A stretch of 64,000 bases of DNA from Volvox africanus. Lineage: Eukaryota; Chlorophyta; Chlorophyceae; Chlamydomonadales; Volvocaceae. Below the pieces are notes generated by a model. That model searched no databases, was not told where the DNA came from, and saw nothing but the letters and a program-made list of their open reading frames with translations. The stretch covers positions 2,232,501 to 2,296,500 of the forward strand of contig BSDZ01000094.1 in assembly GCA_030268105.1 (NCBI GenBank). Direction: 5' to 3'. The position numbers and the translations under genes were made by a program. Within the stretch, counting starts at the first letter, position 1; each line of letters starts with the position of its first letter. Shown in pieces: positions 1 through 64,000 of this stretch.

Positions 1-2
1 CG

Positions 3-518
3 GAATACTACAACAAATCCAAGCAGGATGTGACGTTTTCGGAAGGGCAACTCGTGTTGCTAAGCACCAAGAACTTGCGTTCCTTGGCCGACGGATCCCG
101 AAAACTCTTACCCCGCTGGATTGGTCCGTATCCTGTCATGCGCATGGTTGGGAATGTGGCTGTGGAGCTTGCATCACCCGCTGATATGACCATTCACCCC
201 ACGTTTCACGTATTGCTTGTCCATCCTTATCGTGGTACGGAACCCGTCCCTGAGCCTGCTAACGCCCCTGCAGTGATCGAACCAGTTCCCGAGACCTGGA
301 TTGCTGGTAAACAGAAGTTTTATGATGTGGAGCGGGTGTTAGATTATCGCGCGCGTCATGTGGGCCGACACCGACGTAAGCGAACAGTACACGAGTACTT
401 GGTCAAGTGGACAGGGTATACCAGCGAGCACAACTTGTGGGAACCGGCACGCAACTTCTCGCAGGACATGAAGCCTCTGCTAGAAGAAGCCCGCAAACGT
501 GCCACGCAAGCCCAATGA
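3..518 (+). CDS. Ty3/gypsy integrase C-terminus plus chromodomain (element C, 5'-truncated by window edge)
   Basis: The reading frame is open from the first bases of the window to a TGA at 518, so this is the tail of a pol polyprotein that starts outside. Residues after YYNKSK match the integrase C-terminal GPY/F module (WIGPYPV, then a run ending HPTFHVLLVHPYRG). A chromodomain follows, with EYLVKWTGYTSEHNLWEP carrying the aromatic and acidic positions typical of this reader fold. In chromoviruses this domain directs the integration complex to modified chromatin. The frame has no stop or shift over 170 codons. It is followed by a polypurine tract and an LTR, which fixes it as the 3' end of one element. 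Sequence is close to the integrase ends at 7455-8909 and 61689 onward. Confidence 0.9.
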   Translation, partial: EYYNKSKQDVTFSEGQLVLLSTKNLRSLADGSRKLLPRWIGPYPVMRMVGNVAVELASPADMTIHPTFHVLLVHPYRGTEPVPEPANAPAVIEPVPETWIAGKQKFYDVERVLDYRARHVGRHRRKRTVHEYLVKWTGYTSEHNLWEPARNFSQDMKPLLEEARKRATQAQ

Positions 519-561
519 CCCCTGCAGTCGATGCTGTATGAAGCAGCGAGGACGCTGCATA

Positions 562-577
562 CGGGAGGGGGGATAAT
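562..577 (+). other. Polypurine tract of element C
   Basis: A G-rich purine run (GGGAGGGGGGATAA) lies directly before the LTR start TGTTGTGC. It is the usual plus-strand DNA primer site of LTR retroelements. The same run precedes the 3' LTR of element A at about 8954-8966 and, on the minus strand, the LTR at 43585. Confidence 0.8.
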
Positions 578-1409
578 TGTTGTGCTACAGTTCGTTTCCC
601 GCGGATGTGTAGGTCGATGCGACCCTACGAGGCGAAGTGCTATTTTGATGAACGCATGAACGATCACTGCATATGAATGAACTTGCATGATATAAATGTA
701 TTCGTATACATTTATATATGCATTTGGTATGTCATCATTATCCATCGCGACATCGCATCATGGCAAATCCGCCTAGCATGCATGAAATCCCGAATTATTG
801 AAGTGCGCATTATGCTCGTGCTACAAAACGATAAGTAATATTATTTGATATAATATTACTTCATTACAGCACACGTCGAGAGCACCGCACTCGTCGCGAT
901 GCATGCCTTGCAACCGAATATCGTTATTCGGACCCTTGCATCATGCGAATGCCGGAAAGGCTTATACGTTGTTATGCATGGACATCGCCTACATGCAGTA
1001 GGGTTGTCACACTTAGGATCGGCCTCCTAGTGTGAATCGTACGGCATTGCGATGCTGCGAGTATAACAGATGCGAGGACGGCTAAGTAAGAAGACATTCG
1101 ATACCGGAGAACACTCGTGTGTTCTACATTATTATTGCTAATCGCTATTCTACTTAGCCCGAGCTAAGCCTGAACTTCGCTTATCACCGCCGTGTGATGA
1201 TTGCTTGCTTCCGGCGCTGACGGCGATTTCATCCATTGCACCGTTTCGATCTGTAAGACTGTAAGTTATATCTCTTCCTGTCTTGAAGTCTTCCGCTGTC
1301 TCTGTTTGCTCATGCTTGCCTTGCTGTACTTGCAAGTGCTTGCGCATCGGTGTCGGAAGCTTTCAGACGTGCAGATACTTATGAGCAAACACGAAGGAGA
1401 GGTACAACA
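578..1409 (+). repeat. LTR, family B, 3' LTR of element C
   Basis: 832 bp with termini TGTTGT and TACAACA (TG...CA). It follows a polypurine tract, so it is the 3' LTR of the element whose pol ends at 518. Its right end cuts the protease frame of element B directly after the codons for the AKEV stretch. It has its own set of inverted repeats, for example near 690-716 and at the CCGAATATCGTTATTCGG motif near 916. Copies or fragments occur at 14765-16160 (minus) and 60944-61197 (minus). The 5' LTR is outside the window, so the TSD (TTCAC expected) cannot be confirmed. Confidence 0.85.
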
Positions 1410-2242
1410 TTCACCTCCTTTGCTGAGATGAAGTCGTCGCTGGCGCCGGTATCCACGAGCGCCTTCATCAGTCGACCTCCGAGGCCAATTTCGATGATAG
1501 GGACACGATTTCCTGTCGGAGTCGACTCCGCAGAAAGTAGAAGTGACCCTATGGCAGGCTTGAACCTGGTAGAATCCAAAAGAGGGGCCCCAAACCAAAC
1601 TTCAGCAGCATAAGGTAGTTTGGGTAAGGTCGCCGGTTTTCCGTTACATCCACACCGTTGAACAAAGCGGTGTCCGACTCGAATCAGAGGACACATTGCA
1701 TACCTTCCAACAGCGACGCGACCTTGCGTTGACTAAAAGAAGGGATTAGTATACAAGCTGCGGTGTCCGGATTTTGACGGCGGTACTTCTTGTACCTGGT
1801 GAGTTGCTCGCACAACTCGCGGAAAGACGAAGGGATAAATAAAGTAACGTGGCCAGATAAATCGAGGGAAGACAGAGGACAGCGTGGTGCAAACAAGTTA
1901 CACAGCGAATCAAAATAATTTAGTCCCGTGCGGCCATCAAGCGGAAAGCGTCGCCCGACAGTGTGCTCGATTTGTCCAAAAACGGAAGGTAAAAGAGCCT
2001 TCACAGCCGGACGCAAAGACGGCCAGCAGCCACGTTCACTTCCTTAAGTCCTGGGAGGAGTCCCTTCCTCCGCATCCCGGGCAACTTCCTAAGTCGTCTT
2101 AGGCACAAAAGGCGGTAACAGAGGGCAATCGCGAGTAGGGTGCTCTCCCGCACACCTCAGGCAAAGATTAGCGAACTTCCGACGATCAAACTCCGAGCGT
2201 CGGCATTCCCACTTTTGCATATATGGATCCTCGGTCCAGGGC
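1410..2242 (-). pseudogene. Element B: gag zinc knuckle and aspartic protease segment
   Basis: On the minus strand, 2240-2105 encodes a CCHC zinc knuckle (CLRCAGEHPTRDC, spacing C-x2-C-x3-H-x4-C). The region 1700-1410 encodes a retroviral-type aspartic protease with the catalytic triplet in VDTGASDDFI. These are consecutive parts of a Ty3/gypsy gag-pol. The piece is bounded at the right by element A (TSD TTTTT at 2243-2247) and at the left by the LTR of element C. The gag portion that should precede it continues on the other side of element A at 9787. The reading frame between knuckle and protease is broken, so this copy is dead. Confidence 0.8.
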
Positions 2243-2247
2243 TTTTT

Positions 2248-3057
2248 TGTTGTACGCGGGTTCGATCACCGTTTACATCAAAGTAGACTGCAACCCATTT
2301 GAGCATCATGAAGTATGATATGATTGTATTAGCATGATATATTCGAGTATATCTAGCTAATCAGGCACGTTGCATTATCATCCACGACATCACGCTGTCG
2401 GTCAACATGTTTGACTCGATGCTGATAATTTATACGCGATCTACCCATTGGCATTTTATATCACGTAATAATACTTTAAATAATATTACCTCATCTACGT
2501 CATAAACCATACGCGTATGCAAGAATGCGACAATCGTGATGGTTGGGTCGGCAACCGAATATCGATATTCGGACCTTTGCATATTGCATGCGTTGCATCC
2601 ATTAATATCACGGATTACGCGGTATTTAGAATAGTGCTACGAAGGTACTCACACTTGAGATCGGAATCCAGTGAGACCTGTACTGCACATCGGTATCACG
2701 ACGTGATAGGTGTGAGGACGGCCGCCTAGAGACCGAAGTCGGCTCGACTTTGGATTAAGTACTCGCGTACTTAATATAATCTAATTCAGATACATACGTT
2801 ATATACATTTATATTCGGCCTGAGCTATTCCAGCATAGCATCTTCAGCCGAGTGATGAACATTGCCCGCGGGGTCTGACGGCCAACTATCCATTTGTAAA
2901 CGAAGACTATTGTAAGTTGGATCTTTCCTTATTGTTGAGTCTTCCGCTGTCACTTTGCTCGTATTGGATCCCCTTGCTGTTCGTATGTTTGGTGTGCACT
3001 TAGCTAACATCCAGACGTGCAGATCCAGTGCATGATTGAAGAAGGAAGGATACAACA
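2248..3057 (+). repeat. LTR, family A, 5' LTR of element A
   Basis: 810 bp, TGTTGTACGCGG at the start and GGATACAACA at the end. It contains short palindromes at 2336-2353, 2465-2489, 2508-2519, 2555-2572 (CCGAATATCGATATTCGG, perfect), 2694-2708 (TATCACGACGTGATA) and 2756-2773. A 70-codon open frame at 2517-2729 recurs in other copies, but it lies across these palindromes and has no protein features. Confidence 0.92.
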
Positions 3058-3600
3058 AGTTTGGTAGTGAGACGGTTCGACTCACGGCTGTCTCACCACC
3101 GCTATTGGAAAAGTAGATTTTCGCACGAGCGAATGGCGGTGAGGGGTATCACGGGATAACCTCGTCGGAAAGCCGGTACTGTATTATCTTCTGCCTGAAC
3201 TTTTGATATAATATCTGCCCGTTAATACTAATCATACTTTCGTTACCTGTAAAAGTCTTAAGTCCACAGAAGAAATTCCATCGCCATCATACTCGGAATC
3301 GCTGCCCCGGTAAAGTTGGATATCTGACAGGACCAGTTACTAAGTGTTGTACCTCTGTTGTGTCGGCCTACAAAGGCCTGATCGGAAGATGACCATCGGT
3401 GGTCCAATCTTTGACACTACCCGTAGATACCCCAGGATACTACACTAAGGAGATATCAATTTGAAGGTGACAACCCATTGGTGGGTTACATTACCGTTCG
3501 CGTCGGAGTTCACTCGAGCGTGAACGGTATGCAAGAGAAAATTTCTAAGGTATAGTCCTACCTTTATCTCCTTATCCTTGAAAGTTACTAATTGGAATAC
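3058..3600 (+). other. Leader of element A with hairpin next to the LTR
   Basis: Untranslated leader between the 5' LTR and gag. No match to the TGGTATCGAG primer site of element B is present. Instead a strong hairpin starts 5 nt after the LTR: GGTAGTGAGAC at 3063-3073 pairs with GTCTCACCACC at 3090-3100. Further inverted repeats lie near 3467-3520. The 100-bp insertion at 3345-3444 is within it. Confidence 0.6.
3345..3444 (+). mobile_element. 100-bp LTR-like insertion (copy 1)
   Basis: Exactly 100 bp, starting TGTTGTACCTCTG and ending GGATACTACA. It is flanked by a perfect 5-bp duplication CTAAG (3340-3344 and 3445-3449). A same-length relative with its own target duplication is at 39332-39431 (minus). 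TG...CA ends and 5-bp TSDs are the signature of LTR retrotransposon integration, so the simplest reading is a solo LTR of a very small retroelement. No internal region or partner LTR is visible in the window. Confidence 0.8.
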
Positions 3601-4566
3601 ATGTCGTATAATCAGTATCCACCAACTACAGGAGAAAGTGAACAGGCTAATATTAGTGTCCACGATGAAGGACCAGAGGCCGCATCGAACGTCGATCACT
3701 TATAAAATCCCCAATCAGTTGTCCCCCAGTCGAACTACCCTTATCCAGCTCAGGATCCCCCTGAGACGCCAGATTCTGTGAGGCCCATCGAGGCGGAACA
3801 GAACCCAGCGATGGTATTGCTGCAGCAACTTATGGATGAAGGTGGGATTCCCGGCTTCGTCGTTCCAACACCTCATCTCCATATTCATCACGACGCCGAA
3901 CCCAAGATTATCGCAAGCGCCACCCGCTCCTATGTCCGTAACGCTAAGAGGTATTTGAAGTTGGTAAAGGGTGGTGATCGCGACGAAGTGAAATGTCTAT
4001 TCATCGGGGCCACACTAAGCGGCGTCGCGAGGGAATGGTATGATCATTGGACCACTGTGCAGGAGCACTTTACGTTCGAAGAGCCAATTAACGCGCTTCT
4101 TACTCATTTCGCTCCCGGAAATCCGTCGCAAGTGGCTGCCATGTACCGAGAATTACACGCAGGTACTTATCGAATGCGACCTAATGAGTCCGTGGAGGAC
4201 TACCGGTTGCGTTTTGAAGGACTGACAGCACCCATGGTTGGCTTCTCAGAAGGAGACTACATTTATTGGTTTCAACGCGGTCTTTCGCTTCAGTTAGCCC
4301 AAGCGAGCACTAGGGACCTGACACTGGAAGGGACAAGATCGTACACGCGATGGGTTCAGATCGTTCGTGGTGTCGAAGCTCGCCTTGGAACAGGACAAGA
4401 ACGCCCGACATCTTTAGCACCGCTATCAGTTGACACGACGCAAGATATCTCTAACGAGACTGATCCAGCACCTGAGACTACTGGTATTCCTCTACCACCA
4501 GCTCCTATGCGCCATGGTGACATCCCTCCGACTAATCACGTTCATACTCCTAGTACCCAAGAATGA
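3601..4566 (+). pseudogene. Gag of element A (capsid region)
   Basis: The probable start is the ATG at 3601 (MSYNQYPPTT). An in-frame TAA follows after about 35 codons, and the frame resumes at 3778 (MRPIEAEQ), running to 4566. The body has the Ty3/gypsy gag signature: a short pre-capsid region, then AREWYDHWTTVQEHFTFEE and a helix-rich segment with MRPNESVEDYRLRFEGL. These match the retrotransposon gag core that forms the virus-like particle. The homologous minus-strand gag at 59026-59729 lacks the early stop, so the break here is a lesion of this copy. It overlaps the next frame by 4 nt. Confidence 0.85.
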
Positions 4567-4868
4567 ATTCCAAGGGATTCGCAGATGACTTGGAGTATGC
4601 GGAAGAGGAAGGATGTGCTACAAAATACCGCCGAGCTGCATCAGAATCGAAGCGGTCAAGAACACAAAATCGATGGCTTACCAAGTGGGGATGTACGCAA
4701 ACGGAGTTTGCGCAGCGACGACAATTGGGAGTCTGCCTTCGGTGCGCATCAAATCACCCTACAAGGAACTGCCCACTTTTACCCCCGTTAGCTGTAGGAC
4801 TACATTCGACGGACGAGGCACCTGACACGATTTCCGTTGATATTGTCGGAGCATCCAGTCCACGTTAA
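4563..4868 (+). CDS. Gag C-terminal zinc knuckle of element A
   Basis: This 101-residue frame continues the gag in a shifted frame. Near residue 60-90 it has a CCHC knuckle, CLRCASNHPTRNC (C-x2-C-x3-H-x4-C), followed by PLLPPLAV. The knuckle binds the genomic RNA during packaging. The 4-nt overlap with the capsid frame most likely reflects a frameshift lesion, because the minus-strand copies keep knuckle and capsid close together. Confidence 0.75.
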   Translation: MNSKGFADDLEYAEEEGCATKYRRAASESKRSRTQNRWLTKWGCTQTEFAQRRQLGVCLRCASNHPTRNCPLLPPLAVGLHSTDEAPDTISVDIVGASSPR

Positions 4869-5515
4869 CACGGAAATGTTAGCTGACATGGATTTCTGAA
4901 TTACGTACTGACTTGGGTAAATCTTGATTGAATCTGGCAATGTTGATATGAGGAGACTCTTTGCTACCTTTGGCTAGATATACTCGATGATTAATAATTA
5001 TGTGCCTCTAACGGATCCCTTTCTGCTGAGTAGCGTGGATTGTAGGGATGATGCGGATGTACACCACGTTTGACCCCTTTGGATGGCAACGAAGTCGATT
5101 TTGTTGACCGGAATTTCGGGACACCTATGTGCTACAGGTGTTACTGACGACCTTATCTCAAAGAAGTGATAAGCATGATGGGGTTGACCCCATAGTCATC
5201 TAAGTGTTCAGGTTACCCTCGTTGATGAGGGTAAGCATCCCATCGTGGGCAGAGTCACCCTTAGTTGATGTGAGACCCTTTGTGTGTTAGGGCCCAATGA
5301 GTGCAACAAGGTCTCTCGGAGACAGCACTACATGGACATTGGGTGCCGCGACATAACGACAGTACCACGCGCGCATCGATATGGAGTCCAGCACAATTGG
5401 CCATTGCGCAAAAGGGAACCTATCTCCTAAGGTACCTTGTCTGTCGTACTAAGATGTCACACCAGAGGAGGGCGGAACTGTGCGGAGCCTGCGGTTAATT
5501 TCGTTTAGCGGTGTT
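4869..5515 (+). pseudogene. Decayed protease region of element A
   Basis: By position this is the protease and protease-RT linker. Multiple stops in all frames. Homology to the minus-strand relic at 58210-58600 shows it is element-derived. I could not find an intact DTG/DSG triplet here. Confidence 0.5.
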
Positions 5516-6460
5516 TGTCCGCCGAAATCAAGAACCCAAGCTTGAAGGGTGTAAGACAAGCTTATCAAGTGATAAGGAAAAACATCCATGAATTGCTTGC
5601 GAGGCCTTGGGTGCAATCGATTGCTACCACCGCACAGTCTCTTGTGAAAGATTCTGAGGTCGCAGCCCCCTTTTATTGCCAGATTTTACTGATGCATTTG
5701 TCATCCCGGGGCTCCCACCTATGTTACCTGCTGACTATACGATCCCTCTTGTGCTCGAGCACAGCCCGTTTCACAACCTATGTACAGGTTAAGCTGCCAA
5801 AATTGAGCGGATGAAGCGGCAAGTGAGGGATCTGCTCGCAAAGGGTATGGTACGCCGATATTGCTTGTCGGTAAGAAGGATGGGACATTGCGTATGTGCA
5901 TTGATTATCGGGACCTGAATGCGACCATGATTAAAAATTGCTACCCTTTGCCACGCGTCGATGACCTGCTCAATAAAGTTGAAAGGATCAACTTATTTTT
6001 CCTCGATTGACCTTCAACAGGGGTATAATTAGATATGCATCGCTGCTTCTGATACTCCGAAAACCGCTTTCCTGACCCCCTTTGGTCACTTCGGGTACAC
6101 GGTCTTGTCGTTTGGACTTACTAATGCGCCCGCCACATAACAAGCAGTGATGGATCGCATGTTCAGACCATATATCGACAGGTCCGTCGTTTGTTATTTG
6201 GACGATATTTTAATATAATCCAAGACGCGCGAGGAGCACCTGAAGCATCTCGAGCTCGTGCTTGTGGTGATGAAGCGGGAGCAATTGTTTGCTAAACGCG
6301 CCAAGTGCTTTTGGGTGCAGCCTCAGGTGGAGTATTAGGGCCACATCGTGTCGGCCACTGGAATAAGGATGGACCCACGGAAAGTAGCTGTGGTTCGCGA
6401 ATGGCCTGAGCCGCAGAACCTCACCGAAACTACGCCAGTTCTTAGGTTTGACCAACTACT
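5516..6460 (+). pseudogene. Reverse transcriptase of element A, multiply broken
   Basis: Fragments in order match a Ty3/gypsy [20 protein letters not shown] (motif around the primer grip), [33 protein letters not shown] and CYLDDILI (the YxDD catalytic motif, here LDD). WVQPQVEY and the start of the connection domain follow. Frameshifts occur near 5840 and 5980, and stops interrupt at several points (for example after QGYN, after DDILI and within VEY-GHIV). This copy could not make RT, although its integrase remains open. Confidence 0.85.
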
Positions 6461-7448
6461 TCCGTAAGTTTATTAATAAATACTCCATTATTGCGGCCCC
6501 GTTTCCAAATCTGACGAAGGAAGGAGGTTTCGCTTCTCTCGAGGCCTGGACACCCGCGTGTCAGCGGGCATTCGAAGAGCTCAAGCGAATCGTCGCGGAT
6601 GACGTTACCCTCTCTTTCCCTGATTACTCGTTGCTGTTTCGTGTTAAAGTTGTGTCGGATGCTTCCTTGCATGGAAGCGGGGCTGTATTGTTCCAGGAAG
6701 GACGACCGATCACCTTCACGAGTATCAATTTTCTCAATGGTTACTCCGCCCTTGCGGGCTGGCGTGTATTATGGGGATCTCCGGGATTTTAACCGAGTGG
6801 GCACGCGTACCTCAGCGTCTTCATCTGAAGCCGCTAGAGGTCACCGATCACCTATTTCTTGGTTACGCAGAGTTTTCTTGCTCTCTACAGCCCCTATCCA
6901 TGTGCCAGCCCCTTCGGATCTACTGGCATTTAGGTGGGTGTCAAACCACCCCGCACCATCAGCCCAGGTACGGGCCTCAGATGCACACTTCTCGGCTTTG
7001 CATTTAACCCTCTCAAACGCCGGGGGCGGACTCGGACCTTACCCCGTTGAATCGGACTATCCAAGCTACATTCCCCATACGCCAATTTGCCCTGACCCTG
7101 ACGGGCCTTCACGAGTTAGAAATTCTCGGGTGTAGAGAACAGGAGCTGTTGGCAGTTCTACGTGCTTTGAAGGAATGGCGCTGCTACCTCGAAGGCCGCC
7201 CTTTTACATTGAGGACCGACCACAAACCGCTGACATTCTTACAGAGTGTCCCCACGCTTAACCGACGACAAGCCCGGTGGATGGAGTATCTATCTCGTTT
7301 CGACTGTACATGGGAGTATATCGCCGGCAGAATTAATATTGCTGACGCCCTCAGTTGCCACCCATCATTACACGCTGCAATTCTAGCAGCACCCGTTACC
7401 CGTTCACGCAGTCAGGAGGTGCCGATAGCAGCTGACCTTGCGCAGTGA
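6448..7448 (+). pseudogene. RNase H and connection domain of element A, split by a 382-bp insertion
   Basis: 6448-6723 encodes the thumb/RNase H start (TNYFRKFINKYSIIAAP, then VVSDASLHGSGAVLF with the first catalytic Asp). The frame is cut at 6724 by foreign sequence. RNase H resumes at 7117 (EQELLAVLRALKEWRCYLEG with the catalytic Glu, then TDHKPLTF with Asp), and continues through the INIADALS-HP motif to a TGA at 7446-7448. An uninterrupted version is in the minus-strand element at 45200-45700, which locates the insertion precisely. Confidence 0.85.
6724..7105. mobile_element. 382-bp insertion in RNase H with 11-bp target duplication
   Basis: CCTTCACGAGT occurs at 6713-6723 and again at 7106-7116, while the related element at 45430-45450 (minus) and the intact element H have it once, in continuous coding sequence. 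The inserted 382 bp shows no coding capacity, no clear terminal inverted repeats and no poly(A) tail. An 11-bp duplication is longer than LTR integrases make and fits a target-primed (LINE/SINE-type) or other non-LTR mechanism. I cannot assign a family. Confidence 0.7.
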
Positions 7449-7454
7449 CTAAAG

Positions 7455-8909
7455 ATGGCATATGAAGTGGACCCATGGCTTGCTTCACCAAGTAACGTGG
7501 AACATTTGCACAAGCGCAACAATTTATGGCTATGGAGGGATGGCTTGACCTCACAAATCGTTGTACCAAACGATGACGCTTTACACTACGATATTCTTGC
7601 TCGGTTCCACGAGGACCCGTTAGCAGGACATCCTGGAAGTACGTGTTTGGCAGAGCTAGTACGACGCTCGTTTTGGTGGCCGCGCGTGGTAAAGGATGCG
7701 GAAAACTTCGTGCAAAGGTGCAGTTTATGTCAGCGCAACAAAGCACTATCCGGTAAGGGCCAGGGTTTACTACAACCTTTACCTATACCAGATGCCCCTT
7801 GGGAAAGTGTTTCAATGGACTTCGTAGTCATGCTGCCCAAAACTGAGGGGGGATACAACTCAGTGTTCGTTACGGTCGATCGGTTGACCAAGATGGTTCA
7901 CTTAGCCCCCTGCACCTCGTCTTGCACCGCTGAACAAACAGCACAATTATTTTTCGATAATGTGGTCCGATTGCATGGCGTTCCTAAAAATGTGATATCC
8001 GATCGCGGCGGTCAATTCACGTCTAAGTTTTGGGAAGCGCTATGTCAACTCGTTGGCATACGCGTTCATTTGAGCACAGCATATCATCCACAATCCGATG
8101 GGCAAACCGAACGCACAAATCGCAGGTTGGGCGATATGTTACGAAATTTCGCGGGACGCACACCCTCTGTTTGGGATACGTTTCTGACTTCGGCAGAATT
8201 CACGCTTAACAATGCTGTTAACCGCTCAACAGGTCAAAGCCCCTTCTTTCTGAATTATGGATTCCATCCTTCGCTACCCATGTGGCGAGAATTAGAGATA
8301 AATATTCCGGCAGCTAAAACCTTTGCCAAGTCGTTCCTATCCCGTATGACAGACGCGAAGGCATGTTTGGACGTGGCACAACAATGGACGACGGACGATT
8401 ATAATAAATCCAAACGAGACGTAACATTTTCGGTGGGACAGATGGTATTATTGAGCACTAAGAACCTGCGTTCGCTCGCCGACGGTTCCCGAAAATTGCT
8501 ACCTCGCTGGATTGGGCCATATCCCGTTGTTCGCATGGTAGGGAATGTAGCTGTGGAGCTATCACTACCCTCTGACATGAATATCCACCCCACGTTTCAT
8601 ATTTCACTCATCCGTCCTTATTGCGGCACGGCGCCCGTCACAAACGACACCGAAGCCCCTGCAGTAATGGACCCCGGTCCCGAGACCTGGATCGCAGGCA
8701 AGCAAAAGGTGTATAATGTGGAGCGGATACTGGACTATCGGGTTCACCGTATAGGTCAACAACTACAAAAGCGGAAAGTGCATGAATATCTGGTCAAGTG
8801 GACTGGCTATTGTAGCGAGCACAACTCTTGGGAGCCGACACGTAATTTCTCGCCAGAAATGAAGCCCCTATTGGAGGAAGCTCGTCTACGTGCCACGCAG
8901 ACCCAATGA
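7455..8909 (+). CDS. Integrase with chromodomain (element A), intact 484 codons
   Basis: This is the integration enzyme of a chromovirus: it joins the cDNA ends to chromosomal DNA in the nucleus. The HHCC zinc-binding domain (H-x6-H-x29-C-x2-C, ending CSLCQRN) comes first, near residues 50-100. The catalytic core has SMDFVV, then SDRGGQF and GQTERTNR, with exactly 35 residues between the last Asp and Glu (DD35E). The GPY/F module (WIGPYPVVRMV) and a chromodomain (EYLVKWTGYCSEHNSWEP) close the protein before TGA at 8907-8909. Upstream pol is broken, so it is not made as part of a normal polyprotein. It is still the best-preserved part of element A. Confidence 0.92.
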   Translation: MAYEVDPWLASPSNVEHLHKRNNLWLWRDGLTSQIVVPNDDALHYDILARFHEDPLAGHPGSTCLAELVRRSFWWPRVVKDAENFVQRCSLCQRNKALSGKGQGLLQPLPIPDAPWESVSMDFVVMLPKTEGGYNSVFVTVDRLTKMVHLAPCTSSCTAEQTAQLFFDNVVRLHGVPKNVISDRGGQFTSKFWEALCQLVGIRVHLSTAYHPQSDGQTERTNRRLGDMLRNFAGRTPSVWDTFLTSAEFTLNNAVNRSTGQSPFFLNYGFHPSLPMWRELEINIPAAKTFAKSFLSRMTDAKACLDVAQQWTTDDYNKSKRDVTFSVGQMVLLSTKNLRSLADGSRKLLPRWIGPYPVVRMVGNVAVELSLPSDMNIHPTFHISLIRPYCGTAPVTNDTEAPAVMDPGPETWIAGKQKVYNVERILDYRVHRIGQQLQKRKVHEYLVKWTGYCSEHNSWEPTRNFSPEMKPLLEEARLRATQTQ

Positions 8910-8951
8910 TCTCTGCAGTCGATGCTGTTCGATGCAGCGAGGATTCTGCAT

Positions 8952-8966
8952 ACGGGAGGGGGGATA
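8952..8966 (+). other. Polypurine tract of element A
   Basis: GGGAGGGGGGATA directly upstream of the 3' LTR start at 8969. It is identical in form to the tracts before the LTRs at 578 and (minus) 43585. Confidence 0.8.
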
Positions 8967-8968
8967 GT

Positions 8969-9781
8969 TGTTGTACGCGGGTTTGATCACCGTTTACACC
9001 AAAGTAGACTGCAACCCATTTGAGCATCATGAAGTATGATATGATTATATTAGCATGATATATTCGAGTATATCTAGCTAATCAGGCACGTTGCATTATC
9101 ATCCACGACATCACGCTGTCGGTCAACATGTTTGACTCGATGCTGATAATTTATACGCGATCTACCCATTGGCATTTTATATCACGTAATAATACTTTAA
9201 ATAATATTACCTCATCTACGTCATAAACCATACGCGTATGCAAGAATGCGACAATCGTGATGGTTGGGTCGGCAACCGAATATCGATATTCGGACCTTTG
9301 CATATTGCATGCGTTGCATCCATTAATATCACAGATTACGCGGTATTTAGAATAGTGCTACGAAGGTACTCACACTTGAGATCGGAATCCAGTGAGACCT
9401 GTACTGCACATCGGTATCACGACGTGATAGGTGTGAGGACGGCCGCCTAGAGACCGAAGTCGGCTCGTGCTACTTTGGACTAAGTACTCGTGTACTTAAT
9501 ATAATCTAATTCAGATACATACGTTATATACATTTATATTCGGCCTGAGCTATTCCAGCATAGCATCTTCAGCCGAGTGATGAACATTGCCCGCGGGGTC
9601 TGACGGCCAACTATCCATTTGTAACGAAGACTATTGTAAGTTGGATCTTTCCTTATTGTTGAGTCTTCCACTGTCACTTTGCTCGCATTGGATCGCCTTG
9701 CTGTTCGTAAGTTTGGTGTGCACTTAGCTAACATCCAGACGTGCAGATTCAGTGCATGATTGAAGAAGGAAGGATACAACA
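8969..9781 (+). repeat. LTR, family A, 3' LTR of element A
   Basis: 813 bp, same boundaries as the 5' LTR. Followed directly by the second TTTTT of the target duplication. The palindrome series is retained. Confidence 0.93.
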
Positions 9782-9786
9782 TTTTT

Positions 9787-10687
9787 AACACTAGGAGCCG
9801 CGTTCTGCATTGCCGCTACAGTTGGCGTGCTCCCCCTTCGTTTCCCTTTCGCGTGGCCCGAGCTTGGCCCAGCTCCTGAGGACCCACGGTTACTTGGGTT
9901 TTGACGTCCGCGAGCATCATACCGTCGTTCCTTCCGAGCGGTAGTCGCGGCCACCACGGGGTGTTGACGATCAGGACCCTGGTCCTACGATGTTGACTCC
10001 GAAGGTAGTTCCTGCACTCGCATCGCGTGGACGCGAGGATTAAGTTGTTTAGCATCTTTACCAGCCAAATTTCGAACCTCCGCACCTCTAGCGAAAGTTA
10101 CTAAAGCATCGTAAGACTGGAAAGGGATTCCATTAAGATCGGTAGCGCACCATCACGCAAGGGATTTGGTAAGACCGCGATGAAACCAAAAGATATGATC
10201 TTCCTCAGGGAAGTTAACAATAGGCGTTATCAGTGCCTCAAAACGCGACTGATAAGCAGGAACGGTTTCATGTGGACACATATGATATGTGCCTTGCGCC
10301 AGCGTCTTACGAGCCTCATTACTGCGCGAGCGAACTTCGGTGGCAAAACGAGCGAGAAGAGCATCGATCAGGTTATCGAACGTGTATTTGACTCTAGCAG
10401 TTGTCCACTCGTCATACCAATCCTTTGCAGCACCCTCAAGGGTATTTCCAACGAAAAGGCATTTAATGGAGTCGCATCCCCCGCCATGCACCGCTTGCAG
10501 ATATTGTCTAGCGTCACGAACGTAGGCCCGTGTCCTATCCGCGACACTATGGCCTGAATTCTTTGCCTTATCATCGGCGGATATATTAAGCTTAGGCACG
10601 GGGATAGTCAACTTCATTACCTCCGGTATTCCGACAGGCTCTTGAACCGCGGGTGTTACCAGAGCCCATTGCGCTCCAGCTCCTTCG
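9787..10687 (-). pseudogene. Element B gag, central part
   Basis: Minus-strand gag homologous to element A gag: TRAYVRDARQYLQAVHGG, AAKDWYDEWTTARVKYTFDN, then YHMCPHETVPAYQSRFEAL. An in-frame TGA follows KSLA near 10153, after which matching gag sequence continues (DLNGIPFQSYDALVTFARGA). Interrupted on the right by a solo LTR (TSD CTTCG) and on the left by element A (TSD TTTTT). The frame joins cleanly across the solo LTR: the residues before it (AATTSE) are followed by GAGAQWALVTPAVQ. Confidence 0.85.
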
Positions 10688-11500
10688 TGTTGTACACCGG
10701 TTCAATCACCGTTGGCACCGAAGTAGGCCACAATGCATTCGAACATTATGAAGCATAATACAATCATATTAGCATGATATACTGGAGTATATCTAGCTAA
10801 TCAGGCATGCTGCATTACCACCTATGACATCACGCTGTCGGTCAACATGTTTGACTCGAGGCTGATAATTAAAGTGCGAACTATCCATTGGCATATTATA
10901 TCACGTAATAATACTTTAAATATTATTACTCCATTTACGTCATAAACCATACGTGTATGCGAGAAGGCGATGATCGCAATGGTTGGGTCGGCAACAGAAT
11001 ATTGATATTCGGACCTTTGCATATTGCATGTGTTGCATTCAATAATATCACGGATGACACGATATTTAGAACAGTACTACGAAGGTACTCACACTTGAGA
11101 TCGGAATCCAGTGAGACCTGTACTGCGCATCGGTATCACGACGTGATAGGTGCGAGGACGGCCGCCTAGAGACCGAAGTCGGCTCGTGCTACTTTGGACT
11201 AAGTACTCGTGTACTTAACTCTATCTAATTCGCATACATACGATATACTCATATATATTCGGCCTGAGCTATTCTAGCATATCATCTGCAGCCGAGTGAT
11301 GAACATTGCCTGCGGGGTCTGACGGCCATCTACTGATTTGTAAACGGAGACTATTGTAAGTTGGATCTTTCCTTATTCTTGAGTCTTCCGCTGTCACTTT
11401 ACTCGCATTTAACTGCCTTGCTGTTCGTAAGCACGGTGCGCACTAGCTAACATCCAGACGTGCAGATCCAGTGCATGATCGAAGAAGGAAGGATACAACA
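10688..11500 (+). repeat. Solo LTR, family A, in element B gag
   Basis: 813 bp, TGTTGTACACCGG to GGATACAACA, flanked by CTTCG at 10683-10687 and 11501-11505. No internal region is attached on either side. The sequence outside both flanks is one continuous gag frame, so this is a solo LTR left by LTR-LTR recombination. Confidence 0.93.
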
Positions 11501-11684
11501 CTTCGCTCGTTGTAGCCGCTGCCGACAGTGGTACAATCAAGTGTGAAGGGGTCTGGAGGACAATAGGATCTGACATTAGACAAGTCCCGACAGTATCAGG
11601 ATCAGTGAAAGCAGTTCTAGCAGCGAGACCGCTGTCAGGCTGACTTGCGGTGCCCAGATAGGAACTATCTTTGCGTCCCGACAT
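11501..11684 (-). pseudogene. Element B gag, N-terminus
   Basis: The start is the ATG at 11684 (MSGRKDSSYLGTASQ), the first in-frame ATG after the leader. The 60 or so residues are Ser/Thr-rich and end at the solo LTR; gag continues at 10687. This is the pre-capsid region, poorly conserved between elements. Confidence 0.75.
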
Positions 11685-12145
11685 GGAGCACGAACTTATA
11701 CTTATAAACAGGAATTTACTAGAAAACCTGTGAACAAGCTAACACAAAAGGAATTTTTGATTACTCGCATACCGACAGAACTCCCGAGTAATTCGAGAAG
11801 AAAGGTGATGTAATCCGTAAGGCCGTCTTTTATCTCAGTAGTTTTCTGAATCAGGGCCTTGATCTGTTCCGTGTTTAGATGCTGTCCAGCCAACACCGCG
11901 TCCAGTGTTGGCGCGCGTTCACCTGCAACTCACAGTGCAAGCTCGCAACGAGAATGCAGCAACTATTTATCAACAGATGTCTAGGATTACAAACCGGAAG
12001 CGGCGGCATCCAGGACGGCGCGGCCAAGATCCTCAGCAAAGGTGTCTAAAGGGCTGCTGTGAGTGTCGTCGTCGCTCTCCATCGTGAGAACCTACTTCCG
12101 ATGAGGGACAATTAGACAGTCGTGAATTTACCCATCTCGATACCA
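11685..12145 (-). other. Leader of element B with tRNA primer-binding site
   Basis: Untranslated leader. The primer-binding site is at 12131-12145 on the minus strand, TGGTATCGAGATGGG, four nt after the LTR end. It complements a tRNA 3' end of the form CTCGATACCA and looks like an initiator-Met-type site. The leader at 60543-60940 has the same site (TGGTATCGAGGCAGG) and shares stretches around 11980-12110. An open frame at 11702-11896 has no recognisable feature. Confidence 0.75.
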
Positions 12146-12149
12146 AATT

Positions 12150-12963
12150 TGTTGTATCCTTCCTTCTTCAACCATGCACTGAATCTGCACGTCTGGATGT
12201 TAGCTAAGTGCACACCAAGCTTACGAACAGCAAGGCGATTCAATGCAAGGAAAGTGACAACGGAAGACTCAACAATAAGGAAAGATTCAACTTACAATAT
12301 TCTTCGTTACAAATGAGTAGCCGGCCGTCAGACCCCGTGGGCAATGTTCATCATACGGCTGAAGATGCTATGCTGGAATAGCTCAGGCCGAATATAAATG
12401 CATAAAACGTATGTATATGAATTAGATTGAGTTAAATACACGAGTACTTAATCCAAAGTAGCGTCGAGCCGACTTCGGTCTCTAGGCGGCCGTCCTCGCA
12501 CCTATCACGTCATGATACCAATGTGCAGTACAGGTCTCACTGGATTTCGATCTCAAGTGTGAGTACCTTCATAGCACTATTCTAAATACCGCGTAATCCG
12601 TGATATTAATGGATGCAACACATGCAATATGCGAAGGTCTGAATATCGATATTCGGTTGCCAACCCAACCATCGCAATTGTCGCGTTCTCACATACGCGT
12701 ATGGTTTATGACACGGATGAGGTAATAATATTTAAAGTATTATTACGTAAGATATTATGCCAATGGATAGATTGCGCATTAATTATCAGTCTCGAGTCAA
12801 ACATGTTGACCGACAGCGCGATGTCGTAGATGATAATGCGACATGCCTGATTAGCTAGATATACTCGAATATATCATGCTAATATGATTATATCATGCTT
12901 CGTAATGCTCAAATGGATTGCGGTCTATTGCGGTGTAAACGGCGATCGAACCCGTGTACAACA
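12150..12963 (-). repeat. LTR, family A, 5' LTR of element B
   Basis: 814 bp in minus orientation. It abuts the primer-binding site and leader of element B, so it is that element's 5' LTR. It is itself inserted in an older copy of the same LTR family (12964-13253). The matching 3' LTR of B would lie left of the window. Confidence 0.88.
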
Positions 12964-13253
12964 CGCGATCGTCTCGTTTCCGCATACGCGTGTGGTTCAT
13001 GACACGGATGATATAATAATATTTGAAATATTATTACGTGATATATTATGCCAATATTGGATTCGCGCATTGATATCAGCCTCGAGTCAAACATGTTGAC
13101 CGACAGCGTGATATCGTGAATGATCATGTGGCGTGCGACATTAGCTAGATATACTCAAATATATCATGCTAATATACTCATATCATGTTTGGTCGTGCTC
13201 AGATGGGTTTAAGCCTACTTCGATATAAACGGTGATCGAAACGGCGTACAACA
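12964..13253 (-). repeat. LTR, family A, truncated copy
   Basis: Aligns to the first 290 bp of the family-A LTR in minus orientation, including the GATATACTC-type and CATACGCG-type palindromes, and ends with the ACAACA terminus at 13253. The remainder was separated by insertion of element B. It abuts the RT relic of element I. Confidence 0.82.
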
Positions 13254-13877
13254 CCTAGGAACTTACGCAGCTCCTTAAGGTTCTGAGGCGCGGGCCATTC
13301 GGGAACCACGGTTACCTTCCACGGGTCCATTCTTACCCCGTTGGCCGGCACGATGTGGCCCAAATACTCCACCTGAGGCTGCACCCAAAAACATTTGGTG
13401 CATTTGGCAAACAATTGCTCCCGCTTCATCACCTCAAGCACGAGCCTGAGATGCTCCAGGTGCTCCTTGCGCATCTTGGAATAGATCAGAATGTCATACA
13501 TATAGCATACGATGAACCTGTTGATATGCGGTCTGAAAATGTGGTCCATTACTGCTTGAAATGTAGTGGGCGCATTTATAGGTCCAAACGACAACACTGT
13601 GTATTCGAAATGACTGAAGGGGTTCTGGAAAGCGGTTTTCGGAATGTCAGAGGCAGTGATGCGTATCCGATTATACCCATGTTGTAGGTCAATCGAGGAA
13701 AAGTAAGTGGAACCTTTCAACTTATTGAGCAGGTCATCAACGCGTGGCAAAGGATAGCGATTTTTAACCGTCATTGTATTCAAACCCCGGTAATTGATGC
13801 ACATACGCAAAGTCCCATCCTTCTTATCAGCAAATAATATTGCAGCAGAATATGGGGATGTGCTGGGTCGAATCATA
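13254..13877 (-). pseudogene. Reverse transcriptase of element I, 3' portion
   Basis: Continuous minus-strand RT frame: [46 protein letters not shown], then CYMYDILIYS where the catalytic YLDD has become YMYD, then WVQPQVEYLGHIV and KELRKFLGV. Loss of one catalytic Asp means no RT activity even though the frame is open. The left end is cut by an LTR fragment at 13253, and the right end by a SINE. RT continues at 14519 on the far side. Confidence 0.85.
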
Positions 13878-14506
13878 TTATTATTACAATACTCCGGCCG
13901 AAGCCTGGCGTGTGTTAAGGGGGAGACGGCACTGAGGGGGTACACTTCACGGACTCCCTATACTCCATATCTCCACTGCTATCCCGGTTGATCGTCCATC
14001 CTTCTTCGATCAACATTGAACCATTATCGCTGGCCACACGCCACACTCACGCTGTGGGACACAACCCGTTCTTGCATCTTGCCAGAGTCGGATGCTCCTG
14101 CACATATACACCAGGCCTCCTGAAATCTGCACCGCCCATATCACACTCTACCATACCACATGGCACCCTGTGCTTGCGGCACCCTTGTCCTAGCAGAGGG
14201 TACTCAGCCCCCTCCAACCCACTTCAGCGGCTTGGGTATTCTGCACCCCTCGTCTTAGTCTCGCGCGATGTTTGGCCTAGCCATGCTTTCTCAGTAGCCT
14301 CCGATCAATTTCTTGTCCTGCTTCAGAGCGCCTTATTTGTCCAATGTCTCCTCAGTCACGACTCCTAGCCTTCTGGTGATGGGCTTGCCGTGGTACACAT
14401 ACCCACAGGTTGCTGTAAGCCTCAATCAACCCATGATGGCTGCGATCGGATTCGAACCCATACCTACTGACGGTATTGTTGCTCTTCCATTTAAGCTATG
14501 CTGCCG
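13878..14506 (-). mobile_element. tRNA-derived SINE, copy 1 (629 bp)
   Basis: On the minus strand it begins with a tRNA-like head from 14506: CGGCAGCATAGCTTAAATGG includes a box A-like run, and GGTATGGGTTCGAATCC a box B. A roughly 550-bp body follows, ending GGCTTCGGCCGGAG and a (TAA)n tail. It is flanked by a 12-bp imperfect duplication: GGTCGAATCATA (13866-13877) and GGTCAATTCATA (14507-14518), two mismatches. It interrupts the RT of element I. Copy 2 is at 17250-17841. These features are those of an RNA polymerase III-transcribed SINE moved by LINE machinery. No protein is encoded. Confidence 0.85.
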
Positions 14507-14518
14507 GGTCAATTCATA

Positions 14519-14764
14519 CCCTTTGCGATCTCTCACTTGATGTTTCAGCTCGTCCAACTCCAGTGCACTTAACCTATACATAGGTCGTGAAACGGGTTGT
14601 GCTCCGGGCACAAGAGGGATTGTATGGTCAACAGGACACATAGGTGGGAGCCCAGGGATGTCGTGAAAGACATCGGCATAATTTTGCAAAAGGGCTTCGA
14701 CCTCAGAACTCTTCACAAGAGACTGTGTGGTGGCAGCATTCGATTGCACCTGAGGCCTCACAAG
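14519..14764 (-). pseudogene. Protease-RT linker of element I, 5' portion
   Basis: Minus strand: YADVFHDIPGLPPMCPVDHT, IPLVPGAQPVSRPMYRLSAL and ELDELKHQVRDRKGY, the standard start of Ty3/gypsy RT. It joins the RT at 13877 across the SINE. Truncated on the right by a family-B LTR at 14765. Confidence 0.85.
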
Positions 14765-16160
14765 TGTTGTATCTCTCCTTCAGGTTTGCTCATAGGTATC
14801 TGCACGTCTGGGGACTTTCGATACCAATGCAAGGACACTTGCAAGAACAGCAAGGCAATCGAGAGCAAACAGAGACAGCGGAATATGTTGTATGCCAGGT
14901 CGATCACCGTTCACACTGAAATAGGCCGCAATACATTCGAGCATTATGAAGCATGATATAATCATTTAAGCATGATATATTCGAGTATATCTAGCTAATT
15001 AGGCATGTCACATTATCACCTATGACATCACGCTGTCGGTCAACATGTTTGACTCGAGGCTGATAATTAATGCGTGATCTATCTATTGGCATTTTATATC
15101 ACGTAATAATACTTTAAATATTATTACCTCATCTGTGTCATAAACCATACACGTATGCGAGAATGCGACGATGGTGATGGTTGGGTCGGCAACCGAATAT
15201 CGATATTCCGCATATTGCATGCGTTGCATCCACTAATATCACGGATTACGCGATATTCATAACAGTGCTACGAAGGTACTCACACTTGAGATCGGAATCC
15301 AGTGAGACCTGTACTGCACATCGGTATCACGACGTGATAGGTGTGAGGACGGCCGCCTAGAGACCGAAGTCGGCTCGATGCTACTTAAGATCAAATACTC
15401 ACGTACTCACATACTCAATCTAATTCGCATACATACGATATACTCATTTATATTCGGCCTGAGCTATTCCAGCATAGCATCTTCAGCTGTATGATGAACA
15501 TTGCCTGCGGGGTCTGACGGCCAACTATCCATTTGTAACGAAGACTATTGTAAGTTGGATCTTTCCTTGTTGTTGAGTCTTCCGCTGTCACTTTGCTCGC
15601 ATTGGATCGCCTTGCTGTTCGTAAGTTTGGTGTGCACTTAGCTAACATCCAGACGTGCAGATTCAGTGCATGATTGAAGAAGGAAGGATACAACAGACTA
15701 CTTCAGAGCAAGGAAGGATATAACTTACAATCATATAACAACGAAGCAATGCAGGGATGCGATTGCCGTCAGCGCCAGAAGCAAGCATTCATCACACGGC
15801 GTTGATAAGCGAAGTTCAGGCTTTTAGCTCAGGCTAAGATAATAGAGCAAACAGCAATAGTTGAGTTGAACACAGGAATGTTCCAAAGTCATAAGAATCT
15901 CTTGCTCTACTTAGCCGTCCTCGCATCTGTTATACTCGTGATATCACTACACTGTACAATCCACACTAGGAGGCCGATCCTAAGTGCGGCAAACCCTACT
16001 GCGTATCTGCGATATCCATGTATAACAATCGATAAGCCTTTCCGGCATTCGCATGATGCAAGGATCCGAATAGCAATATTCGGTTGCAAGGGCATTCATC
16101 GCGACTAGTGCGGTGCGGTGCCACAACAGCGTAGTACTACAGCAAATAATATTACTTATC
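14765..16160 (-). repeat. LTR, family B, minus orientation, split by a family-A LTR
   Basis: 14765-14885 and 15696-about 16160 are complementary to segments of the family-B LTR at 578-1409, including the region around CCGAATAGCAATATTCGG. The family-A solo LTR 14886-15695 separates them. The far end is fuzzy: homology fades near 16160. Confidence 0.72.
14886..15695 (+). repeat. Solo LTR, family A, inside a family-B LTR
   Basis: 810 bp, TGTTGTATGCC to GGATACAACA. Flanks are GAATA (14881-14885) and GACTA (15696-15700), a target duplication with one later change. No internal sequence adjoins. Confidence 0.87.
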
Positions 16161-17249
16161 AGTGCATGACATGTGCGCGCCTGTGCTTCTCTGAGCTTTG
16201 TGTATGTTAGGCGTATCAGTGGTAGTAATAAATATATTTATCTAGTTTGGTATGTCATGCATTGCGTCTTGTCACATCGCACTGCCAGCTGCATGACTGT
16301 CGCACCGTTCGACTTAATCGGAGAAGCATGAGCGCGTTGCATGATAATGACTTGAGCTGTTAAAGTAATAAGATTTGCCACATTATTGCTCTATCGCTGG
16401 CATGCGTAGTGTGCGAGTGTGAGGTTTGTCTACGTCGCAGTGGTTGATTACCAACCTAATATCGCTATTTGGATCCTTGCATTTTACGAACGTCATGAAG
16501 TGTTATTTGTCAGGATACATGGATAACGGAGATACGCATTAGGGTTTACCACACTTAGGATCGGCCTCCTAGTATGAGTTGTACTGCGTTCCGACATCGC
16601 GCATATAATAGATGCGAGGACGGTCAGGTAGAGCAGAACATCTTTGTATGCTGTTGGAACACATCTGTGTTCATTGAACTACTGCCAACTACTCTATTGC
16701 TGCGACCTGAGCTAAGTCCGAGCTCTACCATCAGCCGTATGATTATCGCCGCCCGCTGTGTCTGACGGCCGATCATACCGTTGTATTCTGCGTGTCAAGT
16801 TACAGCCTGACTTCCTTAGTTTAGATTGCTGTCTTAACGATTGGTATTCTCGGTGGGATCTAGGTCTTGCTTATTTAGGCTGTTTCTGTCATGAAGACAT
16901 GAAGTTTCTGTCATGACGTAAGGCTGGCGTTTGGTCTTCTGACACTGAGCCAGCAATCACTTGCCTAATCAGTGCGCTTGAAGATCTAGACCGATGGTAC
17001 GACACTAAACTCTTTGACTATATATTTGGCGAGGTTCTCATACCTCATTAGCTGTTTTGTAACAAACCGTTGCTTGCTAGAGACTTTTGTTCTTGTCTCT
17101 TAATAGGCTTGAGGCACGATACAGCACCAGTTGGACACACAGCAGCCGGACTACTCATCTGCTTTGAGCTTGCAGGTTTATACGTAGGCTACGGCTATAT
17201 CGACGCATTTTCCTTACAGTGGGATCGTTGCAAGATACATTTTTCCTTG
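16161..17249 (+). repeat. Decayed LTR-like sequence with unplaced insert
   Basis: Stretches near 16240-16300 and 16440-16790 resemble the plus orientation of the family-B LTR (CACACTTAGGATCGGCCTCC and GATGCGAGGACGG motifs). About 16860-17235 matches nothing else in the window and has no coding signal. The LTR sequence resumes after the SINE at 17842. Confidence 0.5.
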
Positions 17250-17841
17250 CGGCAGCGTAGCTTAATTGGAAGAGCACTGACGTTTCCGTCAGGAGGTATG
17301 GGTTCGAATTCAATCGCTATCACCACGGGTTCTTCGGGGCTTTCAGCAACCAGTGGGGTTTGTGGTGGCTAGACCATCACCAGAAGGCTAGGAGCCGTGG
17401 ATGAGGAGAAAATGGACGAGCAAGGCCCCTCGGAGGCTATTAAAAAGCATGGCTAGGCCGATCCTCACATGAGCCTTAGATGGTGACCTCTACGAGGGGT
17501 GCAGAATTCCCCAGCGGGTGAAGCGGGTCGTAGAGGGCTGAGTACTCTCCGCCAGGACAAAGTGCAGGGTGCCATGTGGTGGTAGATAACGTGACATGGG
17601 CCTGGTGTATACAGGAGCACCCGACTCTGGCAAGTTGCAAGAATGGGTCGTGTCCCACAGCGAGAGTGTGGCGTGTGGCCTAGCGATAATGGTTCAACGT
17701 TGGTCGAAGAAGATGGACGATCAACCGGGATAGCGGTGGAGATATGGAGTATAGGGAGTCCGTGAGTGTACCCCCTCAGTGCCGTCTCCCCCTTAACACA
17801 AGCCAGGCTTCGGCCGGAGTAATGTAATAATAATAATAATC
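17250..17841 (+). mobile_element. tRNA-derived SINE, copy 2 (592 bp)
   Basis: Head CGGCAGCGTAGCTTAATTGG with GAAGAGC (box A-like), then GGTATGGGTTCGAATTC (box B) about 45 nt later. The body is homologous to copy 1 and ends with the same GGCTTCGGCCGGAG and a TAA-repeat tail at 17821-17841. The flanks TTTCCTTG before it and CTTTCCTTG after it form a target duplication of 8-9 bp, inside an LTR whose undisturbed version reads ATCTTTCCTT. The head is not a functional tRNA gene: the anticodon stem-loop does not close with a 7-nt loop and the acceptor ends do not pair. Confidence 0.85.
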
Positions 17842-18342
17842 TTTCCTTGCTTACAAGTCTTCCGCTGTCCTATCGTCGCTACGGAGTGCTTTGCTGTCTA
17901 CGAGCACTTCTACCTTAGTGTCTAACACCAGAGATGTGCAGACATTGCATTAGCAAAGCAGGAGAGATACTACAGATACAACATCATGAGTATAATATAT
18001 GTGGACGGCTGGTGAGGACGGCTGAATAAAGCAAGCTTTCATTTAGCCCTAAGCAGATTATCTTCAGAATCATCACATTTGACTATAATACGCTGTGATT
18101 GGCTTGAGCCAAGCCTGTGCATCGCTAGTCGGTTGGATGATGATTGCCTAACAGCGGTTCTGATAGCCGAACAATCACTCAGCATCTATTTAACTGTAAG
18201 ATGTAATCTTTTTCGCTCCAAAGTCTTCCGCTCCCCCTAAAAGTGCATTTGGATGCTTTGCTGTCTTGTAAGCACCTCGGCACTAGCACTTGACGCTCAA
18301 ACGCGCAGAATAAGTGAATGAACGACAAAGAGGGATTCAACA
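17842..18342 (+). repeat. LTR 3'-end fragments
   Basis: Two successive LTR-type 3' ends: 17842-17983 ending GATACAACA and 17984-18342 ending GGATTCAACA. Both carry the AGTCTTCCGCT and GCTTTGCTGTC motifs found near the 3' end of family-A and family-B LTRs. They are diverged and no internal sequence is attached. Confidence 0.55.
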
Positions 18343-18616
18343 CCAACAACTGCCAATACTAACCACCCTCCCGAAATACCTAACCTGTCAGTAGTCCATA
18401 ACCTGTATGGACTGGGCCTTTCACCGACGGAATGGTAAGGTAAAAGGTGGAACAACTGGTTCACTGATTTTCCGGTTGTTGTAGTGACGTCTGAAGGTCA
18501 CGCCTGATCTAGGCCCTATGGCATCCCAAACTTGGTCTGTGATACTATATAATCGGGCTCTGGCACAACAAGCAATATCTTTTGATACCACCCTTCATTG
18601 GGTTACATATACAACA
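18343..18616 (+). repeat. LTR, family H, truncated
   Basis: Complementary to about the first 280 bp of the LTR at 61198-61619, including the stem GATACCACCCTTC, the hairpin TGACGTCTGAAGGTCA and the terminus ATATACAACA at 18616. The 5' part is missing. Confidence 0.7.
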
Positions 18617-18636
18617 AGCTAGAGTCTCGATACTAA

Positions 18637-18743
18637 TCTTGTATCTCTGTGTTAGTATCCTCCAAACTGTTTAGGCTCGTTCAGAAGATGTCCAGTTTCC
18701 TGACCATCCTGGATATAAGCCTTAGATACCCCAGGATACTACA
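18637..18743 (+). repeat. Diverged relative of the 100-bp LTR-like element
   Basis: Starts TCTTGTATCTCTG and ends TAGATACCCCAGGATACTACA, with the two ends matching the 100-bp elements at 3345 and 39332. The middle is diverged and the total length is 107. No target duplication is recognisable. Confidence 0.5.
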
Positions 18744-19119
18744 CATTCCTCTCCAACTTTACATATACGTTTACCCAGCATATTGAACGGCTGGCTTGCC
18801 ACCATCTGTCTCGCTACATCATAAGGAAGCCATTTTAATATACCCAACCTGTCTTGCAATGTTAGCGACGTTTAGAGCTATAATCATAAGCATATATATC
18901 CTCCCCTAGCACTACCAGTCCCTTACCATCCCTTGCCATAATATTCTGCATCGAAAGCATTTGCATACATTTGCATACAACTAGCAAACAGGCATGCCGC
19001 ATCAACCTGCTTACACCATGCACATAAACAATACGTCAGAAGTAAAAACACTTAAAACCGACATCACAGACACTTGTTACTATCCTTGCTTGCACATTTT
19101 AGGCATTACCTTAGATTAA
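18744..19119. other. Intergenic, 3' side of the FkbM gene
   Basis: AT-rich, no coding signal. On the minus strand TGTAA lies at 19011-19015, about 105 nt after the FkbM stop, at a suitable distance for a volvocine poly(A) signal. Confidence 0.5.
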
Positions 19120-20383
19120 CTAGACTCCTTCAAATTGATACTTGGATGTGATCTCGTGGGGAGGCCCATCCCTTGTTAGGAGCAGATAAGTGCACCAGTC
19201 AGTGCACGAGTAGGTTTTGTTTTGCAGCTCCCTGCTGATCTGTAGTATTTGCTTCCTGTCTCGGATGCGGCGATATGGACAATGGCCGTGTGGCAGTTCA
19301 AACACACGATAGCCGTAGGACATGAATTCCATCACCATATTAACGCCCTCATCCACAGTCATCGCGCGCCACATGTTATACTCCAATATGACGTATTTTA
19401 CCCGACGTTGAGACATAAGTTGCCTTGCACTGCTGAACACGTGAGGCTCATACCCCTCGACGTCAACTAGAAGCAGCAATACCTCTCCTACGCAATACAT
19501 ACACATACATAGGAGTTAATGCCAAGGAAACGAGGTTGCGTGGTCGTGGCGCGTGCCAGGGAGCTACCTGTCGGGATAGCTTGGTCGATGCCAAGCGGAT
19601 GGACGGTGTAACCTGACTCTGGCTGCTGTGAAATCATTTTCTTGAATTCAGGGTTATCGCTATTCTGGTAGCTGTCAGCGACACGCCCATCCATGTGGAC
19701 GCCGGAAAACGTCATGGGGGTCGACACATCGGTGGCCACACGGTTGTACACGGTTATGTAGTCCGTCAGGGAATTCAGCGCTGCCGAAAACTGTATCATA
19801 AGCGCGTTGGTCGGGTGCCCCTCCCATACTTTCACTTTGCAGCCCATAAGCGCAGAAAGCATCGCATAATAGCCAACGAACCCGCCGATGTCCAGGACAA
19901 GAGAGGTCGCTGTGCACTCCTTCAAGATGGCCCTCACCAACTCCGTCTGTTGCGGTTCCCAAACTCCATAGTTAATAATGGCCCCGGCGTGAGCTTCCCA
20001 TGTTTGATCTTCCAAGCGGTAAACAGCAAGCCAGAAGTCCGGGTCCGTTTTGGTGCGGGCTACATAGGGCGTCGCTGGATGTGTAATGACGTTTAGCACG
20101 CTTGCAAGATCAAGGGGACCCGTATGGTTGTTAAGGCCACGAAGCTCAAGCTGTGTTCGACCTACAAAATTTTGACAGCTTGTGAAATCCAAAGCGAGGT
20201 TTTGACAAACGACTGAGTTGCAGCCGCACCTTGAACTGGCGGTGAAGGCACTAAACTTTGATGAACCATACGAAAGCGATAACCATTAAACCATACAATT
20301 GCCCATACCACGAATGAAAGTGTCAGGATAACTGGCAAGCTGTTCTTCACTAAAGACATGTTGATAGACAAGTACCAAACCAA
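19120..20383 (-). CDS. FkbM-family SAM-dependent methyltransferase, membrane-anchored, three exons
   Basis: Predicted exons on the minus strand are 20383-20230, 20161-19568 and 19487-19120; the spliced length is 1116 nt (371 residues). Both introns are short (68 and 80 nt), phase 1, with donors GTGCGG and GTAGCT and acceptors TTGTAG and GCGTAG. The second ATG at 20359 (MSLVKNSL) may be the true start. Residues 10-35 form a single hydrophobic segment (LPVILTLSFVVWAIVWF), suggesting a type II membrane protein of the secretory pathway. The SAM site is VLDIGGFVGYYAMLSA. The family motif is LLLVDVEGYEPHV, and IDQAIPTGEVL just before it spans the second splice. FkbM enzymes O-methylate sugars or small molecules; the substrate here is unknown. 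Nothing nearby forms a pathway with it. Confidence 0.82.
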
Positions 20384-21880
20384 TTAACTTTCGCGAGCTC
20401 TATATTCTATTAGAATAGTTTGACAGTGAGCGCTATTCCTAGCGTACACCTTCCAAGCAACAATTGCCTTGTTTCTGCAGTCCGTGGCATCGGGGGCACA
20501 GTCAGTACCTCTCACTTCCTACGCTAGGAATCCTATGTCGCTCGTTTCAGCAATACGAAGACATGTTGCCAGGTCTCCCGGTAAAGTGTTGGGCTCTACG
20601 TGGGCCTATACGACGCATGGGATCCCACGTATCGTAGGCGCCACAAAGTAAACTGATCTTACCAGGAGCCTCAGTTCCAATCCAATATAATGTCGGTATA
20701 CCAGAATGTGTGGGACGCTACTATATGTGAGACACCACGTATAATGGCGTCGACGCAAAGCCGCCAAGGCGCCTATTTCGTCATACCGCGCTTGCTCAAT
20801 TGTGCAGCTTTCTGGCAAATGATTTCGCAAATTATTAGCGAAATCAATACTTGTTAATGTCATCCAAAAATGTAACCCTGCATGGCTAACTTGAGGCGTG
20901 GATATAGCATGCCACAGGGACCGAATGGTAAAACCTTATGTAACCCCTCTGTCCATCCCTCCCTCGCTCTTTCCCCACTTGCGTTCCTCGCTTCGTGCCT
21001 CACTCTGTTTTTTCTCTCCTCCCTTCCATCCTTTCTGCCTCCCCACTTCCCTCTCTCCTTTCCTCCATCCCACCTTCCTCTCTTCCTCCCTCGGTCCTTT
21101 CTTCCGCGTTTATGGGCATAGCAGACTTTGTAAAAGGGGAGTCAGTTGTTCCTCTCTGCGTCGCCAACTCCATCTTCCCCTTCATCGCCATCACCTTGAT
21201 TTATTAGGAGTCGCACCCGTCTGAAGTGTACTTGTTTCCTTCTAATAGAACCGCCACTCTTGTGCCATAGGGCCCTCTTCCTAAGGCTTACCGGCCAGAA
21301 GGAAATGGCCACATGACGCTAACACCTGAAGTCCCGTACATTCTTCCAACCCCATTTGCCGTTCTTAAGCAACCGGCATTGGAATTGTCTCCGCGTCCAA
21401 CCTTGCACGGTTCACCTAGCATACCATATGGCCCGTATGGAAATCCCAACCCCTACTGACAAAACACCGTGCGCATATCGCCAAGCTGTTGGCATTTGAA
21501 ATTCATGTCGAAGCGCCCTCTCACCCCTTTTCCCTACATTCGTCCCTCATACCCCCCCTCTCTCCCTCCCTCATTTCCGCCCCTTCCCACCCCTATCAAT
21601 CAGAACCCCCTTCCTAATCAGCCGTGACATGATAAGTCCACCACGTAAATAGACAAGTATGTGGATCAGGGATCTGCAGAGCTTCAATCGCTGTGAAATC
21701 CGCAGTCCATAAGGAAAATCCCTTCCAGCACATATTCCTAGGTGCATTGCACGGGTCGCATCCTGGGAGGCACTTGATCGGTTACTGAACCCATCTGGAC
21801 TGCAGTCCCCAAGAAGCCGCATTCATATCTAGAACGTGCCGAATAGGCACACGCTGCATGGGACAGGCAGACGAAATGCA
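20384..21880. other. Intergenic, with polypyrimidine tract at 20941-21115
   Basis: No gene supported. 20941-21115 is almost purely C and T (CCTTCCATCC-type runs), with a weaker similar stretch at 21535-21590. The open frames in it are low-complexity artefacts. AT-rich sequence at 20399-20415 lies just upstream of the FkbM start. Confidence 0.5.
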
Positions 21881-22420
21881 TGTTTGACGCCTTCACAGCC
21901 TGAAGATGCCCATCGCTGAGTGCAGGGCCTTGCGAGAGACTCACCCACGTGGGGACGCAGCCAACAGGTTTGCAACCTCCTGGCTGTTGCGGTCGCGTTT
22001 ATCTGGCGAAATGCGCATCACCAAATAAGTTGTGTCAAAAAGCAAGCCAAGGAAAACCGGCTGCTGCAGTGGTGTATCGCGGCCGCGATCTTAGTAGACC
22101 TTCCACTCGAGGCCCAAGTCCGTCCATAACTCATCCATGACATCGGAGGCGCCTCGTACACCCGCATCAATATGCCCCAGGGCCATGAAATCGTCGACAT
22201 AATTGAGGATCTTGACCTGCAAACCCCGGCGGTCAACTCGGCCTGAAAGATTTTTGCTGCTGCTGACGCGAGTTCCACCAAAACGAGGGGGGCTTTGGCT
22301 GGCGCCGAAAGGAAGGACGACCCACTGTAAGGTCAAATGAACACGACTGCTACCTACAACCTTCAAGGAGCCGCAAACAGCTGAGAGCCGCGAGGGAAAC
22401 GAAAGAAAGGAGTTCAAAGC
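21880..22420 (-). pseudogene. Reverse transcriptase relic, DIRS-like
   Basis: Minus strand 22417-22091 gives LPFGASQSPPRF, then NYVDDFMALGHIDAG (the YxDD catalytic motif of RT) and ELWTDLGLEWKVY. In another frame just downstream is FLGLLFDTTYLVMRISPDK, matching the thumb region that follows YVDD in DIRS/Ngaro-type and related RTs. The motif order and LPFG spacing differ from the Ty3/gypsy RTs elsewhere in this window. Stops and a frameshift make it a fossil. Neither a tyrosine recombinase nor terminal repeats were seen, so the class is tentative. Confidence 0.6.
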
Positions 22421-23632
22421 CTGACCTTAGGAAGCAAGCAGGCAGCGGGCAGCTCTCGCCGCTCTCCGACTTCGAAGCCGTACCTCGAAAGCTGCACCAC
22501 AGGGTCCACAATGACGAGTTCTCAAACCTAATTATTGGCAAGCCTAAAATCCTGCATTCACGTTACCTCACGTATCCTAAATTAAAATACCGCTACACTG
22601 ATTTTATATGCTACGTCACGTACTTACGTTACTACTTCGTGAAACATAAGGGATTTTACATTGGTAATGTAATCTGTCACGTTGAGCTTGACGTAACGGA
22701 TCACAAGAGATCAATGGGAAGTTACTTCTTTGACCAGCTTTTGACCATTCCCATGCTTTGACCACCAGAATGTAACCACAAACGACAACCTTTTACAAAC
22801 TCGTTTGCCCTGGTATCTTTTAGACGTAAAGGATTTACCTTATGCATTTTTTGCGCGGAAAGTCTCAAGGTAGGCGATCCACGAAAAGAAGTCCCAGCCA
22901 AGTGTAACAGAAAGTTGCATAATTCACTCAGAGAAATGAAAAAGTAGCTATATATGATTATATGTGTTAATATGCACGAAATGTGTTTCCCGTCTCTATA
23001 CGCCAGGCATTGTCTCAGCTAGGCGCGAGCAATCGTTGGATGTCGCCTAGAAGAAGCGGTGGGCACCATCGTTGGGCAACTATGAGAAAACGACATCTTA
23101 ATATTTCGATTTAGTATTGTCATTTACTCAATCGAAATCTCGAAGAATTCGCCCCAAAAGTGTGTGCAGTGCTAGTTCCACCGGACAGGACAACGTGCTG
23201 CAGAATATCGTCTACATTCGCATATTCTCACATAACGCAAATTAACGTAACGTTGCATGTGATTGGCCATCCCATTTCAAGAACGTAGCATGTAAATGCT
23301 ATGTGTGCTTGTCCTTGAAATCAATTAACTTTTGCTTTTTGACGATAAGATTAAGCTAGATATTTTCTTGCTATGTCGCCGGAACCTTGCTTTGGCCGGA
23401 ACCTTAGTCTGGTTTCGGAGGCAATTTCGAAGAGCGTGCGGAGTTTTTGCTCAACACCATTTTCCGGACAATTTATGGCCACCTTCATGAGTCTAAAGTT
23501 GTCAAACTTGCCTTCTTGCCTCCCTGCCGTTGAAGTTAGCCATGGCGTAGACTTACCTTTGCAACCATCGCGAACGTTGATGTTGGGCTCATACATTGAC
23601 ACATTTTCAGGATTTTGTTTTAACATTCCCAT
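22421..23632. other. Upstream region of CFAP44
   Basis: No coding signal. AT-rich with several CGT/ACG-rich short repeats (TACGTCACG, TTACGTTAC) at about 22600-22700. The CFAP44 promoter should be here, but no TATA box could be placed with confidence. Confidence 0.4.
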
Positions 23633-26600
23633 ATGGGAAGATATAAGATGGCAGGAAATGCCGAAGGGTCCGAGGACCCGGACCCTTCCATTGGAGAAGA
23701 CCAAGCCGTTAGAACAGAAGATGGATCCCCTGAGAGCCCTGTTAAGTATAAAGGCGACCCAGGTGAAGGAGGAATAAACGACCTTTCGAATGTGACAGGC
23801 AACGATACAGCCCAAGTTGAAGCACAAATACCCCTAAGAACGGGGCGGGATTCTGGTGAACAGGATGTGCAGGAAGTTCCAGAAGACTCGAGTTTAGACC
23901 CTGAGCTTGTTGCACAAACGGGGCAAATTGCACGGTCAGGAGATGTTGACGACGCATCGCAAGATGCTGGTGCTCAGGCTCCTGACTCCGTAGATTGCAA
24001 CACAAGTTTGTCGCAAGGCTACACAGTACCTGCGGACGGGCTATGCAATGCTGATTTACCCATGACCGGCAGCCCTCCAGCCAATGATGCTAACCTTGAG
24101 GCCGATGCTGTAAGGCCGCAGGACGGCGCTGATGAGGGAGGGCTTGCGCAGTCAGACGCTCCAGCAACTGACCCCTCACAGCCGTCCAAATTCCCAGCAG
24201 AGGCTAGTGCTCAGACGGCCGGGGTCCGTAACTTGCAGTCACCCAGTCCAGGGTTGGGACTTGCGGAGGCAGCCGGCGTTGAAGATGTTGACACTCGCGA
24301 CGCCGCTGGCGAGCAGGCTACTTCAGGAAATGCATTAGACTCAGACGTAGCTGCGTCTCGCCCGGCCAAAGGGGAGGAGCTCGGCGTTCCTGAAGACAAC
24401 CGTGCGCACCTGCTGGCGGTTCTGGGTCTGGACACGCATCGTCATAACAACGCTCTGATCATCGATGATGACACCTTAGTGACATGCGTCGGCTCGCACG
24501 TGGTATTTGTGTCGCTGAGCAGCGACCGTCGGCGCTATCTGCGCGGCCTGGACGGTGGTGGCGTGGGAGCGGTGGCAGTGCACCCCTCACGAACGCTGCT
24601 GGCCGTGGGCGAAAAGGCTCGTAGGAGTACGGGGCCGTGTGTGTATATCTATACATATCCGGAGCTAAGATGCATAAAGGTGCGGCTGCCGTGTGTCCCC
24701 CAAACGTAAGAACCTTGTCCATAGAGAGGCCGTAGGCGGCTGTTGCCAGTTCTACTTTGTCATGGGCATGGTAAGGTATGTCTTCAATGATCTGACGTGT
24801 GGGCCCATGACATGTCCTTATATTCTACCTTCCAGAAGAGATCGCCGCTCCAGTTAGGAATTGCGATGTTTTTACCCTCTGTTTCTACCCTGTTAACAAG
24901 CGCTGTTTTCTCCCTCTGAATGGTAGGTGCTCCGTGCCGGCACGGAGCGCGCGTACAGTGCCCTTGCCTTTGACCTCAAGGGAGACACGCTAGCATCCGT
25001 AGGCTCCTTCCCCGACTTCCTGCTGACGCTATGGGACTGGCGTGCCGAATCGATCGTACTGCGCGCCAAGGCCTTCAGTCAGGACGTGTACACGGTGGCC
25101 TTCTCGCCGTTCTTCGAGGGCCAGCTCACCACCTCGGGTGTGTGTCATAATAGGGCTCCTGCTGCGGATAAACATGTGTGTGGGATATTTTAAAAAAAGT
25201 GTGCGTAGGAGGAGGTTGGTTTCGACATTGGCGTTTTGGTAGGTGACAAAAGCTATTGTGAAGATATGCGTGATCGGATGGACGGCCAAATATACGGCTA
25301 AACCAGCGCTTCATGAGCGGCTCCACTGCATTCCACTTCTTGGATTTAACCGTCAGCCTGAGTGTAGCTCTGCGTTCCTCGACTCGCGTCCTGTGGCATC
25401 TGCAGGCCAGGGGCATATCCGGTTCTGGCGCATGGCCTCCACCTTCACGGGCCTCAAGCTCCAGGGTGCCCTGGGCAAGTTCGGTAATGTGGAGCTAAGC
25501 GATGTGGCGGGCTTTGTAGAGCTGCCGGATGGGAAGGTGCTGTCCACTACGGAGACTGGCGAGCTGCTGCTTTGGGATGGAGGTCTGATAAAGGTAGGTA
25601 ACGGCGGCCGGGACACAGTGGGGGTTGGTTATCCCCTCCATGCGGTCATTCGGGTCATGAGCTGCACAATTACGTGCCCCAGTCTTTGGCGGTTGCAATA
25701 GCCCATCAGCTTATGCCTTAACAGGTTCCAGTTAGCGGAGGCCTCCCACAGAACAGTTGCATGAGCCAACAGATGCTCGGTTGGCTCCTCTACTTTAGTG
25801 CGGCTATTAGCCTGCTCGTTCAGATCGGCCATCTTGGCCGCACTCTTGCCGTCCAGGTTCTTTGGCGAGCGATCCCCATGCGATGAGGGGAAAGTGGCCT
25901 TGGATCCACCAAATTCATGACCAAACGCCGGTGTGTGAACGGCGCCCCCGGTCTGATGCACCTCCCTTCGGCGCCGTCCCTTGAACAGGTGGTGCTGCTG
26001 CGGCCGGGGGGAAGGCCCTGCCACGACGGTCCCGTGGAGGTGCTGCTACACGACCGCGCTTCAGGGATCATTTTGTCTGCTGGTGCCGATGGCGTCGTGC
26101 GCGTATGGGACTTTAACCAGGTGAACATCAGGAGCTGGGGAACTACTGCGTATGATAATTGCTACAGGGATAACCTGAGGAATGCACATGCTAATATATT
26201 CAGTTCCAACGCATATATAAACATTGCAGAGTGGCGTTCATCACCAGCGGCTCACTAACTTAGGTGGAGCCTGCTTCTCAAAAGTCTAGAGGGACGCCCT
26301 CATCCACTCACCCAATCGAATCCAAAATGCACTTGCTGGGATAAGCTCTCACCACCAACATCCAGCAGCATCTAGTGAATCAACAGCTCAATCAGCTTTG
26401 CTCCTGGTCAGCTCTCAATAATCTACTTCCTACACGATTAGTTAAACCAAGGAGTGCTAATTCACTTGCAACTTGAATCATCACCCCTCTGACAACCATA
26501 GGGTTGGTAGGAGACTTTGAACCTAGAATCTCTGGGGGCATTAGGTGCACCACAACTTCTGCCTTGGCTCCTGCCTGTATTGTTTTCTTGGATGACTTTA

Positions 26601-29600
26601 CGCATTCTACGTAGCCTGTTCGGGCCATTCCCTTCCTAATGTCACAAGGTCAACGACGCTGAGCCACGGGAGGATGGACACAGCTTGGAGTTAAAGCCGT
26701 TGGATGAAGTGTTGGTAGCACCCGGGGCTCACGTGGTGGCGTTGATGTGGGAGGGCCGGCGCTGGGTGGCAGTGGACCTGGCGGGGCGCATCTACGTCGT
26801 CGCCCTGCCGGTATCAGGCTCTATAAGTGAGTCTCTCCCTTGTATGTACGTGTGTAGGATAGGGGAGGTTGGCTTCACCCGTGGCCACTACCTGCCAGTC
26901 CATTACCTAACCCTGCGTTTAGGGCACCCTCATCCGTTCACCCATGTTTATTTCTCTGAAGTTATTAATTTTCCCGGTAGGTGGTTCAGCACCACCTGCA
27001 TCCAGTGGAATCTGCCGGATAAACGGCGGTCAAGTCCACTGCTGGTCGGCTTATTGATTACTATAACCGGATCCTTCATCGCCCTTCAACATTTTCGGCA
27101 CATCCACCCTGTAACAGTCGAGAAATCTTTATTCCGCTCAAAGTTGCGATGGATCATAGAACCTTATGGGTCACGACGGGAGTTATGTTACCACGTGCGA
27201 TCGGATGGGGTATTGATACTTCGTGAACAAACGGCAACGGATGCAAAATCCTTTGCGAATGGCAATTACTAAACACGCATATAGGACTGTTGGAAGGTTC
27301 CGCTTGTTCTAGACATAGATCTCCCTGATTTCACTTCCCATGTCTTTGGGAGCTTCTACCTGCACTCTTCTGTAGATGCACGCAAGATCTTTGCCCTCCG
27401 CCTGTCCTATGCGCAATAACCAGGCAAGGGCGCTTCTGTCCTGTGTGTGGGTAGGCTCCCGGCTGGCGCCGTGGCGGGCCTCGCCCCATCACCGCAGTCG
27501 CATGTGTGCATCAGCGCCAGCAGAGATGGTCAGATGCGGGTGCTGGACTACAGGTGCGACTTCTGGCCCTGAGACGCGATCCTTATTTAGTAAGCGCACA
27601 GCGCTACGTTACTTGTGGCACTTTGGAAACAGGATATTGCAGATGAGCAGCCCCAACGACGGCGCAGCAATAGTCGTCTGGGTTGCGCGAGGATCGTCAG
27701 GGCTTCGTCAGTGCAGTCTTAAGGTTTAGAACTGCGGCACGTAGGGGGAGCAAGGGTCTGGATTAAAACCCAAAATGAGGTTTAGCCAGCTAAAAAAGTG
27801 CCAAAGGAAGGACGTAGCGGATTCAACCGGGCATTTCTACCTCCCGTCTGGCCGCGCTTGCTCCCCCTCCGTCGTGAAAACCGGCAACCGGTTTGTTTTC
27901 TTACCACAGCTCCCTCCTGCCCCACAGGACGGGCATGATTCTGGCTGAGGCCGCCAGCTTACAGCCGATCACAGTTTTCGCTCCCATCCCAGCCTCTGCT
28001 GGCGCCGCAAGTATGGCCGCTGTGGCCGGCTACCAGGACGGTGTCGTCCGGGTCTTGATTCGCAGCGGTCCTCTGGTCAATCTAGATGCACCCGATAGTG
28101 AGGACGCCAATACGTCGCCGTTTCCTCAAGACTTGGCGCTGGTAGGCGTGGCCAAGCCCCACAAGGGTGCCGTCCTGGCTCTGGCGATTTCCCAGGACGC
28201 AGCGCGTCTGGCTACCTGCGGTGACGATGGCACTGTGTTTTTCTTTGACATGGCGCCCGTGGGACCGAAGGCGACAGCTGCGGATGAGGTGGTCGCACCG
28301 TGCGGTGTGCTGTTGCCGCGCGCATATGTGCGGCTGGCACAGGGCGGTGGGGCGGTGACATGCGCCACGTGGAGCGCAGACGGGCGAACGTTGCTGCTAG
28401 GCACCAGCCGGGGCACCATCCAACAGGTGTGCAGCGGGGTCGCCTTGGAGGACAGATACGGCTGATAGGAGACGCATTAGGTGCAACACGCCAGGGGACC
28501 GGCTGACCTCAGTTTGGCACTGACCGAACAGCGGGTCCCGAGACGCTACATCTTAGAATGATGCAGTTTCCGCGGTGTCACTCCTGTCGCGTCCGTCACA
28601 TTACTGGCTTCCGTGGTGTCCGGCCGTCGGTTATGCATATGACAGGTGGCCCTTCCGCCAGAGGGCCTGGACACCCACCACTCCTACGAATGGACGGGCG
28701 CTGCCGTGCAATCTTACACGTTTTGCGTGCCGAAACCCAAACGGCCCAAGAAGGCCAAAAAGGGCAAGGACCGGAAGGAGGGAGACAGCGCGGGGGAGCG
28801 GGGCGAGGCGCAAGATGGCGGCAGCTCGGGCCAGGCGGACGGTGATATCGCTAAGGGCGACTTGCAGGTTGGTGCCATCAACGGCAAAGCAGATAAAGAA
28901 GGGACGAATTCAATGTGAACCCAAATAGCTAAAGTCACGCGTACCTTATGTTGTACAGCGTGGCCCAAGACCTTTTCAATGGGCACAGGGTTAGGAGCCT
29001 GCAAATGGCAGGTTGCCAAGCACATGGGGTTTCCGCTAGGGTCTTAAGGGATCCATCATTGCTTCACCTCGCATCCTAGCATTGCGCCAGGCTTGGCATG
29101 AAGGCTGAGAGAAAATGTTTCTGTACAGAAATGTAAGTCGCTTTCGAACACAAACGCTGCACCCCCGTACATGAATTCCCGCTGCCTTTGTCTTGCGTTT
29201 CAAGATGTCGAATTGCTCGATCGTTTGCGTAGGTCAGGGAGGAGGGAGCTGGGCAGGGTGACGATGAGGAGGGCGATGAGGAGGGCGATGAGGAGGGTGA
29301 GGAGGAGGGTGATCAGGGTAGCCCCGACGAGCTGGCGGCCACTTGCGGAGAGCTGCTCACTATAGCTTTGGCACCCGACGACCCAGCGACGCTGCTCGTC
29401 ACGGCGGGAGGGACCGGACATGCGGCGCGAAAGGTGAGGATAAACAACCGGCAATGGAGGAAGTTGCAGCCGATCGTTGGGGCATTCAATTGGTGGGGTA
29501 AAGGCCGGTTGGGGTAAGGGGATTTTGCGGGTTGTGCGCTGGGGTTATAGTGAGTGATGAGAAAATGCGGCAGCACGTCCTCATCAGGATGTGTTCCAGT

Positions 29601-32600
29601 CAATGCTCACTGCCTCACGCCTCGTGGCGGACCCCTCCCAGCACTCATGCGGGCCTCCTCAATGTCTATCTGTAGGTAAAAGCTACTCCAACGCACTGTT
29701 CAGTCGCAGGGATTCGTTCAGCGTACCTTATTATCTGAAAAAAAGGGACTTCGCCTGGAAGTGCAATCACAGAACAAGGCCACAGAGCGGGAGAGCAACT
29801 TAGCGCCCCGCTTTGCCCTTGCAGGTGTGGCGCGTGAACTTGAACGAGCCTCTGGCAGCCCCTCTGCTGGATGGATTCGCATCGGCACCCATCACATTTT
29901 TCAATTACTCGGCGGACGGCAGCATGGCGCTGCTGGGGAGTGGTGACGGCCTGGTGCGGGTGCAAACCCTTGACGGTAAGCAGTCATCAGTACGGGTTTA
30001 TTAACGGTATGTATGGTGCGGATTCTGATTTCCCCTGGTCTATGGGATAACGGGCGCCATAATCCCAACCTGTCCTAGCATGCTTTTGGTCGGCAGAACA
30101 TGGATGTGCACACAGATTCGTGTAATGTGGTTCGTGGACTCGTTATCTGGAATATATAGGATGGTCATACCGTAACCCTTGTAACGGTCAATCCCCTAAC
30201 TCGAGAGGTTGTGCGCGATGATTGCTTAACAGTTGTCGTAAGCTGGGGGGCCATGAGGTGCGGCGTGGTTTACAAACCCACCTTAAGGCCAAGAGATGGT
30301 CCAGTGAGGGCTGGCACATGATTAGAAATCACAGAGCAAGAGAATTTGCGAAATTCAAACAACACAGGTAACCCTAGCGGACCCCAACTCTGGGGTACGC
30401 GTGTCCAATAGTGCATAACACACGCCAGCCTAGGAGCGGCATAAACATGATAACAATAATGATAATGGTAATATAGGTCAATACTAAAATACTGCAGTTG
30501 CATAACAAAGCCCATTTATTAATTGCTTATGGTTTTGCCTTCCCTTGCACAGGGCCCTACGGCGCACCCATGGGGCCCTATTGGGAGAGCGCGCTCCATG
30601 ACATGCAGACGGGCCGGGTGACGGCAATGGCGGTGTCTTACGACGGTTCATACCTACTCTCCGCTGCACGAGATGGTTCGGTCCACTTGCTGGTGAGTAT
30701 CGACCGGGGGCAGGGGTGGTAACGCACGCGTGCGGCGCAAAGCCGTATTGCTTGATCATGTCCTCCAGCAAACCAAGGGCCCTGCCTACAATGCGCGTTC
30801 TCAATGTCTCCGCACAACAAAAGCCTCTATGTTCCACGCGTCGTGCAGATGTTGCAGTTATTCGGCGCTGTGGAGCCGCAGGAACCTCCACCGGAGGACC
30901 TGCCTGACGCCAGGTTACTGCCAGCTCCCGTGGATGTGACGTCGCCTACGGCCTACACCCTCGAAGAAGAAAAGCAGCAGGCCGAACGTGACCAGCAGGT
31001 AGAGCACTTACCTGTGGCACTTGTATGGCAACTTGCAGTGCAACGACAGAACGACCGTCTTTCCTGTCTTCTTCCCGGTCCAAAGCTTGTGTCCTCAGTT
31101 CTCGATGCTTCTGGTTGGATACCAGTTTTGTGTGCAACACGATTACCTCACATACCTGCGTCTCGTTTCTGCACGCCGTGCACTGACACTCGGCTTCTGC
31201 TCACCCCAACTCTAGGTTCGCATGGCCGAAGAGAAGAAGCTTTCGGTGCGCGAGCGCTTAGCACGCATTCGGGCCGAGTTTGAGGTGCTGCTGGCGGAGA
31301 ATGAGGCGCAGGCAGAGGCACTGCGGCTGAGCCGAGAGGAGCTAGTGGTGGACCCTGGGCTCCGGGACCTGATGGAGGCGGAGGCGCTGCGGCGCGAGGA
31401 GGTGGCGCGGCTGGAGTTAGCGTGGGAGAGCGAGCGACAGCGGCTTGGGTTAGCCAAGCTACGCAGCTACTTCCTGGACGGATTGGAGATGGAGCGGGTG
31501 GTAGGTAGGGCAAAGCTGGGTAATGTTCTAGTGCGCAATCCAGCTGCTGCACCCGCTGCTCAGGGGACGCGACCTAGCAGATTTTCGGTTTTGTTCTTGA
31601 GCGAGCCATTTTACGATGGGTAAGCTGAAATCACTGGTGGTCTTGGTAGTCCTGTATTGTTGCGACCACAAGCCGTGAATTAGCACAGCTACATTGCACA
31701 GTACAACCAGGTTACTGTTGCGCGGTTATACTCCTATAAGTTCCCACCTACAGGCGCTGTACTCGTTGCGCAACGGCAGCGTTGTGACCACCTTTCGTAC
31801 CGCCAAGCTGTCGGAGGAAACAAGCGCGGAGCTGGCGGCACTACGGGCCGCAGCGGCAGCCACGGCGTGCGCGGCGGTGGCAGGTGGCGACGGCGGGGGG
31901 AGAGATGGCATGGGCAACGATGTGCGGAAAGGCAGCGACACAGGTACGTCCCGTACCCAGCGCTTACATGTCGGCATAAGCCCGCCATGGTGCGTCCACG
32001 ACAGCCATTATCTTAGGAATTGAACGGGCGACTTTTCATGCATACTACTGGAGTCCAGCTTGTGTATGAAATACCAATACCAATACCAATATACCAATGC
32101 TTCTTTCCATTAGTGGGGATAAGGAGCGATGTGCGGGCTGTTTTTTTTTACGTAGGGCGTCTTTGGTTTGCCCTGGATTTGTAAGTCGCAGTGTATGTCG
32201 TACTTCCTGGTAACGCATTTGTGTATTCGTGTTGAAGGCGGCGGCCCAGCCGGAGATGCAGCCGCGCGGGCTCGGCTGGCTGAAGCTACGGCCGCATTGG
32301 AAGAGGGTACCGCTAGCGGGAAGCTTAACAAAGCCGACCTGCGCCGCCTTTCACGCAAGCGCCGGGAGGCCGAGTGGGCGGCATTCAACGCAACCCGCCC
32401 CGACGACACGTACGACAGTCCCGCGGACCTCAAGGCTATCGAGGTGCGTTTGAATTCCCTTTTCCTGCGTTGTGCCCCGGGCGTTGGTCTCGCTGCTTTA
32501 AATGACTTCATGGAAACTCGCGGTGTTGCTGACATGCCTGCAAGTGCTACCGGTGCAGGAGGCGCGCCGCACAATTGGCGATTTCAAGCTGAAGAGCGAC

Positions 32601-35600
32601 CCTAACTTTGTAGTTCCAGAAGAGGAACGCATGACTCCGCAGCGCAAGCGCCACGCTATGCTTGAGCTGGAGGAAGCACTGTACAGTATTAAGCACGCCT
32701 TCAACGAGAAATTCTTTGCTTTGCGAGATGTCAAGCGCAAGGTGTTGACGGATGTGCGCGCGAAGCTTAATGCGCTGGCTGAGCTGGCGGCGCTGGCCAG
32801 CTCTACGGCTGGTGGCAGCACTGGGGTTACGGGGGTTGGAGGCGGTGCAGATGTCGAAGCCACAGTCGCGGCGTATCTGGCGCCCTTTGCATCCATTCCT
32901 TTCACATTGCTGCCAGATGAACAGCCCGCGGAGGCGCGGGAGGCGGTCACGGACGATGACCTCGCGGCGTTTGCATTGCGTAAGCAGGAGGAGGAACGCA
33001 AGGCGGCAGCAGCGGCAGCGGGGGGCCTGGGAGGCTTTGCCACTACAGGCGGCGCGAAGCGCCCGTTGGCTGGTGCCACGGTACCTGCACAAGGGCATGG
33101 CGGCACGGGTGCCGGGAGCGGTGCCAGTGCTGGGGCGGGTGGGGTGGGAGGGCTGAGTGCCTCTGAGGAGGCTTTGGCCAAAATGATGGCGGCGGTCCCG
33201 CAGAGTGAGCTGGAGAAGGGACTGGCCGCCTACAACCGCCGCCGCGTGGAGCACATGCGCAGCAAGCTGACGGGTGTGTCAGGGTGGGCTCCTTTCGGGC
33301 GCCAGGCACCGCTTTAGCTGAAAATGGTTCGTGACAACTCACAGTATAAGTTGAAACCTCGCGCTTATGGAGTGATGGGTTGAAGGCTGGGAAAGTCACG
33401 TGCGTGTGGCGGCTGCATTTGCGCCTCAGTAGGTGGACGTCCTCCCTTTGCGACCCAATTTCAATTACTCCCTCTTATTTGTTGTTGATCCTCCCATAGA
33501 CGAGGTCAACGCCATGATCGATGCCTTCAATGATGCGCACGCCGCACTCAAGGCTGAGAAGCTGGGCCTGGAGGCGGACGTCAAGGCAGGCGAGATGCGG
33601 CTGCTGGTCATGATGCAGGAGCTGCAGTTACTGCGCGAGTTTGACAAGCGCGAGAGCGTACTGCTGCAGAAGCGGCAGGCCAAGCTGGATGACAAGCAGG
33701 AAATTGTGGACAAAATCACCGAATGCACCGACAAGTTGGAACAGAAGCGTGTGGAGCTTGAAGGTCTCATTGCACGGCGAGCGGCGGTAATTGCTGAGTT
33801 GGACGCCATCCTGCCGGAGACGGATCCCTACCGCGAGCCGCTTGTGCGCATCTTCCACCGACGAATCAAGCGATCCAAGAAGAAGGCGGGCGGCGGTGAT
33901 GAAGACTATGACAGCGAGGAGGATGAGGACGATGACGAGATGGGTGAGGCGATAGGCGTTTTCTGGGCCAGACGAGCCCGGCATGAACCGGCATGAACTC
34001 ATGGCTCAAAAGCTTCCGCAGGGAAGCCTAAGGTCATACACCAGAGGGGAAGCTTCCCCGGATGTCTGGATCGCGCATGTTGTCACGTTTACGGCCGCAC
34101 TCCACCGACGCCGACACGTACGCCTTGTATCCGCGCCTCAACCATTCCCATTTTCACCTTGCACGAACGCGCACCTTCCCCAGGCCACCGTGGGGATACC
34201 ACATGAACCGACTGACTCATTATAGTTTACGATAATGACGTGCGTGCCCTGCCGCCATCTCGGCTGCGCAGGTGATGATGAGGCTGATGATGACGATGAT
34301 GGCGGCGAGGAAGTTTGTCCGGCGGGCTGTGACCAGTCTGTATATGAACGGGTATGTGACCTGCGGGAGAAGCGGCTAGACGAGGAAGACATGATCGCGG
34401 AGTTCCAGAAGACTATCGAGGTGAGGTTTGAAAAGTAAATATTTATGCCATCAAATGCGACGGACCGCTGTTTGGTTTGAGGGTGCAAGCTAAGGCAAGC
34501 GGGAGCACATGTGACTCGGGCTACAAATGCACTAAATACTGGCACTACAACCCGTCCCTCTCCTGTATGGCGCTGTCATGGTGCAGGTGCTCCGCAAGGA
34601 AAAGGAGGCACTTGCCAAGAAGCAGCGGCTGGTGGAGCAGGGCTTGGCGGCTGTGAACGCAGATATGGCTGAGTTCCAGAAGGAGAAACAGGGCCGGCTC
34701 AACCAGGTGGAGGTGGTGGTGTCCCTCAAGATGCACCAGGTGCGAGGGTTAACAGTCCAGCCCATGGATGCTGCAAACGCTATCAATCGTACACTGTCAA
34801 CTTACTAGTCATCAGACTTCTGTGTGATCCGATAGCCATACTTGTACTAATCATACGCTACTTAAGCTTTGCATACGTGGTATGCGCGGCCTGTTGTTTA
34901 CGCGTGACGGGGCCGGCGTGTTTCTGGTGGCTTTTGGCAGGTGGAATATCTGATAGACGGTTGCCTACCAGATGACCTGTCAGCGGCGTTGGTGTTCAGC
35001 GCAACGCAGCTGCGACGACTGCAGAGACGGGTGGATGAACTAGAGGATGAAAAAGCGGCGCTGCGGGCGCAGCATAAGGATCTCAAACGGGAGCAGGCGG
35101 CTCTGCTGAAGGACAAGGCTGAGAAGGAGAAAAAGGTGGGGGAATGGCAAGGTCAACTTACGGCGCATGCTTGACTGCAGTGCAGCGAAATCGGCAGAGA
35201 TTGACGTCTGTCCGGGGATGGTATGTGGCGCGGTTGGTTTAGCCACTGAGGAGAAGCTATTGTGTGCATAAGATCTGTGCCATGCTACGCCTCAACGTTT
35301 TTCCTTGCCTTTTCGGCCGCAATCCTTGTATGTCAGGATTTACCTAATTGGATCCAGTGCAGAACGGTTTGCTATGCTTCGCCTCAGGTTGCCGAATTAG
35401 AGGCGCGCGCACACGATGTGCAGATGCTGAAGTTCGGGCAGGTGATAGATCTGGAGCTGCTGGACAAAGTGAGCAGCAGCCGAGGAACGGAGGATCTCAA
35501 GGAGGAGCTAAAGAAGCAGGCAAGCATTAGTGATTTGGGCGCGAGTCAAGCACGAGTCAACGGTAGCATGCTTCGCAGCTATTGGCAAGATTCTGCTGTT

Positions 35601-36407
35601 GAATGCGCATCCACCTTCATACACCTTGATACAACACATATCATGAATCTTGAGACGCGCCAGCAACTTTGCCCTACTGCAAGTAGTGAATGTGCAGATG
35701 CAGGTGAAATCCTCAACGGACTCAATGAGGGAGGTCGTGTTTCGTCAGGTTTTCAGCAACGCACACCTGATTTCCGTGTAGGAACTACAATATGCAAGGG
35801 AGCTTGCGGAGTGGGACGCCAAGATTGCTGCCCGCATGGATGAGCTGGTGGTGCTGACGAGGGAAAACACCGCCTGCCTTAACGCCGTTAGCGAACTGAC
35901 CGCTGCACAGCGGAAACTTGAGACGGGCCTCACTGCCACCCGCAAGGGGTTGTTTGCGGATCCGGTGCAGCAGCGCAAAGCCGAGGTGTGTCAGGGGCAC
36001 ACCGCGGTTTTGGATTTCTTTGCACCAAAGGCAAATGTTGCTCCAGTTTCAAAGGTGGAAACCGTGTTATTCCGTGTCCGAGCAGCTATGGACCAATGCC
36101 CCGAGGTCATAACCAGAAAGCGGAAAAGGTGTCGCATATGAAGCCAGTTAGGACAAGCAGCTGGAAGTCAGATGGCGGGTGGGACACAAACATCCTCTTG
36201 CTTCCCTCATGCTAGCCTGCCGTGAATCAAGATGCTTACTTCTCAGGCGCTGCACTGCAACCACTACCACTCCCTGCCCTTAAAACCCTGCAGGTGGAGG
36301 AGCGAGATGCGCTGGTGCAGTTAGTAAATGCACAGGCGCAAGAGATTGACCGCCTGAAGACACAGTTGCTAGCATTGCGCAGGAAAGATACCAGTATGTA
36401 TGCGTGA
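23633..36407 (+). CDS. CFAP44: CFAP44 / FAP44, WD-repeat and coiled-coil ciliary protein, 23 exons
   Basis: Predicted exons: 23633-24679, 24927-25137, 25406-25593, 25989-26120, 26649-26826, 27424-27553, 27928-28426, 28646-28867, 29233-29433, 29825-29975, 30553-30692, 30849-30998, 31216-31500, 31754-31943, 32238-32443, 32559-33273, 33500-33943, 34272-34420, 34587-34739, 34941-35135, 35388-35519, 35782-35985, 36294-36407. All phases match and the sum is 6036 nt (2011 residues). Residues 1-255 are acidic and low-complexity. A WD-repeat propeller region follows to about 1033 ([38 protein letters not shown]), then coiled coil to the end. The [15 protein letters not shown] and ELAWE-type segments are characteristic of CFAP44. 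In Chlamydomonas, FAP44 with FAP43 forms the tether/tether-head that holds the I1/f inner-arm dynein head on the doublet. The start could instead be the ATG at 23648, which has better context. Exon 9 could begin at 29257 and exon 12 at 30858. Confidence 0.93.
26121..26648 (+). other. Intron 4 of CFAP44
   Basis: 528-bp intron, GT-AG. On the minus strand 26392-26628 is a 78-codon open frame ([19 protein letters not shown]...) that I do not recognise. It may be an old mobile-element fragment or chance. Confidence 0.4.
35520..35781 (+). other. GC-AG intron (intron 21 of CFAP44)
   Basis: Exon 21 ends AAGAAGCAG and the next bases are GCAAGC. Exon 22 begins after TTCCGTGTAG. The phase-0 join gives [14 protein letters not shown], matching the heptad pattern of the coiled coil. 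No GT donor within reach preserves both frame and sequence. The other 21 introns begin GT. Confidence 0.75.
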
Positions 36408-37226
36408 TCTGGTGCTCCGCTCTGAAGCGATTTGTTAGGATTTGACGGCAGGTACCCATATGGGCCTACAACCGGTCTACAAGACTTGTGTCCTATGCAC
36501 TGAATATGCCTCAAGAATGTCCCAATGTTAGAATGAGGGCGGATTTACGAACCGTTCCAGCTGTCGGCTAAGTAGTCGGGCAGGAGACCAGAGTGAGGCA
36601 AACCAACCTAACTAGCCGTATATACATGTTTGTATTACGGCTATCGTTTGGTATTAATTATGGATGTGGGTTCGCTATTTTCTGGTTACGCACGAGTTTG
36701 TAGACGGTCGAACGTTACTCATGCCGTTGCTATTTTATACCTGCCCGCTGGACCATTGTGATATCTCTTCCTTACACCTATGTAACGACATATATTTTGC
36801 TCGCAATGTTATGTTCCAGTGTGCCCGCTCCAACTTTATATCACCCAAGAATCAGGAGAAATATCCTTTTGGCAGGTGTCAGCGTCATCTTGTCAATGCC
36901 TATCGATATGTTACAATACCTACAGAATTCCCAACCGAAGGTCCTGCACAGATTGCTTTACAGAACGGTGGGAGGCATCTCACACGGCCTCATCCATTGC
37001 AGTACTGATGAGCTTGTCTCCAGTTCAGGCTAAACTTTAATTGCCATGTACAATGAATAGCAACAAATCGAAAAGACTTATCCTTGATTTATTAACTACA
37101 TATGGTCACAGAGGTCTCATCTGTATACTCAGCAAGGGGCACCTAAGACCTAGGCGAACACCCTTAGCTGTATCTGGGTTAAGAGGAGTAAGTAAAGTAT
37201 CATGATAATGATCAGGACGTCTAGTG
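36408..37226. other. 3' region of CFAP44 and intergenic sequence
   Basis: TGTAA at 36781-36785, 374 nt after the stop, is a possible poly(A) signal. Inverted repeat AGCCGTA...TACGGCT at about 36614-36642. Open frames at 36664-37040 have no protein features. Confidence 0.4.
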
Positions 37227-37880
37227 TTGTATTACGGCTCAATCATCGTCGATGCGTCGGGCGCCCTGACTAGACGATCAGAGACCCGTAATTGAATGCA
37301 TTGTGACCCTTACATATATCTAATATATTTACATAATCATGCATTGATGAATCCGCGAGATCGGTATTATGGCATGGCGTTGCCACCTTAAGAATGCGCG
37401 GATTGAACCGGCATACGTAGTTTATTAGCATTAAAATGACCTAAATCTTTAACTGATATTGTTTGGTATATTATTACATCAATGATCGCATGATCGATGC
37501 ATAAGTGTGAGAAGTACGACTTCGGTTATCGTGATAAGACATATTCCTGTACACATCACAGAATAATTATGCAGAAGCGCGCTTAGGCTCATACTGATTT
37601 GTATTGATGTCTACACGATGGTTACGATGGTATAAGCGTAATGGTGTGAGGTATGATCGTACCATAAGCTACAACCGAATATTGATCACGTCCCGTTTGG
37701 ACTTGTTGTAGTAATCCATTGTTCATTGCTGCACCGCATCCAAACACGACTTCACATCTGTCATCCGGGATAAGAAATACTTGGCTAAGGTCTTAGCCGC
37801 AGGGACGTTCACCTGTAGCTCACACCACACAGGCAGCAAGGGGTGAAACTCATAATTCAGAAAGAATATGTTTTTTATGT
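37227..37880 (-). pseudogene. Chromovirus integrase fragment with adjoining LTR-like sequence
   Basis: 37688-37880 on the minus strand reads FFLNYEFHPLLPVWCELQVN, VPAAKTLAKYFLSRMTD and CLDAVQQ, the same block as in the integrases at 8230-8420 and 44150-44320 but diverged. It ends abruptly on both sides. 37227-37687 starts TGTTGTATTACGG and has LTR-like composition but matches no other LTR in the window well. Confidence 0.65.
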
Positions 37881-38990
37881 TTACCACGGGAAAGGTACTT
37901 AAATGGCACATGCTTAACTACCCTTTCATCTTTTGACTACATCATTTTGCATAAGGTGAATGGCATGTGATGGCTCGCCACCTCACGGCACCAATCACTT
38001 TTTGCCATGATATTTTGCTTGTTATCTTTTCCTTAGCTGAAGCAGTAGAGATGGCATCTACCATGGCATCATGAACTATTGCACCCTCTGTTACCGTGTG
38101 GCTGGATGCCAGAACTATTACAACTTCCCTGTATGATTAAAAGCATTCATATGACCTATATGTTGCATTATGCTGAATGACCACGCTCATGCTTCATCAG
38201 GACAACGCATGTATGTATGTAAATATCATTTCAGTCATCATAATTCGATCAGAGCTGCTACCACCCGCACGTCTTCCATATGTGTGATGTTCCCTGGATT
38301 TCCCCATCCCCATCTCCATCCTAGCCCAGCTCGCTCCTTGCTTGGGAAGGGCCTTTGGATGAGGAAGCCCCACTTCTGTGTTTATTCTTGAAGTAGGTTG
38401 ACTCAAAAATCGCAGCTTGATGCCTAGTCATTTGGTCAAGAACTACAGCATTTGATACTTGGATCAAGCTTATCAAGCTCTTTAGAAAGGTTCTTGACTC
38501 TCCGAAGCAGTGCTGATCTGTATGATAGTGTTGCCAATAAATGTGATGGCCTCCGCTTTCGGTTTTGGCATCTTGTCTTTAGCGATCTGCAAATAATAGA
38601 TAAGAAAGATAGGTGATGCAACAGAGGCTTCGCGTAGCTGGTAGGTGTAGCTATATTGGCAAGCTCCGAGTAACTGTGCCATAGGGCACGTGGTGCAAGG
38701 GTGACTCCTTGCTAGTTACATTATAGGAAGTTATTACAATAGAAGAGGAAGTGTCTGTCTTAACTATTCGGGTGCCTTAAATAGCGCTGCCTAGCTTGTA
38801 AGGGGGCCTTACGTCTATTCAAAACCGGCGCGACAACGTTGTACGAACGCTCGCATGCAAGTAGTTCCCTGCGACTTGTTCAAGTTCTATGCGTTAGATC
38901 TATTTTAAATAATCTATTATTATGTAATTATGTTACTTTTCACAAATTGTCAAATTACGACAACTCAGTTTCGGTCTTTCTGGCGCTTCT
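37881..38990. other. Unassigned intergenic sequence
   Basis: No supported gene. The minus-strand frame at 38482-38682 contains KDKMPKPKAEAITFIGNTII, which has protein-like composition but no recognised family and no clear start or splice context. 38200-38420 has weak plus-strand frames only. Confidence 0.35.
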
Positions 38991-39030
38991 GCGCCATTCG
39001 CCCTGTTACACTATCCCCCCTTCGCGAAGG
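38991..39030 (-). other. Polypurine tract and LTR start of element J
   Basis: On the minus strand a purine run (AAGGGGGGATAG, about 39011-39022) follows the chromodomain stop by about 85 nt. The next bases, TGTAACAGGG from 39010 downwards, are the probable 3' LTR start. The other end of this LTR could not be placed; TGTTAC at 38931 is one option. Confidence 0.45.
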
Positions 39031-39106
39031 GTTGCGTCCCCGCAACTCTAACTCCAGCGAACTCCACGAAGTGGTAGGTAACAGGCGTGTTGGAAAGACC
39101 AAGGGT

Positions 39107-39650
39107 CTAGCTGCGTTTACGAAAACTGCTGCGTCGCTGCCGGTTCTTGGCCACAGAACGGGGGTGGTCGCGTTCGTACTGTGCGATCAGTTCCGGAACA
39201 TCCTCCAATAGGGTAGCCTCGTCGATGAAGATGTTTTCGGACTCATCATATCCCTTGAACTTGACGCCATATGTGACGCGACCAGTGATGGGGGTGATGT
39301 GGCGGCTGACAATGGCCTCAACATGCCACCATGTAGTATCCTGGGGTATCTACGGGTAGTGTCAAAGATTAGGCCGTTGACGGTCATCTTCTGATCGGGC
39401 CTTTGTAGGCCGACACAACAGAGATACAAAACACCACAGGTCCCCAGTGGAGTTGACGAAGGGCTCGGGCGTGGCTTGGGCCACGGCTCAGTCGGGAAAA
39501 GCATCATCCGCCGTCCTGAAAGGGCGGAGTTCACGACCGGGTGAATCTGCATGTGCGTCGGAAATTTCAGGCGTGCCGCGTTCTTGGAAACCATGGCCTC
39601 AATGGTGAAGGGGCCGACATAGCGCGAGTTGAATTTTGTGCGGGAGTCGC
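39107..39650 (-). pseudogene. Integrase GPY/F module and chromodomain of element J, with a 100-bp insertion
   Basis: Minus strand. SDSRTKFNSRYVGPFTIE and AARLKFPTHMQIHPVVN are the GPY/F module. After a frameshift near 39540 and a stop near 39500, PEPFVNSTGDLW leads into the chromodomain: HVEAIVSRHITPITGRVTYG, then VKFKGYDESENIFI, ending in TAG at 39107-39109. The 100-bp insertion 39332-39431 interrupts the codons between GDLW and HVEAIV; removing it with one CACCA copy rejoins the frame exactly. This chromodomain is clearly different from the EYLVKWTGY type of elements A, C, F and H, so J belongs to a second chromovirus lineage. Confidence 0.8.
39332..39431 (-). mobile_element. 100-bp LTR-like insertion (copy 2) in a chromodomain
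   Basis: Exactly 100 bp, same family as 3345-3444 but inverted. Flanked by CACCA at 39327-39331 and 39432-39436. The host reading frame is restored when the sequence and one flank are removed, which proves a discrete insertion. Confidence 0.85.
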
Positions 39651-39977
39651 TGTCATGTGCAGCGAACGGCATCGCTGCATCCACAACACTGGGGGTGTGG
39701 ACTCCCTGTCTTCGGGTGGCGGGCAGACCCGTGTCGAGCCGTCACTGAGAGCTCTAAGCAGTTGATCCCCCGCCCACTGGTACAATGCGGCCCGTCGAAG
39801 CATGCGTCGCGCCGGCCGCCCGTCCTCCTCCGTGACCCCCGCCAGCGCCCCACGAAGGAACGCCAGCGTTGACGCATCACGCCAGACGTCAGGGTCTTGG
39901 CCATCTGCCAAGGCATTCTCCTGTACCTCAGCAGCCGCCGCTACTGCAGCAGTGGCCATCACCACTGTAAGCCCAGG

Positions 39978-40792
39978 TGTTGTATCCTTCCTTCTTCGAT
40001 CATGCACTGAATCTGCACGTCTGAGTATTAGCTACACGTGCATGGTGCTTACGAACAGCAAGACACTTCAGTGCAAGCAACATGACAGCAGAAGACTTGT
40101 AAATAAGGAAAGATTCAACTTACAATGATCTTCAGTTGCAAATTAGGAGTCTGCCGTCAGACCCCGCGGGCAGCGTTCATCATCCGGCTGGGAATGCTAT
40201 GCTGGAATAGCTCAGGCCGATAATAAATGAGTAAAACGTATATATCAGAATCAGACCGAGTTAAGTACACGAGTACTTGACCCAAAATAGCGTCAAGCCG
40301 ACTTCGGTCTCTAGGCGGCCGTCCTCGCACCTATCACGTCGCGATACCGATGTGCAGTACAGGTCTCACTGGATTCCAATCTCAAGTGTGAGTACCTTCA
40401 TAGCACTGTTCTAAATATCGTGTCATCCGTGATATTAATGGATGCAACGCATGCAATATGCGAAGGTCCGAATATCGATATTCGGTTGCCGACCCAACCA
40501 TCGTGATCGTCGCATTCTCGCATACGCGTATGGTTTATGATACAGATGAGGTAATAACATTTAAAGTATTATTACGTGGGATATTATGCCAACGGATAGA
40601 TCGCGCATAATTTATCAGCATCGAGTCAAACATGTTGACCAACAGCGGGATGTCGTAGATGATAATGCGACATGCCTAATTAGCTAGATATACTCGAGTA
40701 TATCATGCTAATATAATTATATCATGCTTCATAATGCTCGGATGAGTTGCGATCTACTTTGGTGCAAACGGCGTTCGAACCCGCGTACAACA
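39978..40792 (-). repeat. Solo LTR, family A, in P2
   Basis: 815 bp in minus orientation with TSD CCAGG at 39973-39977 and 40793-40797. The uninterrupted target is visible in P1 at about 55086 (GCGCCTGGGCTTACGG). Confidence 0.93.
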
Positions 40793-40797
40793 CCAGG

Positions 40798-42120
40798 CGC
40801 CCGCTGTGAGAGCAGGGCGCAGGCTCATGGCGTGAGCAGGTTGTCCGCATCCGCCATGGCTGAGTATGGCTGTATGTCATCCCAGCCGCCAGTCTGGCCG
40901 CCGATCCCACAGCCGCGAGTGCAGCTACGGGAGCCAGCGGGGTCAGATCGGATCCCCCCCCCTGCGGCAAGGCCGTGAGGTGCTTCGTCACAGGATACTG
41001 CATGTCATGGGGCGTGATGAAAGTGTGATGCAGCACCATGCAGAGGGAAAGCGCGACCTGGAAGACCGGCAGCGGAGACGACCGCTCCAGCAGCTCCAGC
41101 TCAAGCTCCAGCATGAAGTCCTGCGACGTCAGTAGCCAGAAGCCCGCCGCCGCTGTGTAGTCAGCGGCGGTGACCTGGCAGGGCGCGCGGATGGGGCCCG
41201 CGTGCAGTGGCGTGCCGGTGACCGCAGGCGGTGGCAAGGCCACCCACGGCCGCCCTGGTAAATCACACACCACATACGGCGGGGTGAGGACTGTGCACGC
41301 CGCCGCCGGCACATGACCGGCCGGCAGCAGCACGGCTAGGTCACGCCCATCAGGCGGGCGCAACTCTGTGACGCAGTGCTGCAAGTGCACCGCGTTAGCA
41401 AGGTTGGTGTAGAGGCAGCTCAAACGGTGAACTGGCGCGCCAGTGATGGCGGCATCCAGGAGCACAGGCAGCCCAAAGAGCCACCCAGCATCCGGCGCCG
41501 CGTTGACATTGACGTAGTGACCCTCCAAGAGGAAGGCCGGCGGTGAAAGGCGCCGCTCACGATGAATCTGCTGAAAACCCCCCAAAAATCCGACAATTTG
41601 CGCAGCACTCCACACACTGTTCTCAGCCCAGCTACGTACAACAATCCACACAGACTCGTCCCCAAAACCCAAGGCCTCGGCAGCTGCAGCCGAGGCCGCC
41701 CAGCACAGCAGGTCAGCAGGAATGCTGAAGGCCGGGACCAGCTGCGAGTCCCAGGCACCTGCGGCGAGCTGACCGGCGAAATGCAGCGCCCAGATTGGCA
41801 CCAGCCGGGTCACTGCGAGCCGCTCACGGGCGTCGCAGGACAAATGAACGTAACGTTGCACACGAAACCCCAAACCCAAACACGCAAGCAGGCCCGATGC
41901 AAGGCCGCCCGGCAGCTCCAAGACACATATCCCCTCACCCCCTACTGCTGCCGGAAAGAAGACATGCTGAACAAGCACGGTATTCACTCCTAAAACTTCC
42001 CCTGTCCCTACCCTGAGGCGCAGGGGCAGCGCCTTGGAGGGCCGCAACCGACGCAAGGCTGCGGCCTCCCTGCGGATGAGCAGGGCCGCTGAAAAGAGAT
42101 GGATCCCCCCGAGGCTGTTC
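40798..42120 (-). CDS. C5-DNA-methyltransferase-like region of P2
   Basis: Open minus-strand frame parallel to the P1 domain. Motif-I-like ICVLELPGGLASGLL, then FRVQRYVHLSCDARERL, VWIVVRSWAENSVWSAA (where Pro-Cys-Gln should be), PPAFLLEGHYVNVN (motif-VI-like) and PVLLDAAITGAPVHR with LYTNLAN (motifs VIII-IX). The frame runs into the leader sequence without a convincing ATG, so translation is uncertain. Differences from P1 are mostly conservative and leave the frame open. The catalytic Cys is absent here as well. See P1 for family reasoning. Confidence 0.6.
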
Positions 42121-42771
42121 GGGCGCCGGTCGATGCCGTCCCGCGGGGAGTGTAATGGCCGGCTTCCAGATGGGCCTCGGCGGCTAGGGTGTTGCTGCGC
42201 CAATGTCCTTGTGTGAGACGCCACTGTCGTGGGTCTGTGGGCGACGGCTCACGCTCCATGCGTGCGGAGCCGAAACCATTCTCACTCGTCCCCGCAGATG
42301 TCCGTCTCGTGTCCATGCGCAGGGAACTTCGTTACTAGGTGTTGAAGAAAAGAATTCCTCAGGATGATGACCCAAGGTTAGCGACACCGTAGAGGCGCGC
42401 TTGCTGTCGCGGTGATGAGACTGGCCAAGTCCCTAGATATCGGAAGCACCCGGAGGCGTTGCGTGCTCCTACCGTCGCGGTGTAGATGCTGTCCGAAGAA
42501 AGAAGCGGAATGTGTAGGTCTGCAGCTCCACACAAACGCCTGAAGCCCGAGCCCGTTCGCGTGAGGACACGATGGCTTGGCTTCGCCTGGTAGTGGGTGT
42601 ATGTGAGGCTGGCGCAGCAGTGTGCTAGCTGTAGCTCGGGCAACTACACTAGACACTGGCCTCACAGCCCGGCCCTGAGGCAAGACTGCGCTACCTGTTC
42701 CTAGCTCTGTCGGTGATGGGGCGTCACGCCGCGCAGTCACCTACTCCTCCAAGCTCCGTCGCGGAGTTCTA

Positions 42772-43585
42772 TGTTGTATCCTTCCTTCTTCAATCATGCA
42801 CTGAATCTGCACGTCTGGATGTTAGCTAGGTGCACGCCGAGCTTACAAACAGTAAGGTGATTCAATGCAAGCAAAGTAACAGCGGAAGACTCAACAATAA
42901 GGAAAGATCCAACTTACAATATTCTTCGTTACAAATGGGTAGTCGGCCGTCAGACCCCGCGGGCAATGTTCATCATACGGCTGAAGATGCTATGCTGGAA
43001 TAGCTCAGGCCGAATATAAATGCATATATCATATGTATCCGAATTAGATTGTGTCAAGTACACGAGTACTTAATCCAAAGTAGCGTCGAGCCGACTTCAG
43101 TCTCTAGGCGGCCGTCCTTGCACCTATCACGTCGTGATACCGATGTGCAGTACAGGTCTCACTGGATTTCGATCTCAAGTGTGAGTACCTTCGTAGCACT
43201 ATTCTAAATACCGCGTAATCCGTGATATTCACGGATGCAACACATGCAATATGCGAAGGTCCGAATATCGATATTCGGTTGCCGACCCAACCATCCCAAT
43301 CGTTGCGTTCTTGCATACGTGTATGGTTTATGACATAGATGAGGTAATAATATTTAAAGTATTATTACGTGATATAATATGCCAATGGATAGATCACGCA
43401 TTACTTATCAGCCTCGAGTCAAACATGTTGACTGACAGCACGATGTTGTGGACGCTTATGCAACATGCCTGATTAGCTAGATATACTCAGGTATATCATG
43501 CTAATATGCTTATATTATGCTTCACAATGCTCGAATGGATTGCGGTCTACTTCGGTGTAAATGGTGATCGAATCCGTGTACAACA
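42772..43585 (-). repeat. LTR, family A, 3' LTR of element F
   Basis: 814 bp in minus orientation. Its right edge adjoins the complement of the polypurine tract (ACTATCCCCCCTCCCG), so it is the 3' LTR of the minus-strand element to its right. It is inserted in the LTR of P2. Confidence 0.9.
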
Positions 43586-43639
43586 ACTATCCCCCCTCCC
43601 GTATGCAGTGTCCTCGCTGCATCGAACAGCATCGACTGC

Positions 43640-46515
43640 AGAGATCATTGGGTCTGCGTGGCACGTAGACGAGCTTCCTCTAATAGGGGCTTCATTTCTG
43701 GCAAGAAATTACGCGTCGGCTCCCAAGAGTTATGCTCGCTAGAATAGCCAGTCCACTTGACCAGATACTCGTGCACTTCCCGCTTTCGTCGTTGTCGACC
43801 TATACAATGAACCCGATAATCCAGTATCCGCTCCCATCATACACATTTTGCTTGCCTGCGATCCAGGTCTCGGGACCGGGGTCCATTACTGCGGGGGCTT
43901 CGGTGTTGTTTGTGACAGTCGCTGTGTCGCAATATGGACGGACGAGTAAAATAGGAAACGTGGGGTGGATATTCATGTCAGAGGGTAGAGATAGCTCCAC
44001 AGCTACATTCCCTACCATGCGAACAACGGAATATGGGCCAATCCAGCGAGGTAGTAATTTTCGGGAACCGTCGGCGAGCGAACGCAAATTCTTAGTGCTC
44101 AGTAATACCATCTGTCCCGCCGAAAATGTTACGTCTCGTTTGGATTTGTTATAGTAGTCCATCGTCCGTTGTTGTGCCGCGTCCAAGCATGCCTTTGCAT
44201 CTGTCATGCGGGATAGAAACGACTTCGCAAAGGTTTTAGCCGCCGGGATATTTATCTCCAATTCTCGCCACACGGGTAGTGCAGGATGGAATCCATAATT
44301 CAGAAAGAAAGGGCTTTGACCTGTTGCGTGGTTAACAGCGTTGTTAAGCGCAAATTCTGCCGAAGTTAGAAACGTATCCCAAACAGAGGGTGTGCATCCC
44401 GCGAAATTCCTTAACATATCGCCCAACATGCGATTTGTGCGTTCGGTTTGCCCATCGGATTGCGGATGATATGCTGTGCTCAAATGAACGCGCATACCAA
44501 CGAGTTCCCAAAACTTAGATGTGAATTGACCGCCGCAATCAGATATCACATTTTTAGGAACGCCATGCAATCGGACCACGTTATCGAAAAATAATCGTGC
44601 TGTTTGCTCAGCGGTGCAAGACGAGTTGCAGGGGGCCAAGTGAACCATCTTGGTCAAGCGATCGACCATAACTGTCGTATCCCCCCTCAGTTTTGGGCAG
44701 TGTGACTACAAAGTCCATTGAAACACTTTCCCAAGGGGCATCTGGTATAGGTAAAGGTTGTAATAAACCCTGGCCCTTACCAGATAGTGCTTTGTTGCGC
44801 TGATATAAACTGCACCTTTGCACGAAGTTTTCCGCATCCTTCACCACGCGCGGCCACCAAAACGAGCGCCGTACTAGCTCTGCCAATCACGTGCTTCCAG
44901 GATGTCCTGCTAACGGGTCCTCATGGAACCGAGCAAGAATATCGTAGCGTAAAGCGTCGTCGTTCGGCATGATGATTTGCGTGGTCGAACCATCCATCCG
45001 CAGCCACAAGTCGTTGCGCTTGTGCAAATGTTCCACATTACTTGGCGAAGCAAACAATGGATTCATTCATACGCCATCTTGAGTCGTTGCACGAGGTCCG
45101 CTGCTATCGGCACCTCCTGACTGCACGAACGAGTAACCGGTGCTGCCAGGATTGCAGCGTGTAACGATGGATGTCGACTGAGGGCGTCAGCAATATTAAT
45201 TCTGCCAGCGATATACTCCCATGTACAGTCGAAACGAGATAGATACTCCATCCACCGGGCTTGTCGTCAGTTGAGCGTGGGGACACTCTGTAAGAATGTC
45301 AGCGGTTTATGATCGGTCTTCAATGTAAAAGGACGGCCTTCGAGGTAACAACGCCATTCCCTTAAAGCATGTAGAACTGCCAACAGCTCCTGCTCTCCGG
45401 TCGTGTATCGGGTCTCCGCACCCGAGAATTTCTTACTCGTGAAGGTGATCGGTCATCCTTCCTGCAACAATACAGCGCCGCTTCCATGCAGGGAAGCATC
45501 TGATATTACTTCAACATGAAACGGCAACGAGTAATCAGGGAAAGAGAGGGTCACGTCGTTGGCGACAATTCACTTGAGCTCTTCGAATGCCCGCTGGCAC
45601 GCGGGTGTCCAAGTCTCGAGAGAAGCAAAACCTCCTTTCTTCGTCAGATTTGTAAGTGGGGCCGCAATAATGGAGTATTTGTTAATAAACTTACGGAAGT
45701 AGTTGGTCAAAACTAAGAACTGGCGTAGTTCGGTGAGGTTCTGAGGCGCGGGTCATTCGCGAACCACAGCTACCTTCTGTGAGTCCATCCTTATTCCAGT
45801 GGCCGACACGATGTGGCCCAAATACTCCACCTGAGGCTGCGCCCAAAAACACTTGGTGCGTTTAGCAAACAATTGCTCCCGCTTCATCACCTCAAGCACG
45901 AGCTCGAGATGCTTCAGGTGCTCCTCGCGCGTCTTGGATTATATTAAAATATCGTCCAAATAACAAACGACGGACCTGTCGATATACGGTCTGAACATGC
46001 GATCCGTCACTGCTTGAAATGTGGCGGCGCATTAGTAAGTCCAAACGATAAGACCGTGTACTCGAAGTGACCAAAGGGGGTCCAGAAAGCGGTTTTCGGA
46101 ATATCAGAAGCAGCAATGCGTATCTGATTATACCCTTGTTGAAGGTCAATCGAGGAAAAATAAGTTGAGCCCTTCAGCTTCTCAAGCAGGTCATCAACGC
46201 GCGGCAAAGGGTAGCGATTTTTAATCGTAGTCGCATTCAAGCCCCGATAATCAATGCACTTGCGCAACGTCCCATCCTTCTTACCGACAAACAATATCGG
46301 TGCAGAAGATGGCGATGTGCAGGGCTGACTCATATCCCTTGCGAGCAGATCCCCCACCTGCCGCTTCATCCGCTCAATTTTGGCAGCTTAACCTGTACAT
46401 AGGCTGTGAAACGGGTTGTGCTCGAGCACAAGAGGGATCGTATAGTCAGCAGGTAACATAGGTGGGAGCCCCAGGATGACAAATGCATCAGTAAAATTTG
46501 GCAATAGAGGGGGCT
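43640..46515 (-). pseudogene. Chromovirus pol, element F (RT, RNase H, integrase, chromodomain), broken
   Basis: In minus-strand order: RT 46410-45720 ([43 protein letters not shown] and LDDILI); RNase H 45716-45063 (ISDASLHGSGAVLLQEG, TDHKPLTF, INIADALSRHP); integrase 44886-43800 (MDFVVTLPKTEGG, VISDCGGQFTSKFWE, DGQTERTNR); then a chromodomain in a shifted frame to about 43640. Lesions include a frameshift after the RT NAP motif near 46030, several stops in RT/RNase H, and a shift after EGGYDS near 44680. A zinc-ligand change gives CSLYQRN for CSLCQRN, and another shift lies before the chromodomain. It ends at 46515 where P1 is inserted. The 5' part of the same element is probably element D (58203-59729). 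Confidence 0.87.
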
Positions 46516-47026
46516 TGTCATGCACCGTTGAAGGCGTGACAATTCTGGTAAAAGAGCAGTTAGGAAACGACAGTTCCGACAGCTGCTGATTCGCGTGAAT
46601 GACAGTTGGTCGTTGCTGGATCCAAGAGCCGTACGTTTCAGTGATCTCTTGCTGTTACCTAAGGCGAAGACTTCCCGTTGGAAGCGCTTCGCCTGGTCAC
46701 AATATAGACTGTTCGGAATTGAGCCATTGTAACAATAATATATACAGACTCTTACAGTAGTTCACATTCCGCACATCTGCCCAGGCCGCCAATAGATCAG
46801 CCTAATAAAAGGCACTATCAGGACTGATCACCCTGATTAGCTGCCAATGGAACTCCGCGACGGAGCTTGGAGGAGTAGGTGACTGCGCGGCGTGACGCCC
46901 CATCACCGACAGAGCTAGGAACAGGTAGCGCAGTCTCGCCTCAGGGCCGGGCTGTGAGGCCAGTGTCTAGTGTAGTTGCCCGAGCTACAGCTAGCACACT
47001 GCTGCGCCAGCCTCACATACACCCAC
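46516..47026 (+). repeat. 5' LTR of P1 (minimum extent)
   Basis: Starts TGTCATGCACCG at the break in element F. This extent is what is shared with the 3' LTR; the true end may lie further right (CTTCAACA at 47272-47279 is one candidate), because the 3' copy is truncated. No classical TGG primer site was found near either position. Confidence 0.75.
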
Positions 47027-47302
47027 TACCAGGCAAAGCCAAGCCATCGTGTCCTCACGTGAACGGGCTCGGGCTTCAGGCGTTTGTGTGGAGCTGCAGA
47101 TCTACACATTCCGCTTCTTTCTTCGGACAGCATCTACACCGCGACGGTAGGAGCACGTGACGCCTCCGGGTGCTTCCGATATCTAGGGACTTGGCCAGTC
47201 TCATCACCGCGACGGCAAGCGCGCCTCTACGGTGTCGCTAACCTTGGGTCATCATCCTGAGGAATTCTTTTCTTCAACACCTAGTAACGAAGTTCCCTGC
47301 GC

Positions 47303-47611
47303 ATGGACACGAGACGGACATCTGCGGGGACGAGTGAGAATGGTTTCGGCTCCGCACGCATGGAGCGTGAGCCGTCGCCCACAGACCCACGACAGTGGCG
47401 TCTCACACAAGGACATTGGCGCAGCAACACCCTAGCCGCCGAGGCCCATCTGGAAGCCGGCCATTACACTCCCCGCGGGACGGCATCGACCGGCGCCCAA
47501 ACAGCCTCGGGGGGATCCATCTCTTTTCGGCGGCCCTGCTCATCCGCAGGGAGGCCGCAGCCTTGTGTCGGTTGCGGCCCTCCAAGGCGCTGCCCCTGCG
47601 CCTCAGGGTAG
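47303..47611 (+). pseudogene. Original gag N-terminus of P1, interrupted
   Basis: ATG at 47303 (MDTRRTSAGTSENGFG) opens a 102-codon frame whose middle (PSPTDPRQWRLTQGHW) recurs in the gag frame after 47646. It is diverted after SISFRRP by a 113-bp piece copied from pol and stops at 47609-47611. It is the natural gag start, split off by the chimera. Confidence 0.6.
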
Positions 47612-47800
47612 GGACAGGGGAAGTTTTAGGATTGAATACCGTGTAGAGCGTGAGCCATCACCCACGGACCCACGACAGTGGCGTCTCACACAAGGACACT
47701 GGCGCAGCAACGCCCTAGCCGCCGGGGCCCGTCTGGAAGCCGGCTACACTCCCCGCGGGACGGCATCGACCGGAGCCCCAACAGCCTCGGGGGGATCCAT
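47361..47800 (+). repeat. Chimeric tandem duplication in the P1 leader
   Basis: The segment starting GAGCGTGAGCCGTCGCC (47364) recurs at about 47646 (GAGCGTGAGCCATCACC). Between the copies, 47528-47640 matches pol positions 53811-53923. The left join is the same one that created the deletion in P2. Confidence 0.8.
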
Positions 47801-50800
47801 CTCTTTTCGGCGCCCTGGCTCTGACACGGAGGCCTCGCCCAGCCCACGCCTGGACGGCCCGCCGGCGCGCCTTTTCCTCTCGGGGCTGCGGGGAGCTGGC
47901 ATCCCTGGTAGCCGCGCCCCTTCCTCGGGCAGATCCGTCTCTCCCGTGCTCTCCGAAGGTGGGTGGCGAGGCGTGTCTGCAAGCGCTGGTTGGGATGCTC
48001 GCTCTGGGCCCCAGGGGCCACCTTCCCCCCCCAGGGCGGGCGACCGCGCCGTCGCCGCGGGCGGTCATGGCAGCGGTGGCGGTGACGGCGCAGAAGCAGC
48101 GCTCGGCGGCGCTGACGCCCCAAGCTGGGACCCATGGGGCGGTTTCTGGGGTGCTCCCCCTGCGGAGCACCCCGCCTGGGACCATGATGGACACCGAGGC
48201 CGCCGTTTTGTACCATCGGGCGGTGGAGATGATGGAGTGCTGACGCCCGCCACTGAGTATCATTCCATGTTGGGGGATGGACCGGGAGGGTCTGGGCCAC
48301 CAACGCGCTCACTTAGGCGGGGTGTGCGAACTGAGGGGGTCCTATCAGGGAGGCAAGGCTTAGGGGGTGCTTCGCATATGGGAGCTGTCCCACTGCCAGC
48401 CGAGGCGGATCAGCGGCAGCCTAGGGCGCCAGCACCACTTGAGGCCCCGTGCTGGGAGTCAATGCACTTCACCACTGATGCATTTGCCCCGCCAGACCCG
48501 CTTCCGCCCCCTGTGCTTTGGTCGCTCGCACAAGTGGACTATGTCGCTATGGCTGTTGAGCGCCGGTACTCCCTCCGTGGCATATTAGCGCACTCTCTCC
48601 TGTCTCAGATAGGGGAGACACCAGACTCGGGCACGCTGCGGTGCGCTCCCAGCAGCTCCGACGCGGACCCGCCTGTCTGGACCGCAACCCATCTCATGTC
48701 GTTCCTCCCCGCCGTTGCCCGCTTTCTTGACTGCCCCGTGCAGATGGTCCGCTGGGAGGAGCTTTATGCGAGCCTGGAGGACAGGCTGCAGCCGCGCCCG
48801 CCGCCTGCCCCGCTGCAGCCCGGCAGGCCGCCGCTGCAGCCGCGACCGCCCCGCTACCCGGCTCCTGCACCCCCCTCAGCGGGTCCGGCGGCGGTTGCTC
48901 CTGCCGCGCCGGTGGCCTCCGCCTCATATGCCCCGGGCACGCCCCCGCCCGATCCTCCTCAGCCTCCACGCGGGCCGCCTGGGTACCCGCCGGGCGAGCC
49001 ACCCGCTCCACTTCCGCCCCACTCCACTCCACCACCTCCGATCCACCCGGCTCTGGGCTCGCCTGATGAGTGCTCCGCGCCCCATGCCACTGGCGTCGTG
49101 AACCTTGTGGGCGACCCGCAGCCCCGCCAGCCCGGCTGCATCGTGGCGCCCATCTCGCCACACTGGATACCTATGAAAGGCGCTAGGGACTACGCACGGG
49201 CCTACGACGGGGCATCCGATGGTTTCACGGCCTTTAAGTCCCATGCGCTGAGCTATGCTGAATGCGCCCTGTACCCGCTGACCCACGAGAAGCGACAGGG
49301 TGCTGACTACTCGGAGGTCCTGCGCAAGTTGGTCTCTGACTTTCTTCCTGTCAACACGCCCCTCCGGAGCACATACACTCCTGAGGAGCTGGGCCGCGTG
49401 GTGGATCGTCACTACGCGCACTACATCACACATGGTGGGGTGCATGCGGATTACCGGGGGCAGCGGGCTGCCGGAGGCGGCCAGGACCTCATCGCGTTCT
49501 GGCTAAAGGAGGTGCAGGCGCGTGTTCTCCCGAATGCGCAACGCCTGCAAAAGGACTTCGACCAGTGGGCCTACCCCACCGGCGTGGAGCCCAACCTTGC
49601 GGTCCAGGGCTTCAATAACAAGTTTGACCAGCTGGACGCCCAGCTGTACCCGGAGGTCCGCAAGGCCCAACGGTTCTTCGACGCTGCGATTGCAGCACTT
49701 GCGGGGCATGACTTCCTGGTCCGGCGCAAGGAGGACATTCTCACGGAGGACAAATGGAATGCGCTGACGATGGAGCAAGCTCTGCGGTTCCTAAACGCCA
49801 TGGTCAACGCCAAGGGTTCGGAGGGCCTGCTGCCACGCAGCACAGGTGGCACTGGCGGCGGGGGATCGTGGGGCAATGCTGGCGGTGGAGTTGCCAGCAG
49901 TGCTGGTGGCACCACCGCCGGTGGCAGTGGCGGCGGTGGTGGCAGTCGCAACAAGATCATCACGGTGCCTGCGCACGTGCTAGCGCCCGCCAATGGCAAG
50001 GGTGGAAAAGCAGGCGGTGGCGGCGGCAGCCCGCCCACCCCACCTGAGGGGAGCGGTGTCAGCACCGAGGCTGCCGCCAAAGCCGACTTTGTCTGCCGTG
50101 AAGGTCAGTGGCAGGCGCATCAGCACAAGACTTGTAGGTTGCATGTCCTCGCACGGACGCCGCACACCCAGGCGGCGTGCAAGGTCTCGGCATCACGGAT
50201 CTCTACAGACCCCCAGGGGTTGTTCCGTGACATGTGCCGCAAGTTACAGGAGGCGCAGCAGACGGGACAGGTGCCGCGGGATCTCTCTGGCAGCGTCGTG
50301 CAGGCGCAGCAGTTCTTGGCTCGGGCGGCGGCGCCCTCCATGACAGTCACGATTGAACAGGCGCAGCTCCAGCGCATTGAGGACACACTCCAGAGCGTCC
50401 TCGCCATGCAGCAGCTCCCATCCTCGGCCGTCTCAGAGGTCGCCGCGCCCGTGCAACCTGCAGCCCTAGCTTGGCGCCCCCCTGCGCCACCTGTCCCTCT
50501 GGCCGCCCCCTCCATCGCCCCCTCACACGTCACGGCCACCGGGGTCCATGCCGGCCCGCCAGCCGCTGTCTACCGGCCCACACACACACCAGTACAGTCA
50601 CCACTGATGCCGCCTCCACCTCCACACACGCACCCGCCCCGGCAACCGGGCACTTGGCCACTCAATGCCGTCGCCCCTGCCGGCTCCTCTGCGCCCGGCG
50701 ACGCTGCAGTGATGCCCTCCCCGGCCATCCCAATGCCTTTTGCCGGGTACTCCGTCTTCCCCATCGGCGCCACAGTCGGGGAACGCATGCCCATGGGATT

Positions 50801-51296
50801 TCCTCAACTCCCCCGGGCTGCCGTGGCGGGGGCAGCGGAGGTGGCTCATGCTCTTCGCCCAGCCACGCCCCCAGGTGCTGGCGATGCAACGGCCGTGGCG
50901 ACGATCCCAGACCCCAGGTCCGAGCTAAGACCCGACAATTCCAGACTGGATGATATTCAAGGCTGGCTGTTGGCGGCCCTTGCTGGCCTGCACTCCTTTC
51001 GCCGCAGGGGGCTGCCTTCAGCCGCGCTGCCGCCGCCGTATGCCTCACCGGTGGCCGCAGCGGTCTCACACTCAAGTGCAGCGGCCCTCTGTGCGTGGCT
51101 GCCCCACTGCCGTACCTTCAGCAGAACTCAGCCGCGGAGGGACTGCTGGTGGAAGGGCAGCTACCATCGCAGGTGTTGGTGGACACTGGCAGCGCAGTGG
51201 TCCTTGTTGCGCAGCGGCTGGCGGATCGTCTTGAGCTGCAGCTTGACCCAGACGGTGAGTTTGCGGTTACCACCGCCGCTGGCCGTTCACACCTGA
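47565..51296 (+). CDS. Gag-like polyprotein of P1 (1243 codons)
   Basis: The start shown is an ATG inside the copied pol piece, so the real N-terminus is the frame at 47303. Residues 230-500 are very rich in Pro, Gly and Ala. A structured region at about 530-760 (WIPMKGARDYARAYDG, YPLTHEKRQGADYSEVLRKL, FDQLDAQLYPEVRKAQRFFD) resembles a capsid-type helical domain by position and composition. Gly-rich spacers follow, then a Cys/His cluster (FVCREGQWQAHQHKTCRLH) that may be a zinc-binding nucleic-acid module but is not a standard CCHC knuckle. The next frame (protease) overlaps by 202 nt in the -1 frame, suggesting -1 frameshifting; no clear heptameric slippery site was found. Assignment as gag rests on position, not on recognised homology. 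Confidence 0.65.
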   Translation: MSVAALQGAAPAPQGRDRGSFRIEYRVEREPSPTDPRQWRLTQGHWRSNALAAGARLEAGYTPRGTASTGAPTASGGSISFRRPGSDTEASPSPRLDGPPARLFLSGLRGAGIPGSRAPSSGRSVSPVLSEGGWRGVSASAGWDARSGPQGPPSPPRAGDRAVAAGGHGSGGGDGAEAALGGADAPSWDPWGGFWGAPPAEHPAWDHDGHRGRRFVPSGGGDDGVLTPATEYHSMLGDGPGGSGPPTRSLRRGVRTEGVLSGRQGLGGASHMGAVPLPAEADQRQPRAPAPLEAPCWESMHFTTDAFAPPDPLPPPVLWSLAQVDYVAMAVERRYSLRGILAHSLLSQIGETPDSGTLRCAPSSSDADPPVWTATHLMSFLPAVARFLDCPVQMVRWEELYASLEDRLQPRPPPAPLQPGRPPLQPRPPRYPAPAPPSAGPAAVAPAAPVASASYAPGTPPPDPPQPPRGPPGYPPGEPPAPLPPHSTPPPPIHPALGSPDECSAPHATGVVNLVGDPQPRQPGCIVAPISPHWIPMKGARDYARAYDGASDGFTAFKSHALSYAECALYPLTHEKRQGADYSEVLRKLVSDFLPVNTPLRSTYTPEELGRVVDRHYAHYITHGGVHADYRGQRAAGGGQDLIAFWLKEVQARVLPNAQRLQKDFDQWAYPTGVEPNLAVQGFNNKFDQLDAQLYPEVRKAQRFFDAAIAALAGHDFLVRRKEDILTEDKWNALTMEQALRFLNAMVNAKGSEGLLPRSTGGTGGGGSWGNAGGGVASSAGGTTAGGSGGGGGSRNKIITVPAHVLAPANGKGGKAGGGGGSPPTPPEGSGVSTEAAAKADFVCREGQWQAHQHKTCRLHVLARTPHTQAACKVSASRISTDPQGLFRDMCRKLQEAQQTGQVPRDLSGSVVQAQQFLARAAAPSMTVTIEQAQLQRIEDTLQSVLAMQQLPSSAVSEVAAPVQPAALAWRPPAPPVPLAAPSIAPSHVTATGVHAGPPAAVYRPTHTPVQSPLMPPPPPHTHPPRQPGTWPLNAVAPAGSSAPGDAAVMPSPAIPMPFAGYSVFPIGATVGERMPMGFPQLPRAAVAGAAEVAHALRPATPPGAGDATAVATIPDPRSELRPDNSRLDDIQGWLLAALAGLHSFRRRGLPSAALPPPYASPVAAAVSHSSAAALCAWLPHCRTFSRTQPRRDCWWKGSYHRRCWWTLAAQWSLLRSGWRIVLSCSLTQTVSLRLPPPLAVHT

Positions 51297-51610
51297 AGGG
51301 CTTGGTCGCTGGGGGGCTCCATGTGGTGTTTCGCGCCGGCACGCCTGACACGTTTGCTGCCAACGTCCCAGCACTAGTGGTGGCCGATGCGGGCGCGGAG
51401 GCGTTTGAACTGCTGCTGGGTATGCCTGCGCTGGGCCCACATCAGTGCTACCTGGATATGGAGGAAGGACGTGAGCATTTACGGCTGCGGCCACCGGGCC
51501 GCGACCCTATCGACCTCCCGGTCGTCGTACGGTGGCCCGCGTTAGTGGAACCCCCGTCGTCTGCTTATCTACAGCCGCCCCCAACTGGTGAGGGCGGCTG
51601 GTCATCATGA
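51095..51610 (+). CDS. Aspartic protease of P1
   Basis: SQVLVDTGSAVVLVAQRLAD holds the DTG active-site triplet of retroviral-type aspartic proteases at about residues 30-32. FELLLGMPALGPHQCYLD matches the second conserved block (hydrophobic-hydrophobic-G). It would cleave the polyprotein. The frame is -1 relative to gag and the same as RT, from which it is separated by TGA at 51608-51610. An alternative frame just after that stop (MSAPALAAGRHYPVADPL) also looks coding, so a pair of small indels near 51600 and 51680 may have created the stop. Confidence 0.85.
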   Translation: MAAPLPYLQQNSAAEGLLVEGQLPSQVLVDTGSAVVLVAQRLADRLELQLDPDGEFAVTTAAGRSHLKGLVAGGLHVVFRAGTPDTFAANVPALVVADAGAEAFELLLGMPALGPHQCYLDMEEGREHLRLRPPGRDPIDLPVVVRWPALVEPPSSAYLQPPPTGEGGWSS

Positions 51611-52780
51611 GTGCCCCGGCACTTGCGGCGGGGCGCCACTACCCCGTCGCTGACCCGCTGCTGCCGCTCATCGACGACAGATGACAACGATGGTTTTCTG
51701 GAGCCGGCAGATTTTACACCAGAAGGGCGGCGCACACTCCCGCCCGAGGCCAAGTTCACGGTCACCGCTGGCAGGTGGTTGCTGTGCGACCGCCCGGACA
51801 TGCCGCCGGAGCTGGCCGCGCAGTTTAAGGAATTGGTGGATCAGTACAACGGCGTTTTCGCCCGCAGCATGGCGGATCTAGGAGAGTATTGCGGTGACGT
51901 GGGCCCTGCCCGCATCGAGCTTGCTCATCAGCGCCCCATCTACCAGCGGCCCCGTTCCCACAGTCAGGAGGAGTACGCCGCTATGGACGCGGCCTGCCAG
52001 GAGCTGCTGGATGCCGGGATCATCGAAGAGAGCCGCTCCAGCCAGTACGCCATGAACTCCACCCTGCCGCCCAAGCGGTCGGTGGATGGTACCTGGACTC
52101 AGCGGCTGTTTTGTCAGGACGCACGGGAGCTCAATGCTGCCACTCTGCCCGACCTGCACCTGTCGCCGCTGCCGGAGCAGCTGTTTCAGCAGGTGGGGGA
52201 CTCGCTGTGGCTTACCAAGATGGACTGCCGGGCTGCCTTCCTGCAGATTCCGCTGGCACCTGAGCATCGGGAGCGTACTAGCTTCTGGTGGCGACGGCGG
52301 CTGATGCAGTACAGGCGTCTGGTGTACGGCCTGCGGAACGCCACAGCACACTTCCAGCGTGTCCTGGACCACGCCATTCGCCAATACGGTTTGGAGCATT
52401 TTGTCGCCTGCTACGTCGACGACCTGCTTGTCTTCAGTAGCACGGCGGAGGAGCATCTGGAGCACCTGGAGCGTGTGTTTGCCATGCTGCGGGACATCGG
52501 CATCAAGTTACACCCGGAGAAAACCCTCGTCGCGGGCGACTCGGTTGAATTCCTGGGTTTCATGGTCTCGGCGCGTGGCCTGTCCCCTACCCGCGCCAAG
52601 GTGGAGGCACTGCTGGCGTTGGAGCCGCCCACGTCCTCTGCTGGTGTGCGGCGGCTGCTGGGCATGTTCTCGTACTACCGGGGGCTTGTCCCGCATTTTG
52701 CCCACATCACCGCGCCCCTCAACCCGCTCACCAGTACCAAGTACGTGTGGCACGTGGAATCGTGGGGTCCGGAACAGTAG
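51611..52780 (+). CDS. Reverse transcriptase of P1
   Basis: Ty3/gypsy-type RT, about 370 residues. Motifs in order: AACQELLDAGIIEESRSSQY, LFCQDARELNAATLPDLHLS, LWLTKMDCRAAFLQIPLAPE (first catalytic Asp in KMDCR), YGLRNATAHFQRVLD, then CYVDDLLVFS (YVDD) and FLGFMVSARGLSPTRAK. The frame ends at TAG 52778-52780 between SWGPEQ and AALDELKR, exactly in frame with RNase H. This is most simply a CAG-to-TAG point change. There is no true start codon at 51611; RT is normally made as part of pol. Confidence 0.92.
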   Translation: MPRHLRRGATTPSLTRCCRSSTTDDNDGFLEPADFTPEGRRTLPPEAKFTVTAGRWLLCDRPDMPPELAAQFKELVDQYNGVFARSMADLGEYCGDVGPARIELAHQRPIYQRPRSHSQEEYAAMDAACQELLDAGIIEESRSSQYAMNSTLPPKRSVDGTWTQRLFCQDARELNAATLPDLHLSPLPEQLFQQVGDSLWLTKMDCRAAFLQIPLAPEHRERTSFWWRRRLMQYRRLVYGLRNATAHFQRVLDHAIRQYGLEHFVACYVDDLLVFSSTAEEHLEHLERVFAMLRDIGIKLHPEKTLVAGDSVEFLGFMVSARGLSPTRAKVEALLALEPPTSSAGVRRLLGMFSYYRGLVPHFAHITAPLNPLTSTKYVWHVESWGPEQ

Positions 52781-52816
52781 GCGGCACTTGACGAGCTTAA
52801 GCGCATCTACACACAG

Positions 52817-55800
52817 ATGGACGGTCCTGTGCTGCGGCGGGTTCATCCTGACCGGCCGCTCATACTGCACACGGACTTCTCTGGTGTGGGCATCAGCGGG
52901 ATCCTGGGGCAGCTCGACGATGCTGGGCGTGAGTACCTCTGCGCGGCCGTCTCTCGTTCCCTCAACGTGCACGAGCGGCGGTATGACAGCTACAAGGGGG
53001 AACTTTTGGCGGTGGTGTGGGCCAGCAAACTCTTTTATCCGTACCTCGCCACGCGTCACTTCACCGTCGTCACCGACCATGCGCCGCTGCTGTGGCTCAT
53101 GTCTCAGCAGGACGGCCTGCCTGCGCAGTACGCACGGTGGGCCCTACAGCTGCAGGCGTTTGCTTTTGATGTGGCGCATCGGCCTGGCAAGCTGCACCAG
53201 AACGCCGACGCCCTGAGTCGGCACCCGCGAGACTCAGCGCATGATGGGTCTGGAGCTCGAGTGGACGAAGACGGCGACCCTCTGCGTTCGCCGCCTGTGC
53301 TGGTGCCGTACCCGGGCGTCCAGTGGCCGCTCTACGCCTTCTCTCGTGCGCTTGCGGCTGCTGGAGCCCCTGCGGCGGTCGCAGCCCACCTCACGGTGGT
53401 TGCGGCTTGCTCGGTGGCGCTGGCACAACGGTTTTTGGATGGTCAGGATTTGACGAATCCGGCCAGTGGGCTGGCCGCCGCCCCAGATGCGGTTGGCCCG
53501 CTCGCTGGCCTTGCACACTTCGCTGGCCCGGTCCCTCGTGCACGTGCTGCGACCTGGTGCGTGCACGCGGTGTGTCTCGTGGCCAGCACGGGGCTGCCCG
53601 TCACGGCGGCCTCAGAGCTGGACTACGACAATGAGCTGGAGACCTTGGCGGCGGGGCAACTCGCCGCCGGGGGGCTGGAGGCCCCGGGGGCGGGGCAACC
53701 TGCCCTCGGGGAGCTGGAGACCTCGGTGCGGGGTGTGCTGCCTTCCGCCGAGCCACACGTGCCTTGCAGCCTTTCTGGGCCGCCGGTCACTGGCGCCGTC
53801 ACACTACAAACGGCGGCCCTGCTCATCCGCAGGAAGGCCGCAGCCTTGCGTCGGTTGCGGCCCGCCAAGGCGCTGCCCCTGCGCCTCAGGGTAGGGACAG
53901 GGGAAGTTTTAGGAGTGAATACCGCGCTTGTTCAGCATGTCTTCTTTCCGGCAGCAGCAGGGGGTGAGGGGATATGTGTCTTGGAGCTGCCGGGCGGCCT
54001 TGCATCGGGCCTGCTTGCGTGTTTGGGTTTGGGGTTTCGTGTGCAACGTCACGTTCATTTGTCCTGCGACGCCCGTGAGCGGCTCGCAGTGACCCGGCTG
54101 GTGCCAATCTGGGCGCTGCATTTCGCCGGTCAGCTCGCCGCAGGTGCCTGGGACCCGCAGCTGGTACCGGCCTTCAGCATTCCTGCTGACCTGCTGTACT
54201 GGCCGGCAGCCGAGGCCTTGGGTTTTGGGGACGAGTCTGTGTGGATCGTTGTAGGTAGCTGGGCTGGGAACAGTGTGTGGAGTGCTGCGCAACTTGTCGG
54301 ATTTTTGGGGGGTTTTCAGCAGTTTCGTCGTGAGCGGCGCCTTTCGCCGCCGGCCTTCCTCTTGGAGGGTCCCTTCGTCAATGTCAACGCGGCGCCGGAT
54401 GCTGGGTGGCTCTTTGGGCTGCCTGTGCTCCTGGATGCCGCCGTCACTGGCGCGCCAGTTCACCGTTTGAGCTGCCTCTACACCAACCTTGCTAACGCGG
54501 TGCATTTTCAGCACTGCGTCACAGAGTTGCGCCCGCCTGATGGGCGTGACCTAGCCGCGCTGCTGCCGGCCGGTCGTGTGCCGGCGGCGGCGTGCACGGT
54601 CCTTGCCCCGCCGTATGTGGCGTGTGATTTACCAGGGCGGCCGTGGGTGGCCTTGCCACCGCCTGCGGTCACCGGCACGCCACTGCGCGCGGGCCCCATC
54701 CGCGCGCCCTGCCAGGTCACCGCCGCTGACTACACAGCGGCGGCGGGCTTCTGGCTACTGACGTCGCGGGACTTCATGCTGGAGCTGGAGCTGGAGCTGC
54801 TGGAGCGGTCGTCTCCGCCGCCGGTCTTCCAGGTCGCGCTTTCCCTCTGCATGGTGCTGCATCGCACTTTCATCACGCCCCATGACATGCAGTATCCTGC
54901 GACGAAGCACCTCACGGCCTTGCCGCAGGGGGGGGGATCCGATCTGACCCCGCTGGCTCCCGTAGCTGCACTCGCGACTGTGGGATCGGCGGCCAGACTG
55001 GCGGCTGGGATGACACACAACTCAGCCATGGTGGATGCGGACAACCTGCTCACGCCATGGGCCTGCGCCCTGCTCTCACAGCGGGCGCCTGGGCTTACGG
55101 TGGTGATGGCCACTGCTGCAGTAGCGGCGGCTGCTGAGGTACAGGAGAATGCCTTGGCGGAGGGCCAAGACCCTGACGTCTGGCGTGATGCGTCAACGCT
55201 GGCGTTCCTTCGTGGGGCGCCGGCGGGGGTCATGGAGGAGGACGGGCGGCCGGCACGACGCGTGCTTCGACGGGCTGCATTGTACCAGTGGGCGGGGGAT
55301 CAACTGCTTAGAGCTCTCAGTGACGGCTCGACACGGGTCTGCCCGCCGCCCGAAGACAGGGAGGCCATAGTGCGGCGAGTCCATGCGGTGGCCCACCTTG
55401 GCATTCGGCGGACACTGGCGTTGGTGCAGCTGGGCTACTGGTGGTACCGGATGCGTCGAACCGTGCAGGAGGTTGTGCGCGGCTGCAAGCTGTGCGATAT
55501 GACCAACAGCATTGGTACGGCGCGCCCGGTGCAACTGCAGCCCCTGGCGATCAGGGGCATGTTCTACCGCTGGGGCGTGGACCTAGCGGGGCCTCTGCCG
55601 CCCACCGAGCCGTTTGGCTTCACCTTCGTTATGGTCTGCATTGAACACTTCACCAAGCACGCGGAGTTCTACCCGCTGCGCAGCAAGCAACCTGAGGAGA
55701 CCTCCCGTGGTCTGTTAGAGCTCATCACTCACTTCTCGGCCCCTGCCGAGGTGCTCACAGATCGTGGGGGAGAATTCCAGGGGGCCTTTCATCAATTTCT

Positions 55801-56922
55801 ACACCAGTGTTTCGTCGACCATCGCTTCACCTCTGCCAGTCACCCGCAAGCAGACGGGGCGGCCGAGCGGATGGTGCGAGTGGTAAAGGCGGCACTACGC
55901 AAGTATTGTGCGGACGTCAAGAGGAGCGATACCTGGGACCAACACCTCCCCTGGCTGGCACTCGCCTACCGCTGCTCACCGCAGGCTTCGACTCGGTACT
56001 CACCGTACGAACTCATGTACGGTGTGAAGCCGATCGTTCCTCCTGCCGTGCGGGAGCGGATGGCAGAGCCGCTGGGGTTCACGGGCAAGGGATCTGAGGA
56101 GAGCTACGTGGCCGCACTCCATGAGCGCGCCGCGCTGCTGCGGCGGCACATGCCCATCGCGGCAGCCAACCTGCTCATCGCGCAACACCGGGACACGCAG
56201 CGCTATGCCCACGTGCGGTCGGGCCGGTACCGGCCTCCGTCTTTGGAACTTGCCCCCAGTGACTACGTCTACGTGCGGCGCACTGCGGTGCACAACACAC
56301 TGCAGCTGCCAGTCCACGATGAGGTGCTGCGCATTGAGCGGGTGGGGCCCATGGGTGTTGTAGTCCTGGTGGGGAAGAATGGGAAGCGTATGAGGAGGCG
56401 CATGGAACAGTTGAGGCCGTGCCACCTGGTTGACATCGATCCGATAGTGGACCCGCGGCTTCAGCGGCCATCAGCGGATCTTGCTTGCGAGGTCTGCCAC
56501 TCGCCGCACGATGAGGCGCAAATGCTGCTATGTGATGCATGCGGGACGGGTTGGCACCTCCAGTGCCTCTCCCCGCCACTCAGCGGCGTGCCGCCCGGCC
56601 AGTGGGTCTGCCCGGAGTGTGTCAGGCTCAAGCGTGAAGCCCCGACAGGGCCAGAGATGGACCTGCCGGAGGCGGAGGCGGTTCTTTTCCCCAACACCGC
56701 CTCGCGGCGTCGGGATGCAGAGGCCGCCGCCCTCAATGGGAAGCGAGTCAGGCGTGTCGTACATGCGAGCCAGGGCGGGCGACGGCAGAAGGTGGTGACG
56801 TTGGGTACATTACGTTTCGTGGAGCGTTGGCGCGGCCACACTACTTCTTCATAGAGTGGGATGGTGGGTCGGCCGAGGAGGTTAATCTCTCTGTGGCCAA
56901 GCGCCTGATCGTGGCTGGATGA
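52817..56922 (+). CDS. Pol C-terminal part of P1: RNase H, C5-methyltransferase-like domain, integrase, PHD finger
   Basis: The long frame runs 52817-56854; a 1-nt shift near 56805 hides its natural end at 56922 (RPHYFFIEWDGGSAEEVNLS). RNase H: residues 16-135 (HTDFSGVGISGIL, SYKGELLAVVWAS, VVTDHAPLLWL). Methyltransferase-like: residues about 360-600 (ICVLELPGGLASGLL near 382, FLLEGPFVNVN near 515, PVLLDAAVTGAPVHR near 536). Integrase: H-x3-H-x29-C-x2-C from 855, catalytic Asp in GVDLAGP (920), Asp in LTDRGGEF (980), Glu in DGAAERM (1013). PHD: residues 1225-1269. The frame from RT continues into it. Integrase motifs are complete. The methyltransferase-like domain lacks the catalytic Cys. The pairing of an internal DNA-methyltransferase fold with a C-terminal histone reader suggests chromatin-linked targeting or silencing control; that is inference. 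Confidence 0.85.
53880..54620 (+). other. C5-DNA-methyltransferase-like domain within P1 pol
   Basis: Lies between RNase H and integrase, where other elements here have only a short linker. Motif I-like: VLELPGGLASGLLACLGLGF. Motif II-like: HLSCDARERLAVTRL. Motif IV position: VWIVVGSWAGNSVWSAA, with Ala-Gly in place of Pro-Cys. Motif VI-like: PPAFLLEGPFVNVN (normally ENV). Motif VIII-IX-like: PVLLDAAVTGAPVHR and LYTNLAN. The order and spacing fit canonical rather than rearranged C5-methyltransferases. Without Pro-Cys, methyl transfer by the known mechanism is not expected. Confidence 0.72.
56490..56624 (+). other. PHD finger at the C-terminus of P1 pol
   Basis: C-x2-C-x11-C-x2-C-x4-H-x2-C-x14-C-x2-C, a perfect C4HC3 PHD, with the conserved Trp two residues before the seventh ligand (GQWVCPEC). 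PHD fingers bind histone H3 tails. It follows the integrase C-terminal part (YVYVRRTAVHNTLQLPVHDE), the position taken by a chromodomain in elements A, C, F, H and J. Confidence 0.93.
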
Positions 56923-57689
56923 GGTGGGGCTAGGATCTGGGGGGGGGGAGAAATTAGTAGGCCGGAGGTGCCCCATGAAGGGAGCTCTGGTGTTGACAGA
57001 GCTAGGGTTGTATTCCCTGGGCCGACGTGTTGGGGGTCACAAAGTTGCAGGCTGTGATGATGGGATTTCGTTAAGGTGGTCTCCGCGATGGGGCGCCGTC
57101 CTCAGCTAGGGGCGCCGTTGGAGGTGTGAGGTGGCTTCCGTTTTCTGGTGCCCCGTGATGGGTGCCCAGCGGAGGGATGAATTTCTGACAACAGCTGAGG
57201 GGTGCTCGACGTTCCCTCTCTGGGCGGGTATGTACTGCCAGTTAGGTTGCCATCGGCTCTGGTTTAGGTATAGTGGTCTCCACGCCGAGTGAGACCGTTT
57301 GATAGTCTCAGGGTTGTACAAGGCCCCTGGGCTATTTGGAGACACCAGAGCAATTAGGATTCCGGTGGTCTTTCTTTGTAGTTTGCTGCGGGGCTCATTC
57401 CACTAGGAGCCTTCTCTTTAGGGTCAGTTGTCGGCCCAGTGAGTGGTGTGCCGTCAGTCGGTGGTTATCTCCAGGGCAAGTCAGGAGCGCACGTCCACTT
57501 CGTGTTCATGTCGAGGTTACGGCAGGACAAGCCAGTCAGGACAAGCATGGATTGCTGGCTCTCAGGAGACCCCATGCGCATGGATATTGCCATCACCTCC
57601 CTCGCCAGTTTCGCTAGCTGCGTTCGGGGGGGGGAGTCCACACCCCCAGTGTCGTGGACGCAGCGATGCCGTTCGCTGCACATGACAGC
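56923..57689 (+). other. 3' untranslated region of P1
   Basis: No coding signal. G-rich purine runs at 56937-56952 and 57625-57636 (GGGGGGGGGAG); the latter, or sequence near it, is the likely polypurine tract. 57635-57689 is also present in P2 next to its deletion join. Confidence 0.6.
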
Positions 57690-58202
57690 TGTCATGCACC
57701 GTTGACGGCGTGACAATTCTGGTAAAAGAGCAGTTAGGAAACGACAGTTCCGACAGCTGCTGATTCACGTGAATGACAGTTGGTCGTTGCTGGATCCAAG
57801 AGCCGTACGTTTCAGTGATCTCTTGCTGTTACCTAAGGTGAAGACTTCCCGTTGGAAGCGCTTCGCCTGGTCACAATATAGACTGTTCGGAATTGAGCCA
57901 CTGTAACAATAATATATACAGACTCTTACAGTAGTTCACATTCCGCACATCTGCCCAGGCCGCCAATAGATCAGCCTAATAAAAGGCACTATCAGGACTG
58001 ATCACCCTGATTAGCTGCCAATGGAACTCCGCGACGGAGCTTGGAGGAGTAGGTGACTGCGCGGCGCGACGCCCCATCACCGACAGAGCTAGGAACAGGT
58101 AGCGCAGTCTCGCCTCAGGGCCGGGCTGTGAGGCCAGTGTCTAGTGTAGTTGCCCGAGCTACAGCAAGCACACTGCTGCGCCAGCCTCACATACACCCAC
58201 TA
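57690..58202 (+). repeat. 3' LTR of P1, right end truncated
   Basis: Starts TGTCATGCACCG. Matches 46516-47028 without gaps, then diverges at 58203, where minus-strand element D begins. Confidence 0.8.
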
Positions 58203-59729
58203 GTCCACACCCCCATCATGCTTATCACTAGTTTAAGATAAGGTCGTCAGTGACACCTGTAGCTCATAGGTGTCCCGAAATTCCGATCAACAAAAGCGAC
58301 TTCGTTGCCATCCAAAGGAGTCAAACGTGGTATACCTCCGCATCATTCCTACAATCCACGATACTCCACAGAAAAGGATTCGTAAGAGGCACCAAATTAT
58401 TAATCATCGAGTTATCTAGCCAAAGGTAGCGAAGAGTCTCCTCATACCAACATTGCTGGATACAATCAAGGTTAATCCAAGTCAGTACATAATTCAGGAC
58501 TCCATGTCAGCTGACATTCCCGTGTTAGCGTGGACTGGGTGTTCCGGCAATATCAACGGAAGTCGTGTTAGGTGCTTCGTCCGTCGAACATAGTTCTACG
58601 GCTAACGGGGGTAAAAGCGGGCAGTTCCTTGTAGGGTGATTTGATGCACACCGAAGGCAAACTCCCAATTGTCGTCGCTGCACAAACTCCGCTTGCGTAC
58701 ATCCCCACTTGGTAAGCCATCAGTTTTGTGTTCTTGACCGCTTCGATTCTGATGCAGCTCCACGTGACTCGGCGGTATTTTGTAGCACATCCTTCCTTTT
58801 CCCCATACTTCGAGTCATATGAGAATCTCTTGGGATCAATTCTTGGGTACCAGGAGTATGAGCGCGATCGGTCAGCGGAAGGTGGCCATGGTGCATAGGA
58901 GCCGGCGGTAATGGAATTCCAGTAGTCTCAGGTGCTGGATCAGTCTCGTTAGTAATATCTTGCGTCGTATCAGCTGATAGCGGTGCTAAAGATGTCGGGC
59001 GTTCTTGTCCCGTTCTAAGGCGAGCTTAGACGTAACGAACGATCTGAACCCATCGCGTGTACGACCTTGTCCCTTCCAGTGTCAGGTCCGTAGTACTCAC
59101 TCGGGCTAACTGAAGCAAGAGACCGCGTTGAAACCAATAAATGTAGTCTCCTTCTGAAAAGCCAATCATGGATGCTGTCAGTCCCTCAAAACGCAACCGG
59201 TAGTCCTCCACTGACTCGTCAGGTCGCATTGGATAAGTGCCTGCGTGTAATTCTCGGTACATGGCAGCCACTTGCGACTGATTTCCGGGAGCAAAATGAG
59301 TGAGAAGCGCGTTAATTAGCTCTTCGAACGTAAAGTGCTCCTGCACAGTGGTCCAATGATCATACCACTCCCTCGCGACACCGCTTAATGTGGCCCCGAT
59401 GAATAGACACTTCACTTCGTCGCGATCACCACCCTTTACCAACTTCAGATACCTCTTAGCGTCACGGACATAGGAGTGTGTGGCGCTCGCAATAACCTTG
59501 GGTTCAGTGTCGCGATGAATATGAAGTTGAGGTGTTGGGACGATGAAGCCGGGAATCCCGCCTTCATCCATAAGTTGCTGTAGTGACACCATCGCTGGGT
59601 TTTGCTCCGCTTCAGTGGGTCTCACAGAATCTGGTGTCTCAGGTGGATCCTGAGCTGGGTAGGGGTAGTTCGACTGGGGGGCATCTGCTTGAAAATATGT
59701 AAGTGATCGACGTTCGGTGCAGCCTCCGG
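58203..59729 (-). pseudogene. Element D: gag, zinc knuckle and start of protease region (probably the 5' part of element F)
   Basis: Minus strand. Gag 59729-59026 (SNYPYPAQDPPETPDSVRP, AREWYDHWTTVQEHFTFEE, MRPDESVEDYRLRFEGL) is almost the same as element A gag, but without its early stop. The zinc knuckle lies at 58790-58602 in a separate frame, where the third Cys reads Arg (CSD...VHQITLQGTARF in one frame), showing a shift. 58600-58203 corresponds to the decayed protease region. Its order and strand continue element F across P1, minus about 470 bp. The gag begins directly at the LTR at 59730 with no leader, so the 5' end is rearranged. Confidence 0.8.
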
Positions 59730-60542
59730 TGTTGTATCCTTCCTTCTTCAATCATGCACTGAATCTGCACGTCTGGATGTTAGCTAGGTGCACGCCGAGC
59801 TTACAAACAGTAAGATGATTCAATACAAGGAAAGTGACAACGGAAGACTCAACAATAAGGAAAGATCCAACTTACAATATTCTTCGTTACAAATGGGTAG
59901 TCGGCCGTCAGACCCCGCGGGCAATGTTCATCATACGGCTGAAGATGCTATGCTGGAATAGCTCAGGCCGAATATAAATGCATATATCATATGTATCCGA
60001 ATTAGATTGTGTCAAGTACACGAGTACTTAATCCAAAGTAGCGTCGAGCCAACTTCGGTCTCTAGGCGGCCGTCCTTGCACCTATCACGTCGTGATACCG
60101 ATGTGCAGTACAGGTCTCACTGGATTTCGATCTCAAGTGTGAGTACCTTCATAGCACTATTCTAAATACCGCATAATCCGTGATATTAATGGATGCAACG
60201 CATGCAATATGCGAAGGTCCGAATATCGATATTCGGTTGCCGACCCAACCATCGCGATCGTTGCGTTCTTGCATACGCGTATGGTTTATGACATAGATGA
60301 GGTAATAATATTTAAAGTATTATTACGTGAGATATTATGCCAATGGATAGGTCCCGCATTAATATCAGCCTTGAGTCAAACATGTTGACCAACAGCGTGA
60401 TGTCGTAGATGATAATGCGACATGCCTGATTAGCTAGATATACTTGAGTATATCATGCTAATATGATTATATCATGCTTCATAATGCTCGAATGTATTGT
60501 GGCCTACATCGGTGTGAACGGTGATTGAACCGGCGTACAACA
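59730..60542 (-). repeat. LTR, family A, minus orientation
   Basis: 813 bp. It is joined to the gag of D on the left, and to an unrelated leader (element G) on the right. The flanks TCCGG and GTACC do not match, so it is neither a simple solo insertion nor an intact 5' LTR; recombination is likely. Confidence 0.87.
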
Positions 60543-60940
60543 GTACCAATGATTCGGTGAGCCTACTGACAGCACTCTTGAGGAGATTCAGCAGATTGAG
60601 CAAATACGTGCCCAGCTGAGTTCTAATCTCCGTAGTTTGTGCAATAAGAATTGCCAAATAGTCCGGGCGCAAGCTTGTCTCAGTCGTTGCGGCAAGCAAT
60701 GCCGGAGCACTGAGATTACCTGCGACTCAGAGCGTACACTTACACAACAAGTGCAGCAATTAGACAAAAGCAATCAACAATTACAAACCGGAAGCTGCGG
60801 TGTCCAACACGGCGCGGCCCAGGTCTTCGGCAAAAGTATCTAGCGGTCCACGTCGTTCATCGCTGGTACTTGTCATAGAGTGAACCTACTTCCGATTTGA
60901 CACAAAGAGACAGTTAGGCAACGAACCTGCCTCGATACCA
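60543..60940 (-). other. Leader of element G with primer-binding site
   Basis: Minus strand. The primer-binding site is at 60926-60940, TGGTATCGAGGCAGG, three nt from the LTR end. The leader shares blocks with that of element B (ACAAACCGGAAGC at 60782; CGGCGCGGCC). The coding part of G is missing, replaced at 60542 by the family-A LTR. Confidence 0.72.
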
Positions 60941-60943
60941 ATT

Positions 60944-61197
60944 TCTTGTACCTCTCCTTCGGGTTTGCTCATAGATATCTGCGCGTCTGAAGGCTTTCTT
61001 CATGCGTGAGCACTTGCAAGTACAGCAAGGCAATCGAGAGCAAACAGAGACAGGGGAAGACTTCAAGACAAGAAGAGATATAACTTACAATAATACAGAC
61101 CAAAGCGATGCAATGGATGTAATCACCGTCAGCGCCGGAAGCAAGCAATCATCATGCGGCGGTGACAAGCAAAGTTCAGGCTTAGCTCGGGCTAAGT
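60944..61197 (-). repeat. LTR, family B, 5' LTR fragment of element G
   Basis: Complementary to 1150-1409 of the family-B LTR (CTGTTTGCTC, CTTGCTGTACTTGCAAG, TCATCACACGG motifs). It ends at the primer-binding-site side with CTTGTACC for the usual TTGTACC terminus. Truncated at 61197 by the LTR of element H. Confidence 0.8.
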
Positions 61198-61619
61198 GTT
61201 GTATATGGTACCCACGAAGGGTGGTATCAAAAGATACCGGTTGTTGTGCCAGAGCCCGATTAAGTAGAGCCGCCGACTAGGTCGTACTTGAGAGACCATA
61301 AGGCCTCGAACCGGGCGTGACCTTCAGAAGTCACCACTACAACCGGAGATTCAGTGAACCAGGAACCAGATGTTCCACCATTTACCATTCAGGCGGTAAA
61401 TGGCCCATTCCATACAGGTTATGGAGTAACCGACAGGTTCGGATGTTTCAGGAAGTCGGTTAGTATTGGTCGTCGACAGCCGAGACCAAATCCACAAATC
61501 GAATGCCAGATGGAAACATGAAACAGTTAATATGATAATTAAATATATTATATTATAAAATAATAAACAGATAATTATTATATCTTAATGAATTACCGAA
61601 ATGCATTAAGGATACAACA
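61198..61619 (-). repeat. LTR, family H, 3' LTR of element H
   Basis: 422 bp, TGTTGTATATGG to GGATACAACA on the plus strand. A minus-strand polypurine tract (AGAGGGGGAACAAT) adjoins at about 61620-61636. Several hairpins are visible: GATACCACCCTTC with its partner near 61208-61232, TGACCTTCAGAAGTCA at 61319, and CCATTTACC with GGTAAATGG near 61377-61404. Target side flank CTAAG (61193-61197). Confidence 0.85.
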
Positions 61620-61688
61620 ATTGTTCCCCCTCTAGATGCAGCGTCCCGATGCATAAGAAGAGAGCAGACAGGTTGAAGTAGGACAGCG

Positions 61689-64000
61689 TCAGAGAGGTCC
61701 GTCCTTAGACTGTGCCCGCAGCCTAGCTTCATCAAGCAGGGGTTTCATGTCAGGGGTGAAGTTACGTGCCGGTTCCCAGCTATTGTGCTCAGATGAATAC
61801 CCAGACCATTTAACCAGGTACTCATGCACATTGCGCTTACGCCTGCCCTTGCCAACGCGTCGTGCACGGTAATCTAGGATACGTTCGACAGCATACAGGG
61901 TCTGCTTACCCGATAACCAGGTAGAGGGATTAGCTTCCGTAACAGGAGGGATGCTATCGTTAGCCTCAGGCAGAGTACCCCGATATGGACGTACGAGAGA
62001 TACATGAAATGTGGGATGAATGCGTAGGTCAGATGGGAGTTGTAACTCTACAGCCACCGACCCTACCATGCGTACGACAGGATAAGGCCCCACAAAGCGC
62101 GGTAATAACTTGCGAGACCCATCAGCCAGGGAACGAAGGTTCTTCGTGCTCAACATAACCAGCTGGCCCTTGGTGAACGTGACGTCCTTTTTGGACTTGT
62201 TATAATAGTCCATAGCCCGTTGCTGTGCAGCTTCCAGGCAAGCTTTAGCGTCAGTTAGTCGGGACACGAAAGACTTAGCAAACGTTTTTGCAGCTGGAAC
62301 ATTTACGTCCAACTCCCGCCAAACAGGCAAAGCAGGGTTAAAACCGTAATTCAGGAAAAACGGACTATTACCAACGGACCGGTTAGTAGCGTTATTAATG
62401 GCAAACTCAGCAGCGGCTAGGTAGGTATCCCATGCAGTAGGGGTGCGTCCTGCAAAGTTACGGAGCATATCACCCAGGACACGGTTAACACGCTCTGTTT
62501 GCCCATCAGATTGGGGGTGGTAGGCGGTGGACAGGTTCACCCGCATTCCTACCAGAGTCCCCAGGGCGCCCCAAAACTTACTTGCAAATTGAGTGCCGCG
62601 GTCAGATACCACGGACTTGGGGACCCCATGCAAACGTACCACATTGTCGAAAAATAGACGGGCCGTTTGCTCAGCTGTGCAGGATGATGTCGTGGGGGCC
62701 AGGTGGACCATCTTGGTGAAACGGTCGACCAGGACCAGCACGGCATCGTATCCTCCCTCAGTTTTGGGCAGCGCAACAATAAAGTCCATAGAGACGCTTT
62801 CCCACGGAGCGTCAGGAATAGGAAGAGGTTGGAGATGCCCATGTGCTTTACCAGACTGGGCCTTATTGCGCTGGCACAGGTCACAACAGAGGACATAATT
62901 TTCGGTGTCCTTAGCCATGCGGGGCCACCAGAATTGACGCCGCAAAAGCTCTAGTAACCGCGTGCAGCCAGGATGCCCAGCAAGAGGGCCGTCATGAAAA
63001 CGTGAGAGAAGTTCACGACGTAATGAATCGTCGTTAGGTACAACAATCTGACGGTGGGATCCTTCCGATCGGATCCATAAGCCATGCTCCTGTACCAAGT
63101 GCCCCGTGTTGTTGTGAATTGTGAACCACGGGTCGGCTGCATAAGCCTGTTTCAAGCGCTTGGTAAAATCGGAGGGCACGAAGTTAGGTTTTGCCTGAGA
63201 CCTACTCCGTGTGCTTACCGCCAGAATGGCTGCATGCAGTGAGGGGTGCCTACTGAGAGCATCAGCTATGTTAAGTGAGCCGCTCAGGTACTCCCAATCA
63301 AAGTTAAACCGTGCCAGGTATTCCATCCAGCGGGCCTGGCGTCGGTTAAGGGAGGGCACACCTTGCAGAAACGTAAGGGGTTTGTGATCAGTCTTGAGGG
63401 CAAAAGGCCGGCCCTCAAGGTAACATCGCCATTCCTTCAAGGCATGTAGGACCGCCAGAAATTCCTGTTCCCCAGTGGTATAACGGGTTTCAGCCCCCGA
63501 AAACTTCTTACTCGTGTATGCAATGGGGCGTCCCTGCTGCAACAGAACTGCCCCCGTCCCATGTATAGATGCATCAGTTATGACCTCTACACGGAACGGC
63601 AATGAGTAGTCAGGGAAGTGCAGGATAATATCATCAGAGATAGCACGCTTCAAAGCATCAAAAGCTTCTTGGCATGCGGGGGTCCAGGCCTCAGGTGAAG
63701 AGAAGGCTCCCTTACGTGTGAGGTTTGTTAGCGGTGCAGCAATGACTGAGTAGCGCTCTATGAACTTACGAAAGTAGTTGGTCAGGCCCAAAAACTTACG
63801 CAGTTCCTGAAGGTTGGAGGGCACTGGCCAATCCCGAACAACAGCAGTTTTCCGGGGGTCCATCTGTATGCCACCCTGAGACACTATATGCCCCAGATAC
63901 TCCACCTGTGGTTGTGCCCAGTGGCACTTAGAACGCTTAGCATACAGCTGCTCACGCCGCAGAACCTCAAAGACCAGGCGGAGGTGTTGTATGTGCTCCT
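61689..64000 (-). CDS. Chromovirus pol of element H: RT end, RNase H, integrase, chromodomain (open, runs off window)
   Basis: One uninterrupted minus-strand frame of about 770 codons from the window edge to the stop at 61689. From 64000: EHIQHLRLVFEVLRREQLYA (RT end), WAQPQVEYLGHIVSQGG, LRKFLGLTNYFRKFI; RNase H ITDASIHGTGAVLLQQG, TTGEQEFLAVLHALKEW, LKTDHKPLTFL and LNIADALSRHP. Integrase has HDGPLAGHPG and CDLCQRNK (HHCC), MDFIVALPKTEGGYD, SDRGTQFASKFWG and DGQTERVNR with DD35E spacing. GPY/F (FVGPYPVVRMV) and the chromodomain HEYLVKWSGYSSEHNSWEP follow. No lesion was seen, unlike A, F and I, so H is the youngest chromovirus here and could be active if its 5' half is intact. RT motifs upstream are outside the window. 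Confidence 0.94.
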   Translation of the reverse strand, partial: EHIQHLRLVFEVLRREQLYAKRSKCHWAQPQVEYLGHIVSQGGIQMDPRKTAVVRDWPVPSNLQELRKFLGLTNYFRKFIERYSVIAAPLTNLTRKGAFSSPEAWTPACQEAFDALKRAISDDIILHFPDYSLPFRVEVITDASIHGTGAVLLQQGRPIAYTSKKFSGAETRYTTGEQEFLAVLHALKEWRCYLEGRPFALKTDHKPLTFLQGVPSLNRRQARWMEYLARFNFDWEYLSGSLNIADALSRHPSLHAAILAVSTRSRSQAKPNFVPSDFTKRLKQAYAADPWFTIHNNTGHLVQEHGLWIRSEGSHRQIVVPNDDSLRRELLSRFHDGPLAGHPGCTRLLELLRRQFWWPRMAKDTENYVLCCDLCQRNKAQSGKAHGHLQPLPIPDAPWESVSMDFIVALPKTEGGYDAVLVLVDRFTKMVHLAPTTSSCTAEQTARLFFDNVVRLHGVPKSVVSDRGTQFASKFWGALGTLVGMRVNLSTAYHPQSDGQTERVNRVLGDMLRNFAGRTPTAWDTYLAAAEFAINNATNRSVGNSPFFLNYGFNPALPVWRELDVNVPAAKTFAKSFVSRLTDAKACLEAAQQRAMDYYNKSKKDVTFTKGQLVMLSTKNLRSLADGSRKLLPRFVGPYPVVRMVGSVAVELQLPSDLRIHPTFHVSLVRPYRGTLPEANDSIPPVTEANPSTWLSGKQTLYAVERILDYRARRVGKGRRKRNVHEYLVKWSGYSSEHNSWEPARNFTPDMKPLLDEARLRAQSKDGPL

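Follow-up and report, generated by a model that had tools for sequence, protein, structure and literature searches.

A Gypsy retrotransposon of Volvox africanus with a probable, catalytically dead DNMT3-derived domain and a PHD finger in its pol region

We describe a Gypsy retrotransposon of Volvox africanus whose pol region carries a PHD finger after the integrase and, between RNase H and integrase, a domain that is probably a catalytically dead DNMT3 derivative. The copy under study lies in the window, the whole stretch of 64,000 nucleotides that was analyzed (C91:2232501-2296500 of the 141-Mb V. africanus genome), and its features are listed in Table 1. Retrotransposons carrying DNA methyltransferases (DNMTs) that retain their key residues are already known; the present family differs from the closest of these in the loss of catalytic residues, the pairing with a PHD finger, and the chlorophyte host.

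Table 1. Features of the element copy in the window
Feature	Positions	Strand	Basis or remark
A1, the 513-nt terminal repeat forming the left end, starts TGTCATG	46516-47028	+	Repeat comparison
114-nt copy of block start (53811-53924) in leader	47528-47641	+	Self-comparison
gag-region open frame	47565-51296	+	ORF list; no Pfam match at E<=10
Aspartic protease	51095-51610	+	PF13975, E 4.9e-9; stop 51608-51610 closes frame
Reverse transcriptase, YVDD	51611-52780	+	PF00078, E 7.7e-26; stop 52778-52780 closes frame
RNase H	52817-53233	+	PF17917, E 3.5e-28; opens long frame 52817-56854
Variable linker	53234-53956	+	47% identity to Astrephomene where aligned
DNMT3-like domain	53957-54871	+	Profile and structure comparison
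Motif I	53978-54070	+	Motif alignment
Motif IV position, GSWAGN, Gly at Cys position	54245-54280	+	Motif alignment
Motif VI position, LLEGP	54347-54379	+	Motif alignment
Motif VIII position, HRLSCLYTNL	54419-54496	+	Motif alignment
Integrase, H2C2 zinc finger and core	55343-55846	+	D-60-D-35-E by residue count
PHD finger, C4HC3	56486-56620	+	PF00628, E 8.7e-11; ligand spacing
Polypurine-tract-like run GGGGGGGGGAG at B1 start	57626-57636	+	Sequence; putative assignment
Repeat B1, 53 nt, ending CATGACA	57635-57687	+	Sequence comparison of copies
GC dinucleotide between B1 and A2; palindrome with flanks, CATGACA-GC-TGTCATG	57688-57689	+	
Terminal repeat A2, 513 nt	57690-58202	+	Repeat comparison
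B2, first 13 nt	58203-58215	+	Other 40 nt missing in window copy

Domain order and copies of the element

In the long frame of the window copy, Pfam finds RNase H, the H2C2 zinc finger of the integrase (E = 2.9e-14), the integrase core, and the PHD finger, in that order. The integrase core (E = 9.4e-7) scores 29.5 bits, 3 bits under the Pfam cut-off of 32.6, and exceeds that cut-off in two related proteins, P0004 and P0005. No Pfam match at E<=10 was obtained for the approximately 700 residues separating RNase H from integrase. Protease, reverse transcriptase (RT), RNase H, and integrase follow one another in the order typical of Ty3/Gypsy elements, and the integrase is of the DDE type with an H2C2 zinc finger, so that the Ty3/Gypsy assignment made in the initial annotation was correct; the element is Gypsy by its enzymes and a variant by its ends. 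With these enzymes it would replicate as a Gypsy element, through protease, RT, RNase H, and a DD35E integrase. A single pol frame running from RNase H through the block and integrase to the PHD finger had also been proposed; the order holds by Pfam, and continuity begins only at RNase H, the same upstream frame being cut by two stops, one between protease and RT and the other between RT and RNase H. Past the PHD finger, the frame is shorter in the window copy than in P0004 and P0005. Because of the upstream stops and this early frame end, the window copy is probably nonfunctional.

A search of the genome with the block turned up 53 places; merging these by position gave 24 family loci including the window copy, with main pieces 88 to 100% identical in protein. 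Outside these 24, one locus is truncated (C86) and one has diverged (C15, 58%), C25 carries eight pieces in an array, and the rest are the piece in the leader of the element itself and three distant remnants. RNase H upstream and integrase downstream were present within 1,500 nt of the block at 15 of the 23 loci whose surroundings were read, the remaining ones being truncated or rearranged; with 24 loci in the genome and this arrangement at 15 of 23, the RNase H-block-integrase architecture is not due to chance. A protein search with the window frame returned three relatives, namely, P0003 (a V. africanus gene model), P0004 (Pleodorina; block, integrase, and PHD finger), and P0005 (Astrephomene; RT, RNase H, block, integrase, and PHD finger in the order of the window), and a search with alignment A3 added P0006, a metagenomic fragment carrying RNase H and the block. 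No relatives were returned by a protein search with the remnant L033, and none appeared when viral contigs were scanned with P0005 and L033. The leader piece is flanked by a duplicated leader segment (47363-47541 and 47646-47821). Splicing was considered as the source of the leader-block junction (42769-39649 copy, 47528-47641) and dropped, as no GT/AG was visible by eye and there was only short microhomology.

The DNMT3-like domain

The block had initially been annotated as a cytosine-5 methyltransferase-like domain, an assignment of which the descent is probably right (DNMT3 type) and the enzyme is unsupported. Compared with Pfam, including PF00145, the window protein gave no PF00145 match at E<=10, and the block alone returned nothing useful from Pfam, NCBIfam, or PDB; the DNMT3 likeness appears only with the profile of the relatives and with structure comparison. 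The A6 profile of relatives matches DNMT3 alone, and no DNMT3 match was obtained in PDB with profile A3 or single sequences. Two structure models were predicted for the block, both of low confidence. For model 2, DNMT3 fills rows 1 to 11 of the VIA structure comparison and Foldseek places short-chain dehydrogenases first, and for model 1 these dehydrogenases tie with DNMT3 in VIA. The Foldseek ranking, the tie, the low confidence of the models, and the negative A3 and single-sequence searches would all suit another Rossmann-like (dehydrogenase-like) or an unrelated alpha/beta domain, its DNMT3 likeness having arisen by convergence on a glycine-rich loop. We regard that explanation as unlikely in view of the exclusive A6 match, the VIA result for model 2, and the later motifs, which occur in order, with the Cys of P0006 aligning on the catalytic column. 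By catalytic-domain sequence and fold, the block resembles the DNMT3 family with moderate strength alongside those negative searches, and DNMT3 descent is probable. The right limit of the domain is uncertain, structure alignments ending either near 54480-54530 or at 54871. As for methyltransferases of the host, a genome search with a DNMT3A fragment, run without a positive control, was empty, and a PF00145 search of the genome, which can miss intron-split genes, gave a single place, L001, apparently the host DNMT2/TRDMT1 to judge from its motifs.

The catalytic Cys and the Asn-Val of the ENV motif are absent from the window copy, P0003, P0004, and P0005. Gly occupies the catalytic Cys position in P0004, P0005, and all 27 readable Volvox locus records; the 30 records examined include some that overlap. 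In place of the Pro-Cys of motif IV, we found Ala-Gly in Volvox and Astrephomene, Gly-Gly in Pleodorina, and Ala-Cys in P0006, and in place of the Glu-Asn-Val of motif VI, Glu-Gly-Pro in five of five compared proteins. In addition, the second Arg of motif VIII is missing, and the FD residues of motif I are replaced by PG. The domain is predicted to be catalytically dead because of the Gly at the Cys position, the change of ENV to EGP, and the absence of the second Arg of motif VIII. That it might still be an active cytosine-5 methyltransferase with unusual motifs, acting on host or element DNA, is highly improbable: the motif IV Cys is retained in P0006 (GSWACDN), and the ratio of nonsynonymous to synonymous polymorphism (pN/pS) is low, against which stand the Gly in every readable record and in P0004 and P0005, the EGP and PG replacements, and the lack of a PF00145 match.

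In eight well-aligned copies, pN/pS was 0.32 for the domain, 0.33 for the integrase, 0.36 for the linker, 0.47 for the RT end plus RNase H, and 0.46 for the region after the domain, a rough estimate in which codon pairs with two or three changes were skipped and L007, L009, L010, and L011 were dropped. In 12 copies without skipping, the values were 0.38 for the domain and 0.74 to 1.00 elsewhere, the latter inflated by indels. Since domain, integrase, and linker have similar pN/pS, the domain looks constrained, yet no more so than its neighborhood. Identity to Astrephomene is 47% for both the domain and the linker, compared with 77% for RNase H, 71% for the integrase, and 74% for the PHD finger. 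This low conservation, together with the loss of catalytic residues and the similar pN/pS of the linker, is what would be expected of a functionless, decaying passenger retained only because two required enzymes flank it in the pol frame. We consider such a passenger rather unlikely, given that the rough pN/pS of the domain in the eight copies is close to that of the integrase and that many positions are invariant across the window copy, P0003, and P0004 to P0006. Retention of the fold after catalytic loss would suggest that the DNMT3 fold serves a mobile element in some way beyond methylation.

Split repeats at the ends of the element

The two 513-nt repeats differ by six mismatches and no gaps. 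The end of the second, at 58202, had been taken as the right end of the element; this proved too short, as 13 nt of B2 continue to 58215. The genomic form is A1-internal-B1-GC-A2-B2, and in copies C23, C21, and C14, B (the 51 to 53 nt preceding the second A) recurs directly after the second A. A search for the A-B junction listed 41 matches (40 of 171 candidates scored), of which 17 contained the complete junction, 2 a part of it, 21 only A, and 1 only B, the window copy with its 13 nt of B being one of the two partial matches. In all three copies read at both ends (C23, C21, and C76), the TGTCATG/CATGACA termini are flanked by 4-bp duplications (CCTG, ACCG, and TACA, respectively) that directly abut A1 on one side and the end of B2 on the other; in C76, B2 is reduced to about its last 10 nt. 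No target-site duplication was found for the window copy, which seems to have lost its right end. This copy is nested in a high-copy minus-strand Gypsy element, and among the matches listed for that host element (40 of 710 candidates scored), the two flanks lie 485 nt apart in three other copies; from this spacing, we infer that the right end in the window lost 40 nt of B2 plus about 485 nt of target.

The short target-site duplications of the three other copies are those of a Ty3/Gypsy element, and the ends are not: in place of identical complete long terminal repeats (LTRs), A1 stands at the left and B1-A2-B2 at the right, which are the split direct repeats of DIRS/PAT elements. A tyrosine recombinase was absent at E<=10 from the four frames compared with Pfam, and a DDE integrase is present. 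Given the polypurine-like tract at B1, reverse transcription would be expected to produce B+A as the conventional LTR. The cDNA may be circularized and cut by the integrase at the internal palindrome B|A (CATGACA-GC-TGTCATG), which would yield a genomic form that is circularly permuted, has TGTCATG...CATGACA at its ends, and is flanked by 4-bp target duplications; the genomic form would then be a circular permutation of the B+A LTR form. A tandem on C117 (internal-B-A-internal) and a tandem satellite of element pieces on C25 would instead fit A-B-A-B ends as a by-product of nested or tandem insertions rather than the normal form. That origin is very unlikely, considering the whole A-B junction at 17 of the 41 listed places and the position of the 4-bp duplications in three of three copies.

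The PHD finger and comparison with known systems

The perfect C4HC3 PHD finger annotated after the integrase was confirmed by PF00628 and by its zinc-ligand spacing, which is present in the window copy, P0004, and P0005. Where the match covers a single stretch, the nearest PDB entries are ATXR5, Lid, KDM5B, and PHF21A, above which the multi-PHD chains CHD4, KMT2D, KMT2C, and PHF12 are ranked. The single PHD fingers of ATXR5, Lid, KDM5B, and PHF21A bind unmodified lysine 4 of histone H3 (H3K4), and the PHD finger of the element is predicted from its sequence to be nearest to such readers. No chromodomain was found with Pfam at E<=10 in the window ORF, in P0004 and P0005, or in their tails; the tail that follows the PHD finger in the relatives matched nothing in Pfam, and its single PDB hit (E = 1.5) was attributed to chance.

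DNMT3L is a vertebrate accessory protein with a dead DNMT3 fold and an ADD domain that reads unmodified H3K4. The Volvox element likewise would combine a catalytically dead DNMT3 fold with a predicted reader of unmodified H3K4, whereas DNMT3L is a cellular protein, its ADD is not a canonical PHD finger, and its modules have no intervening integrase; the likeness is one of build, not descent. On the model of DNMT3L acting for DNMT3A, the dead fold might serve in an accessory role as a protein-protein or DNA-binding platform, and the PHD finger might guide the integrase to chromatin without the H3K4 mark or hold a new copy in a chosen chromatin state. A more far-reaching proposal, which we put forward tentatively and consider less probable than its negation, is that a volvocine Gypsy lineage built its own DNMT3L-like targeting system, in which the dead DNMT3 fold and the reader of unmodified H3K4 would steer the integrase or recruit a host methylation or silencing partner, with DDE integration from a circular, DIRS-like permuted intermediate. 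With a PHD finger paired in this way, algae offer a direct test of whether histone reading guides the choice of integration site.

DIRS/PAT retrotransposons, such as Kangaroo of Volvox carteri, rely on a tyrosine recombinase and are not known to generate target duplications. They share with the Volvox element the split direct repeats (A-internal-B-A-B) and differ from it in these two respects, the Volvox element having a DDE integrase and 4-bp duplications. Split-repeat ends combined with such an integrase and such duplications raise the question of how an internal junction can serve as the substrate of an integrase of the retroviral type.

The initial annotation knew of no element with this exact combination. 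Searches of the open-access literature listed no description of a Gypsy element with both DNMT3 and a PHD finger; a precedent for DNMT3 within a Gypsy element had nonetheless been missed. KnitGypsy-Dnmt3 of Klebsormidium nitens (de Mendoza et al. 2018; PMC5890265) is described, in the available part of that paper, as combining a Gypsy-type pol and a DNMT3 whose key functional residues are intact, and its legend gives a DIRS-like repeat arrangement with Gypsy-type domains; the DNMT copies of the paper have Ka/Ks values of <0.2, and "PHD" does not occur in the available text. Compared by these descriptions, both elements hold a DNMT3 or DNMT3-like domain inside a Gypsy polyprotein and have a DIRS-like repeat order, whereas the DNMT key residues kept in KnitGypsy-Dnmt3 are lost in the Volvox element, and the host is a charophyte in the former and a chlorophyte, with a PHD finger in the element, in the latter. 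If the two belong to the same lineage, DNMT3 capture by Gypsy would predate the charophyte-chlorophyte split, and the enzyme would later have become a pseudo-enzyme.

As far as the accessible part of the source describes them (PMC3350952), chromoviruses, including the green-algal Chlamyvir, are likewise Ty3/Gypsy elements with a chromatin reader after the integrase, which is a chromodomain there and a PHD finger in the Volvox element, where the chromodomain is absent by Pfam. Ginger1 elements, in the portion of PMC2836005 available, have a Gypsy-type integrase and 4-bp target duplications, as does the Volvox element, and are cut-and-paste DNA transposons with no protein other than the transposase described, in contrast to a retrotransposon; one listed Ginger1 family, Ginger1-9_HM, carries a C-terminal PHD finger on this integrase.

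Rearranged copies of the element

A second copy of the Ty3/Gypsy retrotransposon, internally deleted, was recognized within the window by sequence match to the element (see the table). A partial 513-nt terminal repeat (A) and the leader that follows it are here fused straight to the DNMT3-like block (53813-55092 of the described element), after which come 55088-55367 and then the region of the 53-nt repeat B1; comparison with the described element gave no match to RT, RNase H or the main integrase part. The pieces of Gypsy proteins on the minus strand are probably those of another Gypsy element, the host of the described element's insertion. The unit of the tandem array on C25 was found to be derived in part from pieces of the described element, with the A/B1 region fused to the linker and the start of the block, and a genome search with the block yielded eight block pieces at this array.

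Features in the window and at other loci of Volvox africanus
Feature	Location	Strand
Second copy, internally deleted	window 39649-42769	minus
Integrase piece with SH3_Tf2-1 domain and Retrotrans_gag protein	window 43800-44669 and 59026-59751	minus
L001, PF00145 match	C3:7326631-7326951	
L034, third, distant relative	C77:1873893-1874621	
L074, tandem array (unit, 2536 nt)	C25:1537000-1540100	

Distant relatives of the block and the genomic PF00145 match

Loci L032, L033 and L039/L041 (the latter two being overlapping records) are decayed remnants of a second lineage. All carry a motif-I-like stretch, which reads LGGVCTGLEACLRNGIRVNRYLY in L033, and a motif-VIII-like stretch is present in L032 and L033. 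When the L033 piece was used as query, seven matches were obtained, including L033 itself (two of the seven were weak). Similarity of L034 was limited to the second half of the block (~33% identity), and additional copies of this locus were found on C77, C91 and C28. L001 was the sole match to PF00145 (DNA_methylase) in a six-frame search of the Volvox africanus genome; its motifs PPCQP and ENVPGF suggest that it is the host DNMT2/TRDMT1.

The tail after the PHD finger

C-terminal to the PHD finger, a tail is conserved in the Pleodorina (P0004) and Astrephomene (P0005) relatives, reading RPHYFLVEWDEGSAEP in P0004. This tail had no Pfam match in either relative and, judged by eye, looks chromo- or Tudor-like.
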